Source: Microbulbifer pacificus
Lineage (GTDB): Bacteria; Pseudomonadota; Gammaproteobacteria; Pseudomonadales; Cellvibrionaceae
DNA length: 64,000 nucleotides
Assembly (NCBI RefSeq): GCF_033723955.1
Contig: NZ_CP137555.1
Location: forward strand, 4,084,001 to 4,148,000
Direction of reading: 5' to 3'
This document shows positions 1 through 64,000 of the stretch, in pieces (the first letter of the stretch is position 1; every line of letters begins with the position of its first letter). Position numbers and translations under genes: made by a program. The notes under the pieces were generated by a model. The model saw nothing but the letters and a program-made list of their open reading frames with translations. It made no database searches and was not told the DNA's origin.

Positions 1-2
1 AT

Positions 3-1394
3 ATTGCCGCGGTAGAGTGGCTGGAGACCTTTCTCGCCACCTACCGCGGTGCTCTGCTGTTCGTCAGCCACGACCGCGCGCTGGCTCAGCGACTGGCGAC
101 CTCGGTATGGGACCTGGATCGCGGCATACTGCGGGTATTCAACTGCCCCTTCGACCGCTACCAGCAGGAAAAGGAAAAACAGCTGGAAGAAGAGGCGCGC
201 AACGACGCCCTGTTCGATAAAAAGCTGGCGCAGGAAGAGGCGTGGATTAGGCAGGGCATCAAGGCCCGGCGCACCCGCAATGAGGGCCGCGTGCGCGCCC
301 TGCAGGCGCTGCGCCGGGAGCGTCAGGCCCGCCGTGAGCGCCAGGGTGTGGCGAAGATGTCGCTGGATGCGGGCGAGCGCTCCGGCAAACTGGTGGCGGA
401 ACTGAAGGGCGTGAGCTTCGGCTTTACCGACGAGCAGGGCGAGCTGGTGCCGCTGATCCGCGACCTCGACTTTACCCTGATGCGGGGCGACAAGGTGGGT
501 TTGATCGGCCCGAATGGTGCGGGTAAAAGTACCCTGATTCGCCTGCTGCTCGGCGAACTCGAGGCGCAGGCCGGCAGTATCCGACTCGGCACCAAGTTGC
601 AGGTGGCCTATTTCGATCAGCGCCGGGATATGCTGAACCCGGAACTCACCGTGGTAGACAACATTGCCGAGGGGCGGGAAAGCATCGATGTGGGTGGCAG
701 CAGCCGCCATGTGATGTCGTATCTGAGCGACTTCCTGTTTACCGGCGTCAAGGCGCGCACCAAGGTCGGGGCCCTGAGTGGCGGAGAGCGCAACCGCGCG
801 CTGCTGGCAAACCTTTTCAGTCAGCCCGCGAATATTCTGGTGCTCGACGAACCCACCAACGACCTGGATGTGGAGACGCTGGAGCTGCTCGAGCAGCTGC
901 TGTTGGATTTTTCCGGCACCGTGTTGCTCGTCAGCCACGACCGGGCCTTTCTCGACAATGTGGTGGAAAGCTGCCTCGCGTTTGAAGGCAACGGCGTGGT
1001 GCGGGAGTACGTGGGCGGCTATCAGGATTTCGTGCGCCAGGGCGGGCGATTCCTCAGTGCGGAGGAGCAGCTCAGGTCCCGCAAACAGGAGCGGGCCGGG
1101 GAGGCTGAGCCCACAAACGCGGATACGGCGGAGAGCGCCGCGACCGAAAAGAGCACCACAGCGGCGCCGAAAACTAAAAAACTCAGTTACAAGCTGCAGC
1201 GGGAGCTGGACGCGTTACCCGCCCAGATCGAGACGCTGGAAACGGAAATCGCCGCACTGGAAGAGGAGGTGGGGCAGCCGGACTTTTACCAGCAGGACAG
1301 CGATCTGGTACAGGCGCGGTTGCAGAAGCTGACCGAGCTGCAAGAAGCCTTGGAAGTGGCATTTGAGCGGTGGGCGGAACTGGACAGCATGTAA
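3..1394 (+). CDS. uup: ABC-F family ATPase Uup, 5' end outside window
   Basis: This is a cytoplasmic ABC-F protein with two ATP-binding domains and no membrane segments. Uup-type proteins act on ribosomes or branched DNA intermediates, and loss raises transposon precise excision in E. coli (family knowledge). The reading frame is open from base 3. It begins inside the first ABC domain, just before its H-loop (FVSHDRA), so roughly the first 200 residues are missing. The second domain is complete: Walker A GPNGAGKST near base 507, signature LSGGERNR near 773, Walker B LDEPTNDLDV near 840 and H-loop LVSHDRAF near 930. A linker rich in Ala, Glu and Thr leads to a C-terminal coiled coil (about 1180-1380) typical of Uup rather than EttA or YheS. 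A terminator follows 28 bases after the stop. Confidence 0.93.
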   Translation: MAAVEWLETFLATYRGALLFVSHDRALAQRLATSVWDLDRGILRVFNCPFDRYQQEKEKQLEEEARNDALFDKKLAQEEAWIRQGIKARRTRNEGRVRALQALRRERQARRERQGVAKMSLDAGERSGKLVAELKGVSFGFTDEQGELVPLIRDLDFTLMRGDKVGLIGPNGAGKSTLIRLLLGELEAQAGSIRLGTKLQVAYFDQRRDMLNPELTVVDNIAEGRESIDVGGSSRHVMSYLSDFLFTGVKARTKVGALSGGERNRALLANLFSQPANILVLDEPTNDLDVETLELLEQLLLDFSGTVLLVSHDRAFLDNVVESCLAFEGNGVVREYVGGYQDFVRQGGRFLSAEEQLRSRKQERAGEAEPTNADTAESAATEKSTTAAPKTKKLSYKLQRELDALPAQIETLETEIAALEEEVGQPDFYQQDSDLVQARLQKLTELQEALEVAFERWAELDSM

Positions 1395-1421
1395 AGTGAT
1401 TGCGCTCAGGCGCGACAGAAG

Positions 1422-1448
1422 CGGGGGCCTGGTGCCCCCGATTTTATA
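1422..1448. terminator. Hairpin terminator between convergent uup and usp
   Basis: A 7-bp GC stem (CGGGGGC at 1422-1428, GCCCCCG at 1434-1440) with a 5-nt loop is followed on the + strand by ATTTTATA. It serves uup. The minus-strand gene also ends a few bases away, but its side lacks a good U-tract. Confidence 0.7.
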
Positions 1449-1455
1449 TAGGGCG

Positions 1456-1905
1456 TTATTTGGATTCGCCGGAAGGGTGCACCCGCACTGCCAGTACATC
1501 GCAGCCCGCGCCGTGGAGCACGCCGTTGGCGGTTGAGCCCAGCAACAGCGCCAGGCCGTGACGGCCGTGGCTGCCAATCACGATCAGATCGCAACCGGCA
1601 TCCTCGGCCAGACGGTGAATTTCCGTCGCCGGCTGGCCGAGCACCACGTGCTGGCGTTCCGCCGGGATATTCAGGGGGGCTGCGGCCCGCCGCAACTGCT
1701 CTTTCGCCTGATTCTGCAGTTGTTCCTGCACCTCGGAGAGGTCCATCGGTATATCGCCGCCATAAGCAAAGGTAAGCGGCTCGATGATATGGGCAAGACT
1801 CAGTTGCGCATTGCTTTGTGCGGCAATCTCCGCGGCTCGATCCAGAACCTGAGTGGATTCCTGAGAGAGGTCCAGTCCAACCAGAATATTTTTATAGCCT
1901 GACAT
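1456..1905 (-). CDS. Universal stress protein, UspA family
   Basis: A 149-residue single-domain Usp protein. These small cytoplasmic alpha/beta proteins accumulate under stress and many bind ATP. The N-terminus MSGYKNILVGLDLS is the usual first strand, and the C-terminal part carries IVIGSHGRHGLALLLGST, a near match to the G-x2-G-x9-G(S/T) nucleotide loop but one residue shorter, as in UspA-like subfamilies. I chose the ATG at 1905 because GTGGGGGC sits just upstream; the frame stays open a further 23 codons without a site. It is transcribed alone and converges on uup. Confidence 0.9.
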   Translation of the reverse strand: MSGYKNILVGLDLSQESTQVLDRAAEIAAQSNAQLSLAHIIEPLTFAYGGDIPMDLSEVQEQLQNQAKEQLRRAAAPLNIPAERQHVVLGQPATEIHRLAEDAGCDLIVIGSHGRHGLALLLGSTANGVLHGAGCDVLAVRVHPSGESK

Positions 1906-2152
1906 ATCGCCCCCACGTACTGGTGAATTTCTGGCGCTTCCACCGTAATTGATGGAGCGCCCGGTTTGCTTCAATGAGTCTACTTTAAAAAATCAGGCTT
2001 GACACAACCTCTGCCTTGCGGAGAAAAATGCGCGCCTAAATCGGGGTATGATGCCGGCGTTTGCTTGCCAAACTGTGCAGATGGCCGTTGTGTCGCCGGA
2101 TTTGAGCCATTTATAGAGTTCCGATTTTCATCGCACATCACAGGGAGTGCCC

Positions 2153-2719
2153 ATGGCCAGCTGGCTGCCAATCGTCATAATTATTTTTGCTATCACCCTG
2201 GTGGTCGGACCGGTAATGTGGCTGAAGCCCAGCAGTCGCGACAAAAAACTGGCAGAGCTGCGTCAGCGCGCCGCCGGTGCCGGGCTTAAGGTCCAGATAC
2301 AGCCGCTACCGGAATCCCAGGGTACCGGCACTGCGGCAGTCTATTTTTCCCAGTGGCGCAATCCACGCCGCCTGCAAAGCGGGTGGGGGCTGGAATTGCA
2401 GCGGATGTCTCACGAACTGAACTTCGACGGTGTCTGGGACTGGCGCAAAAAGCGCGAGGCCCCAGAGGCTGCCAAGCCGTCACTCAAGGAGTTGATCTCC
2501 CTGTTGCCGGCGGATGCGACCGCGATTTTTGCCAACGATGCCGGTCTCGGTGTGCAGTGGCACGAGCGCAGCGGCGGCGCCGGTCTTGACGCCATCATCC
2601 ACGCGCTCGGCGCGGTGCGCCCGGTAATAGAGGAAGCAATCCGCCTGCCACAGGTAGGAGGGACGCCAGCGGGAGATTCCGGCGAGGAAGGAAGCGCGAG
2701 TGGGCGTCGGGATTTGTGA
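2153..2719 (+). CDS. Small membrane-anchored protein of unknown function
   Basis: A 188-residue protein I do not recognise by function. It starts with one strong transmembrane helix (residues about 3-22), followed by a cytoplasmic, charged domain that includes KKLAELRQRAAGAGLKVQIQP. The bitopic layout with a short helix and soluble tail resembles accessory inner-membrane proteins, but no catalytic motif is visible. The ATG at 2153 has AGGGAG five bases upstream; an in-frame GTG at 2147 overlaps that site and is less likely. Its last 25 residues are low-complexity Gly/Ser/Glu. It precedes topA by 283 bases and is probably transcribed separately. Confidence 0.75.
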   Translation: MASWLPIVIIIFAITLVVGPVMWLKPSSRDKKLAELRQRAAGAGLKVQIQPLPESQGTGTAAVYFSQWRNPRRLQSGWGLELQRMSHELNFDGVWDWRKKREAPEAAKPSLKELISLLPADATAIFANDAGLGVQWHERSGGAGLDAIIHALGAVRPVIEEAIRLPQVGGTPAGDSGEEGSASGRRDL

Positions 2720-2895
2720 GTCGCCGCCTCGCCGGACTGGTCTACTGTTTCAAGCGGTCGGTTCGGAGTTTTACGGTGGCAAGCTTGTAGAACCACAGGC
2801 GGTTTAGCGGTGAGGTTTTCTCGAACCAACTGCTGGATGACAGGTCAGAATCGCATACGAATTGATCAATCGAGCCAGCAAAATGTGACGTTTGC

Positions 2896-2926
2896 TTGAC
2901 CATACCGGGGTCGGAGCATATATATT
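2896..2926 (+). promoter_or_regulatory. Candidate sigma-70 promoter for topA
   Basis: TTGACC at 2896-2901 is followed after 17 bases by TATATA (2919-2924), overlapping TATATT at 2921-2926. It lies about 80 bases upstream of the topA start in an otherwise gene-free 283-base gap. It is a sequence match only. Confidence 0.45.
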
Positions 2927-3002
2927 CGCGCAGCGCACCGCTCATAACGGCTGATGCCGAAGGTGCAGAAGCAGTAAATTTTCTTTTAAAAATCAGAAGC
3001 TT

Positions 3003-5744
3003 ATGGGTAAATCACTGGTCATCGTCGAGTCGCCGGCGAAGGCAAAAACGATCAACAAGTATCTCGGCAAGGACTTCGTCGTGAAGTCCAGTATTGGTCA
3101 TATCCGGGATCTTCCTACCGGCGCTTCCAACAAGCAGCCGGTGGATGCCAAGGAGCGCGCCCGCCGGGCGGCGGAAACCCGCAAGCTGTCCAAGGAAGAT
3201 AAAGAAGTCTACAAGCGCCAGAAAAGCCATGAACAGCTAATCAAGCGCATGGGCATCGACCCGGACCACAACTGGGAGGCCCACTACGAGATTCTTCCCG
3301 GCAAGGAAAAGGTGGTGGACGAGCTGCGCAAGCTCGCGGCCAGTGCCGATACCGTCTATCTCGCAACGGACTTGGATCGCGAGGGGGAGGCCATTGCGTG
3401 GCACCTGCGCGAGGCCATCGGTGGCGATGAGCAACGTTACCGCCGCGTGGTGTTCAACGAAATCACCAAATCCGCGATCCAGGATGCATTCAAGAGTCCC
3501 GGTCCGCTGGATATCGACCGAGTAAATGCCCAGCAGGCGCGTCGTTTCCTCGATCGTATCGTGGGCTATATGGTGTCGCCGCTGCTGTGGGAAAAAGTTG
3601 CCCGCGGTCTGTCCGCCGGTCGCGTGCAGTCCGTTGCCGTGCGTCTTGTGGTCGAACGCGAGCGGGAAATCCGCGCGTTTATTCCCGAAGAGTACTGGAC
3701 ACTGTTTGCGGATACCGAAACGGCCAAGTCCGACGCACTGCGGCTCGAGGTGAAAAAGCAGGGCGGCGAGAACTTCCGCCCCGTCAATGAAGCGCAGGCG
3801 ATGGCTGCGCTGCAGGCGCTGCAGTCCAGCAACTTTGAAGTCACCGCCCGCGAAGACAAGCCCACCAGTTCCAAGCCCGGTGCACCTTTTATTACCTCCA
3901 CCCTGCAGCAGGCGGCCAGTAACCGTCTCGGTTTCAGCGTGAAGAAAACCATGATGATGGCGCAGCGCCTGTATGAGGCGGGTTACATCACCTATATGCG
4001 TACCGACTCTACCAATCTGAGCGCGGAGGCTGTGGCCTCGGTACGGGATTTTATTGGCGAAAGTTACGGCGAAAAATACCTGCCGGAAAATCCGAATCAA
4101 TACAGCAGCAAAGAGGGTGCCCAGGAGGCGCACGAGGCCATTCGTCCGTCCGATGTGCGAGTGAAACCCAACATGCTGTCGGGTATGGAACGTGACGCCG
4201 AGCGTCTGTATACCCTGATCTGGCAACAGTTTGTGGCCTGTCAGATGACACCGGCGCAGTTCACTTCCACCTCTGTGGTGGTGAACGCCGGTGACTTTGA
4301 GCTGCGTACCCGCGGCCGTGTGATCCGTTTTGACGGTTTCCTCAAGGTGGCACCGCCGCAGAGCAAAAAAGATGAAGATCTGGTGCTGCCAGACATCAAG
4401 GTTGGCGAAAAGCTCAATCTCAAAAAGCTGGACCCGAAGCAGCATTTCACCAAGCCGCCGGCACGTTTCAGTGAAGCAGCACTGGTAAAAGAACTGGAAA
4501 AGCGCGGTATCGGCCGCCCGTCCACCTATGCCTCGATCATTTCCACCATTCAGGATCGCGGTTATGTGCGCTTGGAAAACCGCCGTTTCTACGCGGAAAA
4601 GATGGGTGACATTGTCACAGACCGTCTGAGCGAAAGCTTTACCGATCTGATGGACTACGGCTTCACCGCGAGTCTGGAAGAATCTCTGGACGCCGTGGCA
4701 GAAGGTAAAAAGGGCTGGAAAGCGTTGCTGGATGAGTTCTACTCCGATTTCAGCAAGCGTCTCGAACAGGCCCAGGATGCCGATGCCGGTATGCGCCGCA
4801 ATGCGCCAACCGACACGAATATCGAGTGCAGCCAGTGTGGTCGCCACATGCAGATTCGCACCGGTTCCACCGGCGTGTTTCTCGGCTGTTCCGGCTATGC
4901 CCTGCCGCCCAAAGAGCGCTGCACCAACACCATGAACCTGGTGTCTGGGGAGGAGGCGATCGACGCGGACAAGGACGAAGAGGCGGAAACCCGCCAGCTG
5001 CGAGAAAAACGCCGCTGCCCGAAGTGTGGCACCGCAATGGACAGTTACCTGCTGGATGAGCAGCGCAAACTGCATATCTGCGGTAATAACCCGGACTGCA
5101 ACGGTTTCGAAGTAGAGAAGGGCACATTTAAGATCAAGGGCTACGATGGCCCGCTGATCGAGTGCGATAAGTGTGGCAGCGATATGCAGCTGAAGTCCGG
5201 CCGCTTCGGCAAATACTTCGGCTGTACCAACGACGCCTGTAAAAATACGCGCAAGTTGCTGAAAAATGGCCAGGCGGCGCCACCGAAAATGGACCCGGTA
5301 CCGATGCCGGAGCTTGCCTGTGAAAAAGTGGACGACACCTACATCCTGCGGGATGGTGCTTCCGGACTGTTCCTTGCCGCCAGTCAGTTCCCGAAAAATC
5401 GCGAAACCCGCGCACCGCTGGTGAAGGAGCTGTTGCCGCACAAGGACGAGATTGACTCCAAGTACAGCTTCCTGTTCTCTGCGCCGACGGAGGACAGCGA
5501 AGGGCGGGATACCGTGGTGCGATTCAGTCGCAAGACTCAGGAGCAGTATGTGCAGTCCGAAGAGGACGGCAAGGCCACCGGCTGGAAGGCTTTCTACACT
5601 GGCGGCAAGTGGCTGGTAGAAGATTCCGGCAGCAAATCTGCGGCACCCAAGAAGGCGGCAGCGAAAAAGGCCCCGGCCAAGAAAGCGACCGCGAAAAAAG
5701 CGGCGGCCAAAAAGGCACCTGCCAAAAAATCGCCGGCGAAATAG
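3003..5744 (+). CDS. topA: DNA topoisomerase I (type IA), omega protein
   Basis: It relaxes negatively supercoiled DNA by a single-strand break and passage mechanism. The 913-residue protein opens with the Toprim domain ([17 protein letters not shown]), with acidic metal ligands in TDLDREGEA (D123, D125, E127). The catalytic tyrosine is Tyr331 in [10 protein letters not shown], with Arg333 beside it, corresponding to E. coli Tyr319 and Arg321. The C-terminal half has three four-cysteine zinc ribbons (starting CSQCG, CPKCG, CDKCG near residues 605, 665 and 720). It ends in a lysine/alanine-rich tail of about 40 residues with AKKA/PAKK repeats, longer than the E. coli tail and likely DNA-binding. 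The upstream ribosome site (AGAAG) is modest. In Pseudomonas the same downstream neighbours follow topA. Confidence 0.98.
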
Positions 5745-5752
5745 GTAGCGCA

Positions 5753-6280
5753 GTGAGCAACCCCTATACCGGTATTGTGGTTTCCGCCCTGCGGAAATCC
5801 GAGCTGCTACTGCAGTCCCTGGAAGTTCGTGAAGCCGAAAGCAATCCGCTACTCCAGGCAGCGCTGCTTGAAGGCACGCTGCTGCAGCTGTGGCGGGCGC
5901 ATCGCGCATTTCTGGCAGAGCAGGGTCACCAGCTGCAGTTGGGTTTCAAGCCCGCTGGCGAGCCGGACACGGCACTCCGGCTTCAGGAGATGGCAGCCGC
6001 GCGGGGCAAGTTCAGTGCCGAGGTGGCTGAACTGGTCGGGCTCGAGGAAAATCCAGACAGCTGGTTCAATGCCATGGCCCGCTGCTGGCAAGGGCTGTGG
6101 CGCCCTGCGGGCGGCGCCCAGGAGTCTGGCGCCGCCAACAGCGGCGTGCGGACCCTGATTCCCCTGCGTCAGCTGGATAGCAGTTTTTCTGCCAGCCTCG
6201 ACAGCGAGAGTCTTCGGCACTGGCATCGCCAGCTCAATGAGCTGGTGGTGCGCCAGCGCGCCCAGGGCCAGGAGTGGTAG
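5753..6280 (+). CDS. DUF6586 family protein
   Basis: A 175-residue cytoplasmic, mostly helical protein of unknown function, homologous as far as I recall to the gene that follows topA in Pseudomonas (DUF6586). It starts with GTG at 5753, nine bases after the topA stop, so it is probably co-transcribed with topA. The frame is open upstream inside topA, but SNPYTGIVVSALRKSELLL looks like the family's native N-terminus. It contains a helix with repeated Leu and Gln (LLEGTLLQLWRAHRAFL) and a closing basic/acidic helix. No catalytic residues stand out. Confidence 0.78.
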   Translation: MSNPYTGIVVSALRKSELLLQSLEVREAESNPLLQAALLEGTLLQLWRAHRAFLAEQGHQLQLGFKPAGEPDTALRLQEMAAARGKFSAEVAELVGLEENPDSWFNAMARCWQGLWRPAGGAQESGAANSGVRTLIPLRQLDSSFSASLDSESLRHWHRQLNELVVRQRAQGQEW

Positions 6281-6380
6281 AGCGGTGGCCTGCCATCGCG
6301 CCTGTCCTTGTCTGGCCGCTGATGATTCACTGTTCCCTGTGTTACACTGCCGTCAAATCACGCTGTAACTGGAGAAGTGA

Positions 6381-6635
6381 ATGTCCTCTGAGACTTACGA
6401 AATCATCGAGTTGTCCAATGGTGATGTGGCGTTGCGACGCGCCGGTCACAAGGGGGACCCGCTGGTGCGTATCCATTTCTCGGATGAAAGCCTGGAGTTT
6501 CTGCGCGAGCACAAGATTGCCATTGCCCGCGCCATGCTGGAGGCGGGTATCGAAGCGGTGCAGGAGATCGGTACTTTGGAGCCAGAGCCCTTCGAAGAGG
6601 ATGAGCTCGAGGCTACCGAACACACCATTCACTGA
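6381..6635 (+). CDS. Small conserved acidic protein downstream of topA
   Basis: An 84-residue protein of unknown function, found (from memory) in the same topA-lexA interval of Pseudomonas genomes. It combines a short beta-rich start (YEIIELSNGDVALRRAG) with an amphipathic helix and a strongly acidic tail. The ATG at 6381 has GGAG seven bases upstream. It may be the last gene of a topA transcript, as a perfect bidirectional terminator lies 40 bases on. It is not SulA: the SulA gene that sits beside lexA in Pseudomonas is absent here. Confidence 0.8.
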   Translation: MSSETYEIIELSNGDVALRRAGHKGDPLVRIHFSDESLEFLREHKIAIARAMLEAGIEAVQEIGTLEPEPFEEDELEATEHTIH

Positions 6636-6676
6636 CGGGTGAAGTGTTCGGCACCTAATTCGATAGGAAAAGCCAA

Positions 6677-6719
6677 AGCAAATAAAAACGGGGCTCAGTG
6701 AGCCCCGTTTTTATTTGCT
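6677..6719. terminator. Perfect 20-bp bidirectional terminator
   Basis: AGCAAATAAAAACGGGGCTC (6677-6696) and its exact reverse complement (6700-6719) flank a 3-base loop. A/T runs flank the GC core on both sides, so it can stop transcription from the small topA-distal gene and from lexA, which converge here. Confidence 0.9.
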
Positions 6720-6752
6720 GGTGTCACAGCCGAGCGCTGCTCACTTTACCCA

Positions 6753-7361
6753 TCAATAGGGGTTCTGGCGAATCACGCCCACTGCCAGACCTTCAATGGC
6801 GAAATTCTTATCACGCATATCCACTTCAATAACGTCAAAGTCCTCATTTTCTGGCAGTAGCTGGACCATGGCCTGGTTGCCGCGACGCTTGAAGCGCTTG
6901 ACGGTAACTTCATCTTCGATCCGGGCCACCACAATCTGGCCGTTGCGGATATTGTCGGTGCGCTGTACCGCGAGCAGGTCGCCGTCGAAGATGCCCGCGT
7001 TTTTCATGCTCATGCCGTGCACTCGCAGTAGATAATCGGCCGGAGGATGGAAAAATTCCGCGGGAATTTCGCAATATTCCTCGATATTTTCTTCCGCCAG
7101 AATCGGGTTGCCGGCAGCGACGCGGCCGACGATGGGCAGACCACTCTGGTGGCCGGGAATACGAATGCCACGGGAAGCACCGGCCACCATTTCAATTGCG
7201 CCCTTGCGCGCAAGTGCTTTCAAATGCTCTTCCGCCGCATTGGGTGAGCGGAAACCCAGTTCCTGGGCAATTTCGGCTCTGGTGGGCGGATAGCCTGTTT
7301 CATCCAGATAAGATTTGATCAGTTCCAGTACCTGGGCCTGACGAGCGGTAAGGTTTGTCAT
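6753..7361 (-). CDS. lexA: LexA repressor, SOS regulator
   Basis: This is the SOS repressor, which is self-cleaved when RecA filaments form. At 202 residues it matches the E. coli length. The N-terminal winged helix ([19 protein letters not shown], then [17 protein letters not shown]) binds DNA. The cleavage bond is Ala-Gly in [10 protein letters not shown]. The serine of the Ser/Lys dyad is in [17 protein letters not shown], and the lysine is in [14 protein letters not shown] chose the start at 7361 because it gives the canonical N-terminus; the frame runs open further upstream through the operators. Two LexA boxes lie directly upstream, so it is autoregulated as in E. coli. No sulA lies beside it. 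Confidence 0.98.
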
Positions 7362-7377
7362 GGGCGCTTCCTTTTGT

Positions 7378-7393
7378 CTGTATTTATATACAG
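7378..7393. promoter_or_regulatory. LexA box 1 upstream of lexA
   Basis: CTGTATTTATATACAG fits CTG-N10-CAG with an AT-rich core, 17 bases from the lexA start. It is the stronger of two operators in the lexA leader. Confidence 0.92.
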
Positions 7394-7396
7394 TTG

Positions 7397-7412
7397 CTGG
7401 GATTATATACAG
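7397..7412. promoter_or_regulatory. LexA box 2 upstream of lexA
   Basis: CTGGGATTATATACAG also fits CTG-N10-CAG and begins three bases after box 1 ends. Paired boxes are the arrangement known from E. coli lexA. The divergent LOG-family gene starts 140 bases away and could also be influenced. Confidence 0.85.
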
Positions 7413-7552
7413 ATTTTCCTGCCGCGCAATCCAGGGGGCTGTTGCGTCAGTACTGCTAGACTTGAGGTGACCGGCGAAATCTAAAATCTGGTTCAAACCA
7501 GGTCTGCCGGGTTCGCTGTCACAATAAGAAGGAAGCGAAAGGGAGCAGGCAT

Positions 7553-8194
7553 ATGCTGGATGCAAAGATGCCGGAAGCGTGGCGTGTACTGCGTATTCAG
7601 TCGGAACTCGTTGATGGTATTGAGCGGCTGATTACCCTTAAAGGTGCCGTGACCGTATTCGGCAGTGCCAGGTTCCCGGAAGACGCGGTCGAGTACCAGC
7701 AAGGGATGCGCCTCGGCGAGCTACTGGCCAGCGAGGGCATCCCTGTCATTACCGGTGGTGGTCCGGGCATTATGGAGGCATGTAATCGCGGTGCCTTCAC
7801 CCATGCCGGCGCCTCCATCGGCCTGAATATTGAGCTGCCATTCGAGCAGACGCCCAATCCGTATCTGGATATCCGGCTGAATTTCCGTTATTTCTTCGTG
7901 CGTAAATTCATGTTCATGAAGCACGCGGTAGGCTTTATCGCCATGCCCGGAGGCTTCGGCACCATGGATGAACTGTTTGAAGCCCTGACTCTGGTGCAGA
8001 CGCAAAAAGTTAGGCGCTTTCCCATTGTGCTCGTCGGCAAGCGCTACTGGTCTGGATTATTGGACTGGCTGGTGAATACTGTGCTTGAGCGCGCTTGTAT
8101 CGACGCCGCTGATCTGGATTTATTCAAACTGGTAGATACCGTGGATGAGGCGGCGGAGATCATCATCGACTACATTCGCCATCGCGAGGATTGA
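7553..8194 (+). CDS. LOG family protein (TIGR00730-type Rossmann fold)
   Basis: A 213-residue cytoplasmic protein of the LOG family. Some members are cytokinin-type nucleotide 5'-monophosphate phosphoribohydrolases, and they are often misnamed lysine decarboxylase. The two family signatures are present: [14 protein letters not shown] (about residue 68) and [12 protein letters not shown] (about 134). The second includes the catalytic Glu and the Gly-rich phosphate loop. The start ATG at 7553 follows AGGGAG by a few bases. The gene is divergent from lexA. This subgroup (with [15 protein letters not shown]) is common in gammaproteobacteria, and its substrate is not established from sequence. Confidence 0.88.
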
Positions 8195-8335
8195 ACAAGA
8201 GCGTGTTTCGCCAATGTTCTTGCGCCTCAATACTCAGCGCCATTTTCATGGCTGCAGCACTACGCTATCGATGACCATCACCGGGCGGGCGTTTGGCTAT
8301 TGCGCAAATTCCCCTTGGGCTGAAGTAAATCCTAC

Positions 8336-8668
8336 TTACTTGCTTTCGTCGGTGCCGGGAAACGCTTCGCCTTCAAGGCGGTCTATCGCGGTTTGCGCGG
8401 GCGAAAAAATCGGGCTGGTAAACCCGGCATCCTCATCGTCCTGCATTTCTTTCGCCCAAGTGCCATAACCGGCGTTAGCGTCTTCTGGAGCTGCGGCGCC
8501 AATAATCGGTAACTGCGGCCAGCTGTGAAAATCTATCTCATCCAGCGTACCGTCGAGATACTGGATCTCGATGGTGCGGGATGGCTGGTCCACGGCGACC
8601 ACTTCAAACAGGTCTCCACTGTCGAAATTTTCGAACCAGCTGCCGATTTCCGGTGCGATTCTCGCCAT
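8336..8668 (-). CDS. DUF6763 family protein
   Basis: A 110-residue acidic protein of unknown function. Its first half, with IGSWFENFDSGDLFEVVAVD and IEIQYLDGTLDEIDF, is the compact beta domain of a small gammaproteobacterial family (DUF6763 as I recall). The tail is acidic and Ala/Pro-rich. The ATG at 8668 is preceded by AGGAGG at ideal spacing, although the frame stays open upstream. It converges on the LOG gene across a 141-base gap with no obvious terminator. Confidence 0.78.
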   Translation of the reverse strand: MARIAPEIGSWFENFDSGDLFEVVAVDQPSRTIEIQYLDGTLDEIDFHSWPQLPIIGAAAPEDANAGYGTWAKEMQDDEDAGFTSPIFSPAQTAIDRLEGEAFPGTDESK

Positions 8669-8894
8669 GGCATGCCTCCTGTTGTTTATCAATGCTAGGA
8701 GCCAATCACTGGCCTGTATTTCCAATCTAGCGTGCGTGGAGTGAGGCTGGTAACCGGGGAGTCCGATATTTGTTAAATAGTGGACAGCGTGTGACCTGGG
8801 TGGCGGTTTGGGGATGTGAGGGCCACCGACGCACCAGCGCGGGCGACTATCTGGGAAATGTTCGATTGGATGACGATGTGCTAGTCTCAACTCT

Positions 8895-8910
8895 TAAACA
8901 AACGTTTTAA
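8895..8910. promoter_or_regulatory. Candidate PsrA operator (autoregulation)
   Basis: TTAAACAAACGTTTTAA-type palindrome: TAAAC and GTTTT separated by four bases, 18 bases before the psrA start. It matches the published PsrA pattern (G/C)AAAC-N2-4-GTTT(G/C) except for the outer bases. An inferred site. Confidence 0.6.
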
Positions 8911-8928
8911 TTGATGGTTTGAATTGGG

Positions 8929-9567
8929 ATGAGTCAGCTGGATACCGTCAACCGGATTCTCGATGCAGCCGAGGTGTTGTTTGCCGAACGGGGCTTTACC
9001 GAGACCTCTTTGCGCACAATTACCAGTACCGCCGGAGTGAATCTGGCTGCGGTGAATTATCACTTTGGTTCGAAAAAGGAACTGATTCAGGCGGTATTTG
9101 AACGCTTTCTTACGCCTTTTACGGAAAGTCTGGACCGGGAACTGAACCGTCGTGAGTCGCAGGCGCAACTGCAGGTAGAGGATCTGCTGCAGAGCCTGTA
9201 TCGGGTGGCACTGGCAGGGCTCGCCAGGGAGGGGCGTGACCCCAAACGCTTTATGCGCCTGTTGGGGCTCGCCTACACCCAGTCTCAGGGGCATCTGCGG
9301 CGCTTTATCGTATCGCGCTATGGTGCCAGCTACCGCCGCTTTGCCGGGCAATTATCCGGTGCACTGCCACAGGTGGACCCGGTCACATTCTATTGGCGCC
9401 TTTACTTTATGCTGGGTGCCACCATATTTTCCCTCTCCAGCTTCGATGCGATCGAAGCTATCCTGAGGGAAGATTTTGGCGCCGTGAGCAGTCTCGATGA
9501 GACCCTGGCGAGACTTGCGCCAGCGGCCGTGGCTATGCTGACCGCACCCGACGTGGGGGCGGCCTGA
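8929..9567 (+). CDS. psrA: PsrA, TetR-family fatty-acid-responsive regulator
   Basis: A 212-residue TetR-type dimeric repressor/activator. In Pseudomonas PsrA senses long-chain fatty acids and controls beta-oxidation genes and rpoS. The N-terminal helix-turn-helix (ILDAAEVLFAERGFTETSLR, then AGVNLAAVNYHFGSKKELIQ) is almost identical to Pseudomonas PsrA as I remember it, and the location next to nagZ is also conserved. The C-terminal ligand domain (about residues 75-205) shows the family pattern YWRLYFMLGATIFSLS. The ribosome site upstream of the ATG is weak (TTGGG). The putative operator just upstream suggests autoregulation. Confidence 0.9.
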   Translation: MSQLDTVNRILDAAEVLFAERGFTETSLRTITSTAGVNLAAVNYHFGSKKELIQAVFERFLTPFTESLDRELNRRESQAQLQVEDLLQSLYRVALAGLAREGRDPKRFMRLLGLAYTQSQGHLRRFIVSRYGASYRRFAGQLSGALPQVDPVTFYWRLYFMLGATIFSLSSFDAIEAILREDFGAVSSLDETLARLAPAAVAMLTAPDVGAA

Positions 9568-9674
9568 TCGCGTCAGGTTGCCCACACTGTGTGCTGCGGT
9601 TGCGGGAATCGTGGCCGAGAGAATGGTGAAATAGCCGCGGAAAATTCCAGATAGGTAACAGGAGCTGACATACC

Positions 9675-10688
9675 ATGTCTGTGCAGATTGGTCCGGTGAT
9701 GATTGATGTGGACGGCACGGAACTCAATGATGAGGACCGCGAGCTGTTGCGCCACCCCATGGTGGGGGGGCTGATTTTCTTTGCGCGCAATTTTCGCAAC
9801 CGCGAACAGCTCGAGGCACTGGTGGCAGATATCCGCAGTGTGCGCCCGGAAATCCTGCTGGCTGTCGACCAGGAAGGCGGGCGCGTACAGCGTTTTCGTG
9901 ACACCTTCACCCGCATTCCATCCATGCAGGCGCTGAGTGCGCGCGCCAATACCCAGCAGCTTCTCGATGTGGGATGGCTGCTGGCAGCGGAATTGCTGGC
10001 GGTGGGGGTCGACTTCAGTTTCGCGCCGGTACTGGATGCAGACGACGATTTCTGCAAAATCGTGGGCGATCGCAGTTTTGCCCGCGATCCGTTGGTGCTC
10101 GCCGAAAAGGCGCGGCCATTTATCGCCGGTATGCACGAGGCCGGTATGGCGACCACTGGCAAGCATTTTCCGGGCCATGGCCAAGTGCTGGAAGACAGCC
10201 ATGAAGAACTGCCCGTTGACCAGCGCACGCTGGAGCAGGTTCTGGCCTCCGACTGTATCCCGTTTGCCGAGTGTATCGCTGCCGGTGAGCTGCAGGCGGT
10301 GATGCCGGCCCATATCCGCTTTGCCCAGGTGGATGAAAACCCGGTGGGTTTTTCGCGTTTCTGGCTACAGGAAATCCTGCGCAAGCGCCTCGGTTTTGAC
10401 GGGGTGATTTTCAGCGATGACCTGACCATGGAAGGGGCGGGCGCCGCCGGCGGTTATGCTGAACGGATTCGCGCGGCGATGCAGGCGGGTTGTGATATGG
10501 GTGTGGTCTGCAACAACCGGCAGGGCGCACTGGAAGTGCTCAAGGCGCTGGAAACATTTACTCCCGATCCTGAGTCCAGTCGACGACTGGCGCGTATGCG
10601 CGGTCAGGCAAAAATAACCAGTTGGAGTGAACTGGAGCAGTCACCCCGCTGGCAGTCAACCCGTGAATGGCTGGCATCCTGGGTTTAA
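9675..10688 (+). CDS. nagZ: Beta-N-acetylglucosaminidase NagZ (GH3)
   Basis: This cytoplasmic enzyme removes N-acetylglucosamine from GlcNAc-1,6-anhydromuropeptides in cell-wall recycling, producing signals that induce AmpC beta-lactamase in some bacteria. The 337-residue single-domain GH3 barrel has the hallmark KHFPGHG (163-169), followed by the Asp-His dyad of the acid/base loop (D174, H176 in EDSHEE) and the nucleophile Asp248 in FSDDLTMEG. There is no signal peptide, as expected. It follows psrA on the same strand after 107 bases, as in Pseudomonas. AmpG, AmpD and AmpC are not in this window. Confidence 0.96.
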   Translation: MSVQIGPVMIDVDGTELNDEDRELLRHPMVGGLIFFARNFRNREQLEALVADIRSVRPEILLAVDQEGGRVQRFRDTFTRIPSMQALSARANTQQLLDVGWLLAAELLAVGVDFSFAPVLDADDDFCKIVGDRSFARDPLVLAEKARPFIAGMHEAGMATTGKHFPGHGQVLEDSHEELPVDQRTLEQVLASDCIPFAECIAAGELQAVMPAHIRFAQVDENPVGFSRFWLQEILRKRLGFDGVIFSDDLTMEGAGAAGGYAERIRAAMQAGCDMGVVCNNRQGALEVLKALETFTPDPESSRRLARMRGQAKITSWSELEQSPRWQSTREWLASWV

Positions 10689-10764
10689 ATCCGCACAATA
10701 CCCCCTGTCAAAAATCGAGCGCATCCGCGTAAATTTATTTACTTGTCGTTATATGGAGTGATTT

Positions 10765-11898
10765 GTGGAGTCGGCCAAAGCCTTTTTGCGCACCCTGTTG
10801 GGGGATGACCGTTTCTGGATTGCGGAAGTTTTTCTGATTGTGCTGACCACGGCGATTGCATCGTGGTTGCTGGGATTGTTGGTGCGGCGCCTGGAGCTGC
10901 GAGCCGAGCGCACCGTCAATCCGTGGGATGACGCCCTGTGCGGTAGCCTTAATCCGCCGGCTTCGCTGCTGGTATGGCTGGTGGGCCTGTCGCTGGCAGC
11001 GGCGCGCGCCGGCAACGCTACCGGAGCGGAAATCTTCTCTTTCGCCACTACCATCCGGGAAGTCGGCTTTATTGTGCTGATTACCTGGTTTGCACTGCGC
11101 TTTGCCAAGGCGGTGGAGGGCAACCTGGCAGACCCGCGTTTTATGGGCAAGCCCATGGACGCCACCACCGTGCGTGCCATTGGCAAGCTAATTCGCGCCT
11201 CGATTATGGTCACCGCCGCCATGGTGATCATGCAGCACTTCGGCTACAGCATCAGTGGTGTGCTGGCGTTTGGTGGTATCGGCGGTCTCGCCATCGGTTT
11301 TGCCGCCAAGGATCTGCTGGCCAATTTTTTCGGTGGCCTGATGATCTATCTCGATCGGCCCTTCAAGGTGGGTGACTGGGTGCGTTCGCCGGACAAGGAA
11401 ATTGAAGGCACCGTAGAGGATATTGGTTGGCGGCTCACCCGCATTCGCACGTTCGACAAGCGCCCGCTGTATATCCCGAACGGCGTGTTCACCCAGATAT
11501 CCGTGGAGAACCCGTCGCGCATGCTGAACCGGCGCATTTACGAAACCGTTGGTATCCGCTACGACGATGCACATCTGATGGCGCCGATCGTAAAGGCGGT
11601 GAAGGAAATGCTGCAGCAGCACCCGGAGATCGATACTAATCAGACGCTGATCGTGAACTTCAACTCGTTTGCACCGTCGTCACTGGATTTCTTTGTCTAC
11701 ACCTTCACCAAAACCACCGACTGGGTGCGCTACCACGAAATCAAGCAGGACGTGCTGTTGAAGATTCTGAACATCGTCCAGGAGCAGGGTGCTTCCTGTG
11801 CCTTCCCGACATCTACTTTGCATATCGCCGAGTTACCAGAACTGGCGGTGGCAGGCGACCGACGTATTCCCATTGATACGGGAATGACAGCTAAGTGA
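10765..11898 (+). CDS. MscS-family mechanosensitive ion channel
   Basis: A 377-residue inner-membrane channel of the small-conductance MscS family, which opens under membrane tension to release solutes. It has about four N-terminal hydrophobic helices (near residues 15-38, 68-85, 98-118 and 145-165). These lead into the pore-lining helix and MscS core: VLAFGGIGGLAIGFAAKDLLANFFGG, then DRPFKVGDWV, EGTVEDIGWRLTRIRT and YIPNGVFTQ. It is longer than E. coli MscS (286), with an added N-terminal membrane segment. The start is GTG at 10765 with GGAG six bases before it. It is monocistronic by layout. Confidence 0.92.
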   Translation: MESAKAFLRTLLGDDRFWIAEVFLIVLTTAIASWLLGLLVRRLELRAERTVNPWDDALCGSLNPPASLLVWLVGLSLAAARAGNATGAEIFSFATTIREVGFIVLITWFALRFAKAVEGNLADPRFMGKPMDATTVRAIGKLIRASIMVTAAMVIMQHFGYSISGVLAFGGIGGLAIGFAAKDLLANFFGGLMIYLDRPFKVGDWVRSPDKEIEGTVEDIGWRLTRIRTFDKRPLYIPNGVFTQISVENPSRMLNRRIYETVGIRYDDAHLMAPIVKAVKEMLQQHPEIDTNQTLIVNFNSFAPSSLDFFVYTFTKTTDWVRYHEIKQDVLLKILNIVQEQGASCAFPTSTLHIAELPELAVAGDRRIPIDTGMTAK

Positions 11899-12176
11899 TG
11901 TATTCGTAACCTGCATGAATTGTCAAAAATTGCGAAAACTTTCCACTGTTTTTGGTGAATTGTTGCGCAAAGCTCGTGGGAATTAATATTAAATTCACGG
12001 GGAAACCTAGACACTGGCGCGGTTTTATCTAAGAATCGGTATGGACTTGCCCGGGTGACCGGGCAGGCGCTTCGAGACAGTGGTCCAGGTCGGGCTCCGA
12101 CCGGGATACGGGAATTGGGGTAGGCGCATTGCCCACAACCGGGGCGGGCGCAATAACAATAAATGAGGTTGGCTTA
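11899..12176 (+). promoter_or_regulatory. Long untranslated leader upstream of cold-shock gene
   Basis: This 278-base gap separates the mscS-type gene from the csp start. It includes an AT-rich block (around 11980-11995, with TAATATTAAA) that could hold the promoter, and then about 170 GC-rich bases. Long structured leaders are typical of cspA-type genes, where they act as RNA thermosensors. Whether this one does so is inference. Confidence 0.4.
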
Positions 12177-12392
12177 ATGAGTGATCGCGTTACGGGTACC
12201 GTGAAGTGGTTTAACAATGCCCGGGGTTATGGATTTATCACCTGCGCCGAAGGTTCCGAGGATATTTTTGTGCACTACCGCAGCATTCGCGGTGAAGGCT
12301 ACAAAACCCTCAACGAGGGGCAAGCCGTCGAGTTTGAAATGCAGCAGGGCGATAAAGGTCTGCTGGCGGAAGATGTTGTTCCCTGCGAATAA
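12177..12392 (+). CDS. Cold-shock domain protein
   Basis: A 71-residue single-stranded nucleic-acid-binding beta-barrel. RNP1 ([12 protein letters not shown], residues 10-21) and RNP2 (DIFVHY, 29-34) are intact, and the N-terminus VTGTVKWFN is canonical. The ATG at 12177 has GAGG upstream at eight bases; an in-frame ATG at 12129 gives a non-family extension. By the unusual [12 protein letters not shown] segment it is closer to CspD-like or CspE-like proteins than to E. coli CspA, but the subfamily is uncertain. A perfect terminator lies about 100 bases downstream. Confidence 0.93.
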
Positions 12393-12488
12393 CCCAGTCC
12401 CGCACGAGACTTTTTGCTGAAATAGCGCAATCGGACGCGTTTTATACGTTGGTTCGATTGTTGTCCTATTGCATGGGTTTCATGAAGT

Positions 12489-12527
12489 AAAAAGGCCATT
12501 CCAGAGTACTGGAATGGCCTTTTTATT
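12489..12527. terminator. 16-bp bidirectional terminator
   Basis: AAAAAGGCCATTCCAG (12489-12504) and its exact complement (12509-12524) flank the loop AGTA. It lies between the convergent csp gene and the DUF819 gene, and has A and T runs on both flanks. Confidence 0.9.
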
Positions 12528-12553
12528 GTCTGCCGGTTGTGCAGCTGGGCGCG

Positions 12554-13789
12554 TCAGAGCGCGCCCACCATACGCAGAAGCTGCCCGCAGAACCAGGCGC
12601 CGTAGGTGCCGAGTGCGTAACCCATTACCGCCAACAGTACGCCCACCGGTGCCAGAGACGGGTGAAACGCGGCGGCCACCACTGGCGCGGAAGCGGCACC
12701 GCCGACGTTAGCCTGGCTGCCCACGGCCATGAAGAAGGTGGGGGCCTTGATCAGCCAGGCCACAAACAGCATCAGTCCGGCGTGGATTGCCATCCAGATA
12801 ATGCCCAGCACAAACAGTTCCGGGCTTTCCTTCAGCGCGGTGATATCCATGTGGGTACCGATGGTCGCCACCAGGAAGTAGATAAACACGGATCCGATTT
12901 TTGATGCACCCGCACCTTCCAGTTTTTTCGCCGGTGTAAAGGCCATGAAAATACCGAGGGTGGTGGCGATCACGATCAACCAGAAGAACTGGCTGGTGAA
13001 GCTGAAGCGCGCGAGCTGTGGAGCATTTGCCTGGAACCAGGGCGCCAGTACGTCGGCGAAGCCGTGGGCAATGGCGGTGATGCCAAAGCCCACCGCGGCA
13101 ATCAGCATCAGGTCTTGCAGGGTGGGGTTGCGTGCGTGCTTGCGCTGCATGGTTTCCACCCGCTCTTTCAGGGTGTCGATGGCAGAGGTGTCGGCGCCGC
13201 GCTTGGCATCGAGCTGTTTGGCGTTGCCAGCCATGATCAGCAGTACCGCCATCCACAGGTTGGCGATGATCACGTCCACGGCGACCATGGCAGAGAAGAC
13301 CTTTCCGCCCACCTCAAAAATTTCCTTCATTGCCGCCTGGTTGGCGCCGCCGCCGATCCAGCTGCCCGCCACGGTGGTCATGCCACGCCAGATCGCATCC
13401 GGGCCATTGCCGTTCAGCATGTCCGGGTTGAACGCAGACATGATCAGCAGTGCCAGCGGGCCGCCAATCACAATGCCCAGGGTGCCGGTCAGGAACAGGA
13501 TCAGGGCCTTTGGTCCCAGGTTCACGATACCCTTCATGTCGATGCTAAGGGTCAGCAACACGAGGCTGGCCGGAAGCAGGTAGCGGGACGCAACGAAATA
13601 CAGGTTCGAGTTGTGCGCGTCGATGATATGGAAGGTGGTAAGCAGGCTCGGCAGGAAGTAACAGAGCAGAAGTGCCGGCACAAAGCGGTAGAAGCGCTTC
13701 CAGAAGCGCTGTTCGCTGCTGGCGGTGTAAAACACGAAGCCCAGGATGGCCGCGAGCATGCCTAGAATGATGGCGTCATTGGTAATCAT
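12554..13789 (-). CDS. DUF819 family multipass membrane protein
   Basis: A 411-residue inner-membrane protein with about ten hydrophobic helices, of the DUF819 (YjcL-like) family. Its transported substrate is unknown. The conserved segments SWIGGGANQAAMKE (around residue 145) and the C-terminal MAVGSQANVGGAASAPVVAAAF form the paired small-residue motifs of this transporter-like family. A soluble loop (about 195-220) carries KERVETMQRKHARNPT. It is a single gene between two terminators, so it is probably an independent unit. Confidence 0.88.
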   Translation of the reverse strand: MITNDAIILGMLAAILGFVFYTASSEQRFWKRFYRFVPALLLCYFLPSLLTTFHIIDAHNSNLYFVASRYLLPASLVLLTLSIDMKGIVNLGPKALILFLTGTLGIVIGGPLALLIMSAFNPDMLNGNGPDAIWRGMTTVAGSWIGGGANQAAMKEIFEVGGKVFSAMVAVDVIIANLWMAVLLIMAGNAKQLDAKRGADTSAIDTLKERVETMQRKHARNPTLQDLMLIAAVGFGITAIAHGFADVLAPWFQANAPQLARFSFTSQFFWLIVIATTLGIFMAFTPAKKLEGAGASKIGSVFIYFLVATIGTHMDITALKESPELFVLGIIWMAIHAGLMLFVAWLIKAPTFFMAVGSQANVGGAASAPVVAAAFHPSLAPVGVLLAVMGYALGTYGAWFCGQLLRMVGAL

Positions 13790-13867
13790 GAAATGATCTG
13801 GCCCGATTGTTATTGATTGATCGTTATGGATGGCGGTGAGGGTACAGGGATTTTCACGCTAAGAAAA

Positions 13868-13887
13868 ACGGCCCGCAAAGGGGCCGT
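13868..13887 (-). terminator. Terminator after csiV/mfd unit
   Basis: On the minus strand a 7-bp stem (GGGCCGT pairing with ACGGCCC) with a 6-base loop is followed by TTTTTCTT. It sits 26 bases past the csiV stop. Confidence 0.82.
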
Positions 13888-13912
13888 CTGCAGATGAATG
13901 GCCGGCGTGTGC

Positions 13913-14809
13913 TCAGGGGTTGAACTCCATCGGCTCATCCTGCGACTCGGGTTCGTCCTGTGGTGTCACTGCCCGAACTTCCACCAGCACGCCGAGCTTG
14001 GGGTGGTCGATATAGTGCAGCTCGCCGCTGCGCAGGCGACGTTCTTCCTGTAGCACCGCCACGCGGGCCGCCAATTTTTCCATCGGTTCAGCAGTCGTCG
14101 CAGCGATGGGGCGGTCCGAGAAGCTGCTGCCGTTGTTAAACACGGCAGATTCTGTGCGGATATTGCCGCCGCCAAGTTCCATCGGTTCTTCACTGGCAGC
14201 GTCTGCAGCTGCCATCACCGCGGCGTGTGGGCGGGTGGGTACGGCGATGCCCCTGGGCGCGGTTTGTTCCTCCGCTCCCTGGCCTACCGGGAAAGAGGGG
14301 GTAGTGGCCTGCGGTAACCACTCGCTAAACCACAGGTCGGTGCTCAGGTGGAGGTAGCGGGAAACACTCAGGGTGACGCTGCCTTCCAGCTGGTGGTGGT
14401 TGCCATCCTGTGGGCCACCACTGATTAGTATTGCGGGGGCGTTGCGCTCATTTTGCAAAACCTGGCGCCAGGTCTTGTGGAACAGCACCTTGTAGCCGGG
14501 GTCGCGCTGCAGGGCGGCCACCTTGTTGTTCAGCTGATTCGGGGCCGGTTGCAAGGCGGGAACCATAGGATCGCCGCGGGAGGGGGTATTGAAGTCCACC
14601 CAGCGCTTGCTGTAGTCGAGGTGCGGGGCCGCCGGCCAGGTTTCCCGGGACTGGTTCATGCCGTTTTCGCGGGTGAAAACCACCATCTCGATTTCGAACT
14701 GGGTACCGGCATAGCCGGCTGCCTCAGCACCCGCGGCGCAGAGTGCCAGTAGGGCGGCACCGGCCACCTGCTTCAGGCGTGCTGTGACCTGTTTTTTGGT
14801 AAAGGTCAT
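13913..14809 (-). CDS. csiV: CsiV family periplasmic peptidoglycan-binding protein
   Basis: A 298-residue exported protein. CsiV in Vibrio activates septal peptidoglycan synthesis with LpoA/PBP1A and confers resistance to D-amino acids. The N-terminus has Lys/Arg residues, a hydrophobic core (AGAALLALCAAGAEAAG) and a likely signal peptidase I site near residue 31. The mature part starts with the family segment FEIEMVVFTRE, followed by RYLHLSTDLWFSEWLP and the C-terminal ELHYIDHPKLGVLVEVR. A Thr/Ala-rich linker fills residues about 175-235. It lies downstream of mfd on the same strand, matching the csiV-mfd order in Pseudomonas. AAGGAAA precedes the ATG. Confidence 0.87.
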   Translation of the reverse strand: MTFTKKQVTARLKQVAGAALLALCAAGAEAAGYAGTQFEIEMVVFTRENGMNQSRETWPAAPHLDYSKRWVDFNTPSRGDPMVPALQPAPNQLNNKVAALQRDPGYKVLFHKTWRQVLQNERNAPAILISGGPQDGNHHQLEGSVTLSVSRYLHLSTDLWFSEWLPQATTPSFPVGQGAEEQTAPRGIAVPTRPHAAVMAAADAASEEPMELGGGNIRTESAVFNNGSSFSDRPIAATTAEPMEKLAARVAVLQEERRLRSGELHYIDHPKLGVLVEVRAVTPQDEPESQDEPMEFNP

Positions 14810-14935
14810 TTTCCTTCCACTGTGGTTATGTCGTGGTTATTTCTGAGTTGTTGCGACTTTTGCGCTTTTTGTGAGCAGCGGCCATGTTAGCACTGATTGG
14901 GTGTTGAATGCGCCGCCGCTCCGTCTCGGTTTTCA

Positions 14936-17900
14936 CTATTGCGACAGCTGTATCAATACCTCGTTAACCTGCTGCAGCCGGTGCTCCGGCCCACTCTCAT
15001 CGAGTGCGAAGTTCAGGTGGTTGGCCCCCTGTAACTGGAACTGACCCGGTCGGTTCTGTACCAGTTTGACCAGGGTCAGGGGGTTCACCTTGGCGTTTTC
15101 CGCGAATTCAATACGGCCGCGGCTGGCGGAGGCCTCCAGCTTGCGGATGCCCATTTTGGTCGCGCTGAGCTTGATCTCGGTGATGCGGAACAGGTGTTTG
15201 ACCGGCTCCGGCAGCAGGCCAAAGCGGTCGATCATCTCTACCTGCAGCTCTTTCAGCGCGGCGGAATCCTCTGCACTGGCAATGCGCTTGTACATGATCA
15301 GGCGGCTGTGCACGTCCGGCAGGTAGTCCTCCGGAATCAGCGCTGGCACCCGCAGGTTCACATCCACCGCGGGCGACTCCAGCGGCTCGTCGATATTGGG
15401 TACGCGCCCTTCGCGTATCGCTTTGACCGCGTGATCCAGCATCTCCATATACAGGGTGAAACCCACACTCTGGATCTGGCCGCTCTGTTCCTCGCCCAGC
15501 AGCTCGCCGGCACCGCGAATTTCCAGGTCGTGGGTAGCGAGGGTGAAACCGGCCCCCAGGTCCTGGGCTTCGCTGATGGCTTCCAGGCGCTTTACCGCGT
15601 CAACGGTCATGGCGCGCTTGTTCGGCGTCAGCAGGTAGGCGTAGGCTTGGTGGTGGGAACGGCCCACACGCCCGCGCAGCTGATGCAGCTGCGCGAGACC
15701 GAATTTGTCGGCGCGCTCGATCAGAATGGTGTTGGCAGTGGGTACATCGATACCGGTTTCAATGATGGTGGTACACACCAGCACGTTGAAGCGCTTGTGG
15801 TAGAAGTCACTCATCACCTGTTCCAGTTCGCGCTCGCGCATCTGGCCGTGGCCGACGCCGATGCGCGCTTCCGGCACCAGTTCCTGCAGTTCGCGCGCGA
15901 TGCGCTCGATACTCTTCACCTCGTTGTGCAGGAAGTACACCTGGCCACCGCGTAGGATCTCCCGCAGGATGGCTTCCTTGATCAGTGCTTCGTCGCGCTC
16001 GCGCACAAAGGTCTTCACCGACAGGCGTCGCGCTGGTGGTGTGGCAATCACGGAAAGATCGCGGATGCCGGCCATGGCCATGTTCAGGGTGCGCGGAATC
16101 GGCGTCGCGGTGAGGTTCAGGATGTCCACTTCCGAGCGCAGGCTCTTCAGTTTTTCCTTCTGGCGGACACCGAAGCGGTGCTCCTCGTCGATGATCAGCA
16201 GCCCCAGGTTCTTGAACTGCAGATCGCTCTGCAGCAGTTTGTGGGTGCCGACAAGAATGTCCACCTTGCCATCTGCCACCCGCTCCTTGATCGCATCCAC
16301 TTCCTTGTTGCTGCGAAAGCGCGATACCACTTCGATCGCGATGGGCCAGTCCGCAAAGCGGTCCTGCAGCGACTGGAAATGCTGCTGCGCGAGCAGGGTG
16401 GTGGGTACCAGCATCGCCACCTGGCGACCGCCGTGGGCGGCAACGAAGGCCGCGCGCATGGCGACTTCGGTTTTGCCGAAGCCCACATCGCCGCACACCA
16501 GGCGATCCATGGGTTTGTCGGACAACATGTCGGCCACCACCGCTTCGATGGCCTGCTGCTGGTCAGGGGTTTCTTCAAACGGGAAGCCGGCGGCGAATTC
16601 GCGGTAGGCAAGCCCGGGGTTGTCAAACGCATGGCCGACCCGCGCCTCGCGACGAGCGTAAATGTCGAGCAGCTCGGCGGCGGCGTCGCGGACTTTCTCG
16701 GCAGCCTTGCGTTTGGCTTTTTGCCAAGTGTCACTGCCCAGCTTGTGCAGCGGCGCAAGTTCTTCGTCGGCACCGGAATAGCGGCTGATCAGGTGCAGGC
16801 TCGCCACCGGCACATACAGCTTGGCGCCATCGCCGTATTCGAGTGTCAGGAACTCCGCCTGCTGGCCGTCGATCTCGAGGCTCTGCAGCCCCTTATAGCG
16901 GCCGACACCGTGATCGATATGCACCACTGGTGCACCGATGCGCAGTTCTGCCAGATTCTTGACCGCGTTGTCCGCATCTTCCTTGGCTTTTCTGCGTCGC
17001 CGCTGTTGCAGTACCCGGTCGCCAAACAGCTGTGGTTCGGCGATGAGGTTGAGCTGCGGATCATCCAGCAGCATGCCCTGATCGAGGGGGGCGACGGTAA
17101 TGCCGAGGCGTTCGTCGGTGTCGAGGAATGCCTGCCAGGAATCGAAGGTTTTTGGCTTGATGCGAATGCCGCCCAGCAGTTCGAGCAGTGCCTCGCGGCG
17201 GCCGCCGCTCTCCGCGCAGAACAGCACCCGCCCGGAGTATTCCATCAGGTAGGCCTGCAGTGCGGCCAGCGGCTGCTCGGACTTTCCGTTGACCGGCAGG
17301 CTCGGGGGAAGGCGGGTGGCGAAGTTGTAATTTCCCTCGGCCTCTGGAAGTGTCTCCGCGGAGAAAAAGGCACGCGGCAGCGCTTTCAGGGCACCGTAAA
17401 ACTCGTCGATATCCAGCAGCACCTGTCGCGGTGGCAGGATCGGTCGGGTGAGGTCACCGCAGCGACTCTGGTAGCGGTTTTCCGCCTCGCGCCAGAAAGA
17501 TTCCACCGGTTGTTTCAGGTCTCCCTGTACAAATACCTGGCTGCCCTCCGGTAGGTAGTCGAACAGGCTTGCGCATTTGTCGAAAAACAGCGGCAGGTAG
17601 TATTCGATACCCGCCGGTGCAATGCCGGCGCTGATGTCCTGATAAATGGAAACCGGGCCCGGGTCACAGTCAAAGCGCTCGTGCCAGCGCTCGAGAAACT
17701 TCGCCAGTGCCGGTTTGTGCATCGGGAATTCCCGCGCCGGCAGCAGATGAATCTGTTCCACCCGGTCGACAGTGCGCTGGTCTTCCGGATCGAAGGTGCG
17801 CAGGGATTCGATTTCATCGTCAAACAGGTCGATGCGATAGGGCAGCCTGCTGCCCATGGGGAAAATATCCATCAGTGCACCGCGCACCGCGAATTCCCCG

Positions 17901-18412
17901 TGTTCGTATACGGTGTCGACGCAGTGGTAGCCCGCCTGCTCCAGCAGTCGGCGCTGGCTGTTGAGATCGAATTTCTGTCCTTCTTTCAGGATCAGTGCAT
18001 TGCCGGCGATGTAATCTTTGGGGGCCAGCCGGTGCAGCAGGGTGCTGACGGGGGCGATGACCACACCGCTGCCCATCTGCGGCAGCCGGTAGAGGGTGGC
18101 CAGTCGGTCGGAGATGATGTCCTGATGCGGTGAAAAGGTGTCGTAGGGAAGAATCTCCCAGTCGGGAAACTGGAAAATTTCCAGGCCGTCACCGGCATCG
18201 CTATCTCGCCGCGCTTTGTTAAAAAATTTCAGCTGCACCTCGAGCTGGTGCGCTTCCTGGCTGTTGCGTGCAATCAGCAGGGTAGGGGTGCGGCTGGCTT
18301 TTGCGGCATTCAGGATCGCCAGCGCGGCGCTGGCGCCGTGTAACTGGCCCCAGAATTGTCGGTCATTCGGCGCGCGGAACGCGGGTGGGGACAAAGGGGG
18401 GAACTGACTCAT
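14936..18412 (-). CDS. mfd: Transcription-repair coupling factor Mfd
   Basis: A 1158-residue DNA translocase that removes RNA polymerase stalled at lesions and recruits UvrA. Domain order is as expected: a UvrB-like module at the N-terminus (residues about 1-350), an RNA polymerase interaction domain around 480-560 (GAPVVHIDHGVGRYKGL), and a RecG-like SF2 motor. The motor carries Walker A GDVGFGKTE near 645, DEEHRFGV near 742, and the translocation motif around LHQLRGRVGRSHHQAYAYLL. A C-terminal UvrA-masking domain with ALIPEDYLPDVHSRL closes the protein. AAGGAAAG precedes the start. The gap to csiV is 126 bases. It is divergent from gap. Confidence 0.97.
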   Translation of the reverse strand: MSQFPPLSPPAFRAPNDRQFWGQLHGASAALAILNAAKASRTPTLLIARNSQEAHQLEVQLKFFNKARRDSDAGDGLEIFQFPDWEILPYDTFSPHQDIISDRLATLYRLPQMGSGVVIAPVSTLLHRLAPKDYIAGNALILKEGQKFDLNSQRRLLEQAGYHCVDTVYEHGEFAVRGALMDIFPMGSRLPYRIDLFDDEIESLRTFDPEDQRTVDRVEQIHLLPAREFPMHKPALAKFLERWHERFDCDPGPVSIYQDISAGIAPAGIEYYLPLFFDKCASLFDYLPEGSQVFVQGDLKQPVESFWREAENRYQSRCGDLTRPILPPRQVLLDIDEFYGALKALPRAFFSAETLPEAEGNYNFATRLPPSLPVNGKSEQPLAALQAYLMEYSGRVLFCAESGGRREALLELLGGIRIKPKTFDSWQAFLDTDERLGITVAPLDQGMLLDDPQLNLIAEPQLFGDRVLQQRRRRKAKEDADNAVKNLAELRIGAPVVHIDHGVGRYKGLQSLEIDGQQAEFLTLEYGDGAKLYVPVASLHLISRYSGADEELAPLHKLGSDTWQKAKRKAAEKVRDAAAELLDIYARREARVGHAFDNPGLAYREFAAGFPFEETPDQQQAIEAVVADMLSDKPMDRLVCGDVGFGKTEVAMRAAFVAAHGGRQVAMLVPTTLLAQQHFQSLQDRFADWPIAIEVVSRFRSNKEVDAIKERVADGKVDILVGTHKLLQSDLQFKNLGLLIIDEEHRFGVRQKEKLKSLRSEVDILNLTATPIPRTLNMAMAGIRDLSVIATPPARRLSVKTFVRERDEALIKEAILREILRGGQVYFLHNEVKSIERIARELQELVPEARIGVGHGQMRERELEQVMSDFYHKRFNVLVCTTIIETGIDVPTANTILIERADKFGLAQLHQLRGRVGRSHHQAYAYLLTPNKRAMTVDAVKRLEAISEAQDLGAGFTLATHDLEIRGAGELLGEEQSGQIQSVGFTLYMEMLDHAVKAIREGRVPNIDEPLESPAVDVNLRVPALIPEDYLPDVHSRLIMYKRIASAEDSAALKELQVEMIDRFGLLPEPVKHLFRITEIKLSATKMGIRKLEASASRGRIEFAENAKVNPLTLVKLVQNRPGQFQLQGANHLNFALDESGPEHRLQQVNEVLIQLSQ

Positions 18413-18576
18413 CTTTCCTTATAATTCCGTGCTTTCTGACCGCAGTCGGCCTTGAGGGCAGCTATTGTAACTGCGAACGGATGGCGGTGCAGGTGCAGGC
18501 CGCCCCGGTGCGGGAAAACTGACGATCAGGTCGCGTGGCCCCGGGGTGTGGCGGTGCAATTTTCCAGCAGAAAAAA

Positions 18577-18591
18577 TGTAGTTTAACTACA
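18577..18591. promoter_or_regulatory. HexR-type operator upstream of gap
   Basis: TGTAGTTTAACTACA is a perfect 7-1-7 palindrome that fits, base for base, the consensus TGTARTWWWAYTACA I recall for HexR, the KDPG-responsive regulator of central sugar metabolism. It lies 167 bases upstream of the gap start in the mfd-gap divergent region. Confidence 0.75.
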
Positions 18592-18757
18592 GTTTTCCGG
18601 CCATTTTTTACTCGGTTGCACGCCCGTAAGTGAATCCACATAATGCGCCAGCCTTCGGCCCGTAGGTGATTTTTTGATCCATTATTGCAAGTCTGGATCA
18701 GCATCTGGAGCCGGCCCTGGCACGACCTAATTTTTCACTTTGCAGAGGTGTCTGATA

Positions 18758-20215
18758 GTGACTCAGAAGCGACCGAAGCCCGCGGACTTTTTCAGGGACT
18801 GGAAAGCGCGCGAAGCGCTGGCGGAATCCATGATTCCGATGATTGGCAAGCTCAACCGGGAAAGCAACGTCGGCATTTATATGTACGGCCAGAACCTGGT
18901 GAACAGCTCCGTGCTCAGCATCATGAAAGCCCACCGCTTCGTGCGTCAGGTGGAAGAGAACGAACTGTCTGAGTTCGAAACCTTTCCGGTTCTCGAGGCC
19001 ATCTGCAAGCTGGATCTGGGCCCGGTACATATTGACCTGGGTACCCTGACCAACAAATACATGCGCGACCAGCGCGGCCTCTCGATTGAAGAGTTCGTGC
19101 GTGACGAGCTGGCAGACGCCTCCGGCGCCGGCAAGCCGCTGCCGCAGCCACAAGATGTGGTGATTTACGGTTTCGGTCGTATCGGCCGCCTGGTGACCCG
19201 CCTGCTGATCGAGAAGGCCGGCAGTGGTGATGTGCTGCGCCTGCGTGCCATCGTGCTGCGCAAGGGCGGCGCTGCCAATGACCTGGTCAAGCGCGCCTCC
19301 CTGCTGCGTCGCGACAGTGTGCACGGTGCGTTCAACGGCACCATCCGTGTGGACGAAGAGACCAACACCCTGATCTGCAACGGCAACGAAGTGAAGGTCA
19401 TCTACGCCAACTCCCCGCAGGAAGTGGATTACACCCAGTACGGTATCAACAACGCGTTGATCGTCGACAGTACCGGTGTATGGCGTGATGAAGCCGGCCT
19501 GGCCCAGCACCTGGAGAGCCGTGGTGCCGCCAAGGTGCTGCTGACCGCGCCGGGCAAGGGTGACCTGAAAAACATCGTTTACGGCATCAACAACGGCGAG
19601 ATCAAGCCGGAAGACAAGATCCTGTCTGCGGCCTCCTGTACCACCAACGCTATCGTGCCGGTGCTGAAGGCGATGATGGACAAGTACGGCGTTGAGCATG
19701 GCCACGTGGAAACCGTGCACGCCTACACCAACGACCAGAACCTGATCGACAACTACCACAAGGGTGAGCGCCGCGGCCGTTCCGCTGCGCTGAACATGGT
19801 GCTGACCGAGACCGGTGCCGCCAAGGCGGTGGCCAAGGCGCTGCCGGAGCTGAAGGGCAAGCTCACCGGTAACGCCATCCGCGTGCCGACCCCGAACGTG
19901 TCCATGGCGATCCTGAACCTGCGTCTCGGCCAGGAAACCACCAAAGACGAGCTGAACGAGTACATGCGTGATGTGGCGCTGCACTCTCCGCTGCGCCAGC
20001 AGATCGACTTTACCAATTCTCCGGAAGTGGTCTCCAGCGACTTCGTGGGCTCCCGTCGCGCCTGCGTATTCGACTCCATCGCCACCATCGTCGACGGCAA
20101 TAACGCCGTGCTGTACTGCTGGTACGACAACGAGTTCGGTTACAGCTGCCAGGTAGTACGCTGTCTGGAAGATATGGCCGGCGTGCGTTACGAGCTGTTC
20201 CCTAAGAAGGACTAA
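18758..20215 (+). CDS. gap: Glyceraldehyde-3-phosphate dehydrogenase, long form
   Basis: It oxidises glyceraldehyde-3-phosphate to 1,3-bisphosphoglycerate with NAD(P)+, or the reverse in gluconeogenesis. At 485 residues it is about 150 longer than classical GAPDH. The extra N-terminal helical domain (residues 1-130) matches the long GAPDH found next to mfd and nqr in Pseudomonas. The Rossmann motif YGFGRIGRLVTR begins near 137, and the catalytic Cys is Cys294 in AASCTTNAI. The downstream segment HAYTNDQNLID is conserved. I chose GTG at 18758 (AGAGGTG upstream) because it gives the family N-terminus TQKRPKPADFF. An upstream HexR-like site suggests sugar-responsive control. Confidence 0.94.
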   Translation: MTQKRPKPADFFRDWKAREALAESMIPMIGKLNRESNVGIYMYGQNLVNSSVLSIMKAHRFVRQVEENELSEFETFPVLEAICKLDLGPVHIDLGTLTNKYMRDQRGLSIEEFVRDELADASGAGKPLPQPQDVVIYGFGRIGRLVTRLLIEKAGSGDVLRLRAIVLRKGGAANDLVKRASLLRRDSVHGAFNGTIRVDEETNTLICNGNEVKVIYANSPQEVDYTQYGINNALIVDSTGVWRDEAGLAQHLESRGAAKVLLTAPGKGDLKNIVYGINNGEIKPEDKILSAASCTTNAIVPVLKAMMDKYGVEHGHVETVHAYTNDQNLIDNYHKGERRGRSAALNMVLTETGAAKAVAKALPELKGKLTGNAIRVPTPNVSMAILNLRLGQETTKDELNEYMRDVALHSPLRQQIDFTNSPEVVSSDFVGSRRACVFDSIATIVDGNNAVLYCWYDNEFGYSCQVVRCLEDMAGVRYELFPKKD

Positions 20216-22068
<1,853 letters not shown>

Positions 22069-22070
22069 GG

Positions 22071-23282
22071 ATGTTGCGCAAACTACTCGACTCCATTGAG
22101 CCGCACTTCCACAAGGGTGGCAAATACGAAAAATGGTATGCCCTGTATGAGGCGATCGACACCGGTCTGTTCCAGCCGGCGGATCGCACCAAGACCACGG
22201 CACATGTGCGCGACGGCATCGACCTGAAGCGCATCATGATCACCGTTTGGGCGTGTGCCATGATCCCGATGTTCTACGGCATGTGGAACGTGGGCTTCCA
22301 GGCCAACACCATCATGGCCGATATGGGCATGACCGAAGCGGCTGGCTGGCGCCACGCCATCATTGGTGCGCTGTCCGGCTACGACGCCAACAGCCTGTGG
22401 GACAACCTGATCCACGGTGCCATGTACTTCCTGCCTATCTACGCGGTGACCTTCATCGTCGGTGGTATCTGGGAAGTGCTGTTCGCGGCCGTGCGCGGCC
22501 ACGAAGTGAATGAAGGTTTCTTCGTGACCTCCATTCTGTTCGCACTGACCTGTCCGCCGGATCTGCCCCTGTGGATGGTGGCGATGGGTATCAGCTTCGG
22601 TGTGGTAATCGGTAAGGAAGTGTTCGGTGGTACCGGCAAAAACTTCCTGAACCCGGCACTCACCGGTCGTGCCTTCCTGTTCTTCGCTTATCCGGCTGCC
22701 ATGTCCGGTGACGCGGTTTGGACTGCCGTTGACGGCTACACCGGCGCTACCGCGCTGTCTGTGCTGGCGAGCGAAGGTGTCCAGAACGGCGTTGTGAATC
22801 TTGCAGGTGGTCAGCTGACCTGGATGGACGCCTTCTTCGGCAAGATGCAGGGCTCTATCGGTGAAACCTCCACCCTGGCGATGCTGATCGCCGGCGCAAT
22901 CCTGTTGTTCATGAAGATCGCGAGCTGGCGTATCGTCGCCGGTACTCTGCTGGGCATGATGGCCACGGCTTTCCTGTTCAATATGATCGGCTCCGAAACC
23001 AATTCCATGTTCAATGTGCCCTGGTACTGGCACCTGGTTGTGGGCGGCTTCGCCTTCGGTCTGATCTTCATGACCACCGACCCGGTATCCGCCGCCATGA
23101 CCAACACCGGTCGCTGGTGGTACGGCATTCTCATTGGTGTGATGTGTGTATTGATCCGTGTGGTGAACCCGGCATTCCCGGAAGGCATGATGCTGGCGAT
23201 CCTGTTCGCCAACCTGTTCGCGCCGCTGTTTGACCACTTCGTTGTGCAGTCCCATATCAAACGGAGGTTGGCACGTGGTTAA
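22071..23282 (+). CDS. nqrB: Na+-NQR subunit B (FMN/riboflavin membrane subunit)
   Basis: A 403-residue integral membrane subunit with about ten helices that binds riboflavin and a covalent FMN and forms part of the Na+ path. The FMN phosphothreonine is Thr227 in the motif [10 protein letters not shown] (Thr236 in Vibrio cholerae). [20 protein letters not shown] is the family signature. It starts two bases after nqrA and overlaps nqrC by eight bases. Its FMN attachment requires ApbE, encoded just downstream of nqrF. Confidence 0.97.
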
Positions 23283-24057
23283 TAAAGATTCCGTAAAAGG
23301 CACCCTGCTGGTTGCCGTGATTATGTGTCTCGTCTGCTCCGTGGTGGTTTCCACGGCAGCCGTGGTGCTCAAGCCCAAGCAGGAAGCCAACGCTCTGCTG
23401 GACATGAAGAAAAACGTACTGCTGGCAGGTGGACTGATCGATGCCGATCAGCACAACGCCAAAGCCATTGAGCAGGCGTTTGAAGCGGTAACGATCAAGT
23501 ACGTAGACCTGCGTACTGGCAAGTTCACCGATGAAGCACCGGCTGGCGGCAGTGGCCGCGCTGCAGCGAAAATTCCGAGCGCCAGTGAAAAACTGCCGGC
23601 GGAAGAAGACACTGCAAAAATCATCCGCCGCGAGAACACCAAAGAGGTGTATCTGGTGGAGAAGGATGGTCAGCTGCAGCGTATCGTTCTGCCGGTTCGC
23701 GGCTACGGCCTGTGGGGCCAGCTGTATGGCTTCCTGGCGCTCGAGAGTGACCTGACTACCGTAGCGGGCCTCGGCTTCTACGAGCACAAGGAAACTCCCG
23801 GATTGGGCGGTGAAGTTGACAACCCGCGCTGGAAATCCCAGTGGGCTGGCAAGGAAGTCTTCGATGCTGATGGCAGCGTGGACATCTCCGTGATCAAGGG
23901 CAGCGTTGACCCGAACAGTGCCAAGGCCAAGCATCAGGTAGACGGTCTGTCCGGTGCGACCCTGACCAGTAAAGGGGTTAACAACCTGATCAATTTCTGG
24001 CTCGGCAGCCAGGGATACGGTCCCTTCCTGAAAAACCTTAAAGCAGGGGAGGCATGA
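23275..24057 (+). CDS. nqrC: Na+-NQR subunit C (covalent FMN)
   Basis: A 260-residue subunit with one N-terminal membrane helix (about residues 8-28) and a periplasmic FMN-binding domain. The acceptor is Thr229 in [10 protein letters not shown], modified by ApbE. The GTG at 23275, preceded by ACGGAGG at seven bases, gives the family start [12 protein letters not shown] and overlaps the end of nqrB. The stop overlaps the first possible nqrD ATG. An Ala/Ser/Glu-rich insertion around residues 85-115 appears longer than in Vibrio. Confidence 0.95.
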
Positions 24058-24059
24058 GC

Positions 24060-24734
24060 ATGAGCAAGAAGTTGAAAGACACTCTGCTGGAGCCGGTGTT
24101 TAACAATAACCCCATCGCGCTGCAGATCCTCGGTATCTGCTCCGCGCTGGCGGTGACCAGCTCGCTGCAGGTGACGCTGGTAATGTGTATTGCGCTGACC
24201 TTGGTGACCGCGTTTTCCAACATGTCGGTCTCCCTGATTCGCAAGCAGATTCCCAACAGCATCCGGATCATCGTGCAGATGACCGTGATCGCGTCGCTGG
24301 TAATCGTGGTGGATCAGATTCTGAAAGCCTATGCCTTCGACATTTCCAAGAAGCTCTCGGTATTCGTTGGTTTGATTATCACCAACTGTATCGTTATGGG
24401 CCGCGCGGAAGCGTTCGCCATGAAGCACGGTCCCAAGGACAGCTTCCTGGACGGTATCGGTAACGGTCTGGGTTACAGCTTTATCCTGATCTGTCTCGCG
24501 GTTATCCGTGAACTGTTCGGTGCTGGCAAACTGTTTGGCTTTGAGATCCTGTCTACCGTCAACAACGGTGGCTGGTACATGCCCAACGGCTTGCTGCTGC
24601 TGCCGCCGAGCGCCTTCTTCCTGATCGGTCTGATTATCTGGGCAATCCGTACCTGGAAGCCGGCTCAGGTGGAAGAGCAAGAGTTCACCATTGCGCCCAA
24701 CTCCAAGATGCCTGTGGCGCAACAGGAGGCCTGA
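24060..24734 (+). CDS. nqrD: Na+-NQR subunit D
   Basis: A 224-residue membrane subunit with six helices, homologous to NqrE and RnfA/E. The NqrD-NqrE pair holds an iron centre in the membrane, between pseudosymmetric cysteines. The residues [30 protein letters not shown] contain the conserved TNC cysteine (written here as a recognised region around residue 112). ATG codons at 24054 and 24060 are both possible; the second has better spacing from AGGGGAGG, while the first overlaps the nqrC stop. Confidence 0.95.
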
Positions 24735-24737
24735 TAG

Positions 24738-25346
<609 letters not shown>

Positions 25347-25364
25347 GCGGGGAGGTCGAATAAC

Positions 25365-26591
25365 ATGGAATTAACGGATATTTATTTTGGCGTAGGCATG
25401 TTCACCGTGATCGTGCTGGCGCTGGTGGCCATCATCCTGGTTGCCCGCTCGCGCCTGGTGAACACCGGCGACGTCAACATCGTGGTCAACGGCGAGAAGA
25501 CTCTCACCGTTCCTGCGGGTGGCAAACTGCTGCAGACCCTGGCTGCGAACAACCTGTTCCTGGCATCTGCCTGTGGTGGCGGCGGCAGCTGCGCCCAGTG
25601 CGTATGTAAGGTTCTCGAGGGTGGCGGCGACATGCTGCCGACCGAGGCTGCGCACTTCACCCCGCGTGATGCCAAAGCTGGCAAGCGCCTGTCCTGTCAG
25701 GTTGCTGTTAAGCAGGACATGAAAATCGAAGTGCCGGAAGAAGTGTTTGGTGTGAAGCAGTGGGAGTGCACTGTGGAATCCAACCCGAACGTGGCCACCT
25801 TCATTAAAGAGCTGACCCTGCGTCTGCCAGAAGGTGAAAACGTGGACTTCCGCGCTGGCGGTTACGTACAGCTGGAAGCGCCGCCCCACCATGTGAAGTT
25901 CTCCGACTTCGAAATCCAGCCGGAGTACCGTGGTGACTGGGAACACTTCGGCTTCTTCAAGCTGGAGTCCAAGGTGACCGAGCCGGTAGTGCGCGCCTAT
26001 TCAATGGCCAACTACCCGGAAGAGAAGGGCGTTGTTAAGTTCAACATCCGTATCGCCACTCCGCCACCGCGCACCGAGGGTATCCCCCCGGGCCAGATGT
26101 CTTCCTACGTCTTCAACCTGAAGCCGGGCGACAAAATGCGCGTTTACGGTCCCTTCGGTGAGTTCTTCGCCAAGGATACCGATAACGAGATGGTCTTCAT
26201 CGGTGGTGGTGCCGGTATGGCGCCGATGCGTTCTCACATCTTCGACCAGCTGAAACGCCTGAACAGCAAGCGCAAAATCAGCTTCTGGTACGGTGCGCGT
26301 TCTCTGCGCGAGATGTTCTACGAGGACGACTACAACGGTCTGCAGTCAGAGTTCGATAACTTCCAGTGGCACATTGCCCTGTCTGACCCGCAGCCGGAAG
26401 ACAACTGGACCGGTTACACAGGTTTCATTCACAACGTAGTGTATGAGAACTACCTGAAGAACCATCCGGCACCGGAAGACTGCGAGTTCTACATGTGCGG
26501 ACCGCCCATGATGAACGCAGCGGTGATCAACATGCTGAAGAACCTCGGCGTAGAGGATGAAAACATCCTGCTCGACGACTTCGGTGGCTGA
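25365..26591 (+). CDS. nqrF: Na+-NQR subunit F (NADH dehydrogenase, FAD and 2Fe-2S)
   Basis: The electron-entry subunit of 408 residues. It has an N-terminal membrane anchor (about 7-27), then a ferredoxin domain with the 2Fe-2S ligands Cys70, Cys76, Cys79 and Cys111, numbered as in Vibrio. An FAD domain follows ([11 protein letters not shown]), then an NADH-binding domain with [14 protein letters not shown] and the C-terminal [18 protein letters not shown] lies upstream of the start. It is the last nqr structural gene before a strong hairpin terminator. Confidence 0.98.
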
Positions 26592-26621
26592 TCGCGCATG
26601 ATTGGATTTGCTAACGCATCC

Positions 26622-26658
26622 ACAAAAACAGGGCCGATGTATTCGGCCCTGTTTTTGT
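26622..26658 (+). terminator. 16-bp terminator after nqrF, at the apbE 5' end
   Basis: ACAAAAACAGGGCCGA (26622-26637) pairs exactly with its complement at 26643-26658 around a 5-base loop, with a T5 run in the 3' arm. It begins 31 bases after the nqrF stop and overlaps the two upstream candidate start codons of apbE. Confidence 0.88.
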
Positions 26659-26660
26659 TT

Positions 26661-27671
26661 GTGGCATCCCGGTTTAAGCGCGCTCTGCGCTCTATTTTTA
26701 TCCTCTCTTTGGTTGTTCTGGCGTCCTGCACGCCGGAGAAAACCTCGTGGAAACTGTCCGGCCCAACCATGGGTACGGCATACCACATCACCGTGGTGGA
26801 TGTGCCATCGGCGCTGCGCAAGGCTGACCTGCAGTCTGCGATCGACGCAGAGCTGGCGGCGGTAAACCAGGAGATGTCCACGTATATCCCCGACTCGGAA
26901 CTGATGCGCTTCAACGCGGCGCCGGTGGGTGAGGTGGTGGAAATTTCCCAACATCTCGCCGACGTCATTGCACGCTCACTGCAGATCTACCAGCACAGTG
27001 GTGGTGCTTTTGATGTGACCGTCGGCCCGCTGGTGAATCTGTGGGGATTCGGGCCGCTGCCGGAACCGGAAAAGATTCCTGCAGACGAAGCAATCGCTGA
27101 ACTTCTGCAAGTCATCGGGTCCGATGCGCTGGTGCTCGACGGTAATCGCCTCAGCAAAACCCGTTCGGTACAAATCGACCTTTCCGCGATTGCCAAGGGC
27201 CATGGGGTAGACCGCATTGCCGATTTGCTTGAAGGCAAGGGCATCACCAATTATCTGGTGGAAGTGGGCGGCGAGCTGCGTACCGCGGGAGTTAATCCGC
27301 AAGGCGCTATCTGGCGCGTGGGTATCGAAAGGCCGAGCGCCGGGCAGGTGGTGCAGAAGCCGATCCAGGTAAGTGGCAAGGGCATCGCCACGTCCGGTGA
27401 CTATCGCAATTACTACGAGCGGGACGGCAAGCGCTACGTGCATACCATGGACCCGCGCACCGGCAGACCGGTGGAGCACCGGCTCGCTTCGGTCACCGTA
27501 ATCGCCGACACCTGTGCCGAGGCCGATGGCTATGCCACTGCACTGAATGTGATGGGTGCAGATGCGGCGTTAAAATTGGCAGAAGAGCAGCAGCTTGCGG
27601 TTTTTCTGTTGGTAAAAACCGATTCCGGGTTTGAGGAGCGTGCGAGCACCGCCTTCAAACCCTATCTCTGA
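26661..27671 (+). CDS. apbE: FAD:protein FMN transferase ApbE (lipoprotein)
   Basis: It transfers FMN from FAD onto threonines of NqrB and NqrC, on the periplasmic side of the membrane. From GTG 26661 it has 336 residues: a basic start (ASRFKRALRS), a hydrophobic stretch and the lipobox LASC near residue 23, so it is predicted to be a membrane-anchored lipoprotein. The family segments SGPTMGTAYHITVVD, VDLSAIAKGHGVDRIAD, HTMDPRTGRPVEHRLASV and TCAEADGYATALNVMG are present. The start is uncertain: ATGs at 26598 and 26637 are in frame, but both overlap the terminator hairpin and would bury the signal peptide. Expression likely depends on readthrough. Confidence 0.92.
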   Translation: MASRFKRALRSIFILSLVVLASCTPEKTSWKLSGPTMGTAYHITVVDVPSALRKADLQSAIDAELAAVNQEMSTYIPDSELMRFNAAPVGEVVEISQHLADVIARSLQIYQHSGGAFDVTVGPLVNLWGFGPLPEPEKIPADEAIAELLQVIGSDALVLDGNRLSKTRSVQIDLSAIAKGHGVDRIADLLEGKGITNYLVEVGGELRTAGVNPQGAIWRVGIERPSAGQVVQKPIQVSGKGIATSGDYRNYYERDGKRYVHTMDPRTGRPVEHRLASVTVIADTCAEADGYATALNVMGADAALKLAEEQQLAVFLLVKTDSGFEERASTAFKPYL

Positions 27672-27689
27672 ATGTCAGGGGAGGTAACC

Positions 27690-27956
27690 GTGACTATTTA
27701 TATTCTTGCGTTCGCTGCCATGATCCTTATCGTGGCCGGTATGGCACTGGGCGCTATGGTCCAGAACAAACCGCTCAAGGGCTCCTGTGGTGGCCTCAAC
27801 AAGATCGGCATGAAGAAGGACTGCGACATCTGTGGCGGTGACGATCAGGAGTGTGAAAAAGAACAGGAGCGTCAGCGTCAGGCGGCACTGGCTAAAGAAG
27901 CTGCCGGCAGCGATCTAGCCTACGACGCGAGCAAGCCGAGCCGCAAGGACTCCTGA
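27690..27956 (+). CDS. nqrM: NqrM, Na+-NQR maturation factor
   Basis: An 88-residue protein with one N-terminal membrane helix and a cysteine cluster (GSCGGL, DCDIC, QEC). In Vibrio NqrM delivers iron to the Cys4 site formed by NqrD and NqrE. The GTG at 27690 has AGGGGAGG five bases upstream, a better choice than the ATG at 27672. It follows apbE by 18 bases. The C-terminal 35 residues are a charged tail (KEQERQRQAALAKEA) longer than in Vibrio NqrM. Confidence 0.9.
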   Translation: MTIYILAFAAMILIVAGMALGAMVQNKPLKGSCGGLNKIGMKKDCDICGGDDQECEKEQERQRQAALAKEAAGSDLAYDASKPSRKDS

Positions 27957-28094
27957 GTAAGGAGTCATGAGTTAGGGCGCCTGTGTCGGGAGCCATGAAA
28001 GACGGGTACCGAACAGCTAGTCCGTGATGACTGAGTGCGCTGTTGATGGAGCAGCGCTGTTTGAATTATTGATAAAAGAAAAGACAGTAGATCA

Positions 28095-29492
28095 ATGGCA
28101 AATTCCAAATACGACCTGGTGGTGATTGGCTCTGGCCCTGCGGGCGAAGCTGCAGCCATGAGTGCTGCCAAGAAAGGTCTGCGGGCTGCGGTGATTGAGC
28201 GCAGCCCGGCGGTGGGCGGCAACTGTACCCACAAGGGCACCATCCCTTCCAAGGCGCTGCGTCATTCCGTCAAGCAGCTGATGCGCTACAACACCCAGCC
28301 GGTATTCCGCGCTCTGGGCGAACCGCGTCGACTGACGTTTCCGCAGGTGATGGAGACCGTCAACAAGGTCATTTCCTATCAGGTGGAAATGCACACCAGC
28401 TTTTACGCGCGCAATCGTGTGGATCTGATTGTCGGTGATGCCCAGTTCAAAGATGCCAACAGCGTGGTTGTGCAGCTGGCAGACGGCGCGGCGGAAATCA
28501 TCACCGCGAAAAAATTCGTCATCGCTACTGGCTCGCGTCCATACCGCCCCGCGGATGTCGATTTCAATCACCCGCGTATTTACGACAGCGACACCATCCT
28601 GGATATGGAGCACACGCCGCAGGCGATCATCATCTACGGTGCGGGTGTAATCGGCTGCGAATACGCTTCCATCTTTGCCGCCCTCGGTATGAAAGTGGAT
28701 CTGATTAACAGCCGCGGCCACCTGCTGGAATTCCTGGACGACGAAATTTCCGATGCACTCAGCTACCACCTGCGGGATATGGGGGTGACCGTTCGTCACC
28801 GCGAGGAGTATGCGCGGGTCGTGGGTACCGATCGCGGCGTGACCATGGAAATGCAATCCGGCAAGCGGATTTCCGCCGATGCGCTGCTGTGGTGTAACGG
28901 CCGTTCCGGCAACACCGGCTCACTCGGCCTGGAAAATATCGGCCTCGAGGCCAACCACCGCGGCCAGTTGGCGGTGGACGATCATTACTGCACCGCGGTG
29001 GAAAATATTTTTGCGGTGGGCGATGTTATCGGCTGGCCGAGCCTGGCCAGTGCTTCCTACGACCAGGGCCGCGCTGCCGCGGAAGCCATTGCCGGGCGCG
29101 AGCATCGTGTGATTGAGGATGCACCGACGGGGATTTACACCCTGCCGGAGATTTCTTCCGTCGGCAAAACCGAAAGCGAACTGACCAAGGCCAAGGTGCC
29201 GTACGAGGTTGGGCGCGCGTTGTTCAAGCACACCGCACGGGCACAGATTTCCGGCGAGCGTGTCGGCATGCTGAAGATCCTGTTCCACATCGAGACCCGC
29301 GAGATTCTCGGTATTCACTGCTTCGGCGCCGAGGCGGCGGAGATCGTGCACATCGGCCAGGCCATCATGAAACAGCCGGCACCGAACAACTCGATCGATT
29401 TCTTTGTGAACACGACCTTCAACTATCCGACCATGGCAGAGGCATACCGCACTGCGGCACTGGACGGGCTGAACCGGATCACGCGACTATGA
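28095..29492 (+). CDS. sthA: Soluble pyridine nucleotide transhydrogenase
   Basis: A 465-residue cytoplasmic FAD flavoprotein that moves hydride between NADPH and NAD+, mainly draining excess NADPH. It has the disulfide oxidoreductase fold: FAD motif [20 protein letters not shown], then [17 protein letters not shown], where the second redox cysteine of this superfamily is replaced by Thr, as in true SthA. The NAD(P) motif [18 protein letters not shown] follows, then [10 protein letters not shown] and a dimer domain ending in [13 protein letters not shown]. It follows nqrM by 138 bases, as in Pseudomonas, and its stop overlaps the next gene (ATGA). Confidence 0.96.
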
Positions 29493-29956
29493 GCGAGCCA
29501 TCCCCCGCGGAATTCCGCTCACTGGTAGAGGGAATATTCAGCGATATCCCTTTTGTTCAGGAGATCGGTCTCAAACTGCACGACTTCGACCTGGAAAGTC
29601 AGACGCTGTCCGCGAAGTTTGTCCGCAAGCCGCAGCTTATTGGCAACCATTTCCAGAATATCCTGCACGGCGGCGTGATTGCCACCGCGCTGGACACCGT
29701 GGGCGGGCTCACCGCCATGGTGGCCGCCTATGATCGAATGGGCGGCGCCATCGACTGGGAGGAAAAAATCCAGCGACTGATCCGCCTGGGAACGGTGGAT
29801 ATGCGGGTGGATTACCTGAAACCTGGACGCGGCGAGAGCTTTATCTGTCACGGCTCCGTGTTGCGGGTGGGGAACAAGTTGGTGGTTACGCGGATGGAGC
29901 TGTACAACGATACCGACGAATTGATTTCCACCGGGACGGCGACATTTCTCTACTGA
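29489..29956 (+). CDS. yigI: YigI-type acyl-CoA thioesterase (hotdog fold)
   Basis: A 155-residue hotdog-fold thioesterase expected to hydrolyse medium/long-chain acyl-CoA in the cytoplasm. The core [15 protein letters not shown] (about residues 65-80) is the substrate-site helix, and [20 protein letters not shown] closely matches E. coli YigI as I remember it. It overlaps sthA by four bases, so translation is coupled. A 16-bp terminator follows. Confidence 0.87.
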
Positions 29957-29993
29957 ATTTCCAGCGTTCCGCTGGCGGTCAGGCCTGGAGACG

Positions 29994-30030
29994 AAAAAAG
30001 CGCGCTTATTCGGCATAAGCGCGCTTTTTT
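29994..30030. terminator. 16-bp bidirectional terminator
   Basis: AAAAAAGCGCGCTTAT (29994-30009) and its exact complement (30015-30030) flank the loop TCGGC. It separates the sthA-yigI unit from a convergent small gene. Confidence 0.92.
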
Positions 30031-30057
30031 ATTAGGGCAAGGACAGTGCCGGTGGGC

Positions 30058-30357
30058 TTAACCGTGGTGTTTGGCCACGGTGTGCAGAACCCGGTCGTTC
30101 TCAAAGTAAACGAAGAAATCGGCATACTCCCAGCGGGTGATCGCGGGTGTCCCAACCGGGCCCTGAATGGAAATGGGCTCGCCGAGTTCCTGGTTCACCT
30201 GGTCCTGTCGCTTGCCGCGCAGGTGGGAGGCCTCGGCGACCTGGCCCTGGCTGCCCACAGGCACTTCGATGGTCTCCGCCTGGGCGGCAGTAGTGAATAC
30301 AGCGATGCCGACGAGGCCCGCCAGTGTCAGGTTGCGCAGAGCTGCTGATGAGAACAT
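30058..30357 (-). CDS. Small exported protein, unknown function
   Basis: A 99-residue protein with a clear signal peptide: RNLTLAGLVGIAVFTTAAQAE, with cleavage expected after AQA near residue 27. The mature 70 residues contain RGKRQDQVNQELGEPISIQG and ITRWEYADFFVYFENDRVLHTV. This pattern (conserved glutamine helix, Gly-x-Pro, then FxVYFE) resembles the SmpA/OmlA (BamE-like) fold, but it has no lipobox. A gene of similar type is adjacent to sth in Pseudomonas. GGGAGAG precedes the ATG. Function unknown. Confidence 0.8.
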   Translation of the reverse strand: MFSSAALRNLTLAGLVGIAVFTTAAQAETIEVPVGSQGQVAEASHLRGKRQDQVNQELGEPISIQGPVGTPAITRWEYADFFVYFENDRVLHTVAKHHG

Positions 30358-30543
30358 GTGGGCTCTCCCGTTGAATTATTCGATTTGTCAGGCATTAAAG
30401 CAGATATTCTGCCGAAACATGCGGCATTCTTCACGTTTTTCCTTTCATTGAAGCGTTTTCGCTTACGCAAATGCCGTGCCCGCTGCCTCTGCGAATCCTT
30501 GTGCTAGGCTGAAATTCGAACACGACTCTTCGGGCAGTCACGA

Positions 30544-32175
30544 ATGCGGTTTGCGCACTTTTTTTCCACGGCCGGGTTACTGGTCGGCACCACCTTTTTC
30601 GCGCTCTCCCTGACCCCCTCGCTGATTCCCCGCGAAGGGGTGGTGCAGGGCGTTATCTCCGGCTTTTCGTTTGCGGCCGGCTACGGCGTGGGTGTCTTTC
30701 TCGCCTGGCTGTGGCGGTTCCTGGAATTGCCTGCGGTACACGGGCGCCCCCGCAATATCCTGCGCTGGGTCACCAGCATAATCTGCGTACTGCTGGCGCT
30801 GGGGTTTCTCTGGCAGGCGGCGAATTGGCAGAACACGGTGCGCGGTCTTATGGGGCTTGAGGAGGCACCGGGAGTCAGGCCGTTGACCATAGCGCTGGTC
30901 TCGGCCCTGGTGTTCCTGGTACTGCTGTCGATCGCCAAATTGTTCCGGCGGGTGTTTAACTTTCTGTCGGGCAAACTAGAGCGCCGCGCGCCGCGCCGAC
31001 TCTCCATACTGTTGGGGCTGCTGGCGGCGGTGGCCCTGTTCTGGGCCGGGTTCAACGATGTGATTCTCACCGCGGCATTAAAGCGTGTAGACCGTATCTA
31101 CCAGCAGCTCGACGCCAGGATTGCGCCGGATATGGAGGAGCCCTCTGATCCGATGATCCCCGGGAGCGCCGAGTCGCTGGTGCGCTGGCAGGACATGGGG
31201 CACCAGGGGCGGCGCTACCTGATCCTCGGCCCCAAAGCCAAGGACATCGCTGAGGTGACCGGCAGAGCGAAAGACCCGATTCGCGTGTACGTCGGCCTGA
31301 ATGCCGCAGAGACGCCGGCGGAGCGAGCAGAGCTCGCCTTGAAAGAGCTGAAGCGAGTAGGGGGCTTCGAGCGTCCCTACCTGATTCTGATCACCCCGAC
31401 GGGTACCGGTTGGGTGGACCCCGGTGCAATCAATTCGATCGAATACCTGCTGGGGGGCGATGTCGCGAGCGTCGCTGCGCAGTACTCATACCTGCCGAGT
31501 CCGATCGCGCTGATGACCGAGGATGCCTATGGCCGGGAAACCGCCCAGGCGCTGTTCCAGACGGTCTACGGTCACTGGAATACGCTGCCACGGGAGACCA
31601 GGCCCAAGCTGTATCTGTTTGGGCTGAGTCTGGGTGCGCTCAACTCGGACCGCTCCTTCGACTTCTACGACATCATCAACGACCCGTTCCAGGGAGCGCT
31701 GTGGGTGGGGCCGCCATTTCGCAGCGATACCTGGCGCGAAGTCACCAAAGACCGCGACGCGGGTTCACCGGCCTGGTTGCCCCTGTTTCGCGATGGCGCG
31801 GTGGTGCGCTTCGGCAATCATTTTGGCGGTTATGAAACCGGCAGTGCTCCCTGGGGAGACTTCCGTCTTGCCTACTTGCAGCACGGCAGTGATCCCATCG
31901 TATTTTTTGAACCGGAGGCGGCCTACCGGAAGCCGGCCTGGATGGCAAAGCCGCGTGCCCCCGACGTATCCCCGGATCTGCAGTGGTACCCGATTGTGAC
32001 CATGTTGCAGCTGGCGATGGATATGCACGCGGGCATTGCGCCCATGGGCTTCGGGCACAGCTATGCGCCGGCAGACTATGTCCACGCCTGGCATCAGCTG
32101 GTGGCACCACAGGGGTGGGATGAGGCGAAGCTGAAGCTTTTGAACGAAAAGCTGATCAAATGGAATCCGCGCTGA
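30544..32175 (+). CDS. Membrane-anchored alpha/beta hydrolase (Abhydrolase_9 family)
   Basis: A 543-residue protein with four or five N-terminal membrane helices (about residues 5-25, 36-56, 72-90, 115-135 and 152-175), followed by a large catalytic domain. Family knowledge places this layout in Abhydrolase_9_N plus Abhydrolase_9, whose physiological substrates are unknown. The likely nucleophile elbow is LFGLSLGALNSD (Ser near 363), and GFGHSY near 500 could supply the catalytic His. There is no clear ribosome site upstream of the ATG at 30544. It is not obviously in an operon with lolC (85-base gap). Confidence 0.82.
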   Translation: MRFAHFFSTAGLLVGTTFFALSLTPSLIPREGVVQGVISGFSFAAGYGVGVFLAWLWRFLELPAVHGRPRNILRWVTSIICVLLALGFLWQAANWQNTVRGLMGLEEAPGVRPLTIALVSALVFLVLLSIAKLFRRVFNFLSGKLERRAPRRLSILLGLLAAVALFWAGFNDVILTAALKRVDRIYQQLDARIAPDMEEPSDPMIPGSAESLVRWQDMGHQGRRYLILGPKAKDIAEVTGRAKDPIRVYVGLNAAETPAERAELALKELKRVGGFERPYLILITPTGTGWVDPGAINSIEYLLGGDVASVAAQYSYLPSPIALMTEDAYGRETAQALFQTVYGHWNTLPRETRPKLYLFGLSLGALNSDRSFDFYDIINDPFQGALWVGPPFRSDTWREVTKDRDAGSPAWLPLFRDGAVVRFGNHFGGYETGSAPWGDFRLAYLQHGSDPIVFFEPEAAYRKPAWMAKPRAPDVSPDLQWYPIVTMLQLAMDMHAGIAPMGFGHSYAPADYVHAWHQLVAPQGWDEAKLKLLNEKLIKWNPR

Positions 32176-32260
32176 GTCTGGCTGTCAAAAGATTCATGCT
32201 GTTGCCGCAACGTGCGTAAATACTTGGATTTCTTGGCGTTTTTCCGCTTAAATCAGCCCC

Positions 32261-33502
32261 ATGATAAAACCTGTACCCCTCTATATTGGCCTGCGTTACG
32301 TGGCCGCCCGCCGCCGGCAGCAGTTCATCTCCTTTATCAATGGTTTCTCCCTGCTGGGCATGGCACTGGGTGTATTTGCATTGATCGTGGTGACCTCGGT
32401 GATGAACGGGTTTGATCGCGAGCTGAAGACCCGCATCCTGTCGGTGGTACCGCACGGATTCGTGGAAAACAAGGAAGGCCTGGAGGATTGGGCCGCCGCC
32501 GCAGAGTCCCTGCGCCAGCAACCCCATGTGCTCGCCGCCAGTCCTTTTGTGCGCGGCTTTGCGCTGCTGGGCGCGAATAACCAGTCCCACGGCGTGGAAT
32601 TCCAGGGTGTCGACCCACAGGCGCTGCGCGATGTGTCATCGGTAGGCGAGCATATGCTGATGGGCAGCCTGGATGGCCTGCAGTCGCGCAGTTACAACAT
32701 CGTCCTCGGGCGTATCCTGGCGCGTCAGTTAGGGGTCATCCCCGGCGACAGCGTGATCCTGACCCTGCCGGAAGTCACCATCACCCCCGCCGGTATATTT
32801 CCCCGCACCAAGCGTTTCACCGTGGCCGGTATTTTCTCCGTGGGTGCACAGGTGGACCAGAACATGGCGCTGATGCATCTCGACGATGCCGCGCGCCTGC
32901 TGCGCATGCCCGGCAAGGTGCAGGGGCTGCAGCTCAAGTTTGACGACATGAACAATGCCCTCGGCGCTGTCGAGGGCTACGCCTCGGCGCTGGGTGAGGG
33001 GTTTACCGGTGAAGACTGGAGCCGCTCCCAGGGCAGCCTGTTCCAGGCAGTGAAGATGGAGAAAACCGTCGTCACCCTGATGCTGATGATCATTGTGGCG
33101 GTCGCCGCGTTCAATATTGTTTCCGCACTGGTGTTGATGGTGGCGGACAAACGCTCGGATATCGCGGTGCTGCGCACCCTGGGCCTCACCTCACGTCAGA
33201 TCATGGCGGTATTCGTGGTGCAGGGCAGTGCCATTGGTATTCTCGGTGCGGTGATCGGCGGTTTACTGGGCACGCTGATCGCACTGAACCTCACTGATCT
33301 GGTGTCCTGGATCGAGCAGGTGGTCGGCGCGAAGATTTTTGATCCCCGGGTGTTCTTTGTCAGTTTTCTGCCGTCCGAATTCCGCGCCGCCGATGCGGTC
33401 CTGGTATTGAGCGCGGCGATTATTATGAGCCTGCTGGCCACCCTGTTTCCCGCCTGGCGCGCAGCGCAGATTGCACCGGCGGAAGCACTGCGATACGAGT
33501 AA
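32261..33502 (+). CDS. lolC: Lipoprotein-releasing ABC transporter permease LolC
   Basis: A 413-residue inner-membrane subunit of LolCDE, which extracts outer-membrane lipoproteins and hands them to LolA. The first helix is in [31 protein letters not shown], with a large periplasmic domain (about 50-265) and three C-terminal helices ending in the FtsX-like segment [27 protein letters not shown] and [18 protein letters not shown] are typical. The first gene of a tight lolCDE operon (11-base gap, then overlap). Confidence 0.94.
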
Positions 33503-33513
33503 CCAATAATCAG

Positions 33514-34263
33514 ATGAATAGCCAAGTGGAAATCCATCCCGAAGAGTCACGCCCACAGGCCACCGCGGAAGTTGTACTGGCCTGTCACGACCTCACCAAA
33601 GTCTACCGCCAGGGTGCCAACGAATTGCACGTACTGCGCGGTGTGGAATTACAGGTGCCGAAAGGGGAACGGTTGGCGATTGTCGGTGCCTCCGGTTCCG
33701 GTAAATCCACCCTGTTGAACCTGCTCGGCGGGCTGGATACGCCCAGCACCGGGGAGGTCTGGGTAGGCGGTCAGAACCTGGCAACCCTCAACGCCAACGA
33801 GCGCGGATGGCTGCGCAACAGCAGCCTCGGGTTTGTGTACCAGTTTCACCATCTGTTGAACGAATTCACCGCGCTGGAAAACGTCGCCATGCCGCTGCTG
33901 ATTGGCAAGCGCTCGGTGGCGGAATCCCGCGCGCAAGCGCGGGACATGCTGGAGGCCGTTGGCCTCGGCCAGCGCCTGGATCACAAGCCGGCACAGCTTT
34001 CCGGTGGTGAGCGTCAAAGAGTCGCCATCGCCCGCGCGCTGGTAGCCCGTCCGGCCTGTGTGCTGATGGATGAACCCACCGGCAACCTGGACCGGGCAAC
34101 CGCCCATGAAATTCACCGGTTGATGGACCGCCTCAACGACGAAACCGGTATCAGCTTCGTGATCGTGACCCACGACCCGGATCTCGCCGGTGCGCTGGAC
34201 CGCTGCCTGCATCTCGTCGACGGCCAGCTGGTGGAAGGCTGGCAGCAGGGCAACCATGTTTAG
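33514..34263 (+). CDS. lolD: Lipoprotein-releasing ABC transporter ATPase LolD
   Basis: A 249-residue cytoplasmic ATPase powering lipoprotein release. Walker A is GASGSGKST (58-66), the signature is LSGGERQR (near 165) and Walker B is [12 protein letters not shown] (near 185). The N-terminus is about 15 residues longer than E. coli LolD ([16 protein letters not shown]) and looks flexible. The stop overlaps the lolE start by eight bases. Confidence 0.96.
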
Positions 34264-35524
34264 GCCGCTACCCGCCTTTATCGGCCTGCGCTACGCGGGC
34301 GCCCAGCGCGGCGGCAATGACTCTGCCGGGCTGGTGTCGTTCATCTCTGGCTTGTCCATGATCGGCCTGATCCTGGGTGTGGCGCTGATGATCGTGGTGA
34401 TGTCGGTGATGAACGGTTTCGACCGCGAACTGCGCGAGCGTATTCTCGGCATCATGCCCCACGCCACCGTCTACAACGCGAGCCCGGAAATCGACTGGAC
34501 TGACGTGCGCAACCAGGTCGCCGCGGCAGATGGCGTAACCGCGGCGGCAGAGGTGTGGCAGGTCAACGGCCTCGCGCGCAACGGCCTCGACGTGTCACCG
34601 CTGCTGGTGCAGGGCGTGAACCCGGAAACCATCGTCAATGTTTCGACCATCGGAGAATTCCTGCAGCCCGGCAGTTTTGCCGCGCTCACCAGCGATCCCG
34701 CAGAACCCGGCATCATTCTCGGCAAAGGCATTGCCGACAAGCTGGAAATCGCCGTCGGCGACCAGCTCTCCATCATCGTGCCGCAGAGCGGCAACAGCGA
34801 ATCCGGCGGCCGCACCGCGGCGCAGCTGGCGGGCTTCAAGGTAGTGGATATTTTCCACTCCGGCACCGCGCTGGATCACTCCCTCGCGCTGGTGGACTGG
34901 GCGCAGGCCAAGGCACTGGCGGGCGGCGCCGGTGGCGCCGGCGTGCAGATGCGCGTGAAGAATATGCTGAACTCGTTCGCCGTGTTCCAGAACCTGCTGC
35001 GCCAGCTGCCGGTGGAAGGTTTCTACGGCAACGACTGGACCGGTACCCACGGCAACCTGTACCAGGCGATCCAGATGTCGCGCAACCTGGTCAGCCTGCT
35101 GGTGTTCCTGATCATCGCCATCGCCGCGTTCAATGTGGTGTCGACACTGGTGATGGTGGTAATCGACAAACACGGCGATATCGCCATCCTGCGCACCATG
35201 GGTGCGAGTACCCGGGAAATCCTGCTGACGTTTGTCAGCCAGGGGGCACTGGTCGGCCTTGTCGGTGTACTGGTGGGCGGATTGCTCGGGGTGATCGGCT
35301 CGCTGCTGGTGACCGATGCGGTATCCGGCCTCGAATCCCTGTTCGGTATCCAGTTTCTCAAGTCCGATGTCTATCCGGTGGACTATCTGCCGTCTGAACT
35401 GCAGTGGGGCGATGTGGCGCTGGTGGTGGGGGCAGGGTTCCTGCTGAGCCTGCTTGCCACGCTGTACCCCGCGTTGCAGGCGAGCCGTGTGCAACCAGCC
35501 GCGGCACTGCGCCAGGACTTCTAA
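34256..35524 (+). CDS. lolE: Lipoprotein-releasing ABC transporter permease LolE
   Basis: A 422-residue permease paralogous to LolC. The start ATG at 34256 lies inside the lolD stop region and gives [19 protein letters not shown], the LolE-type N-terminus; the frame is open further upstream only as a shadow of lolD. The layout is one N-terminal helix ([25 protein letters not shown]), a periplasmic domain and three C-terminal helices with [18 protein letters not shown]. The gene ends with [21 protein letters not shown] palindromic repeat follows 12 bases after the stop. Confidence 0.94.
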
Positions 35525-35535
35525 ACGCCGCCCCC

Positions 35536-35620
35536 GTCATGCCGGACTTGATCCGGCATCCAATGGTTCAACGTGCATTGTTTGGACTTAGGCTGGATCC
35601 CGGATCAAGTCCGGGATGAC
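35536..35620. repeat. REP-like double-hairpin intergenic repeat, copy 1
   Basis: Two arms (35536-35562 and 35594-35620) are inverted copies differing at two positions, each starting or ending with GTCAT/ATGAC. Each arm is itself a hairpin (GCCGGA...TCCGGC and CCCGGA...TCCGGG), so the element can fold as two hairpins or one long stem. A related element lies at 38294-38374. Confidence 0.8.
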
Positions 35621-35655
35621 AAAGGGGAGCGGGATGACGAATCGGTGAGGGCGGA

Positions 35656-36192
35656 TCAACTCCGCTGTTCGATCTGCGCTTTGCGCAATTCCAGTCGCGC
35701 TTTCCAGCGTTTCACCACATGCCAGCGCCAGATGGCCTGCATGGCAAAGTAGGCGACGGTGGCGAAGAAAATCCCGCTGATCAGTGAGCCGGAAAACAGC
35801 GGCAGCCAGATCCTTCCCACTTCTTCAGTAAGCCATTCCCACGACAGCTCGATTTTGAACGGGATCGGCGGTGTACCCAGTATCCAGGCGCCCAGTTTGT
35901 AGGTGCTGTAGAAAATCGCCGGCATGGTGACAGGGTTGCTGATCCACACCAGTGCCATCGACAGCGGCAGGTTGCAGCGGAACCAGAGGGCGAGCACAGC
36001 GGCGATAAGCATCTGGCCGGGCAGGGGAAGGAAACTGGTGAAAATGCCCACGGCGAAGGCCACCGACACCGAATGGCGGTTCAGGTGGAACAGGTTGGGG
36101 TCGTGCAGCAGTTTGCCAAGAAATTTCAGGCCGTTGTTGGCACGCACTTGTTCGGGAGTTGGCAGCCAGCGCCTGATAACACTCTTAGGCAT
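35656..36192 (-). CDS. DUF2062 membrane protein
   Basis: A 178-residue inner-membrane protein of the DUF2062 family, function unknown. Three hydrophobic stretches (about residues 45-70, 78-105 and 130-155) contain the family features FAVGIFTSFLPLPGQML and LPLSMALVWISNPVTMPAIFY. The basic C-terminus (KRWKARLELRKAQIEQ) is cytoplasmic by the positive-inside rule. It converges on lolE, an arrangement also known near lolCDE in Pseudomonas. Confidence 0.88.
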   Translation of the reverse strand: MPKSVIRRWLPTPEQVRANNGLKFLGKLLHDPNLFHLNRHSVSVAFAVGIFTSFLPLPGQMLIAAVLALWFRCNLPLSMALVWISNPVTMPAIFYSTYKLGAWILGTPPIPFKIELSWEWLTEEVGRIWLPLFSGSLISGIFFATVAYFAMQAIWRWHVVKRWKARLELRKAQIEQRS

Positions 36193-36520
36193 GATTCAAA
36201 TCTGCTCACTACTCTCGATTTGTCATTGTCGTTGCGGAAACCGTTCGGTTATGCCGCCTTCTACCTTGTAAGAAGATCGGCCACATAAGGATAGAGTGAC
36301 CTGACGGCATTGCGTGTGCGCCGGCGACCGAAGGACAGCGCGGGCGCTATTATGCCTACATCACAATTTCAAGACTACCATTCTCATCACCCCTGCAGGA
36401 TTGGTCATTTTATCCCCTGTAACCAGCGACCCTGAGACCGTGTTTTGCGCGTAAAGCTCCGGCGAAATTGCACAGCTCCGGTGCAAAGCCCGGTGCACAG
36501 CGCACTTTTTTAGTCACAGA

Positions 36521-36538
36521 ATGTCAATGTGTTGACAT
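36521..36538. promoter_or_regulatory. Candidate GntR operator O1
   Basis: ATGTCAA and TTGACAT are exact inverted repeats separated by four bases. It resembles the TTGT/ACAA-type half-sites bound by FCD-class GntR regulators. Confidence 0.5.
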
Positions 36539-36589
36539 AAATAGCGGTTGACGCTGAAAAAATGGCCATTTAAGCTTCTGCAACCTATA

Positions 36590-36601
36590 AATTGTCGACA
36601 A
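36590..36601. promoter_or_regulatory. Candidate GntR operator O2
   Basis: ATTGTCGACAAT is a perfect 12-base palindrome. The core TGTCGACA recurs at 36614-36621 (in GATGTCGACAAAT), giving two sites 24 bases apart directly upstream of the regulator gene and suggesting autoregulation of the operon. Confidence 0.6.
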
Positions 36602-36639
36602 TCCAGAAAGGATGTCGACAAATCATCACGGTGGGGCAG

Positions 36640-37365
36640 ATGGCGATGGATTCCAACACCGCACTCACACATTTGGCGGCAGACGGGGCGGACACGCCCA
36701 TGGGCACCCGCGGCTCCCAGAGCCTGGCGGACCGCCTGTTCTATTCCCTGCGCAAAGACATCGTCGAAGGGCGCATGCCCGCCGGCAGCAAGATCAGCGA
36801 GCCGGAACTGGCCCGCCGCTTCGACGCCAGCCGCGGCAGCCTGCGCGAGGCGCTGATGCGCCTGGAATCCCTCGGGCTGCTGGAGCGTAAGGTCAATGTG
36901 GGCGCCCGCGTAGTGGATCTCACCGAGCGCGGTCTGCTGGAACTCTACGACGTGCGCGAAGCCCTCGAAGGCATGGCCTGCCGTCTGGCGGCACAGAACC
37001 GCTCGGAAGAAGACCTGGTTGAGCTGAGGCAGATGCTGCACCGCCACGAACAGCAGGAAGAGCTGCAGGCGGGCACCGCCTATTTCCAGCCGGAAGGGGA
37101 TTTCGATTTCCACTTCCGCATCGTGCAGGCCTCCAACAACGACCTGCTGATCGACACCCTCTGCAACCGACTCTATTACCGCGTGCGTATGTATCGCTAC
37201 CAGCTGGGTATGGCGAGCCCGCGCGCGCATCGCGCCTTCCGCGAGCACAGCCACATCATCGACGCCATCGAAGCCGGCGACGGTGAGCTGGCAGAAATTC
37301 TGATGCGGCGCCATATCCGCGCGTCGCGCACGAACATCGAAAAGAAACTTACCAACACCGATTAA
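36640..37365 (+). CDS. GntR/FCD-family regulator of the propionate operon
   Basis: A transcription regulator of about 241 residues, most likely controlling the adjoining 2-methylcitrate genes in response to a cycle intermediate. The winged helix is at LADRLFYSLRKDIVEGRMPAG and SEPELARRFDASRGSLREALMRLESLGL. The C-terminal FCD ligand domain includes DVREALEGMACRLAA, FDFHFRIVQASNNDLL and FREHSHIIDAIEAGD with the metal-binding His residues. ATG at 36640 or 36646 are the best starts (GGTGGGG upstream); a TTG at 36592 is in frame but overlaps an operator palindrome. It is the first gene of the operon, as in Pseudomonas prp loci. Confidence 0.88.
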   Translation: MAMDSNTALTHLAADGADTPMGTRGSQSLADRLFYSLRKDIVEGRMPAGSKISEPELARRFDASRGSLREALMRLESLGLLERKVNVGARVVDLTERGLLELYDVREALEGMACRLAAQNRSEEDLVELRQMLHRHEQQEELQAGTAYFQPEGDFDFHFRIVQASNNDLLIDTLCNRLYYRVRMYRYQLGMASPRAHRAFREHSHIIDAIEAGDGELAEILMRRHIRASRTNIEKKLTNTD

Positions 37366-37386
37366 ATCGAGAAACAGGGGCAATCC

Positions 37387-38265
37387 ATGAGCAGACCTGA
37401 ATCCGCCGGCGCACGCTTCCGCCTGGCTCTGAAAGAAAACCAGCCGCTGCAGGTAGTGGGCACTATCAACGCCTACACCGCGATCATGGCCGAGCGCATC
37501 GGCCACCAGGCGATCTACCTCTCCGGTGCTGGCGTTGCCAATGCCTCCTACGGCCTGCCGGACCTGGGCATGACCAGCCTCGATAACGTGCTGGAAGACG
37601 TGCGCCGCATTACTGCCGCCACCAGCCTGCCGCTGCTGGTGGATATCGATACCGGCTGGGGTGGTGCGTTCAACATCGCCCGTACCATCAAGGAGATGAT
37701 CCGCGCCGGCGCCGCTGCCGTGCACATCGAAGACCAGGTAGCGCAGAAGCGCTGCGGCCACCGCCCGAACAAAGAGATCGTTTCCAAAGAGGAAATGGTT
37801 GACCGCATCAAGGCTGCGGTAGACGCGCGCACCGACGATGACTTCTTCATCATGGCCCGCACCGACGCCTTCGCACAGGAAGGTCTGGAAGCCGCCATCG
37901 AGCGCGCCCAGGCGTGTATCGAAGCCGGCGCCGACGGCATCTTCGCCGAAGCCGTGACCGAACTGGAACACTACCGCGCGTTCAAAGACGCACTGAATGT
38001 ACCAATCCTTGCCAACATCACCGAGTTCGGCAAAACCAAGCTGTACAACAAGGCTGAACTCGCGGAATCCGGTGCCGATATGGTGCTGTACCCGCTGTCT
38101 GCATTCCGCGCCATGAACAAAGCCGCGGAAAACGTCTATACCAGCATTCTGGCCAATGGCGACCAGCAAGCAGTGGTAGACACCATGCAGACCCGCGCAG
38201 AACTGTACGACTACCTGAACTACCACGAGTTTGAAGACAAGCTCGACGCGCTGTTCAAGAAGTAA
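37387..38265 (+). CDS. prpB: 2-methylisocitrate lyase
   Basis: It cleaves 2-methylisocitrate to pyruvate and succinate, the last step of the propionate-degrading 2-methylcitrate cycle. The 292-residue TIM barrel belongs to the isocitrate lyase/PEP mutase family. The motif KRCGH places the catalytic cysteine at Cys123, the same number as in E. coli PrpB, and VDIDTGWGG supplies metal-binding Asp residues. It starts 22 bases after the regulator with AGGGG upstream, so it is co-transcribed with it. Confidence 0.95.
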
Positions 38266-38293
38266 AAGATTTAGAAGTATTTGTTCCACCCAC

Positions 38294-38374
38294 CGTCATC
38301 CCGGCGAATGCCGGGATCCAGTCCGGAGGCAATCAAAACCTCCGCACTGGATGCCGGATCAGGTCCGGCATGAC
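38294..38374. repeat. REP-like double-hairpin intergenic repeat, copy 2
   Basis: It is organised like 35536-35620: outer GTCAT/ATGAC ends, one arm CCCGGCGAATGCCGGG (38299-38314) and the other GCCGGATCAGGTCCGGC (38353-38369). The arms can pair with each other through GGATCCAGT/ACTGGAT. It fills the prpB-prpC gap inside the operon, so it is transcribed and may affect mRNA stability. Confidence 0.78.
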
Positions 38375-38408
38375 GAAGTAAAAACTTAAATCGAAAGGGG
38401 AATTAGAG

Positions 38409-39533
38409 ATGGCAGAGAAAAAAGTTGGCGGAGCAGGCCTGCGCGGCCAGGTAGCTGGTAAAACCGCACTTTCCACCGTAGGCGTATCCGGCTCCGGCCT
38501 CACTTACTGCGGCTACGACGTCAAAGACCTGGCAGAAAACTGCGAGTTCGAAGAAGTTGCGTACCTGATTTTCAACGGCGAACTGCCCACCACCGCCCAG
38601 CTGGCGGACTACAAAGGCATCCTGAAAACCATGCGCGGCCTGCCGCTGGCGCTGCGCGAAGTGCTCGAGCGCATCCCCGCCGACGCACACCCGATGGATG
38701 TCATGCGCACCGGCTGCTCCATGCTGGGCAACCTGGAAGGCGAAGAGTCCTTCGCCCAGCAACAGGATCGCGCCAACCGCCTGCTGGCCGCATTCCCGTC
38801 CATCATCTGTTACTGGTACCGCTTCACCCACGACGGCGTGCGCATCGAAACCGAAACCGATGACGATTCCATCGGCGGCCACTTCCTGCACATGCTGCGC
38901 GACGAGAAGCCGAACGACCTGCACGCACAGGTAATGAATGTGTCCCTGATCCTGTACGCAGAGCACGAGTTCAACGCCTCCACCTTCACCGCGCGCGTAT
39001 GTGCCTCCACCCTGTCTGACCTGTTCAGCTGCATCACCGGCGCCATCGGCTCCCTGCGCGGCCCGCTGCACGGCGGCGCCAACGAAGCGGCGATGGAACT
39101 CATCGAACGTTTCTCTTCCGCCGACGAAGCGGAAAAAGAACTGCTGGGCATGCTCGAGCGCAAAGAAAAAATCATGGGCTTCGGCCACGCGGTATACACC
39201 GAATCCGACCCGCGCAACGCCATCATCAAGCAGTGGTCTGAAAAACTGGCCGCCGACGTGGGCGACACCGTGCTGTACCCAGTTTCCGTACGCTGCGAAG
39301 AAGTCATGTGGCGCGAGAAGAAGCTGTTCTGTAACGCCGACTTCTTCCACGCTTCCGCGTATCACTTCATGGGCATCCCCACCAAACTGTTTACGCCGAT
39401 CTTCGTAATGTCCCGCGTAACCGGCTGGGCCGCCCACGTGTTTGAACAGCGCGCAGACAACCGCATCATCCGCCCGAGCGCGGAATATATTGGCCCCGAA
39501 CTGCGCAAAGTGACCCCCATTTCCGAACGTTAA
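38409..39533 (+). CDS. prpC: 2-methylcitrate synthase
   Basis: It condenses propionyl-CoA with oxaloacetate to 2-methylcitrate. The 374-residue protein is a citrate synthase family member. The catalytic residues are seen in GPLHGGANEAAME (active-site His), KIMGFGHAVYTESDPR (second His) and the C-terminal SRVTGWAAHVFEQ. The N-terminus KKVGGAGLRGQVAGKTALSTVG is typical of the methylcitrate enzyme rather than GltA. GAAAGGGG precedes the start. Confidence 0.95.
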   Translation: MAEKKVGGAGLRGQVAGKTALSTVGVSGSGLTYCGYDVKDLAENCEFEEVAYLIFNGELPTTAQLADYKGILKTMRGLPLALREVLERIPADAHPMDVMRTGCSMLGNLEGEESFAQQQDRANRLLAAFPSIICYWYRFTHDGVRIETETDDDSIGGHFLHMLRDEKPNDLHAQVMNVSLILYAEHEFNASTFTARVCASTLSDLFSCITGAIGSLRGPLHGGANEAAMELIERFSSADEAEKELLGMLERKEKIMGFGHAVYTESDPRNAIIKQWSEKLAADVGDTVLYPVSVRCEEVMWREKKLFCNADFFHASAYHFMGIPTKLFTPIFVMSRVTGWAAHVFEQRADNRIIRPSAEYIGPELRKVTPISER

Positions 39534-39572
39534 TACGATCGGAACTACGAAACACGATGCGAAGGCGCTGAT

Positions 39573-39668
39573 GCCGGGGTCCCCTTTGCAGGACTGTCTG
39601 CGAGAGGGATCTCGCGGACAAGCCCCCATGGATGGGTTCACGGCGTGTCCTGCAAAGGGGACCCCGGC
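39573..39668. repeat. Three-way-junction palindromic element between prpC and acnD
   Basis: Perfect 22-bp outer inverted repeats (39573-39594 and 39647-39668) enclose two inner hairpins: TGTCTGCGAGA/TCTCGCGGACA (39595-39605 and 39610-39620) and CCCAT/ATGGG (39625-39636). The whole 96-base element can fold as a cloverleaf-like three-way junction in DNA or in the operon mRNA. The segment after the second hairpin (TTCACGGCGT) resembles a dispersed motif I recall from other marine gammaproteobacteria. Confidence 0.8.
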
Positions 39669-39710
39669 AGCAGCACCGCCACTCAACGATCCGACTGCGT
39701 GACCTGAGAA

Positions 39711-42308
39711 ATGAACACCGAATACCGCAAAAAACTCCCCGGCACCGATCTCGATTATTTCGACACGCGCGAAGCAGTCGAAAAAATCCAGCCGGGTAGC
39801 TATGAAAAACTGCCGTACACCTCGCGCATCCTCGCCGAAAACCTGGTGCGCCGCTGTGAGCCGGAAAAACTCACCGAATCCCTCAAGCAGATCATCGAAC
39901 GCAAGCGCGACCTGGACTTCCCCTGGTTCCCCGCACGCGTCGTCTGCCACGATATTCTCGGCCAGACCGCGCTGGTGGATCTCGCCGGCCTGCGCGACGC
40001 CATCGCAGACCAGGGCGGTGATCCCGCCAAAGTAAACCCGGTCGTGCCCACCCAGCTGATCGTCGACCACTCCCTGGCCGTCGAACACCCCGGTTTTGAA
40101 AAAAACGCGTTTGAAAAAAACCGCGAAGTGGAAGAGCGCCGCAACGAAGACCGCTTCCACTTCATCAACTGGACCAAAACCGCGTTTGAAAACGTCGACG
40201 TAATCCCGCCCGGCAACGGCATCATGCACCAGATCAACCTGGAGAAAATGTCTCCGGTGGTGCAGGTGAAAAACGGTGTGGCCTTCCCGGATACCTGCGT
40301 CGGCACCGACAGCCACACCCCGATGGTGGATGCGCTCGGCGTAATTTCCGTGGGCGTGGGCGGCCTTGAAGCCGAAAGCGTTATGCTCGGCCGCGCCTCC
40401 TACATGCGCTTGCCCGACATCGTCGGCGTCGAGCTGACCGGCAAACTGCAGCCCGGCATCACCGGTACCGACATGGTGCTGGCGTTGACCGAATTCCTGC
40501 GCCGCGAGCGCGTGGTGGGTGCGTATCTCGAATTCTACGGCGAAGGCGCCTCCAGCCTGAGCCTGGGAGACCGCGCCACCATCGCCAACATGACGCCCGA
40601 ATACGGCGCCACCGCCGGCATGTTCGCCATCGACGAGCAGACCATCGACTACCTGAAGCTCACCGGCCGCGACGACGCGCAGGTAGCCTTGGTAGAAAAA
40701 TTCGCGAAAGAAACCGGCCTGTGGGCGGACTCTTTGAAAGACGCCGAATACGAGCGCGTGCTCAAGTTCGACCTGTCTTCCGTTACCCGCAACCTGGCCG
40801 GCCCGTCCAACCCGCACGCACTGCTGCCGGTGTCCGAACTGGCGAACCGCGGCATCGCCAAAGAGTGGAAAGAAGAAGAGGGCCTGATGCCCGACGGTGC
40901 GGTGATCATTGCCGCGATCACCAGCTGCACCAACACCAGCAACCCGCGCAACATGATTGCCGCGGGCCTGATCGCGCGCAACGCCAACAAGCTCGGCCTG
41001 ACCCGCAAGCCGTGGGTGAAAACCTCCCTGGCTCCGGGTTCCAAAACCGTAAAAATGTACCTGGAAGAAGCCGACCTGCTGCCGGAACTGCAGCAACTGG
41101 GCTTCGACGTGGTCGCGTTTGCCTGCACCACCTGTAACGGCATGAGTGGCGCACTGGACCCGGTCATCCAGAAAGAAGTGATCGACCGCGACCTGTACGC
41201 CACCGCCGTACTGTCCGGCAACCGCAACTTCGACGGCCGTATCCACCCCTACGCCAAGCAGGCGTTCCTGGCTTCGCCGCCCTTGGTCGTTGCGTACTCC
41301 ATCGCCGGTACCATCCGCTTCGATATCGAGAAGGACACCCTGGGTTACGACAAAGACGGCAACCCGGTCACCCTGAAAGATATCTGGCCGAGCGACGAAG
41401 AGATCGACGCGATCGTCAAACAGAGCGTCAAGCCCGAGCAGTTCCGCGAGGTCTACATCCCGATGTTCGATTTGGCCAAGGCCGAATCTGAGAAGGGCGA
41501 CCCGCTGTACAACTGGCGCCCACAGAGCACCTACATCCGCCGCCCGCCGTACTGGGAAGGCGCGCTGGCCGGTGAGCGTGCGCTGAAGGGCATGCGCCCG
41601 CTGGCGGTGCTGGGTGACAACATCACCACCGACCACCTGTCGCCGTCCAACGCGATCCTGGCCAGCAGTGCCGCCGGTGAATACCTGGCGAAAATGGGCC
41701 TGCCGGAAGAGGACTTCAACTCCTACGCCACTCACCGCGGCGATCACCTCACCGCCCAGCGCGCCACCTTCGCCAACCCGAAGCTGTTAAACGAAATGGT
41801 GCGCAACGAAAACGGTGAAGTGAAGCAGGGCTCGCTGGCCCGCGTCGAGCCGGAAGGCCAGGTCACCCGCATGTGGGAAGCCATCGAAACCTACATGGAC
41901 CGCAAACAGCCGCTGATCATTATCGCAGGCGCCGACTACGGCCAGGGTTCCTCGCGCGACTGGGCCGCCAAGGGCGTGCGCCTCGCCGGTGTGGAAGCGA
42001 TCGTGGCGGAAGGCTTCGAGCGTATTCACCGCACCAACCTGATCGGCATGGGCGTGCTGCCGCTGGAGTTCCTGCCGGGCACCACCCGCACGACCCTCGG
42101 CATCGACGGCACCGAAACCTATGACGTGGTCGGCGAGCGCACCCCGGGCGCAACCCTGACCCTGCTGATCCACCGCAAGGATGGTGAAACCGTAGAAGTG
42201 CCGGTGAAATGCCGCCTGGATACCGCCGAAGAAGTTTCCATCTACGAGGCCGGCGGTGTACTGCAGCGCTTCGCCAAGGACTTCCTCGAAGCGGAGGCAA
42301 CAGCCTGA
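39711..42308 (+). CDS. acnD: Fe-S 2-methylcitrate dehydratase AcnD
   Basis: An aconitase-family enzyme that dehydrates 2-methylcitrate to a 2-methylaconitate isomer which PrpF then converts for hydration. It is 865 residues long. The 4Fe-4S ligands are in AAITSCTNTSNPRN and FACTTCNGMSG. Substrate-binding segments include CVGTDSHTPMVDALGV and the C-terminal GADYGQGSSRDWAAKG. Its length and pairing with prpF distinguish it from AcnA. It begins 178 bases after prpC, with the structured repeat in the gap. Confidence 0.95.
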   Translation: MNTEYRKKLPGTDLDYFDTREAVEKIQPGSYEKLPYTSRILAENLVRRCEPEKLTESLKQIIERKRDLDFPWFPARVVCHDILGQTALVDLAGLRDAIADQGGDPAKVNPVVPTQLIVDHSLAVEHPGFEKNAFEKNREVEERRNEDRFHFINWTKTAFENVDVIPPGNGIMHQINLEKMSPVVQVKNGVAFPDTCVGTDSHTPMVDALGVISVGVGGLEAESVMLGRASYMRLPDIVGVELTGKLQPGITGTDMVLALTEFLRRERVVGAYLEFYGEGASSLSLGDRATIANMTPEYGATAGMFAIDEQTIDYLKLTGRDDAQVALVEKFAKETGLWADSLKDAEYERVLKFDLSSVTRNLAGPSNPHALLPVSELANRGIAKEWKEEEGLMPDGAVIIAAITSCTNTSNPRNMIAAGLIARNANKLGLTRKPWVKTSLAPGSKTVKMYLEEADLLPELQQLGFDVVAFACTTCNGMSGALDPVIQKEVIDRDLYATAVLSGNRNFDGRIHPYAKQAFLASPPLVVAYSIAGTIRFDIEKDTLGYDKDGNPVTLKDIWPSDEEIDAIVKQSVKPEQFREVYIPMFDLAKAESEKGDPLYNWRPQSTYIRRPPYWEGALAGERALKGMRPLAVLGDNITTDHLSPSNAILASSAAGEYLAKMGLPEEDFNSYATHRGDHLTAQRATFANPKLLNEMVRNENGEVKQGSLARVEPEGQVTRMWEAIETYMDRKQPLIIIAGADYGQGSSRDWAAKGVRLAGVEAIVAEGFERIHRTNLIGMGVLPLEFLPGTTRTTLGIDGTETYDVVGERTPGATLTLLIHRKDGETVEVPVKCRLDTAEEVSIYEAGGVLQRFAKDFLEAEATA

Positions 42309-42310
42309 TC

Positions 42311-43489
42311 ATGACTTTTGCACCACAAATCAAAGTGCCCGCCACCTACATGCGTGGCGGCACCAGCAAGGGTGTGTTCTTCCGTCTGCAGGACCTCCCG
42401 GAATCCGCACAGGTTCCGGGCGCCGCGCGCGACAACTTCCTGCTGCGGGTGATCGGCAGCCCCGATCCCTACGGCAAGCAGACCGACGGCATGGGCGGAG
42501 CCACCTCCAGCACCAGCAAAACCGTCATCCTGTCGAAGAGCGAGCAGCCAGAGCACGACGTGGATTACCTGTTCGGCCAGGTCTCCATCGACAAGCCGTT
42601 CGTGGACTGGTCCGGCAACTGCGGCAACCTCACCGCCGCCGTCGGTGCCTTCGCCATCAACAGCGGTTTTGTGGATGCGGCACGCGTTCCAGAGAACGGC
42701 ATCTGCACCGTGCGCATCTGGCAGGCCAACATCAAGAAAACCATCATCGCCCACGTACCCATCACCAATGGGGAAGTGCAGGAGACCGGTGATTTCGAGC
42801 TGGACGGCGTCACCTTCCCGGCGGCGGAAGTGCAGATCGAATTCATGGACCCGGCGGATGGGGAAGGGGCTATGTTCCCCACCGGCAACCTGGTGGACGA
42901 TTTGGAGGTGCCCGGCGTCGGCACCCTGAAAGCCACCATGATCAACGCCGGCATCCCGACCATTTTCGTCAACGCCGCGGATATCGGTTACACCGGCACC
43001 GAACTGCAGGAAGCCATCAACGGTGACGACAAGGCGCTGGCCATGTTCGAAACCATCCGCGCCCATGGCGCGGTGCAAATGGGCCTGATCGCAACGGTGG
43101 AAGAGGCAGCCGCTCGCCAGCATACCCCGAAGGTCGCGTTCGTCGCGGCACCCAAGGGCTATGTGGCTTCCAGTGGCAAGCAAGTGGACGCAGGTGAAAT
43201 CGACCTGCTGGTGCGGGCGCTCTCCATGGGCAAACTGCACCACGCCATGATGGGCACCGCTGCGGTGGCCATCGGCACCGCCGCCGCCATTCCCGGCACC
43301 CTGGTCAATCTGGCTGCGGGGGGAGGGGAGCGCAGCGTGGTGAACTTTGGCCATCCATCCGGCACCTTGCGTGTTGGTGCGGAAGCGGAAATTGCCAACG
43401 GTGAGTGGACCGCCACCAAGGCCATCATGAGCCGCAGTGCGCGGATTCTGATGGAAGGGTGGGTGCGGGTGCCCGGCGATTGCTGCTAG
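42311..43489 (+). CDS. prpF: 2-methylaconitate cis-trans isomerase PrpF
   Basis: It isomerises the AcnD product to cis-2-methylaconitate. The 392-residue protein of the diaminopimelate epimerase-like fold starts with PATYMRGGTSKGVFF, the PrpF hallmark, followed by GMGGATSSTSKTVIL and WSGNCGNLTAAVGAFA (the conserved Cys-Gly-Asn). It starts two bases after the acnD stop. The C-terminus has GMGTAAVA-type (MMGTAAVAIGTAAAIPGT) and FGHPSGTLRVGA segments. It is the last gene before a strong terminator; prpD is not adjacent. Confidence 0.95.
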   Translation: MTFAPQIKVPATYMRGGTSKGVFFRLQDLPESAQVPGAARDNFLLRVIGSPDPYGKQTDGMGGATSSTSKTVILSKSEQPEHDVDYLFGQVSIDKPFVDWSGNCGNLTAAVGAFAINSGFVDAARVPENGICTVRIWQANIKKTIIAHVPITNGEVQETGDFELDGVTFPAAEVQIEFMDPADGEGAMFPTGNLVDDLEVPGVGTLKATMINAGIPTIFVNAADIGYTGTELQEAINGDDKALAMFETIRAHGAVQMGLIATVEEAAARQHTPKVAFVAAPKGYVASSGKQVDAGEIDLLVRALSMGKLHHAMMGTAAVAIGTAAAIPGTLVNLAAGGGERSVVNFGHPSGTLRVGAEAEIANGEWTATKAIMSRSARILMEGWVRVPGDCC

Positions 43490-43542
43490 TCTGCCTAGTG
43501 GCAGAAGCCGCTAATAGCTGTCTAAGCTGACTTTGAAGGTCG

Positions 43543-43577
43543 AAAAAGCGAGCCTCAATTGAGGCTCGCTTTTTTTG
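43543..43577 (+). terminator. Terminator of the prp operon
   Basis: AAAAAGCGAGCCTCAA (43543-43558) and its exact complement (43559-43574) form a stem with an AATT loop, and the 3' arm runs into T7. It marks the right edge of the core-like region. Confidence 0.92.
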
Positions 43578-43860
43578 TGTTTGAGCAGCTTATTAATGGA
43601 TCGAGGGAATCCGAAGTTCGATCAATATATTTATAGAAATGATGGGTAACAATCTAAGTCATTGACTTTAAAGGTTATTTAAATACTATCGAACGCCCAA
43701 TATGGAAAATGAAATGCATATTATAAGTTGGGCTGGAGAAAGTTATACCAAATTGCCGGTACAGGTCGATGTAATGGTACCCATGGAGATTCTTTGTGAG
43801 TTTTGCTGGAAAGATTTTCTCTTTGAGCAAAAAAGGGGCTAGCCCGTTATTTAGTTAATT
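43578..43860. other. AT-rich gene-free junction at accessory island start
   Basis: About 280 bases with no convincing gene. Base composition changes here from GC-rich to clearly AT-rich and stays so until about 48.9 kb. I saw no integrase, tRNA or obvious attachment repeat at the junction. Confidence 0.5.
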
Positions 43861-44589
43861 TTGGACGTAGCATTGAAACAACAAGAAATACAAGCGTTAA
43901 AGGGGCAAGAAATTCTTGCTAGGCCAGCTAATCAATTGCTGAATGACTTTGGGGCGGGAAGAGCTTCGCCCGGATCGGGTAGTGCCGCCGCCCTTCTGGG
44001 GCTTCTGGCATCAAAAATGATAATCACAGTTTGTGATATTAGCCTCAGAAAGAGTGAATGCTCAAAATTCCATAAAGAATTTTCTTTTGTCTTAAGTAGA
44101 GTTAAGGAAGAGATAGAGCCAAAGCTAAGAGATCTATTTGAAAAAGACGCAAGAGATTTTGAGACGGTAGTAAACCTTAGGGTTTTGCGTGATAAGTCAG
44201 TTGACGCCAATGAAAGATCCAAGTTCGCAAGAGAGTCATTGGATCTTTTGCAGGTGGCCACAGATTATACCTTTGAGGTTGCGGAATCGTCATTATCTTT
44301 AATGGAGTATGGGGTGACGATGTTTGAGCATGGCTGGCACGCAATACGTGGAGATTCCGGAGTGGCGATTAGCGCTGCTATGTCCGGTGTGATGTCATCG
44401 ATTTTTATCATCCATCTAAACTTGAAAACCTTGCGGCGAAGAAATTATTCCAAGGAAAATTTGAATAGAATTCGTACACTTCAGTCCAGGCTAGAGGAGT
44501 TACAGACGAAGGCGTTTTCTTGTGTGACATACATCAGCTCGGAGTCACTTGAATCGATTCAGTCAATGCAATTGGAGTTGAGTGAATAA
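43861..44589 (+). CDS. Cyclodeaminase/cyclohydrolase-like (FTCD_C fold) protein
   Basis: A helical protein of about 242 residues. The N-terminal RPANQLLNDFGAGRASPGSGSAAALLGLLASKM matches the FTCD_C pattern (PGGGSAAALAGAL), and the later RGDSGVAISAAMSGVMSSIFIIHLN matches its SDAGVAAALAEAA...NV segment. Family enzymes deaminate or hydrolyse formimino- or methenyl-tetrahydrofolate, but here the first Gly triplet reads PGSGS and the flanks diverge, so activity is uncertain. The start is unclear: TTG codons at 43861 and 43873 are possible, and neither has a good ribosome site. It is AT-rich, unlike the core. It precedes the DUF262-HEPN pair by 90 bases on the same strand. Confidence 0.6.
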   Translation: MDVALKQQEIQALKGQEILARPANQLLNDFGAGRASPGSGSAAALLGLLASKMIITVCDISLRKSECSKFHKEFSFVLSRVKEEIEPKLRDLFEKDARDFETVVNLRVLRDKSVDANERSKFARESLDLLQVATDYTFEVAESSLSLMEYGVTMFEHGWHAIRGDSGVAISAAMSGVMSSIFIIHLNLKTLRRRNYSKENLNRIRTLQSRLEELQTKAFSCVTYISSESLESIQSMQLELSE

Positions 44590-44679
44590 TAAGTCGATAA
44601 ATATCGCCACTTTATTCTGGACTGCATAAGATGTGATTTATCTTTAATTTTTCTTTCAGTTTAAAAATGAGGGTTTTAA

Positions 44680-45756
44680 ATGAGTCTCGAAGATGAAATA
44701 AGCGAGCGTATTGGGGAAGTTAGGACAGATACGTTTGATATGAGTTTTGGTGAAATTGTTAATCTTCATTATAACAATGAGCTGGTGATTCAGCCTGAAT
44801 ACCAGAGGTTATTCCGTTGGAGTAATCAACAAAAATCGCATTTGATTGAGTCCATATTGTTGGAATTGCCTGTCCCGCAAATATTCGTAATCGAAAATCA
44901 GGACGGTGTTTTAGAATTAATAGATGGGCTTCAGCGAACGAGTACTGTGCTTCAGTTTATGGAACCAGATTCCATAAATATGGATCCGCTATGTTTGGAG
45001 GGGTGTACGTTAATTCCTGCTTTAAACGGAAAAACATTTCAAGATCTCCCGCTAAGTTTGAGGCTTTCCCTAAAACGATCTCCGATTAGGACGGTCGTCA
45101 TAAAAAAACAAAGCAAAGGTTTCCTTAGGTATGAGATGTTTAAGCGGTTAAATACTGGGGGTTCAAATCTGGAACCCCAGGAAATAAGGAATTGTTCTGC
45201 GAGAATGATTGGTGAGAACGGTGTTGAATTTTATAATTTTTTGGTTGGCTTGACTGCGTTTGAATCTTTTGCTCGATGTGCTGATTATCTTCCTCAGGCG
45301 GAAAAAGATAAGAAAGGGGCTGAAGAGCTTGTTCTCAGATTTTTTGCAACCAAGAACGCTCCAGATTTATTTAAAGGAAGTGTTCGAGATTGGCTAGACA
45401 ATTTCATGGAGGCTATTCTTCTGCAAGATATTGAGTTTGACTTGGAGAAAGAGGCATCAATTTTTAAAGATACATTTAGTGTTATTTACGACAAGCTGGG
45501 TGATAGCGCATTTCTTCGGTATAGGGGAAATACGCCAGTAGGTTCGTTACCTCCTGCATATTTTGAGGCAATATCGGTAGGTACGTATAATTCTTTGGAG
45601 AAGGTGAGAGTTAAGGATAGGACCGTACTTCGTTCTGCAATTACGGATCTTGTTCAGTCTGTGGATTTTAGGGCGGTTACTGGGCCGGGAGCTAACTCTA
45701 GAGAAAAACTGCAAACCAGGATAAACCTTGTTTCTAGCAAGCTTGAAGAGTTATGA
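44680..45756 (+). CDS. DUF262 domain protein (GmrS/ParB-like sensor subunit)
   Basis: A 358-residue cytoplasmic protein whose N-terminal half is a DUF262 ParB/Srx-like nucleotide-binding domain: IQPEYQRLFRWSNQQKSHLIESILLELPVPQIFV (recognised as a region, residues 38-70) and ELIDGLQRTSTV (79-90), a variant of the family DGQQR motif. FKRLNTGGSNLEPQEIRNC is a further family block. DUF262 proteins act in type IV restriction (GmrS, BrxU) and other anti-phage systems, usually with a DUF1524 HNH nuclease. That nuclease is missing here, and the stop overlaps a HEPN gene by four bases (ATGA) instead. GAGGG precedes the ATG. Confidence 0.85.
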   Translation: MSLEDEISERIGEVRTDTFDMSFGEIVNLHYNNELVIQPEYQRLFRWSNQQKSHLIESILLELPVPQIFVIENQDGVLELIDGLQRTSTVLQFMEPDSINMDPLCLEGCTLIPALNGKTFQDLPLSLRLSLKRSPIRTVVIKKQSKGFLRYEMFKRLNTGGSNLEPQEIRNCSARMIGENGVEFYNFLVGLTAFESFARCADYLPQAEKDKKGAEELVLRFFATKNAPDLFKGSVRDWLDNFMEAILLQDIEFDLEKEASIFKDTFSVIYDKLGDSAFLRYRGNTPVGSLPPAYFEAISVGTYNSLEKVRVKDRTVLRSAITDLVQSVDFRAVTGPGANSREKLQTRINLVSSKLEEL

Positions 45757-46427
45757 ACGATTACGAATCGCAAATAGAAAATGATCTTCTTTGGAGGGAA
45801 AAGGAGCTTGCCTCTTTAAAGAGGATGGCGATTACAAGTCGAAATAATCAAATTGCTTATCGGGCTATTCTGAGGGCTTCTTGGGCTACTTTATATGCTC
45901 ATTTTGAGGGTTTTACGAAGTTTGCTTGGGAGCTTCTTCTTGACAAGGTTGAATCTGAGGCGGTGCCCGCCCGCGAACTAAGCGAAAAATTCAGGGCGCT
46001 TGCTCTTGAAAAGCCATTTAAGATTTTAAGGGGTGACGCCAGCTCTGAAAACCTATTGTCTTTTTTTGATTCAGGGATGCAAGAATTTTTACGGAGCCCT
46101 GTCATTTTTGATCCAGAATGCAGATTATCCACTGATTCAAATTTGTGGCCGAACGTGTTCGAGAGAGAGTGTGCCAAAATTGGTGTTGCGTCGAGAGAGT
46201 TGGATAATGGAAGGGCTAGGATTAAAGCTTTGGTGGCGCGAAGAAATGAGATAGCTCACGGTAAAAATATGACGGTCAGCTCTGTCGATGAATACTCTGA
46301 GTATGAGCAGGCGGCGCTTCTCGTCATGCACGATCTGGCTTTGCAGGTTTTAGATATTATCGAAAATCGCGGCTACCGCGTAACTAATTTCCCCGCCCAA
46401 ACTATTACTGCCGATTCCTCTGAATAA
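45753..46427 (+). CDS. HEPN ribonuclease-like protein (MAE_28990/MAE_18760 type)
   Basis: A 224-residue helical protein with a HEPN catalytic motif R-x4-H: Arg164, Asn165 and His169 in VARRNEIAHGK. N-terminal helices with RASWATLYAHFEGFTKFAWELLLDK match the MAE_28990/MAE_18760 HEPN group as I recall it. HEPN proteins with this motif are metal-independent RNases used as toxins or abortive-infection effectors. Start and stop overlap (ATGA) couple it to the DUF262 gene, implying a sensor-effector pair. AT-rich codon use suggests transfer. Confidence 0.82.
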   Translation: MNDYESQIENDLLWREKELASLKRMAITSRNNQIAYRAILRASWATLYAHFEGFTKFAWELLLDKVESEAVPARELSEKFRALALEKPFKILRGDASSENLLSFFDSGMQEFLRSPVIFDPECRLSTDSNLWPNVFERECAKIGVASRELDNGRARIKALVARRNEIAHGKNMTVSSVDEYSEYEQAALLVMHDLALQVLDIIENRGYRVTNFPAQTITADSSE

Positions 46428-46483
46428 TGGGCAGTATCAGATCTTTGTGGAGTTGCAATGCTAGGGAAGCCCTTATCCAATAA

Positions 46484-46499
46484 TTGGGGTCAGATCAAC
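46484..46499 (+). repeat. GGGGTCAGATCAAC motif, copy 1
   Basis: TTGGGGTCAGATCAAC. Variants recur at 47051, 47971 and 54653; two of them stand upstream of RAYT start segments. Probably a relic of RAYT-mobilised sequence. Confidence 0.6.
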
Positions 46500-46622
46500 T
46501 TTATGGCACTGATTTTACTGATAGTGTGTGATGCCTGAGTTTTGAACGGATCCTAAACTACATTTTGGGAAATTGGCTGGGCGGCGTTCCTAGGATTTGT
46601 ATTTTCAAGAGTTTGGAAATGT

Positions 46623-47036
46623 ATGAAGTTTCTAGTTTCAAATATTGGTGACCGGAACCATCAGGATATTTTTTCTGGTATTGCCTCTGGTGCGTTTTTT
46701 GACCTATCACCAAGGCAGCATGGCTGGAATGATTACTACCAAATTGGTCTAAACGACGTTGTATATGTGATATCAAAAGAGCGTCGAGTAGAGCATGGTT
46801 TTCGAGTTCTTGGGATCGTCGACGGCGTGGATCTTGAGGTCGATGATGTATGGGGTGAAAAGGTTAGATCCGTTACCGGCGGAAATCTTCGAGTGCTTTT
46901 TGGGCAGCGTGTGGACTATATCGGGATCGATTACTCAGATTTTGTCAGGAACAATGGCATTGTCAGCCCAAAATTGAATCCTGTGACCGGCAAGATGTAC
47001 CCCGGATTTAATTGCGTGAAGTTTCCCGAAGTTTGA
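46623..47036 (+). CDS. Small protein, unrecognised; possible EVE/PUA-like fold
   Basis: A 137-residue protein I cannot assign with confidence. It is beta-rich with no membrane segment: MKFLVSNIGDRNHQDIFSG, then WNDYYQIGLNDVVYVISKERRVEHGFRVLGIVDGVDLE. The order (start strand, aromatic Trp-Asn, GLNDVVYVIS, then a VLGIVDG strand) recalls EVE/PUA-like modified-base readers, which occur in defence loci, but the match is only impressionistic. It lies 195 bases after the HEPN gene on the same strand in AT-rich DNA. Confidence 0.6.
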   Translation: MKFLVSNIGDRNHQDIFSGIASGAFFDLSPRQHGWNDYYQIGLNDVVYVISKERRVEHGFRVLGIVDGVDLEVDDVWGEKVRSVTGGNLRVLFGQRVDYIGIDYSDFVRNNGIVSPKLNPVTGKMYPGFNCVKFPEV

Positions 47037-47050
47037 AATTAAAATAAATA

Positions 47051-47248
47051 TTGGGGTCAGAGTAAAGTATTCTGTTTGAATTATTATGCTTCATAGGTTT
47101 TTGTTGTAGCACCCACTGAATTTTCCGTCCATTAGTCTATTGCCATAACAAAGAGCGAGGGAGAAGCTTGATGGCCAGATTACCGCGCCTTGGTCCTGCG
47201 GGGATTCCGCAGCATGTCATACCGCGTGGCAACAACCGGCAGGTTCGA
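47051..47248 (+). repeat. RAYT 5' segment, copy A
   Basis: It comprises the TTGGGGTCAGAGTAAAG motif, a leader with CCGTCCATTAGTCTATTGCCAT, and the first 26 codons of a REP-associated transposase from ATG 47171 (MARLPRLGPAGIPQHVIPRGNNRQV). Similarity to copy B at 47971-48139 stops abruptly after GGCAGGTT, where the unknown gene begins. Confidence 0.82.
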
Positions 47249-47281
47249 ATTCAGAGTGTTTTTCAAAAAAGGATTGTAAAG

Positions 47282-47857
47282 TTGAGTTATGTAGAAAGGT
47301 TTATAGATGCGATTGACTACACTCGCAGTTTGGGCTTAAAAATCGAAAAAAACCCAATACCGCTTAGTGATAAGATTAAACTTTCAACTATGCAGAATAT
47401 TTTTCAGCTATGTGGGGATGCGTTATATCACTATGGCTATCAAACTTCAGAAAATTTAGCAGGTCAATGTACACCTGTTCATTTAATGCTGCAGTCGCAT
47501 CTTAAAAGTGACATGAATATCGATAGCTTTATCACGGTAGGTGATCGATATTGGGCTGATTACATTTACTGTGAAATGTCTAAAAATTCTATAGAAAGTG
47601 AGCTTAAAAACCCGAGTATCGGTGGAGGTATTAAAGCTCATGTTTGGCTGACACTTACTGATGGTACGATTTTAGACTGTACCGCAGAAGCACACGCAGA
47701 TCTACTTTTCAAACGTGGTCTACATCCTGCCCATAAGTGCATAATGCTCGTTGATCCAAACCAAGAAGAAAACGTCAAGATTGGGTATCATAGACCTTAC
47801 CTGATAGGAACTGGTTTTTTAGAAAAAACAGGCATATATCAGGTTGTTCATCCATAA
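47282..47857 (+). CDS. Unknown protein captured within a RAYT gene
   Basis: A 191-residue protein of unrecognised family. The frame is open from 47168 through the RAYT fragment, which would give a 229-residue chimera. The native start is more likely TTG 47282 (LSYVERFIDAIDYTRSLG), as AAAGGA lies eight bases upstream. Notable segments are CGDALYHYGYQTSENLAGQCTPVHLMLQSHL and GGGIKAHVWLTLTDGTILDCTAEAHADLL. The conserved-looking Cys and His pattern (QCTPVH..., KAHVWLT...DCTAEAH) would suit a transglutaminase-like Cys-His-Asp enzyme, which is speculation. RAYT segments lie on both sides. Confidence 0.68.
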   Translation: MSYVERFIDAIDYTRSLGLKIEKNPIPLSDKIKLSTMQNIFQLCGDALYHYGYQTSENLAGQCTPVHLMLQSHLKSDMNIDSFITVGDRYWADYIYCEMSKNSIESELKNPSIGGGIKAHVWLTLTDGTILDCTAEAHADLLFKRGLHPAHKCIMLVDPNQEENVKIGYHRPYLIGTGFLEKTGIYQVVHP

Positions 47858-47970
47858 CAAGGCGGGGCAGACAGGCTCAGGGCCTTCGGCCCTCCGTGGG
47901 GCAGCGTTCGGTGCCTAGGCTCAACTTAATTAATAAAATGCGTATATGGAAGAATGTAGAAAAATAATAA

Positions 47971-48139
47971 ATGGGGTTAGATCAACATTATGAAACCCTT
48001 TTGCTCCCGCTGAGTTTTCCATCCGTTAGTCTATGGCCATTACCAAAAGGGAAGGGAAGGCTTGATGGCCAGATTGCCGCGCCTCGGACCTGCAGGGATT
48101 CCGCAGCATGTCATACAGTGGGGCAACAACCGGCAGGTT
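47971..48139 (+). repeat. RAYT 5' segment, copy B
   Basis: A direct, imperfect repeat of copy A: ATGGGGTTAGATCAAC motif, CCATCCGTTAGTCTATGGCCAT leader and RAYT start, then continuous into the decayed RAYT body. The two copies flank the gene at 47282-47857. Confidence 0.82.
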
Positions 48140-48299
48140 TGATTCGGTTCAGAACAGGACATGGTCGTATACGCCGGTTGGCTAAAACAGTATGCAAAGG
48201 AGTTCGATATTCAGGTACATGCCTGGGTGTTGATGACCAATCACGTGCACCCGCTGGTAACTCCGAACGTATGAGGCTGGGTCCATGCATAGGAAACCA
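48065..48299 (+). pseudogene. REP-associated tyrosine transposase (RAYT), decayed
   Basis: Translation from ATG 48065 reads MARLPRLGPAGIPQHVI then GNNRQV, an in-frame TGA at 48140, and then EQDMVVYAGWLKQYAKEFD and WVLMTNHVHPLVTP, which holds the HUH (His-Val-His) metal site of Y1 transposases. A second stop follows at 48272 and the catalytic tyrosine region is absent. RAYTs are single-copy HUH enzymes that mobilise REP palindromes. The next gene's start codon lies inside this relic. Confidence 0.85.
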
Positions 48300-48965
48300 C
48301 TAGACACGGAAATTGATCACCACACGGCTAAATTCATCGTGGGATTTATCGCCTTGTCACTTGCGATTTTTACCGACTTGCTGACGCCTGGGGTCAGCAT
48401 TAGTTCGATTAGCCTGTCATATCATTTGACGGATAATGCCCGCAATGTATTCGTTGGATCTCTTTGCGTAATATCGGCTTTTCTCTGGTCGTATAATGGC
48501 TACTCTTTGTTTCAAGCTGTCTTGAGTAAAGTCGCAGCAGTCGCGGTCGCAGCCGTGGCATTTTTTCCATGCGATTGTTTTACCGGTAGGGGTGTTGAGG
48601 AGGTAGCCAGAGAAGCCACGATGATTGGGATTGTCCATACGGCCTCGGCAATTTCAATGTTCATTATCCTCGCAATTTTTTGTTGGCTGTTTTACCTGAG
48701 AGCGAAAGAAAAAGATTCCAAAGAGGCGAAGGTAAGGGGGCTAATTTATAGGATATGCGCAGTCGCTATGGTTGGCGCCATGGCCATACAGCTGCTCGAT
48801 ATTCTGGACTGGGTAGATTTTAGCGGTATTACTCACCGGTTGACTTACTATGTCGAAGCGACAAGTTTGTTTGCATTTGGTGTTGCATGGCTGACAGCGA
48901 GCCGAATGTTGCCATTTGTTACCAATGAAGACGAGCGTATAAGAATCGAGCTTTCTGGACAGTAG
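48285..48965 (+). CDS. Multipass membrane protein, DUF998-like
   Basis: A 226-residue protein with about six hydrophobic helices (near residues 15-32, 52-72, 76-95, 115-138, 155-175 and 188-208). The pairing ISLSYHLTDNARNVFVGSLC then FFPCDC is the pattern of DUF998-like membrane proteins, function unknown. The ATG at 48285 overlaps the decayed RAYT, and GAGG ten bases upstream is a weak site, so the true start could be internal. Codon use is intermediate between the island and the core. Confidence 0.72.
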   Translation: MHRKPLDTEIDHHTAKFIVGFIALSLAIFTDLLTPGVSISSISLSYHLTDNARNVFVGSLCVISAFLWSYNGYSLFQAVLSKVAAVAVAAVAFFPCDCFTGRGVEEVAREATMIGIVHTASAISMFIILAIFCWLFYLRAKEKDSKEAKVRGLIYRICAVAMVGAMAIQLLDILDWVDFSGITHRLTYYVEATSLFAFGVAWLTASRMLPFVTNEDERIRIELSGQ

Positions 48966-49089
48966 CCGATTTTATGGGGTTGTGTGCATTTCTCGGTATT
49001 GGTTGTTCTCTGTTCTTTTGCGAGTAAATTCAGGGGCGATTCAGTTGCGCCGGGTTAAAAAGCAGGTGTGAATCCAAGGAGGACGCACC

Positions 49090-50073
49090 ATGCGCCAGGT
49101 CCCACACCGATTACTCGCCGCTCTTACCATCACTTTGACGCTCGGTGGCTGTGTCACCTACCCAGCAGCTCCGCCGGTGATCGGCGGGGGCACCTATGTC
49201 CGCAAGGCTACTCCGGTTTACTCCTATACAGTGATCACCGATCCCGGCTATCGCTACTACGACGCTTCGCTCGGCGTTTACGTATTCTACGACCGCAGCG
49301 ACGTTTTCTTTCGGCAGGGGCATTACTATCGTTGGTATCAGGACCATTGGATCAGTGCCAGTCACTGGCATGGCCCCTGGTATCCGGCCCCGAATTTTTA
49401 TGTCTCGGCAAACTTCAATGATCACTGGCATACGCGCTTGCGCCGCCATGGCCAGCACTATGCCGGAGGACACGACTACACACCGCCGCGCCGGCACGAT
49501 CGTGACGACGGTTACAACCGGCGGGACCGGCATGAAGGCAACGGGCAACGACATGATCGTCGTGAGGAGGGGCGGGATCGCCCAGGGCAGGGCCAGGATC
49601 GTGGCCGAGGTGGCGAACAGGGATTTGCTGGCATAGCCGAGCCAAAGCCGCGGGCGCCTCAGGTGGATAACCGAGGCGGGGATCGCCGTAATGAACGCCA
49701 GAACCCACGTCCGAATCCAGGCCGGGACGTGCGCGCAGTCAAACTTGCCGACAAGCCAACCGGCATTCGCGACCCGCGAGTTGTTCCTGCGTTAGAGCGT
49801 CCGGCAACCGATCGCCGCACGGTGCACGACAGGCGCAAGCCACAAAGCCAGCGCGGCCAGCCCCAACCCCAGCGCAATGCGCCGAATGATCAGCGCAATG
49901 CTGCCGCGAAGCCAGCTTCGTCCCAGGAGGGCAAGGAACCTAAGAGTGAGCAACCAAAGAAAAAGACGCAGAAAAAGAAGTCCCAAAAGACAACGGATAA
50001 GCGCGATCAGGTAAACCGGGTGCGTGAGCCGCTTACCCACCGGTCCAATGAACCACGCCGTCAGATCGATTGA
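49090..50073 (+). CDS. Lipoprotein with long basic low-complexity tail
   Basis: A 327-residue predicted lipoprotein: signal MRQVPHRLLAALTITLTLGGC with the lipobox cysteine at 21. Residues 35-120 form a Tyr/Trp/His-rich domain (VYSYTVITDPGYRYYDASLGVYVFYDRSDVFF region, then GHYYRWYQDHW). The remaining 200 residues are Arg/Asp/Gln/Pro/Lys low complexity, ending in KKKTQKKKSQK. The tail is unusually basic and could bind anionic polymers such as DNA, RNA or polysaccharide at the outer membrane. AGGAGG precedes the ATG. Function unknown. Confidence 0.8.
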   Translation: MRQVPHRLLAALTITLTLGGCVTYPAAPPVIGGGTYVRKATPVYSYTVITDPGYRYYDASLGVYVFYDRSDVFFRQGHYYRWYQDHWISASHWHGPWYPAPNFYVSANFNDHWHTRLRRHGQHYAGGHDYTPPRRHDRDDGYNRRDRHEGNGQRHDRREEGRDRPGQGQDRGRGGEQGFAGIAEPKPRAPQVDNRGGDRRNERQNPRPNPGRDVRAVKLADKPTGIRDPRVVPALERPATDRRTVHDRRKPQSQRGQPQPQRNAPNDQRNAAAKPASSQEGKEPKSEQPKKKTQKKKSQKTTDKRDQVNRVREPLTHRSNEPRRQID

Positions 50074-50094
50074 TCCCATTTATTGAAAAAACAC

Positions 50095-50200
50095 CCGCTG
50101 GACTGGAAACCAATGTGTTCAGTGGCGTTGTGGTTGACCACCAGGCCGCGGTGGATACGGCTAAATCCAGCCGGGGCCGGGCGTTCGAGTTCACGGATTG
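50095..50200 (-). pseudogene. LytTR DNA-binding domain remnant
   Basis: On the minus strand this stretch reads RELERPAPAGFSRIHRGLVVN followed by HNATEHI, like the ...F-x-RIHRSYLVN core of LytTR response-regulator domains. No start or complete domain is present, so it is at best a short relic. Confidence 0.4.
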
Positions 50201-50218
50201 ATTGGCTCGGTAGGAGTC

Positions 50219-51070
50219 CTACACCAGGTGGTTGAACGTGCTGCTGCTGCGGCTCTGTTTTCCGTGTTGGGCAACGCGGACGCCAATGGCGGCTTCGATC
50301 AGCGCGGTCACATCGTCTTCGATGCCGTGCGCGTCACGCTCGGTAGGCTGATTGGCGTAGAAATGCCATGGCGAGTGATCGCTCTGAGCGAAGTTGCCTA
50401 CCCCGGAGAGGGTGGTCTTGTAGCACTCCCGCATCCACTCTTCGACCTCAAGCTTGATGGTCGGACGCTTGAACCAGGTCGGACGGGCGGTGCCGCAGAA
50501 GGTCCGGAAGTAATTGCGCGCGTTCTGGGAGGCCTGATTGGACACGTTCAGCGGCACGCTGAGCCATTTGGAGATCATCTGAGGCGTCGCGGACACGTCG
50601 GTGCCCTGACTGACCTGCTGGAACATCTGGATCCGATCCTGCACTGAGCCCATGCCGTGGGCATTGGTGTGGGCGTTGATCTTGGTGCTCGAGTTCTGGT
50701 CGGGGAACTCGATTTCGCCGCCCGCGAGACCCTGCGAGATACGGAAAAACTGCTCGCTGTGGCGGGTCTCGTGGTAGATCGTCGCGCACAGCTCCACGAA
50801 GTCCTCGTACATCAGGCTGGCGCTACTGGTGTAGTTGGCGTTCAGCTTCAAGCGCCAGCTGCCCCAGTTGAAGGAGCCGCACAGGCCCGGGCCCAGATGA
50901 TTGTGGGATATGGTCGGCGTGGGCATGAAGGTCGTCATGTCACGAATCGCCTGCTCGATCGACTGCCGCTGACGGGTTGTCCGGCTTCCGCCGGCGCGGT
51001 TCCAGTCCTTCCAGACATTGCGCATGCGGTTCGCGAAGGTTTGCTTCGTCGCTTGGAGATGGAGAGTCAT
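50219..51070 (-). CDS. Orphan protein with HExxH metallopeptidase-like motif
   Basis: A 283-residue protein of unknown family. The ATG at 51070 follows GGGAGG. FVELCATIYHETRHSEQFFR places HETRH at residues 100-104, a classic HExxH zinc-binding helix after a hydrophobic approach, as in many metallopeptidases. A third ligand could be in the NAHTNAHGMG region (about 130-140). N-terminal residues are basic and there is no signal peptide. The rest (NARNYFRTFCGTARPTWFKRP; YKTTLSGVGNFAQ) gives no further clue. Proteins of this sort occur near extracellular contractile or toxin loci, but nothing here supports that. Confidence 0.72.
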   Translation of the reverse strand: MTLHLQATKQTFANRMRNVWKDWNRAGGSRTTRQRQSIEQAIRDMTTFMPTPTISHNHLGPGLCGSFNWGSWRLKLNANYTSSASLMYEDFVELCATIYHETRHSEQFFRISQGLAGGEIEFPDQNSSTKINAHTNAHGMGSVQDRIQMFQQVSQGTDVSATPQMISKWLSVPLNVSNQASQNARNYFRTFCGTARPTWFKRPTIKLEVEEWMRECYKTTLSGVGNFAQSDHSPWHFYANQPTERDAHGIEDDVTALIEAAIGVRVAQHGKQSRSSSTFNHLV

Positions 51071-51251
51071 CGTCTTGCCTCCCTGGCTGTTATTAGATTG
51101 CCGATGTTTTCTGACTCGGCGGCGCGAACACTCCTGATTCGGCTGCGAGCATTTTTGCTTGCCTTGTCTGATCATTCAAGGATGGCTTGTAAACTCCGCG
51201 ACGAATGGGGCCGTCAGAGCTCTCTAGTCTAACGCTGGCGATTGCTGATAT

Positions 51252-51267
51252 CTGTGTATTTATCCAG
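51252..51267. promoter_or_regulatory. LexA box upstream of polB
   Basis: CTGTGTATTTATCCAG fits CTG-N10-CAG and lies 48 bases before the polB start. E. coli polB is a known SOS gene, which supports the assignment. Confidence 0.8.
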
Positions 51268-51314
51268 TACAATGGCGCCAGCCTCCAATCCACGCATCAA
51301 TCAAGAACAGTCTC

Positions 51315-53666
51315 TTGCCTCAAGGATTTCTCCTCACTCGCCACAGCTTTGATCAGCGCGGTAGCACCTGCATCCACTATTGGCTGGCCACGCCCGAGGG
51401 CCCGGTCAAGCTGGTCATTGAAGGTGAGCGCGCGGTCTTTATGGTGAAGGTGGCGGACCGCACCCAGGTGACCGAGGCGCTGGCCGGCGTGCCCTGCGAT
51501 TGGCAGCAGCTGGGCTTCCAGACCTTTGGTCGCGAGGAAGCGGCCATGCTGTATTTCCCCACCATAGACGCTCATCGCCGTGCCCAGACTCTGTTGCAAA
51601 CTCGCGGCATCGAGGTACTGGAAGCGGATTTTCGTCTCCACGACCGTTACCTGATGGAGCGCTTTGCCCGGGGTGGCCTCTACTTTGAAGGTGTCGCTCA
51701 GGCCAGAGACGGCTATACGGAATATCGGCAGGTGCGCCTCAGGGGCGCCGAGGTGCAGCCGGATTTCAAGGTGGTCTCCCTGGATGTGGAGTGCTCCGGC
51801 CAGGGAGAGCTGTATTCCATCGGTCTCTACGGTCATAGCGTGGAAGAGGTGCTGATGGTGGGCAAACCGGAGGCCGCCGACACCACCATCCACTGGGTGG
51901 ATGACGAGCGGGCGCTGCTCGAGGCCCTGGAGGCCAGAATCAAAGCCCTGGACCCGGACATCATCATCGGTTGGTCTGTGGTGGAGTTTGATTTTCGGCT
52001 GCTGCTGAAAAGGGCCGCTCGCCATGGACTGCACCTGAAGCTGGGGCGCGGCGGCACCGATGCCCGCTGGCGCGATGGCGGGGAGGGCAGCCAGGGTTTC
52101 GTAACGCTTCCGGGGCGGGTGGTGCTGGATGGCATCGACGGACTGAAGAGCGCCACCTACAACTTTGAAAGCTTCAGCCTGGAATTCGTGGCCCAGACGC
52201 TGCTGGGCAGGGGTAAGGACACCGAAGACGTGGACAACCGCCTGGCGGTGATTGAACATGATTTTCGCCATAACAAACCTAAGCTCGCCGCTTACAACCT
52301 GGAAGACTGCCGCCTGGTCTGGGATATTTTCCAGCACACCCGCCTGCTGGATTACCTGCGCCTGCGTGCCCAGCTCACTGGCCTCGAGCTCGACCGCAGC
52401 GGCGGCTCGGTGGCGGCGTTTACCAACCTCTACCTGCCCAAGCTACACCGCAGCGGCTATGTGGCGCCCAACCTGCCGGCCGATGGCGGCTTGGCCAGCC
52501 CGGGCGGCTATGTGATGGACTCCCGGCCGGGCCTGTACGACAACGTGTTGGTGCTGGATTTCAAGAGCCTTTATCCAAGCATTATCCGTACCTTCAAGAT
52601 CGATCCTATGGGGCTGATTGAAGGATTGGCTGAGGAGCTGGAGGAGGGCGATATCATTCCCGGTTTTCGCGGTGCGTGCTTTTCCCGTGATAAGCATTTC
52701 CTGCCGGACATCATTACCAATCTCTGGGCCCAGCGCGACATCGCCAAGCAGGAGCAGGATGCTGCCCGCTCCCAGGCCATCAAGATCATCATGAACTCCT
52801 TCTACGGGGTACTCGGAAGCGGGGGCTGCCGTTTTTACGACACGCGCCTGGCCAGCTCCATCACCCTGCGTGGTCACGAGATCATGCAGCAGACGGCGCG
52901 CTGGATTGAGGAGCTGGGTCACCAGGTCATCTATGGCGATACCGACTCCACCTTTGTGTGGCTGAGTGGCCGCCCCAGCCTTGAAGAGGCGGATGCGATC
53001 GGCAAGAGCCTGGCCGGCGAGATCAACACGCGCTGGCGGAACAAGCTCAAAGATGAGCTCGCGTTGGAGTGCGAACTGGAACTGGAATTCGAAACCCACT
53101 ACCAGCGCTTTTTGATGCCCACCATTCGCGGCTCGGAGGCCGGCTCCAAGAAACGCTATGCGGGCCTGGTAATAAAAGGGGGCGAGGAAAAGCTGATATT
53201 CAAGGGGCTGGAAACGGTGCGCAGCGACTGGACGCCACTGGCCAAGCAGTTCCAGACCCAGCTCTACGGGATGGTGTTTAAGGGTGTTGATCCGTCCGAC
53301 TATGTCCGCGAGACGGTGGAGAAAACCCGGGCAGGGGAGATGGACGAGCATCTGGTGTATCGCAAGCGGCTCCGGCGCAAGCTGGAGCAATACGTAAAAA
53401 ACGTGCCGCCCCAGGTGCGCGCGGCGCGACTGGCCGATGAACACCGTCGGCAGCAGGGGCTGGAACCCCGCTACCAGAACAAGGGCTGGATTCGCTACGT
53501 GATCACCCTCAATGGCCCGGAGCCAGTGGATCACCGTCAGTCACCGATGGATTACCAGCACTATATCGACCGGCAGCTCAAGCCGGTGGCTGATGCCATA
53601 TTGCCCTTCATCGATCTGGATTTTGACAGTCTGGTGGATGGCCAGCTGGGCCTGTTCGGGGTGTAG
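51315..53666 (+). CDS. polB: DNA polymerase II (family B), SOS-inducible
   Basis: A proofreading DNA polymerase used in replication restart and translesion synthesis. At 783 residues it equals the E. coli enzyme in length. The 3'-5' exonuclease motif I is VVSLDVECSG (about 152-161). The polymerase motif A DFKSLYPSII starts at Asp415, motif B includes KIIMNSFYGVLG, and motif C YGDTDST is at 540-546. The start is TTG at 51315 with only a weak ribosome site. A LexA box upstream gives SOS control. The M14 gene follows after 36 bases. Confidence 0.96.
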   Translation: MPQGFLLTRHSFDQRGSTCIHYWLATPEGPVKLVIEGERAVFMVKVADRTQVTEALAGVPCDWQQLGFQTFGREEAAMLYFPTIDAHRRAQTLLQTRGIEVLEADFRLHDRYLMERFARGGLYFEGVAQARDGYTEYRQVRLRGAEVQPDFKVVSLDVECSGQGELYSIGLYGHSVEEVLMVGKPEAADTTIHWVDDERALLEALEARIKALDPDIIIGWSVVEFDFRLLLKRAARHGLHLKLGRGGTDARWRDGGEGSQGFVTLPGRVVLDGIDGLKSATYNFESFSLEFVAQTLLGRGKDTEDVDNRLAVIEHDFRHNKPKLAAYNLEDCRLVWDIFQHTRLLDYLRLRAQLTGLELDRSGGSVAAFTNLYLPKLHRSGYVAPNLPADGGLASPGGYVMDSRPGLYDNVLVLDFKSLYPSIIRTFKIDPMGLIEGLAEELEEGDIIPGFRGACFSRDKHFLPDIITNLWAQRDIAKQEQDAARSQAIKIIMNSFYGVLGSGGCRFYDTRLASSITLRGHEIMQQTARWIEELGHQVIYGDTDSTFVWLSGRPSLEEADAIGKSLAGEINTRWRNKLKDELALECELELEFETHYQRFLMPTIRGSEAGSKKRYAGLVIKGGEEKLIFKGLETVRSDWTPLAKQFQTQLYGMVFKGVDPSDYVRETVEKTRAGEMDEHLVYRKRLRRKLEQYVKNVPPQVRAARLADEHRRQQGLEPRYQNKGWIRYVITLNGPEPVDHRQSPMDYQHYIDRQLKPVADAILPFIDLDFDSLVDGQLGLFGV

Positions 53667-53702
53667 AATGCCTCCCTCGCTCATCATTGGAGAACAAGCG
53701 AT

Positions 53703-54626
53703 ATGAAACCGGGCAAAGTATTCTATCCAGTCGGTACCCCCGGCATCCCCTGGGGTGACGCGGAACGCGCTGAATGGTTGTCGCGCCAGACCCGCCACCG
53801 CAGCTATGCGTCTGAGGTGTTAGACAAGATCGAGCAACTACGCTCGCGCTTTGACGTGGAAGAATACGGCCGCCTGGAATATGGCGATGAAAGCTTTCCG
53901 CTGCTGGCGTTCCGCAGCCGCGACTGGCGTGACGATCTGCCAGTGGTGCTGGTGACGGGCGGTGTGCACGGCTACGAAACCAGCGGTGTACACGGGGCGC
54001 TGCAGTTTGTGGATCAGCATGCCGCGGACTACGCCGGCCGCGTGAACCTGCTGGTGGCGCCCTGTGTCAGCCCCTGGGCCTACGAGCGCATCCACCGCTG
54101 GAACCCGAACGCCATCGACCCGAACCGCTCCTTCCGCGAAAACAGCCCTGCCGAAGAATCGGCGGCGCTGCTGCGTCTTGTGGAACCCATCCGCGACCGT
54201 GCGCTGATGCATATCGACCTGCACGAGACCACCGATACCGACGAAACCGAGTTCCGCCCAGCACTGGCCGCCCGCGACGGCAAGCGGTACATACCGGGCG
54301 GCATTCCGGATGGCTTTTACCTGGTGGACGACAGCGAGAACCCGCAGCCTCAATTCCAGCAGGCGGTGATCAAAGCGGTGAAGAAGGTCACCCATATCGC
54401 CCCTGCGGACGACAATGGCGAGATCATCGGCTCCCCGGTGGTGGCGCGCGGCGTCATCGAATACCCGCTCAAGCAGCTGGGCCTGTGCGCCAGCATCACC
54501 AACGCCCGCTACAAGACCACCACCGAGGTCTATCCCGATAGCCCGCGCGCCACGCCCGAGCAGTGCAATAGCGCACAGGCCGTCGCGGTGTGTGCGGCCA
54601 TCGACTACGCGCTGGCGCACCGGTAA
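53703..54626 (+). CDS. M14-family metallocarboxypeptidase, intact copy
   Basis: A 307-residue zinc carboxypeptidase-like protein. TGGVHGYETSG (about residues 80-90) supplies the HxxE zinc ligands and LMHIDLHETTDTDETE (near 170) supplies the third His. The C-terminal EYPLKQLGLCASITNARYKTTTEVYPDS holds the presumptive catalytic Glu. There is no signal peptide, so it is likely cytoplasmic. GGAGAACAAGC precedes the ATG. It probably shares a transcript with polB. Partial copies of its 3' half occur at 56350-56775 and 58139-58171. Confidence 0.88.
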   Translation: MKPGKVFYPVGTPGIPWGDAERAEWLSRQTRHRSYASEVLDKIEQLRSRFDVEEYGRLEYGDESFPLLAFRSRDWRDDLPVVLVTGGVHGYETSGVHGALQFVDQHAADYAGRVNLLVAPCVSPWAYERIHRWNPNAIDPNRSFRENSPAEESAALLRLVEPIRDRALMHIDLHETTDTDETEFRPALAARDGKRYIPGGIPDGFYLVDDSENPQPQFQQAVIKAVKKVTHIAPADDNGEIIGSPVVARGVIEYPLKQLGLCASITNARYKTTTEVYPDSPRATPEQCNSAQAVAVCAAIDYALAHR

Positions 54627-54650
54627 CACAAAGAAATACATGTAGCTATA

Positions 54651-54727
54651 AATAGGGTCGGATCAACGCAAGGGCGTTACTTGCTCCAAAGTAGGTAATG
54701 TAAAAAATATTGATCCGACCCGAATAT
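54651..54727. repeat. MITE-like inverted repeat with GGGTCGGATCAA ends
   Basis: GGGTCGGATCAA (54655-54666) and its exact complement (54710-54721) enclose 43 bases; AATA/AATATT flanks extend the symmetry. The end sequence is a variant of the GGGTCAGATCAAC motif found near the RAYT fragments. The remaining gap up to 54983 shows no gene. Confidence 0.6.
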
Positions 54728-54983
54728 TTTCCGATTTTTGCCGCAAATTAGTCGCGTATACCCACCTAATAAGAACACCATAACGTTTCTGGCAAACTAG
54801 GCTGTTCAAATCCTAGGCCGTAGTTTCTTCTCAAGAATATATTCTTGCGGGTGGGTGAATAATCAGATGCTAATGTCCTGGTCGCCTCTAGGTGTCGATG
54901 CTTTAGGTGCGATTGTATCCGCTTAAACACTTTTCCTTGAACTGGAACCCGGACGCAGGCCGTCAATTGCGACAGGTAATCAA

Positions 54984-55472
54984 ATGAAGCCAATACTGAG
55001 CAAGTCTTCGAAGCTGGCCCGGGATATATTTCACATTGCTTTTTCTATTGCCTTCCTTGCGATCTGCGCGATCATTATTATCTACACAACCTATGGGTTA
55101 TTCACCTTTCTGTTAAGTCATCAGATTTTTGACGCAAAAAATGATCTTCCCGCAGTCGTTCTGAATGCCATCAGCAACCTGGTGGTTGCGCTGGCAATTT
55201 TTGAATTGCAAATGGCCATTAGTATTGAAGCCCGCAAGCCAATGACGTCTGACATTGTTCATGCGCTTAAAATCATCGCGCCAAGATTCATTATGGTTAT
55301 CAGTGTCGCGCTAATGCTTGAGGGGCTTATTCTGGTGATCAAATATGGGCAGGCCGAAAATATCAGTAACCTCTATTTTCCAGTTGCCGTTATTCTGGGT
55401 GCTGGCTTTCTGTTGATTGCACTGGGCACATTCCTGAAGTTGTGCCCAGATAGAGGTATTGAGCTGGAGTGA
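54984..55472 (+). CDS. Four-helix membrane protein, unknown
   Basis: A 162-residue inner-membrane protein with helices near residues 17-42, 58-80, 98-122 and 130-155. Its layout (a long first helix, NLVVALAIFELQMAISIEARKPMTSDIVHAL, then two helices) is reminiscent of PsiE-like phosphate-starvation proteins, but I cannot confirm that. No ribosome site stands out before the ATG at 54984 (CAGG at 54974 is weak). Confidence 0.7.
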   Translation: MKPILSKSSKLARDIFHIAFSIAFLAICAIIIIYTTYGLFTFLLSHQIFDAKNDLPAVVLNAISNLVVALAIFELQMAISIEARKPMTSDIVHALKIIAPRFIMVISVALMLEGLILVIKYGQAENISNLYFPVAVILGAGFLLIALGTFLKLCPDRGIELE

Positions 55473-55628
55473 TTTATTCCGTTTGTATGCGCCGAGATAA
55501 ACATAGCCCGAACCCTACCTTGGGCAGGTGACGCACCAGCACATCAAAAAATTGCATAGGAAGTCGACGGTCGGGCTTCCTCTTCAACGGGCAGGCTCAC
55601 CGGTAGGCTCTTACACAACCATGCACAT

Positions 55629-56060
55629 TTATTCTTGCGGCTTCTGATAAACCCGCTGTACCACAGCCAGTACTACTGCCGTGGTCCAGCCAAACATGAT
55701 GATGCCGATGGCCATCTGGAATGAAGACAGCAAACGCAGGCTGCCCTCGAGCACGATGTCGCCATATCCCAGGGTGGTATAGGTCACCATCGAGAAATAG
55801 AGGGCGGGCTCTGCTTCTTTGAATGCACCCAGAAACTGGTATACCTGAGCCCAGGTCATCACCTCGACCACCGAGGCAAAAAACATCAGTAGCACAACCG
55901 CGGACACCACCATCGGTCTTGCTGTGGGCAGGAACGGATGAGCCGGATGCAATCCCGCGATATGCCGACTCCAGCGGATGGCGATGGTCATCGCCAGCGC
56001 GTGGATGATCGTATTCACCACCAGTAACGCCGATGCAATCAACAGCACTTTAATCAGCAT
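55629..56060 (-). CDS. Two-helix potassium channel protein
   Basis: A 143-residue ion channel subunit, expected to tetramerise in the inner membrane. Three hydrophobic stretches (1-27, 49-70 and 108-133) surround a pore loop with the filter TTLGYGD (95-101) in SMVTYTTLGYGDIVLEG. There is no cytoplasmic RCK/TrkA-N domain, so gating is unknown. It lies 20 bases upstream of the outer-membrane factor fragment stop. Confidence 0.87.
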   Translation of the reverse strand: MLIKVLLIASALLVVNTIIHALAMTIAIRWSRHIAGLHPAHPFLPTARPMVVSAVVLLMFFASVVEVMTWAQVYQFLGAFKEAEPALYFSMVTYTTLGYGDIVLEGSLRLLSSFQMAIGIIMFGWTTAVVLAVVQRVYQKPQE

Positions 56061-56080
56061 TTATCTGCCTTAGTCAGTCG

Positions 56081-56350
56081 CTATTCACGAAATACCTTAC
56101 GCCAGCTGCCGGTGCGCTCAAGCATTTCTTCACGGGTTTCCGGTGGCACCAGTTCAGCCGGTGACAGATCTCCACGCACCTGCCAGCCGCCACCCAGCGC
56201 TTGGTACACCTGTAAGAGATTGGCGGCCACGGCACCGCGTGTCTGCGTCAGCTGATCCTGCTGGTTGGCGTTTGATGTCAGAGTAGTGATCACCGTATTG
56301 AAGTCCACTAGCCCGTTGGTGTATTGCGCGGTGGACAGCTCCACCGAGCG
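56081..56350 (-). pseudogene. Efflux outer-membrane factor (NodT/OprM-type), 3' fragment
   Basis: The last 90 or so residues of a TolC-like RND outer-membrane lipoprotein: VELSTAQYTNGLVDFNTVITTL, LTQTRGAVAANLLQVYQALGGGW and a C-terminal ETREEMLERTGSWRKVF. Upstream (right) the frame runs into antisense M14 DNA at about 56350, so the 5' four-fifths of the gene is gone. Confidence 0.85.
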
Positions 56351-56775
56351 CCGTGATGTATATCGGCCTGCACGAAACCACCGATAGCGACGAAACCGAG
56401 TTTCGCCCCGCACTGGCCGCCCGTGACGGCAGGCCGTATGTACCGGGTGGTATTCCCGATGGCTCCTATCTGGTGGACGACAGCGAAAACCCGCAGCCGG
56501 AATTCCAGCAGGCGGTGATCACGGCGGTGGAGAAGGTTACCCACATCGCCCCGGCGGATGAAAAGGGCGAGATTATCGGCTCAACAGTGGTCGCCCACGG
56601 TGTTATTGAATATCCGCTCAAGCAGCTGGGCCTGCGCGCCAGCATCACCAATGCGCCCTACAAAACCACCACCGAGGTCTACCCCGACAGCCCCCGCGCT
56701 ACCCCCGAGCAGTGCAATACCGCCCAAGCCGTCGCGGTGTGTGCGGCGATCGACTACGCGCTGGCGCACCGGTAA
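56350..56775 (+). pseudogene. M14 carboxypeptidase, 3'-half duplicate
   Basis: The 140-residue reading frame is about 85-90% identical by eye to residues about 168-307 of the intact M14 protein (for example GLHETTDSDETEFRPALAARDG), and ends at the same AAIDYALAHR stop. It lacks the HxxE zinc site, so it cannot be an active peptidase. It starts at the junction with the efflux fragment. The frame is uninterrupted, implying a recent event or selection. Confidence 0.88.
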
Positions 56776-56805
56776 TTACTTACCGGGCGAATCTTTCTGG
56801 CAGAA

Positions 56806-56832
56806 AAAAGGGCGGGGTAGCCCCGCCCTTTT
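56806..56832. terminator. Terminator between M14 fragment and DUF4234 copy 1
   Basis: AAAAGGGCGGGG/CCCCGCCCTTTT with a TAG loop forms a 12-bp stem that works in both orientations. A near copy lies at 58202-58227. Confidence 0.88.
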
Positions 56833-56852
56833 GGTTTATGGGTGAAAAGAGA

Positions 56853-57338
56853 TTACTTCGCGATTGAAGTCTGGCGATCGTCGATAAATTGGTTGATCTT
56901 GTACTGTAGATAAATTACGTCGAACAGGAACGTCAATATCGGGCTCAACGGATAGGGGGTTCCGGCGCTCTCGGTCATAAGATCCTTCAGACGATTTTTT
57001 ACCTTGAACAGGCTTGTAAGCAGAGTCACCAGGTAAATGATATTAATGGCACCTAACGTCCATACCATTTCCGGGAATCTGTACTCCATGACAAAGCTTG
57101 ATGCCAGTGATATGGCCATCAGGTAGAGCCAGATTGGCGCTAAGGGTTTGGGTTGGATTCTGTTGAGGATCTGGGCGTGGTTGATGATCCAGAAAATCGG
57201 GTAAATCCTCAGAGTGACAATAGAGAGTAGAAATACCCACCAGGCACTGAAACGCCTAAAGTTTTTTGAAATAGGGTCATTCGCGGTAGCCGTGAGACAC
57301 AAGTCGGCGGTTGGTGCACTGTACGGGTTGATTTCCAC
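56853..57338 (-). CDS. DUF4234 membrane protein, copy 1
   Basis: A 161-residue protein of unknown function with three or four membrane helices. The core RFSAWWVFLLSIVTLRIYPIFWIINHAQILNRI is the DUF4234 pattern, preceded by a proline-rich N-terminus (NPYSAPTADL). It ends with YLQYKINQFIDDRQ. Paralogous to 58249-58728 (roughly half the residues identical by eye), and each follows an M14 tail and a similar terminator. Confidence 0.82.
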   Translation of the reverse strand: MEINPYSAPTADLCLTATANDPISKNFRRFSAWWVFLLSIVTLRIYPIFWIINHAQILNRIQPKPLAPIWLYLMAISLASSFVMEYRFPEMVWTLGAINIIYLVTLLTSLFKVKNRLKDLMTESAGTPYPLSPILTFLFDVIYLQYKINQFIDDRQTSIAK

Positions 57339-57659
57339 AGGATCCCCCTTTGCTGTTGTTATTGCTTATGTAGTACCTACCGTTCAATCACTGTAGGTGA
57401 ACATCATCGTGTGCGCCACATCGTGCGTCGTGCAGATCTTTGCTGGTGGCACATTTTTAAATGTAATCAAACATCGCTACGCCCGCTCTATTCGGGGACA
57501 CGCTCAATAAGTGCAGTTGGGCCAAGATTGTGGCGTCAATTTGCTTGGGCCGTGTAGTGTCAGCTGGCAGATCCGACTTAAACAGTTTTCGTTGCAGAAG
57601 CTGAAAAGCGCAAACTTGTTCTAGCATTGTTGCGTGGCGATTAACCTGAAAGGTGCATC
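57339..57659. other. Gene-free interval
   Basis: Between the divergent DUF4234 copy 1 and GFA genes. I see no gene, repeat or hairpin here; it should hold the promoters of both genes. Confidence 0.4.
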
Positions 57660-58094
57660 ATGAGCAACGAGGATAAGTACAAGGGAAGCTGTTTTTGTGG
57701 CGCGGTCCAAATAACCGTCACGGGCGAGCCGGCCGCGATGGGTTACTGCCATTGCGAGTCGTGTCGGCACTGGTCTGCGGGCCCGGTAAATGCGTTCACC
57801 CTGTGGAAGCCGGAGGCCGTCCAAGTTACCCAGGGTGCCGATAACATCGGCACATACAACAAGACGCCGCAGAGCTATCGCAAATGGTGCAAAACCTGCG
57901 GAGGCCATGTTTTTGCCGAGCATCCGACACTCGGCCTGACGGACGTCTACGCCGCGGTTATACCTTCCTTGCCTTATAAACCTGGCGTGCATGTGAACTA
58001 CCAGGAAGCCGTGCTGCACATCCACGACGGGTTACCCAAGCTGAAGGATTTTCCGGCAGAGTTTGGTGGTTCCGGTGAAATCGTCCCGGAATAG
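57660..58094 (+). CDS. GFA (CENP-V) family zinc protein
   Basis: A 144-residue Mss4-like zinc protein of the glutathione-dependent formaldehyde-activating (GFA/CENP-V) family. Most members are not proven formaldehyde enzymes. Zinc ligands are visible: Cys11 and Cys13 (GSCFCGAV), Cys30, Cys32 and Cys35 (YCHCESCRHW), and Cys77 and Cys80 (KWCKTCGGH). It is flanked by the two DUF4234 units. The ribosome site (AAAGG) is eight bases upstream. Confidence 0.88.
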   Translation: MSNEDKYKGSCFCGAVQITVTGEPAAMGYCHCESCRHWSAGPVNAFTLWKPEAVQVTQGADNIGTYNKTPQSYRKWCKTCGGHVFAEHPTLGLTDVYAAVIPSLPYKPGVHVNYQEAVLHIHDGLPKLKDFPAEFGGSGEIVPE

Positions 58095-58138
58095 CACTTT
58101 GGCTTCCTGACGTTATGGCACCCATTCTGGTGCTCCAG

Positions 58139-58171
58139 GCGGCGATCGATTGCGTGCTGGCGCACGGGTAA
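58139..58171 (+). pseudogene. M14 carboxypeptidase, 33-base terminal remnant
   Basis: It matches 29 of 33 bases of the end of the M14 gene (reading AAIDCVLAHG then stop, against AAIDYALAHR). It stands in the same position relative to a terminator and a DUF4234 gene as the larger fragment does. Confidence 0.7.
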
Positions 58172-58201
58172 AAAATCGCGCGGGTATTTCTTTCAGATAG
58201 C

Positions 58202-58228
58202 AAAAGGGCGGGAATCCCCGCCCTTTTT
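58202..58228. terminator. Terminator before DUF4234 copy 2
   Basis: AAAAGGGCGGG/CCCGCCCTTTT with a 4-base loop, an 11-bp stem. Near-identical to the hairpin at 56806. Confidence 0.88.
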
Positions 58229-58248
58229 GTTTTAGCGCTGAGGGGGCG

Positions 58249-58728
58249 TTATACCTCGCCCTGCGGCTGGCTGTTGTCGATGAACTCGTTGATCTTGTAC
58301 TGCAGGTAGATGCTGTTGAACAGGAACGTCATAACCGGGCTCAGTTCATAGTTAGAGCCGGTGCTTTTGCTCATCAAGCTGTTCAGGCGGTTTTTCACTT
58401 TGAACAGGCTTGCTACGTAAGTTACCAGGTAGGTGACGTACAAAATCAGGTAAACAATTCCCTGCTCTGGAAATACAAAATCCGCCACAAAGCTCAGCAC
58501 CAAGCCGATGGCCATCAGGTTGATCCAGGCGGGCGCAATCTGATCTTCCTGGATACGGTTGACGGTCTGGGCGCGAGTATAAACCCAGTAAACCGGATAG
58601 ATTCCCAGCGTTACAAACGTGAGCAGGAATACCCACCAGGCGCTGAAGCGCTGGAAGTTGCCCGAAATAAGATCATCGTTGGCGACACTCAGGTCAGCCG
58701 TGGGTGCGCTATACGGATTGGATTCCAT
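58249..58728 (-). CDS. DUF4234 membrane protein, copy 2
   Basis: A 159-residue paralogue of 56853-57338 with the same layout: NPYSAPTADL, FSAWWVFLLTFVTLGIYPVYWVYTRAQTVNRI and LQYKINEFID. The signature TLGIYPVYW is closer to the family norm than copy 1 (TLRIYPIFW). The start at 58728 gives the shared N-terminus; the frame extends upstream without matching copy 1. Function unknown. Confidence 0.84.
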   Translation of the reverse strand: MESNPYSAPTADLSVANDDLISGNFQRFSAWWVFLLTFVTLGIYPVYWVYTRAQTVNRIQEDQIAPAWINLMAIGLVLSFVADFVFPEQGIVYLILYVTYLVTYVASLFKVKNRLNSLMSKSTGSNYELSPVMTFLFNSIYLQYKINEFIDNSQPQGEV

Positions 58729-58899
58729 AGGAAGATACCTTTTAAATCTTGTTATTTTTGTGCCGCGCTGTCCCTCGCTCAAACAAGAGCAATGTTGTAG
58801 CGTGCGCCAGAAGCGTACCATATCTTGAGAAAGTACAGGGGCCTTCCGGCCCCCATGCTCAGTGCTGGAAATTCCAGCGATAAACGGTAAACGATACGG

Positions 58900-59337
58900 T
58901 TAATATTTAACCGCCACCTCGGCATTCAGTGTCACCTCGGCATTCAGCGAGTTGGTCACCAGGCAACTTTGCTCGGACTTCTCCAGCAGCTTTTGGGCCT
59001 TCTCCAGATCCGTGCCCTCGGGCACTTCCAGCTTCGCATTCACTTCAAACGCGGTGAAGCAGGTCTTGCGGCCGTCTTTGTCCAGGGTGCCGGTGGCACT
59101 GCAGTCCAGCGCTGTCCATTCGAGTCCATTGAACTTGGCGATGGCGCGAAACGTGAGGATGAAGCAGTCGGCGACCGCCGCTACCAGCAGATCTTCCGGC
59201 GACCAGTGATCACCGGGGCCGCCAAACTGCGCCGGCGGTGCTGAGACCAGAGGAGTGACGCCCTCGGTGGTCAGGGTGATGTTGCTTTCGGCGGTGGCAC
59301 TCGCGGTGACCAGGTAATGGTGGGGAAGGGCTTGCAT
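58900..59337 (-). CDS. OsmC family peroxide-resistance protein
   Basis: A 145-residue OsmC/Ohr-type protein, which reduces organic hydroperoxides with a cysteine pair. The redox cysteines are Cys58 (LLVAAVADCFIL) and Cys125 (EQSCLVTNSL). GPGDHWSPEDL is the usual approach to the first helix. The ATG at 59337 follows TGGAGA. The exact subgroup (OsmC versus YhfA-like) is uncertain. Confidence 0.87.
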   Translation of the reverse strand: MQALPHHYLVTASATAESNITLTTEGVTPLVSAPPAQFGGPGDHWSPEDLLVAAVADCFILTFRAIAKFNGLEWTALDCSATGTLDKDGRKTCFTAFEVNAKLEVPEGTDLEKAQKLLEKSEQSCLVTNSLNAEVTLNAEVAVKY

Positions 59338-59555
59338 GGGGTCTCCAGAAAAATGAGCGGTTTTATCTTGGCAGGGTAGTCTCGACATATCCCCGCCGCC
59401 AATGCATGCTGATTTGGCGGATTTTTTTATACCAGAATGCCACGGCTTGTCTTTGATCTAACGCAGGTCAGCTTGTTGTGCGCATTGCGAATCACCGTTT
59501 TGCAGTAAGGCCAAGGCGTAATTGTCTAGGCGCATTTGGCTTATGGAGCAATAGC

Positions 59556-60788
59556 ATGGCAACCTCCGAAACCGGGCGTCGATACGATATCGACTGGCTG
59601 CGCACCCTTGCATTCACGGTGTTGATTCTGTACCACCTGGGCATGTACTACGTGGCCGACTGGGGCTGGCATATCAAAAGTGCGCAGACCTCAACTTGGC
59701 TGCAGAACCTGATGGTCCTCACCGGCCCGTGGCGGATGTCACTGCTGTTCTTTATTTCGGCGATGGCCCTGGCGCTGTTGCAGAACCGACCCAGCACGCG
59801 CGGCGTGCTGGAGCAGGTGGGGCGCAGGACGCGGCGGCTGATGGTGCCGCTGCTGTTTGGCATGTTCGTGATCGTGGTGCCGCAGGTGTATTTCGAGGCA
59901 CTCAGCCAGGATCTGATCGCACCGGGTTATTTCCAGTTCTGGGGTCATTACGTCAATCCGCGCACGGATTTTCTGCCCGAACTCCACACGCCTATCGGCC
60001 TGCTGACCTGGAACCACCTCTGGTTCCTGCCGTACCTGTGGGTTTACAGCTTGCTGCTGATTGCACTGCGCGGACCGCTGTATCTGCTGTCGCAAACTAA
60101 AACCTTTCAGCGGGTACCACCGTTGCTGGCGATCACCGCGGTGATCGCGGTCCTGGCCGCCATCTGGCTGTGGCTGCATGGCAGGTTCCCGGAAACCCAT
60201 GCACTGCTCGATGACTGGTACAACCACGGGCGCTACCTGCTGGTGTTTGTCTTCGGTTACCTGTTTGCGCTGCAGCCGCGCTGGTGGCAGTTCGTCATCG
60301 ATCGGCGCGTGGTGTTCATGTGCCTCGCCATCGGTTGCTATGCGCTGATTGTCGCCGACCGCAATGGCGCTTTCGACGGACTGCATGCGGATGTTGCCGC
60401 TCACCCGGCCATGCGCTTGCTGGCTGGCACCGTTGTGGCACTCAACCTGTGGGCGTGGATCTTTGCAGTGGTGGGGTTTGCCGGCTTCTACCTGAATCGC
60501 CCGAGCCGGCTACTCAGCTACACCAATCCGGCCATATTGCCCTGGTATATGTTGCACCAGACCTTGATCATCATCTTCGCCTGGAGCCTCAAGTCGCTGA
60601 CGCTGCCGATCGGGCTGGAGGCGGTGATACTGCTGGCATTGACCGTAGCCGGTTGTTTTGTCGGTTATGAAATCATCCGGCGGGTAAACGCCCTGCGGTG
60701 GCTGTGTGGTATGGACGTTCTCAAAGGCGGTATGAACAAAGGCCGTAAGCGGGAGGCGGCGGCATCCGGGGTGATCTCTACACCCTGA
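59556..60788 (+). CDS. Inner-membrane acyltransferase 3 family protein
   Basis: A 410-residue protein with ten or so membrane helices of the acyltransferase 3 (OpgC/OafA-like) family, which transfers acyl groups to glycans or other extracytoplasmic acceptors. The first helix carries RRYDIDWLRTLAFTVLILYHLGMYY, with the family Arg and His residues, and FFISAMALAL follows. TWNHLWFLPYLWVYSL and YMLHQTLIIIFAWSLKSL are also typical. The ATG at 59556 has GGAGC upstream; the frame is open 26 codons further. The acceptor is unknown. Confidence 0.87.
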   Translation: MATSETGRRYDIDWLRTLAFTVLILYHLGMYYVADWGWHIKSAQTSTWLQNLMVLTGPWRMSLLFFISAMALALLQNRPSTRGVLEQVGRRTRRLMVPLLFGMFVIVVPQVYFEALSQDLIAPGYFQFWGHYVNPRTDFLPELHTPIGLLTWNHLWFLPYLWVYSLLLIALRGPLYLLSQTKTFQRVPPLLAITAVIAVLAAIWLWLHGRFPETHALLDDWYNHGRYLLVFVFGYLFALQPRWWQFVIDRRVVFMCLAIGCYALIVADRNGAFDGLHADVAAHPAMRLLAGTVVALNLWAWIFAVVGFAGFYLNRPSRLLSYTNPAILPWYMLHQTLIIIFAWSLKSLTLPIGLEAVILLALTVAGCFVGYEIIRRVNALRWLCGMDVLKGGMNKGRKREAAASGVISTP

Positions 60789-60976
60789 CGACCTCACAAT
60801 CCCGCGGCCTTACGCAGTGGGAGCTGGCTCGCCATATAAGCACCTTGTCTCTGATTTTTTCATAAGATCCGGTTATAAGATGATGATCGACATCTATTGG
60901 TTATTTTGAATGATGGGCATAATATAGCGCGCGGGCGGCACCCGGCCGCTCATCTGATTGCCACAGGAGCACGACT

Positions 60977-62113
60977 ATGCCGTCTATCGTTATCGCAGGT
61001 TACAAGCGCTCGCCGTTTCACTTTGCCCGCAAGGGCGGGCTGGTGGATGTGCGACCGGATGATCTCGCCGCCCAAGTACTGCGCGGTCTGCTGGATTCCC
61101 TGGATGTGAACCCGGCGGAAATTGAGGATGTGATCATGGGCTGTGCCTATCCCGAGGCGGAGCAGGGCATGAACATCGCGCGCATCGCCAGCTTCCGTGC
61201 GGGCTTCCCACAGCATCTGGGGGGCATGACCATCAACCGTTTCTGTGGCTCGTCCATGAGCGCGGTGCATTATGCCTACGGGCAGATCGGGGCGGGTGCC
61301 GGCGAGGCGTTTATCGCTGCCGGTGTGGAGTCCATGACGCGGGTACCCATGGGCGGCTTCAACATATCGCCGAACCCGACACTGCTGGAGAATTTCCCGC
61401 AGGTGTACATGTCCATGGGCCACACCGCCGAAGAGGTAGCCAAACGCTACGGCGTCAGCCGGGTGGAGCAGGAGTCCTTTGCGGTGGAATCCCATGGCAA
61501 GGCGGCGGCTGCGCAGCAGCACGGTTTGCTGGCGCCGGAAATTATCGCAGTGGAAACGCCGAATGGGCCTGTGTTCGAGGACGGCTGTATTCGTCCCGGT
61601 ACCAATGCGGAAGCGCTGGCGCAGCTGAAGCCTGCGTTTGATGGCACCGTGACCGCGGGCACTGCCTCGCCCTTGACCGATGGCGCCGCCGCGCTGCTGG
61701 TGTGTACCGAATCCTTCGCGCGCAGTCGCGGCCTGGACATCCTCGCGCGGATCAAGGCGGTGGCGGTGGCTGGCTGTGCACCGGAAATCATGGGCATGGG
61801 GCCTGTGCATGCCACCCGCAAGGTGCTGGACCGCGCCGGTCTCAGCATTGCGGATATTGGCCTGGTGGAAATTAATGAAGCCTTCGCCAGCCAGTCCATT
61901 GCCTGTGTGCGCGAACTGGGGCTGGATATGGCGCGGGTCAACCTGCATGGCGGCGCCACCGCGCTTGGGCACCCGCTGGGCGCGACCGGTGCGCGTATTA
62001 CCGGCAAGGCAGCGGCACTGTTGCGCGATAGCGATGAGCGCTATGCGGTGGCCACCCAGTGCATCGCCGGTGGCCAGGGCGTCGCGACCCTGCTGGAGCG
62101 CGTTGATTCCTGA
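60977..62113 (+). CDS. Thiolase family acetyl-CoA acyltransferase
   Basis: A 378-residue thiolase that either cleaves 3-ketoacyl-CoA or condenses acyl-CoAs. The nucleophile is Cys90 in NRFCGSSMSAVH. VEINEAFASQ, GGATALGHPLGATGAR (active-site His) and TQCIAGGQGVATLLE (second Cys) complete the site. AGGAGC precedes the ATG. There is no fadB partner nearby; a TetR gene follows after 70 bases and may regulate it. Confidence 0.93.
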   Translation: MPSIVIAGYKRSPFHFARKGGLVDVRPDDLAAQVLRGLLDSLDVNPAEIEDVIMGCAYPEAEQGMNIARIASFRAGFPQHLGGMTINRFCGSSMSAVHYAYGQIGAGAGEAFIAAGVESMTRVPMGGFNISPNPTLLENFPQVYMSMGHTAEEVAKRYGVSRVEQESFAVESHGKAAAAQQHGLLAPEIIAVETPNGPVFEDGCIRPGTNAEALAQLKPAFDGTVTAGTASPLTDGAAALLVCTESFARSRGLDILARIKAVAVAGCAPEIMGMGPVHATRKVLDRAGLSIADIGLVEINEAFASQSIACVRELGLDMARVNLHGGATALGHPLGATGARITGKAAALLRDSDERYAVATQCIAGGQGVATLLERVDS

Positions 62114-62183
62114 GTGCAGCGGGGAGTAGGTGTTGTGTGATTTCGTCGTTAATATGACATGCGACATTTGAAGTGAGGGCGCC

Positions 62184-62747
62184 ATGCGCTATTCCAAAGA
62201 ACACAAGGCCGAAACCCGTCAACGTATCGTCGAAGAGGCCTCGCGGCGTTTTCGCCGCGACGGCATCGGCGCCACCGGTTTGCAGGCGCTGATGAAAGCG
62301 CTGGGGCTGACCCACGGCGGATTCTACGCGCACTTCAAATCCAAGGACGACCTGGTGGAAACCGCACTGCAGCACGCGGTGGAAGAGCGCGACGAGGCGG
62401 TGGATGAGTTTTTGAGCGCGGACGAGCCGCTGCTGACGCTGATCGAGCAGTATCTGTCGGTAGCACACTGCAAGCACCCCGAGCAGGGCTGCCCGCTGCC
62501 GACCATGGCCGCAGAACTGGGCCAGCGCGGCGAACCCAGTGCCACCACGGATCAGCTGGTAAAGAAACGCCTGGAACAGATCGCGGCAGGGCTCGGCGGC
62601 GATGAAAACGCGGATGAGCGCAGCGTGCTGGTGTTGTCCGCCATGGTCGGCGCCCTGCAGCTGTCGCGCAGTGTGAAGAACAAGCGACTTGCCGACCGCA
62701 TTCTGAAAACCACCGGCCAGCTTCTGCAGGAAATGGCCGAGCCGTAA
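62184..62747 (+). CDS. TetR/AcrR-family transcription regulator
   Basis: A 187-residue repressor. The helix-turn-helix spans RQRIVEEASRRFRRDGIGATGLQALMKALGLTHGGFYAHFKSKDDLVETAL (residues about 11-60). The C-terminal part with CKHPEQGCPLPTMAAELGQ resembles AcuR/NemR-type sensors with cysteines, so thiol or electrophile sensing is possible. GAGGG precedes the start. The target is probably the neighbouring thiolase or prpD. Confidence 0.9.
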   Translation: MRYSKEHKAETRQRIVEEASRRFRRDGIGATGLQALMKALGLTHGGFYAHFKSKDDLVETALQHAVEERDEAVDEFLSADEPLLTLIEQYLSVAHCKHPEQGCPLPTMAAELGQRGEPSATTDQLVKKRLEQIAAGLGGDENADERSVLVLSAMVGALQLSRSVKNKRLADRILKTTGQLLQEMAEP

Positions 62748-62814
62748 AAGCAGGTCCAAGCGCTCAGCGTAGCGCCGTGGCTATCCTTGTGTGAGAGATC
62801 CACGAGGAGCCCCA

Positions 62815-64000
62815 GTGAACGAGAGCTATACCGTCGCCCGCAATATCCGCCCGGATTACGACCAGGTGATCCAGGATATTGCCGACTATGTGCTGGATTA
62901 CCGCATCACTTCCGATGAGGCGCTGGATACGGCGCGCCACTGCCTGATGGACAGCCTCGGCTGCGCGCTGCTGGCACTGCAATTTCCCGAATGCACCAAA
63001 CTTCTGGGGCCGGTGGTTGAGGGCACGGTGGTGCCGAACGGTGCCCGTGTGCCCGGCACCGATCTCTGCGTGGATCCCATTAAGGCTGCGTGGAATATCG
63101 GTTGCTGTGTGCGCTGGCTGGATTTCAACGACACCTGGCTGGCGGCGGAGTGGGGCCATCCGTCAGACAACCTCGGCGCAATCCTCGCGGTCACCGATTA
63201 CCTGTCGCAGAAACAACTCGCTCAGGGCCGGCCGCCATTCAAAATGCGTCAGGTGCTGGACGCGATGATCCGCGCCCATGAAATCCAGGGTGTGCTGGCA
63301 CTGCAAAACAGCTTCAACCGGGTAGGGCTGGACCATGTACTGCTGGTGCGGGTGGCCTCCGCCGCCGTGGCCACCATGTTGAAGGGCGGTAACCGCGAGC
63401 AGGTGATGGCGGCCGTGTCCCAGGCCTGGGTGGATGGCGGGGCGCTGCGCACCTATCGCCACGCGCCCAACACCGGTTCGCGCAAATCCTGGGCGGCCGG
63501 TGATGCCACCAGCCGCGGTGTACAGCTGGCAGAAATCACCATGCGCGGAGAAATGGGTATTCCCGGTGCGCTCAGCGCCAAGCAGTGGGGCTTTTACGAT
63601 GTGCTGTTCAGCAGGACCGTCGCCAACCAGCAGCTGAAGCCTGAAGCCGAGCGGCAATTCACCTTCCCTCAGGGCTACGGCAGCTACGTGATGGAAAACA
63701 TCCTGTTCAAGCTCTCGTTCCCAGCGGAATTCCACGCGCAGACCGCGTGTGAGGCCGCCGTGATCCTGCATTCACAGGTCAAGGAACGGCTCGAGGACAT
63801 CGAGCGCATCGTAATCACCACCCACGAATCCGCCATTCGCATCATTTCCAAATCCGGCCCACTGGCGAATCCCGCCGACCGCGATCACTGCCTGCAATAC
63901 ATGACGGCGGTGCCTCTGATTTTCGGAGACCTGCAGGCCGAGCATTACGCAGACAGCTTCCATCGCGCCCATCCAGAAATCGACCAATTGCGGGAAAAGA
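62815..64000 (+). CDS. prpD: 2-methylcitrate dehydratase PrpD, 3' end outside window
   Basis: It dehydrates 2-methylcitrate in the 2-methylcitrate cycle, without an Fe-S cluster. About 395 residues lie in the window out of roughly 490 in the family. It starts with GTG at 62815, preceded by GAGGAG at five bases, and reads [20 protein letters not shown]. The MmgE/PrpD landmarks are [42 protein letters not shown] and [29 protein letters not shown]. Pseudomonas keeps prpD next to prpF; here the two are about 19 kb apart. It overlaps functionally with AcnD-PrpF. Confidence 0.94.

Follow-up and report, generated by a model that had tools for sequence, protein, structure and literature searches.

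A DUF262-HEPN gene pair and an FTCD_C-family gene in a defence hotspot of Microbulbifer pacificus

Gene content of the locus downstream of prpF

The window analysed is a 64,000-nt stretch of the Microbulbifer pacificus genome (NZ_CP137555.1). Positions 43861-46427 hold three ORFs on the + strand, whose products are, in order, of the FTCD_C, DUF262 (GmrSD_N) and MAE_28990-type HEPN families. Pfam matches were obtained to FTCD_C (E = 1.7e-26), GmrSD_N/DUF262 (1.5e-23), HEPN_MAE_28990 (PF18737; 8.2e-39) and HEPN_RiboL-PSP (1.2e-28), and as the matches of all three genes lie above the curated cut-offs they are not due to chance. The FTCD_C gene is separated from the DUF262 gene by 90 nt and the DUF262 and HEPN genes overlap by ATGA. 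The features of the locus are as follows.

43490..48284, no strand: variable hotspot, from prpF to the DUF998 gene (48285), carrying other genes in congeneric species
43542..43575, + strand: terminator-like hairpin 3' of prpF, a 15-pair stem then a T run; left edge of the variable island
43861..44589, + strand: FTCD_C-family protein of 242 aa with a TTG start and an FchA-like fold; interpreted as a mobile gene separate from the pair
43969..43998, + strand: codons of the PGSGSAAALL glycine-rich loop in the FTCD_C protein; FchA has PGGGGAAAIS at the aligned residues
44680..45756, + strand: DUF262/GmrSD_N protein, 358 aa, putative NTP-dependent sensor/regulator; Pfam and PADLOC matches
44923..44937, + strand: DGLQR motif, D82-R86 of the DUF262 protein, read from the sequence
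45753..46427, + strand: HEPN_MAE_28990 protein, 224 aa, putative RNase effector; Pfam match; ATGA overlap with the DUF262 gene
46242..46259, + strand: R164-N165-x3-H169 motif of the HEPN protein, read from the sequence and conserved in the alignment

An alternative start of the FTCD_C gene lies at 43873, the database copy (P0001) beginning 4 codons later. GC content is 41% across 43580-46430, 43.5% across 46430-48284 and 56% across 48285-51300, compared to flanks of 61% (36000-43489, the upstream operon) and 62% (51315-54626) and 57.5% for the whole window. The features on which the earlier note was built (the three ORFs, DGLQR, R164-N-x3-H169, the ATGA overlap, the 90-base gap and the AT-rich DNA) are all present. 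No Rfam family matched at its gathering score and no tRNA was found in the window, and promoter-like sites numbered 6 against 6.7 expected.

The 3' end of prpF was located in 47 of the 48 genomes of the genus, and 40 of the remaining 46 genomes were examined over the 14-17 kb downstream of it. A gene that anchors the window downstream lies at a distance of about 2 to 13 kb in 26 of these 40; none was found within that stretch in the other 14, the most diverged genomes among them. The scan of the cargo took in 80 proteins with a length of 230 aa or more, drawn from 24 of the 26 anchored species. PADLOC matches, all to families among the 25 commonest of the 297 matched at 1e-10, included NERD-UvrD (8.5e-164), LmuB (1.3e-131), GajB (2.1e-75), NsnA (3e-71), GajA (4e-37), Old (1.6e-29) and NsnB (8.2e-29), and the Pfam families found included AAA_21, GmrSD_N (3 members), SIR2_2, STALD and transposases. 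One relative in the genus (G011) carries its own diverged DUF262-HEPN pair (L058/L136) at the same spot beside prpF. The stretch from prpF to DUF998/polB is a hotspot of defence genes whose content varies across the genus, with related bacteria swapping such genes.

Conservation of the DUF262-HEPN pair

GmrSD_N was the sole Pfam match of the DUF262 protein at E up to 1, and a DUF1524/HNH module was not found in it. DGLQR is invariant in 25 of 25 alignment rows, and DG[LQ]QR occurs in 119 of the 120 homologues listed. In the HEPN protein R163, R164, N165, I167, A168 and H169 are invariant in an alignment of 30 rows.

The pair was found in 31 further loci, which lie on chromosomes within the genus and the class, on plasmids from three phyla, and in phages and viral contigs; some of these loci are near-identical (L080/L081, L068/L069) and their flanks span about 1 to 8 kb. 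DGxQR is present in 30 of the 31, the exception being a short ORF. The earlier note had pictured a DUF262 protein served by a separate HEPN protein with no HNH module, and the pairing recurs as an operon in the 31 loci. It had also named free variation of the HEPN motif as a point against itself; the motif is fixed, with R-x(4)-H in 31/31 pairs and RRNxIAH in 120/120 of the homologues listed.

The HEPN alignment picked up 14 loci in viral contigs, two of which are cut inside the HEPN gene, and wherever upstream sequence was available (12/12) a DUF262 gene lies directly 5' on the same strand, with a spacing of -113 to +2 nt as computed from the longest ORFs. The corresponding DUF262 search gave 15 viral loci; all seven at 47-58% identity have the HEPN gene, and none was seen beside the eight more distant ones (25-38% identity). 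Within the genus, DUF262 matches were obtained in 6 of 48 genomes including that of the window, with six other matches in five genomes, of which three have a HEPN gene within about 1.5 kb and three do not; the HEPN score of one of the pairs (L059) is borderline (4.5e-4). Across the class, HEPN was matched at 1e-10 in 3 of 369 genomes, again including our own, and both others also carry DUF262. All 11 plasmid and phage records opened carry the pair (by annotation, own profile or Pfam). They comprise 3 of the 7 HEPN-matched plasmids, one HEPN-matched phage and 7 of the 129 DUF262-matched records (108 plasmid, 21 phage), the last picked for variety among the rows listed. Pair-bearing plasmids belong to Corynebacterium, Roseomonas, Leptospira, E. 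coli, Klebsiella, Psychrobacter and Paraburkholderia, and pair-bearing phage records to Terrisporobacter, Moraxella and a P2-like Escherichia phage. DUF262-HEPN is a conserved two-gene unit.

Relation to described systems and predicted role of the pair

The DUF262 protein matched two PADLOC models, NsnA (PDLC03877; 6.9e-61) and, over residues 24-350, PD-T4-2_A (PDLC04027; 1.3e-36). PD-T4-2 is a two-gene E. coli system (Vassallo et al., 2022) that the available text of PMC10952713 lists with DUF262 and a PF18735 HEPN, and the HEPN protein of the window also matches the general HEPN profile PF18735. The pair thus resembles PD-T4-2 in component A and in having a HEPN partner. It differs in that the PD-T4-2_B model (PDLC04028) matches neither the HEPN protein nor anything in the whole genome, and in that the DUF262 protein scores higher with NsnA than with PD-T4-2_A. 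On the match to component A together with the HEPN partner we class the pair as a DUF262-HEPN system of PD-T4-2-like kind, and by the component B model it is not PD-T4-2 itself. No other PADLOC model matched the HEPN protein, so no catalogued complete system is indicated. The HEPN halves of five other pairs likewise gave no PADLOC match at 0.01, and their DUF262 halves match NsnA and PD-T4-2_A.

Membership of Menshen (NsnA/NsnB/NsnC), which the NsnA match could suggest, was ruled out as neither NsnB nor NsnC lies beside the pair, the place of both being taken by a HEPN gene. Neither was detected at E up to 1 in the six window proteins scanned, and NsnB gave only weak and distant genome matches (2.19 and 3.90 Mb). 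The DG-x-QR motif is shared with GmrSD, BrxU and SspE, in which, according to the available text of PMC10952713, DUF262 acts as an NTPase; the same text describes DUF262 as ParB/Srx-like. Unlike those proteins, the one in the window is without a DUF1524/HNH domain. A further likeness is to the operons reported by Anantharaman et al. (2013; PMC3710099), where the available text places MAE_28990 HEPN genes with a ParB nuclease and a DNA methylase, and RiboL-PSP HEPN genes with ParB. Here too a HEPN gene stands beside a ParB-like one, but a DNA methylase was not found among the eight window ORFs scanned; methylases are next to or near some relatives of the pair (L099, L101, L103, L105). The DUF262-HEPN pairing is therefore of an already known kind, the operon type having been recorded in 2013 and PD-T4-2 having been experimentally validated.

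By analogy with these families, the pair is probably a sensor/RNase module that protects bacteria from phages. The DUF262 protein, with the motif of its putative NTP pocket intact, would sense infection, its cue probably being modified or foreign DNA or the NTP state of DUF262 itself, and would restrain or recruit the HEPN protein that the overlapping gene encodes. On triggering, the R-x(4)-H RNase predicted from the HEPN family may cut RNA, so that phage production is stopped or the infected cell killed. An anti-phage role has a precedent in PD-T4-2, on deletion of which T4 plaquing rises in the native E. coli strain according to the available text of PMC9519451, where remote HEPN similarity is also noted in 6 of 21 systems. 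The pair could instead serve mainly as a toxin-antitoxin or element-maintenance module, with HEPN as toxin and DUF262 as neutralizer. The tight spacing of the two genes and their carriage on plasmids and prophage-like contigs agree with this, as does the discussion of HEPN proteins in two-gene toxin-antitoxin modules in the available text of PMC3710099. However, the DUF262 protein bears the motif of the GmrSD/BrxU/SspE sensors, the chromosomal site lies within a defence hotspot, and there is the PD-T4-2 precedent, and we regard a mainly toxin-antitoxin role as unlikely.

The pair occurs in several phyla, on plasmids and in phages, and none of the six HEPN halves scanned matches PADLOC 2.0.0, which makes it a common but under-annotated defence candidate; it would also offer a clean test of a DUF262 sensor driving an RNase in place of an HNH nuclease.

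The FTCD_C gene and its family

The earlier note had added the FTCD_C protein to the pair as a possible third component, and this part of its proposal did not hold, the three genes not being co-conserved. A single three-gene system, in which FTCD_C would bind a folate-like metabolite or nucleotide and control the DUF262-HEPN effector, fits the shared strand, the short gap and the equally low GC of the three genes. It also fits two metagenomic relatives, P0002 (FTCD_C, 88% identity) and P0122 (DUF262, 89% identity), which are both given on a 2419-nt contig; to judge by this equal length they are apparently on the same contig, so that the juxtaposition of FTCD_C and DUF262 has some persistence. 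Against this, neither DUF262 nor HEPN was found near FTCD_C in any of 53 other loci (fetched flanks up to 10 kb, some shorter at contig ends), no FTCD_C gene was found beside any of the 31 other DUF262-HEPN pairs, and FTCD_C adjoins unrelated systems, and in a few genomes attC-like integron sites. On the neighbourhood counts the three-gene system was rejected, and we hold it to be very improbable.

We consider it likely that the hotspot holds two independent cargo modules, a PD-T4-2-like DUF262-HEPN sensor/RNase pair and a separate FTCD_C gene. This is supported by the presence of the pair in all 12 viral loci and all 11 plasmid and phage records, the near-complete retention of both motifs, the NsnA and PD-T4-2_A matches, the native protection by PD-T4-2 in E. 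coli, the cargo of the hotspot and the counts that separate FTCD_C from the pair. Weighing against it are the HEPN protein being without a PADLOC model, the three of six genus and eight of 15 viral DUF262 relatives with no HEPN gene, the borderline L059 and the P0002/P0122 contig. Structural comparison also counts against it, the PDB fold search with the HEPN model giving no match at E 0.001 and the DUF262 sequence no match to solved structures beyond chance level. With two modules, the FTCD_C protein would be a single-gene mobile relative of folate cyclohydrolases/cyclodeaminases, present by co-location and not a subunit of the pair.

The FTCD_C protein scores 93.5 bits against a Pfam cut-off of 24.5. 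Its AlphaFold model (pLDDT 84.9) was matched by Foldseek to FchA (7vg4; 3.9e-8; TM-score 0.82 by target length), 1o5h and 1tt9, and it shares with FchA cyclohydrolase and FTCD cyclodeaminase both this fold and the glycine-rich loop, of which PGSGSA is found in 119 of the 120 homologues listed. Unlike them, it falls below the FchA equivalog cut-off (NF045657; 72.1 bits, cut-off 275) and belongs to a patchy family with defence neighbours and metallopeptidase fusions. Of the 54 relatives obtained from GTDB species genomes, 53 have an unambiguous FTCD_C ORF; searches of viral contigs, plasmids and phages gave no relative. Within the genus the gene is present in one of 48 genomes, that of the window, and it is absent from the 284 ORFs (100 aa or longer) that follow prpF in the 40 relatives.

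In a tree of 53 FTCD_C proteins (own protein included, L025 left out) sequences of different phyla are mixed. Two Bacteroidota (Tenacibaculum) sequences, 67% and 70% identical to the window protein, form a group with it (support 84/89, not in the starred class), which suggests transfer between phyla. Twenty-two of the 53 proteins are longer than 420 aa, and HExxH occurs beyond residue 230 in all 22. A C-terminal Peptidase_M78 (IrrE-like) domain was found in all five long proteins scanned with Pfam (L030, L040, L042, L052, L054), and in the other 17 a metallopeptidase-like fusion was judged by length and motif.

PADLOC matches at 1e-5 were obtained beside 9 of 16 FTCD_C loci, from 20 large neighbouring proteins that were picked by hand with no control set, so the association with defence genes is suggestive only. 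The neighbours include TIR-APAZ with a short Argonaute (L014), Lamassu LmuB (L006), PDC-M65A/B (L005), PDC-S42 (L027) and restriction-modification genes of type II (L031) and type I (L045), with weaker matches at L018, L024 and L035. Other neighbours are housekeeping genes, e.g., ribonucleotide reductase, DnaA and RNase R. There is no fixed partner, no neighbour family being common to more than 6 of the 54 loci and no small ORF within 300 nt to the 22 fused loci.

Four of 53 loci have a site fitting an attC-like pattern (TAAC[AC]A and CGTT[AG] ends) no more than 120 nt from FTCD_C, upstream in L003 and L008 and downstream in L009 and L016; in L008 an 84-nt repeat pair flanks the gene. A stricter pattern retained L009 only, and a looser one, with high background, placed sites near 9 of 54 loci. 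A downstream site was found in 13 of 603 other ORFs of the same loci and in 2 of 53 FTCD_C genes, so without enrichment the cassette claim rests on single loci and not on a trend. An integron cassette in the window itself was ruled out, there being no attC-like site in 40-52 kb. We read the FTCD_C gene as an independent, mobile single gene.

A reading that concerns this gene only, and is compatible with any function of the pair, is that it encodes a displaced metabolic methenyl-THF cyclohydrolase of no relevance to defence. The Pfam match, the fold match to 7vg4 and the housekeeping genes beside some relatives agree with it, but the score far below the FchA cut-off, the presence in one genus genome of 48, the mixing across phyla, the metallopeptidase fusions and the defence neighbours do not, and we think it doubtful, if by no means negligible. 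More tentatively still, FTCD_C may be an undescribed single-gene immune or stress family. Its cyclohydrolase-fold domain would bind a folate-type one-carbon metabolite and act on the pool or, where fused to a metallopeptidase, gate an ImmA/IrrE-type protease, and the gene would spread on its own, near attC-like sites in a few genomes, and turn up beside other defence systems. Phages disturb the one-carbon folate pool through thymidylate and hydroxymethyl-dCMP synthesis. Among the titles and abstract openings searched, which covered few subscription papers, none linked phage defence with a protein of the cyclodeaminase family. The greater novelty lies with the FTCD_C family, which is worth following up and may matter more than the DUF262-HEPN pair: if defensive, this family, 22 of 53 members of which have a HExxH metallopeptidase-type extension at the C-terminus, would link one-carbon metabolism to immunity.

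Hotspot downstream of prpF

Downstream of prpF the genus has a defence hotspot (42900-48284 in the window, L119-L158 in other species). Its cargo differs between species and includes Gabija-, Lamassu-, NERD-UvrD-, SIR2- and Menshen-like genes. The hotspot in the window also holds the following ORF:

47168-47857, ORF without a Pfam match

The initial residues of this ORF match short stretches (24-49 residues) that recur at the prpF hotspot in relatives, with at most three copies per genome. Judged by eye, its start resembles that of a REP-type (Y1) transposase, and the ORF may be a truncated remnant. In four other genomes of the genus the prpF 3' end is present again a few kb away from prpF, in partial and diverged form:

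G035, extra copy in L137
G023, extra copy in L135
G010, extra copy in L142
G017, extra copy in L141

A further copy, in G015, comes only from the search of the 48 genus genomes for the prpF 3' end. The extra copies look as if integrating elements had carried their own prpF end.

Settings of FTCD_C relatives

At 22 loci the protein has, C-terminal to its FTCD_C domain, a metallopeptidase-like region of the ImmA/IrrE type (M78), with HExxH present in 22/22 and the M78 domain assigned by Pfam in 5/5 scanned fusions. Hosts were Bacteroidota (17), Burkholderiales-type (4) and Planctomycetota (1).

L030-L035, L037, L039-L042, L044-L054, FTCD_C plus M78-like region
L008, 9884-9967 and 10676-10759, attC-like sites adjoining the FTCD_C gene

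FTCD_C genes in L003, L009 and L016 likewise have adjoining attC-like sites, which suggests that in these three genomes and that of L008 the gene is carried as an integron cassette; such sites were not enriched at FTCD_C compared with other ORFs of the same locus set. In Aliiglaciecola (L014, L015), an FTCD_C gene lies directly downstream of TIR-APAZ and short Argonaute genes (16 nt away in L014), the neighbours being identified by scan in L014 and homologous to these by clustering in L015.

Methyltransferases near DUF262-HEPN pairs

DNA methyltransferase genes adjoin or lie close to the DUF262-HEPN pairs of four phage and plasmid records (L099, L101, L103, L105), in agreement with the 2013 observation on MAE_28990 HEPN operons (PMC3710099). 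R-M genes are next to or near the pair in L102.
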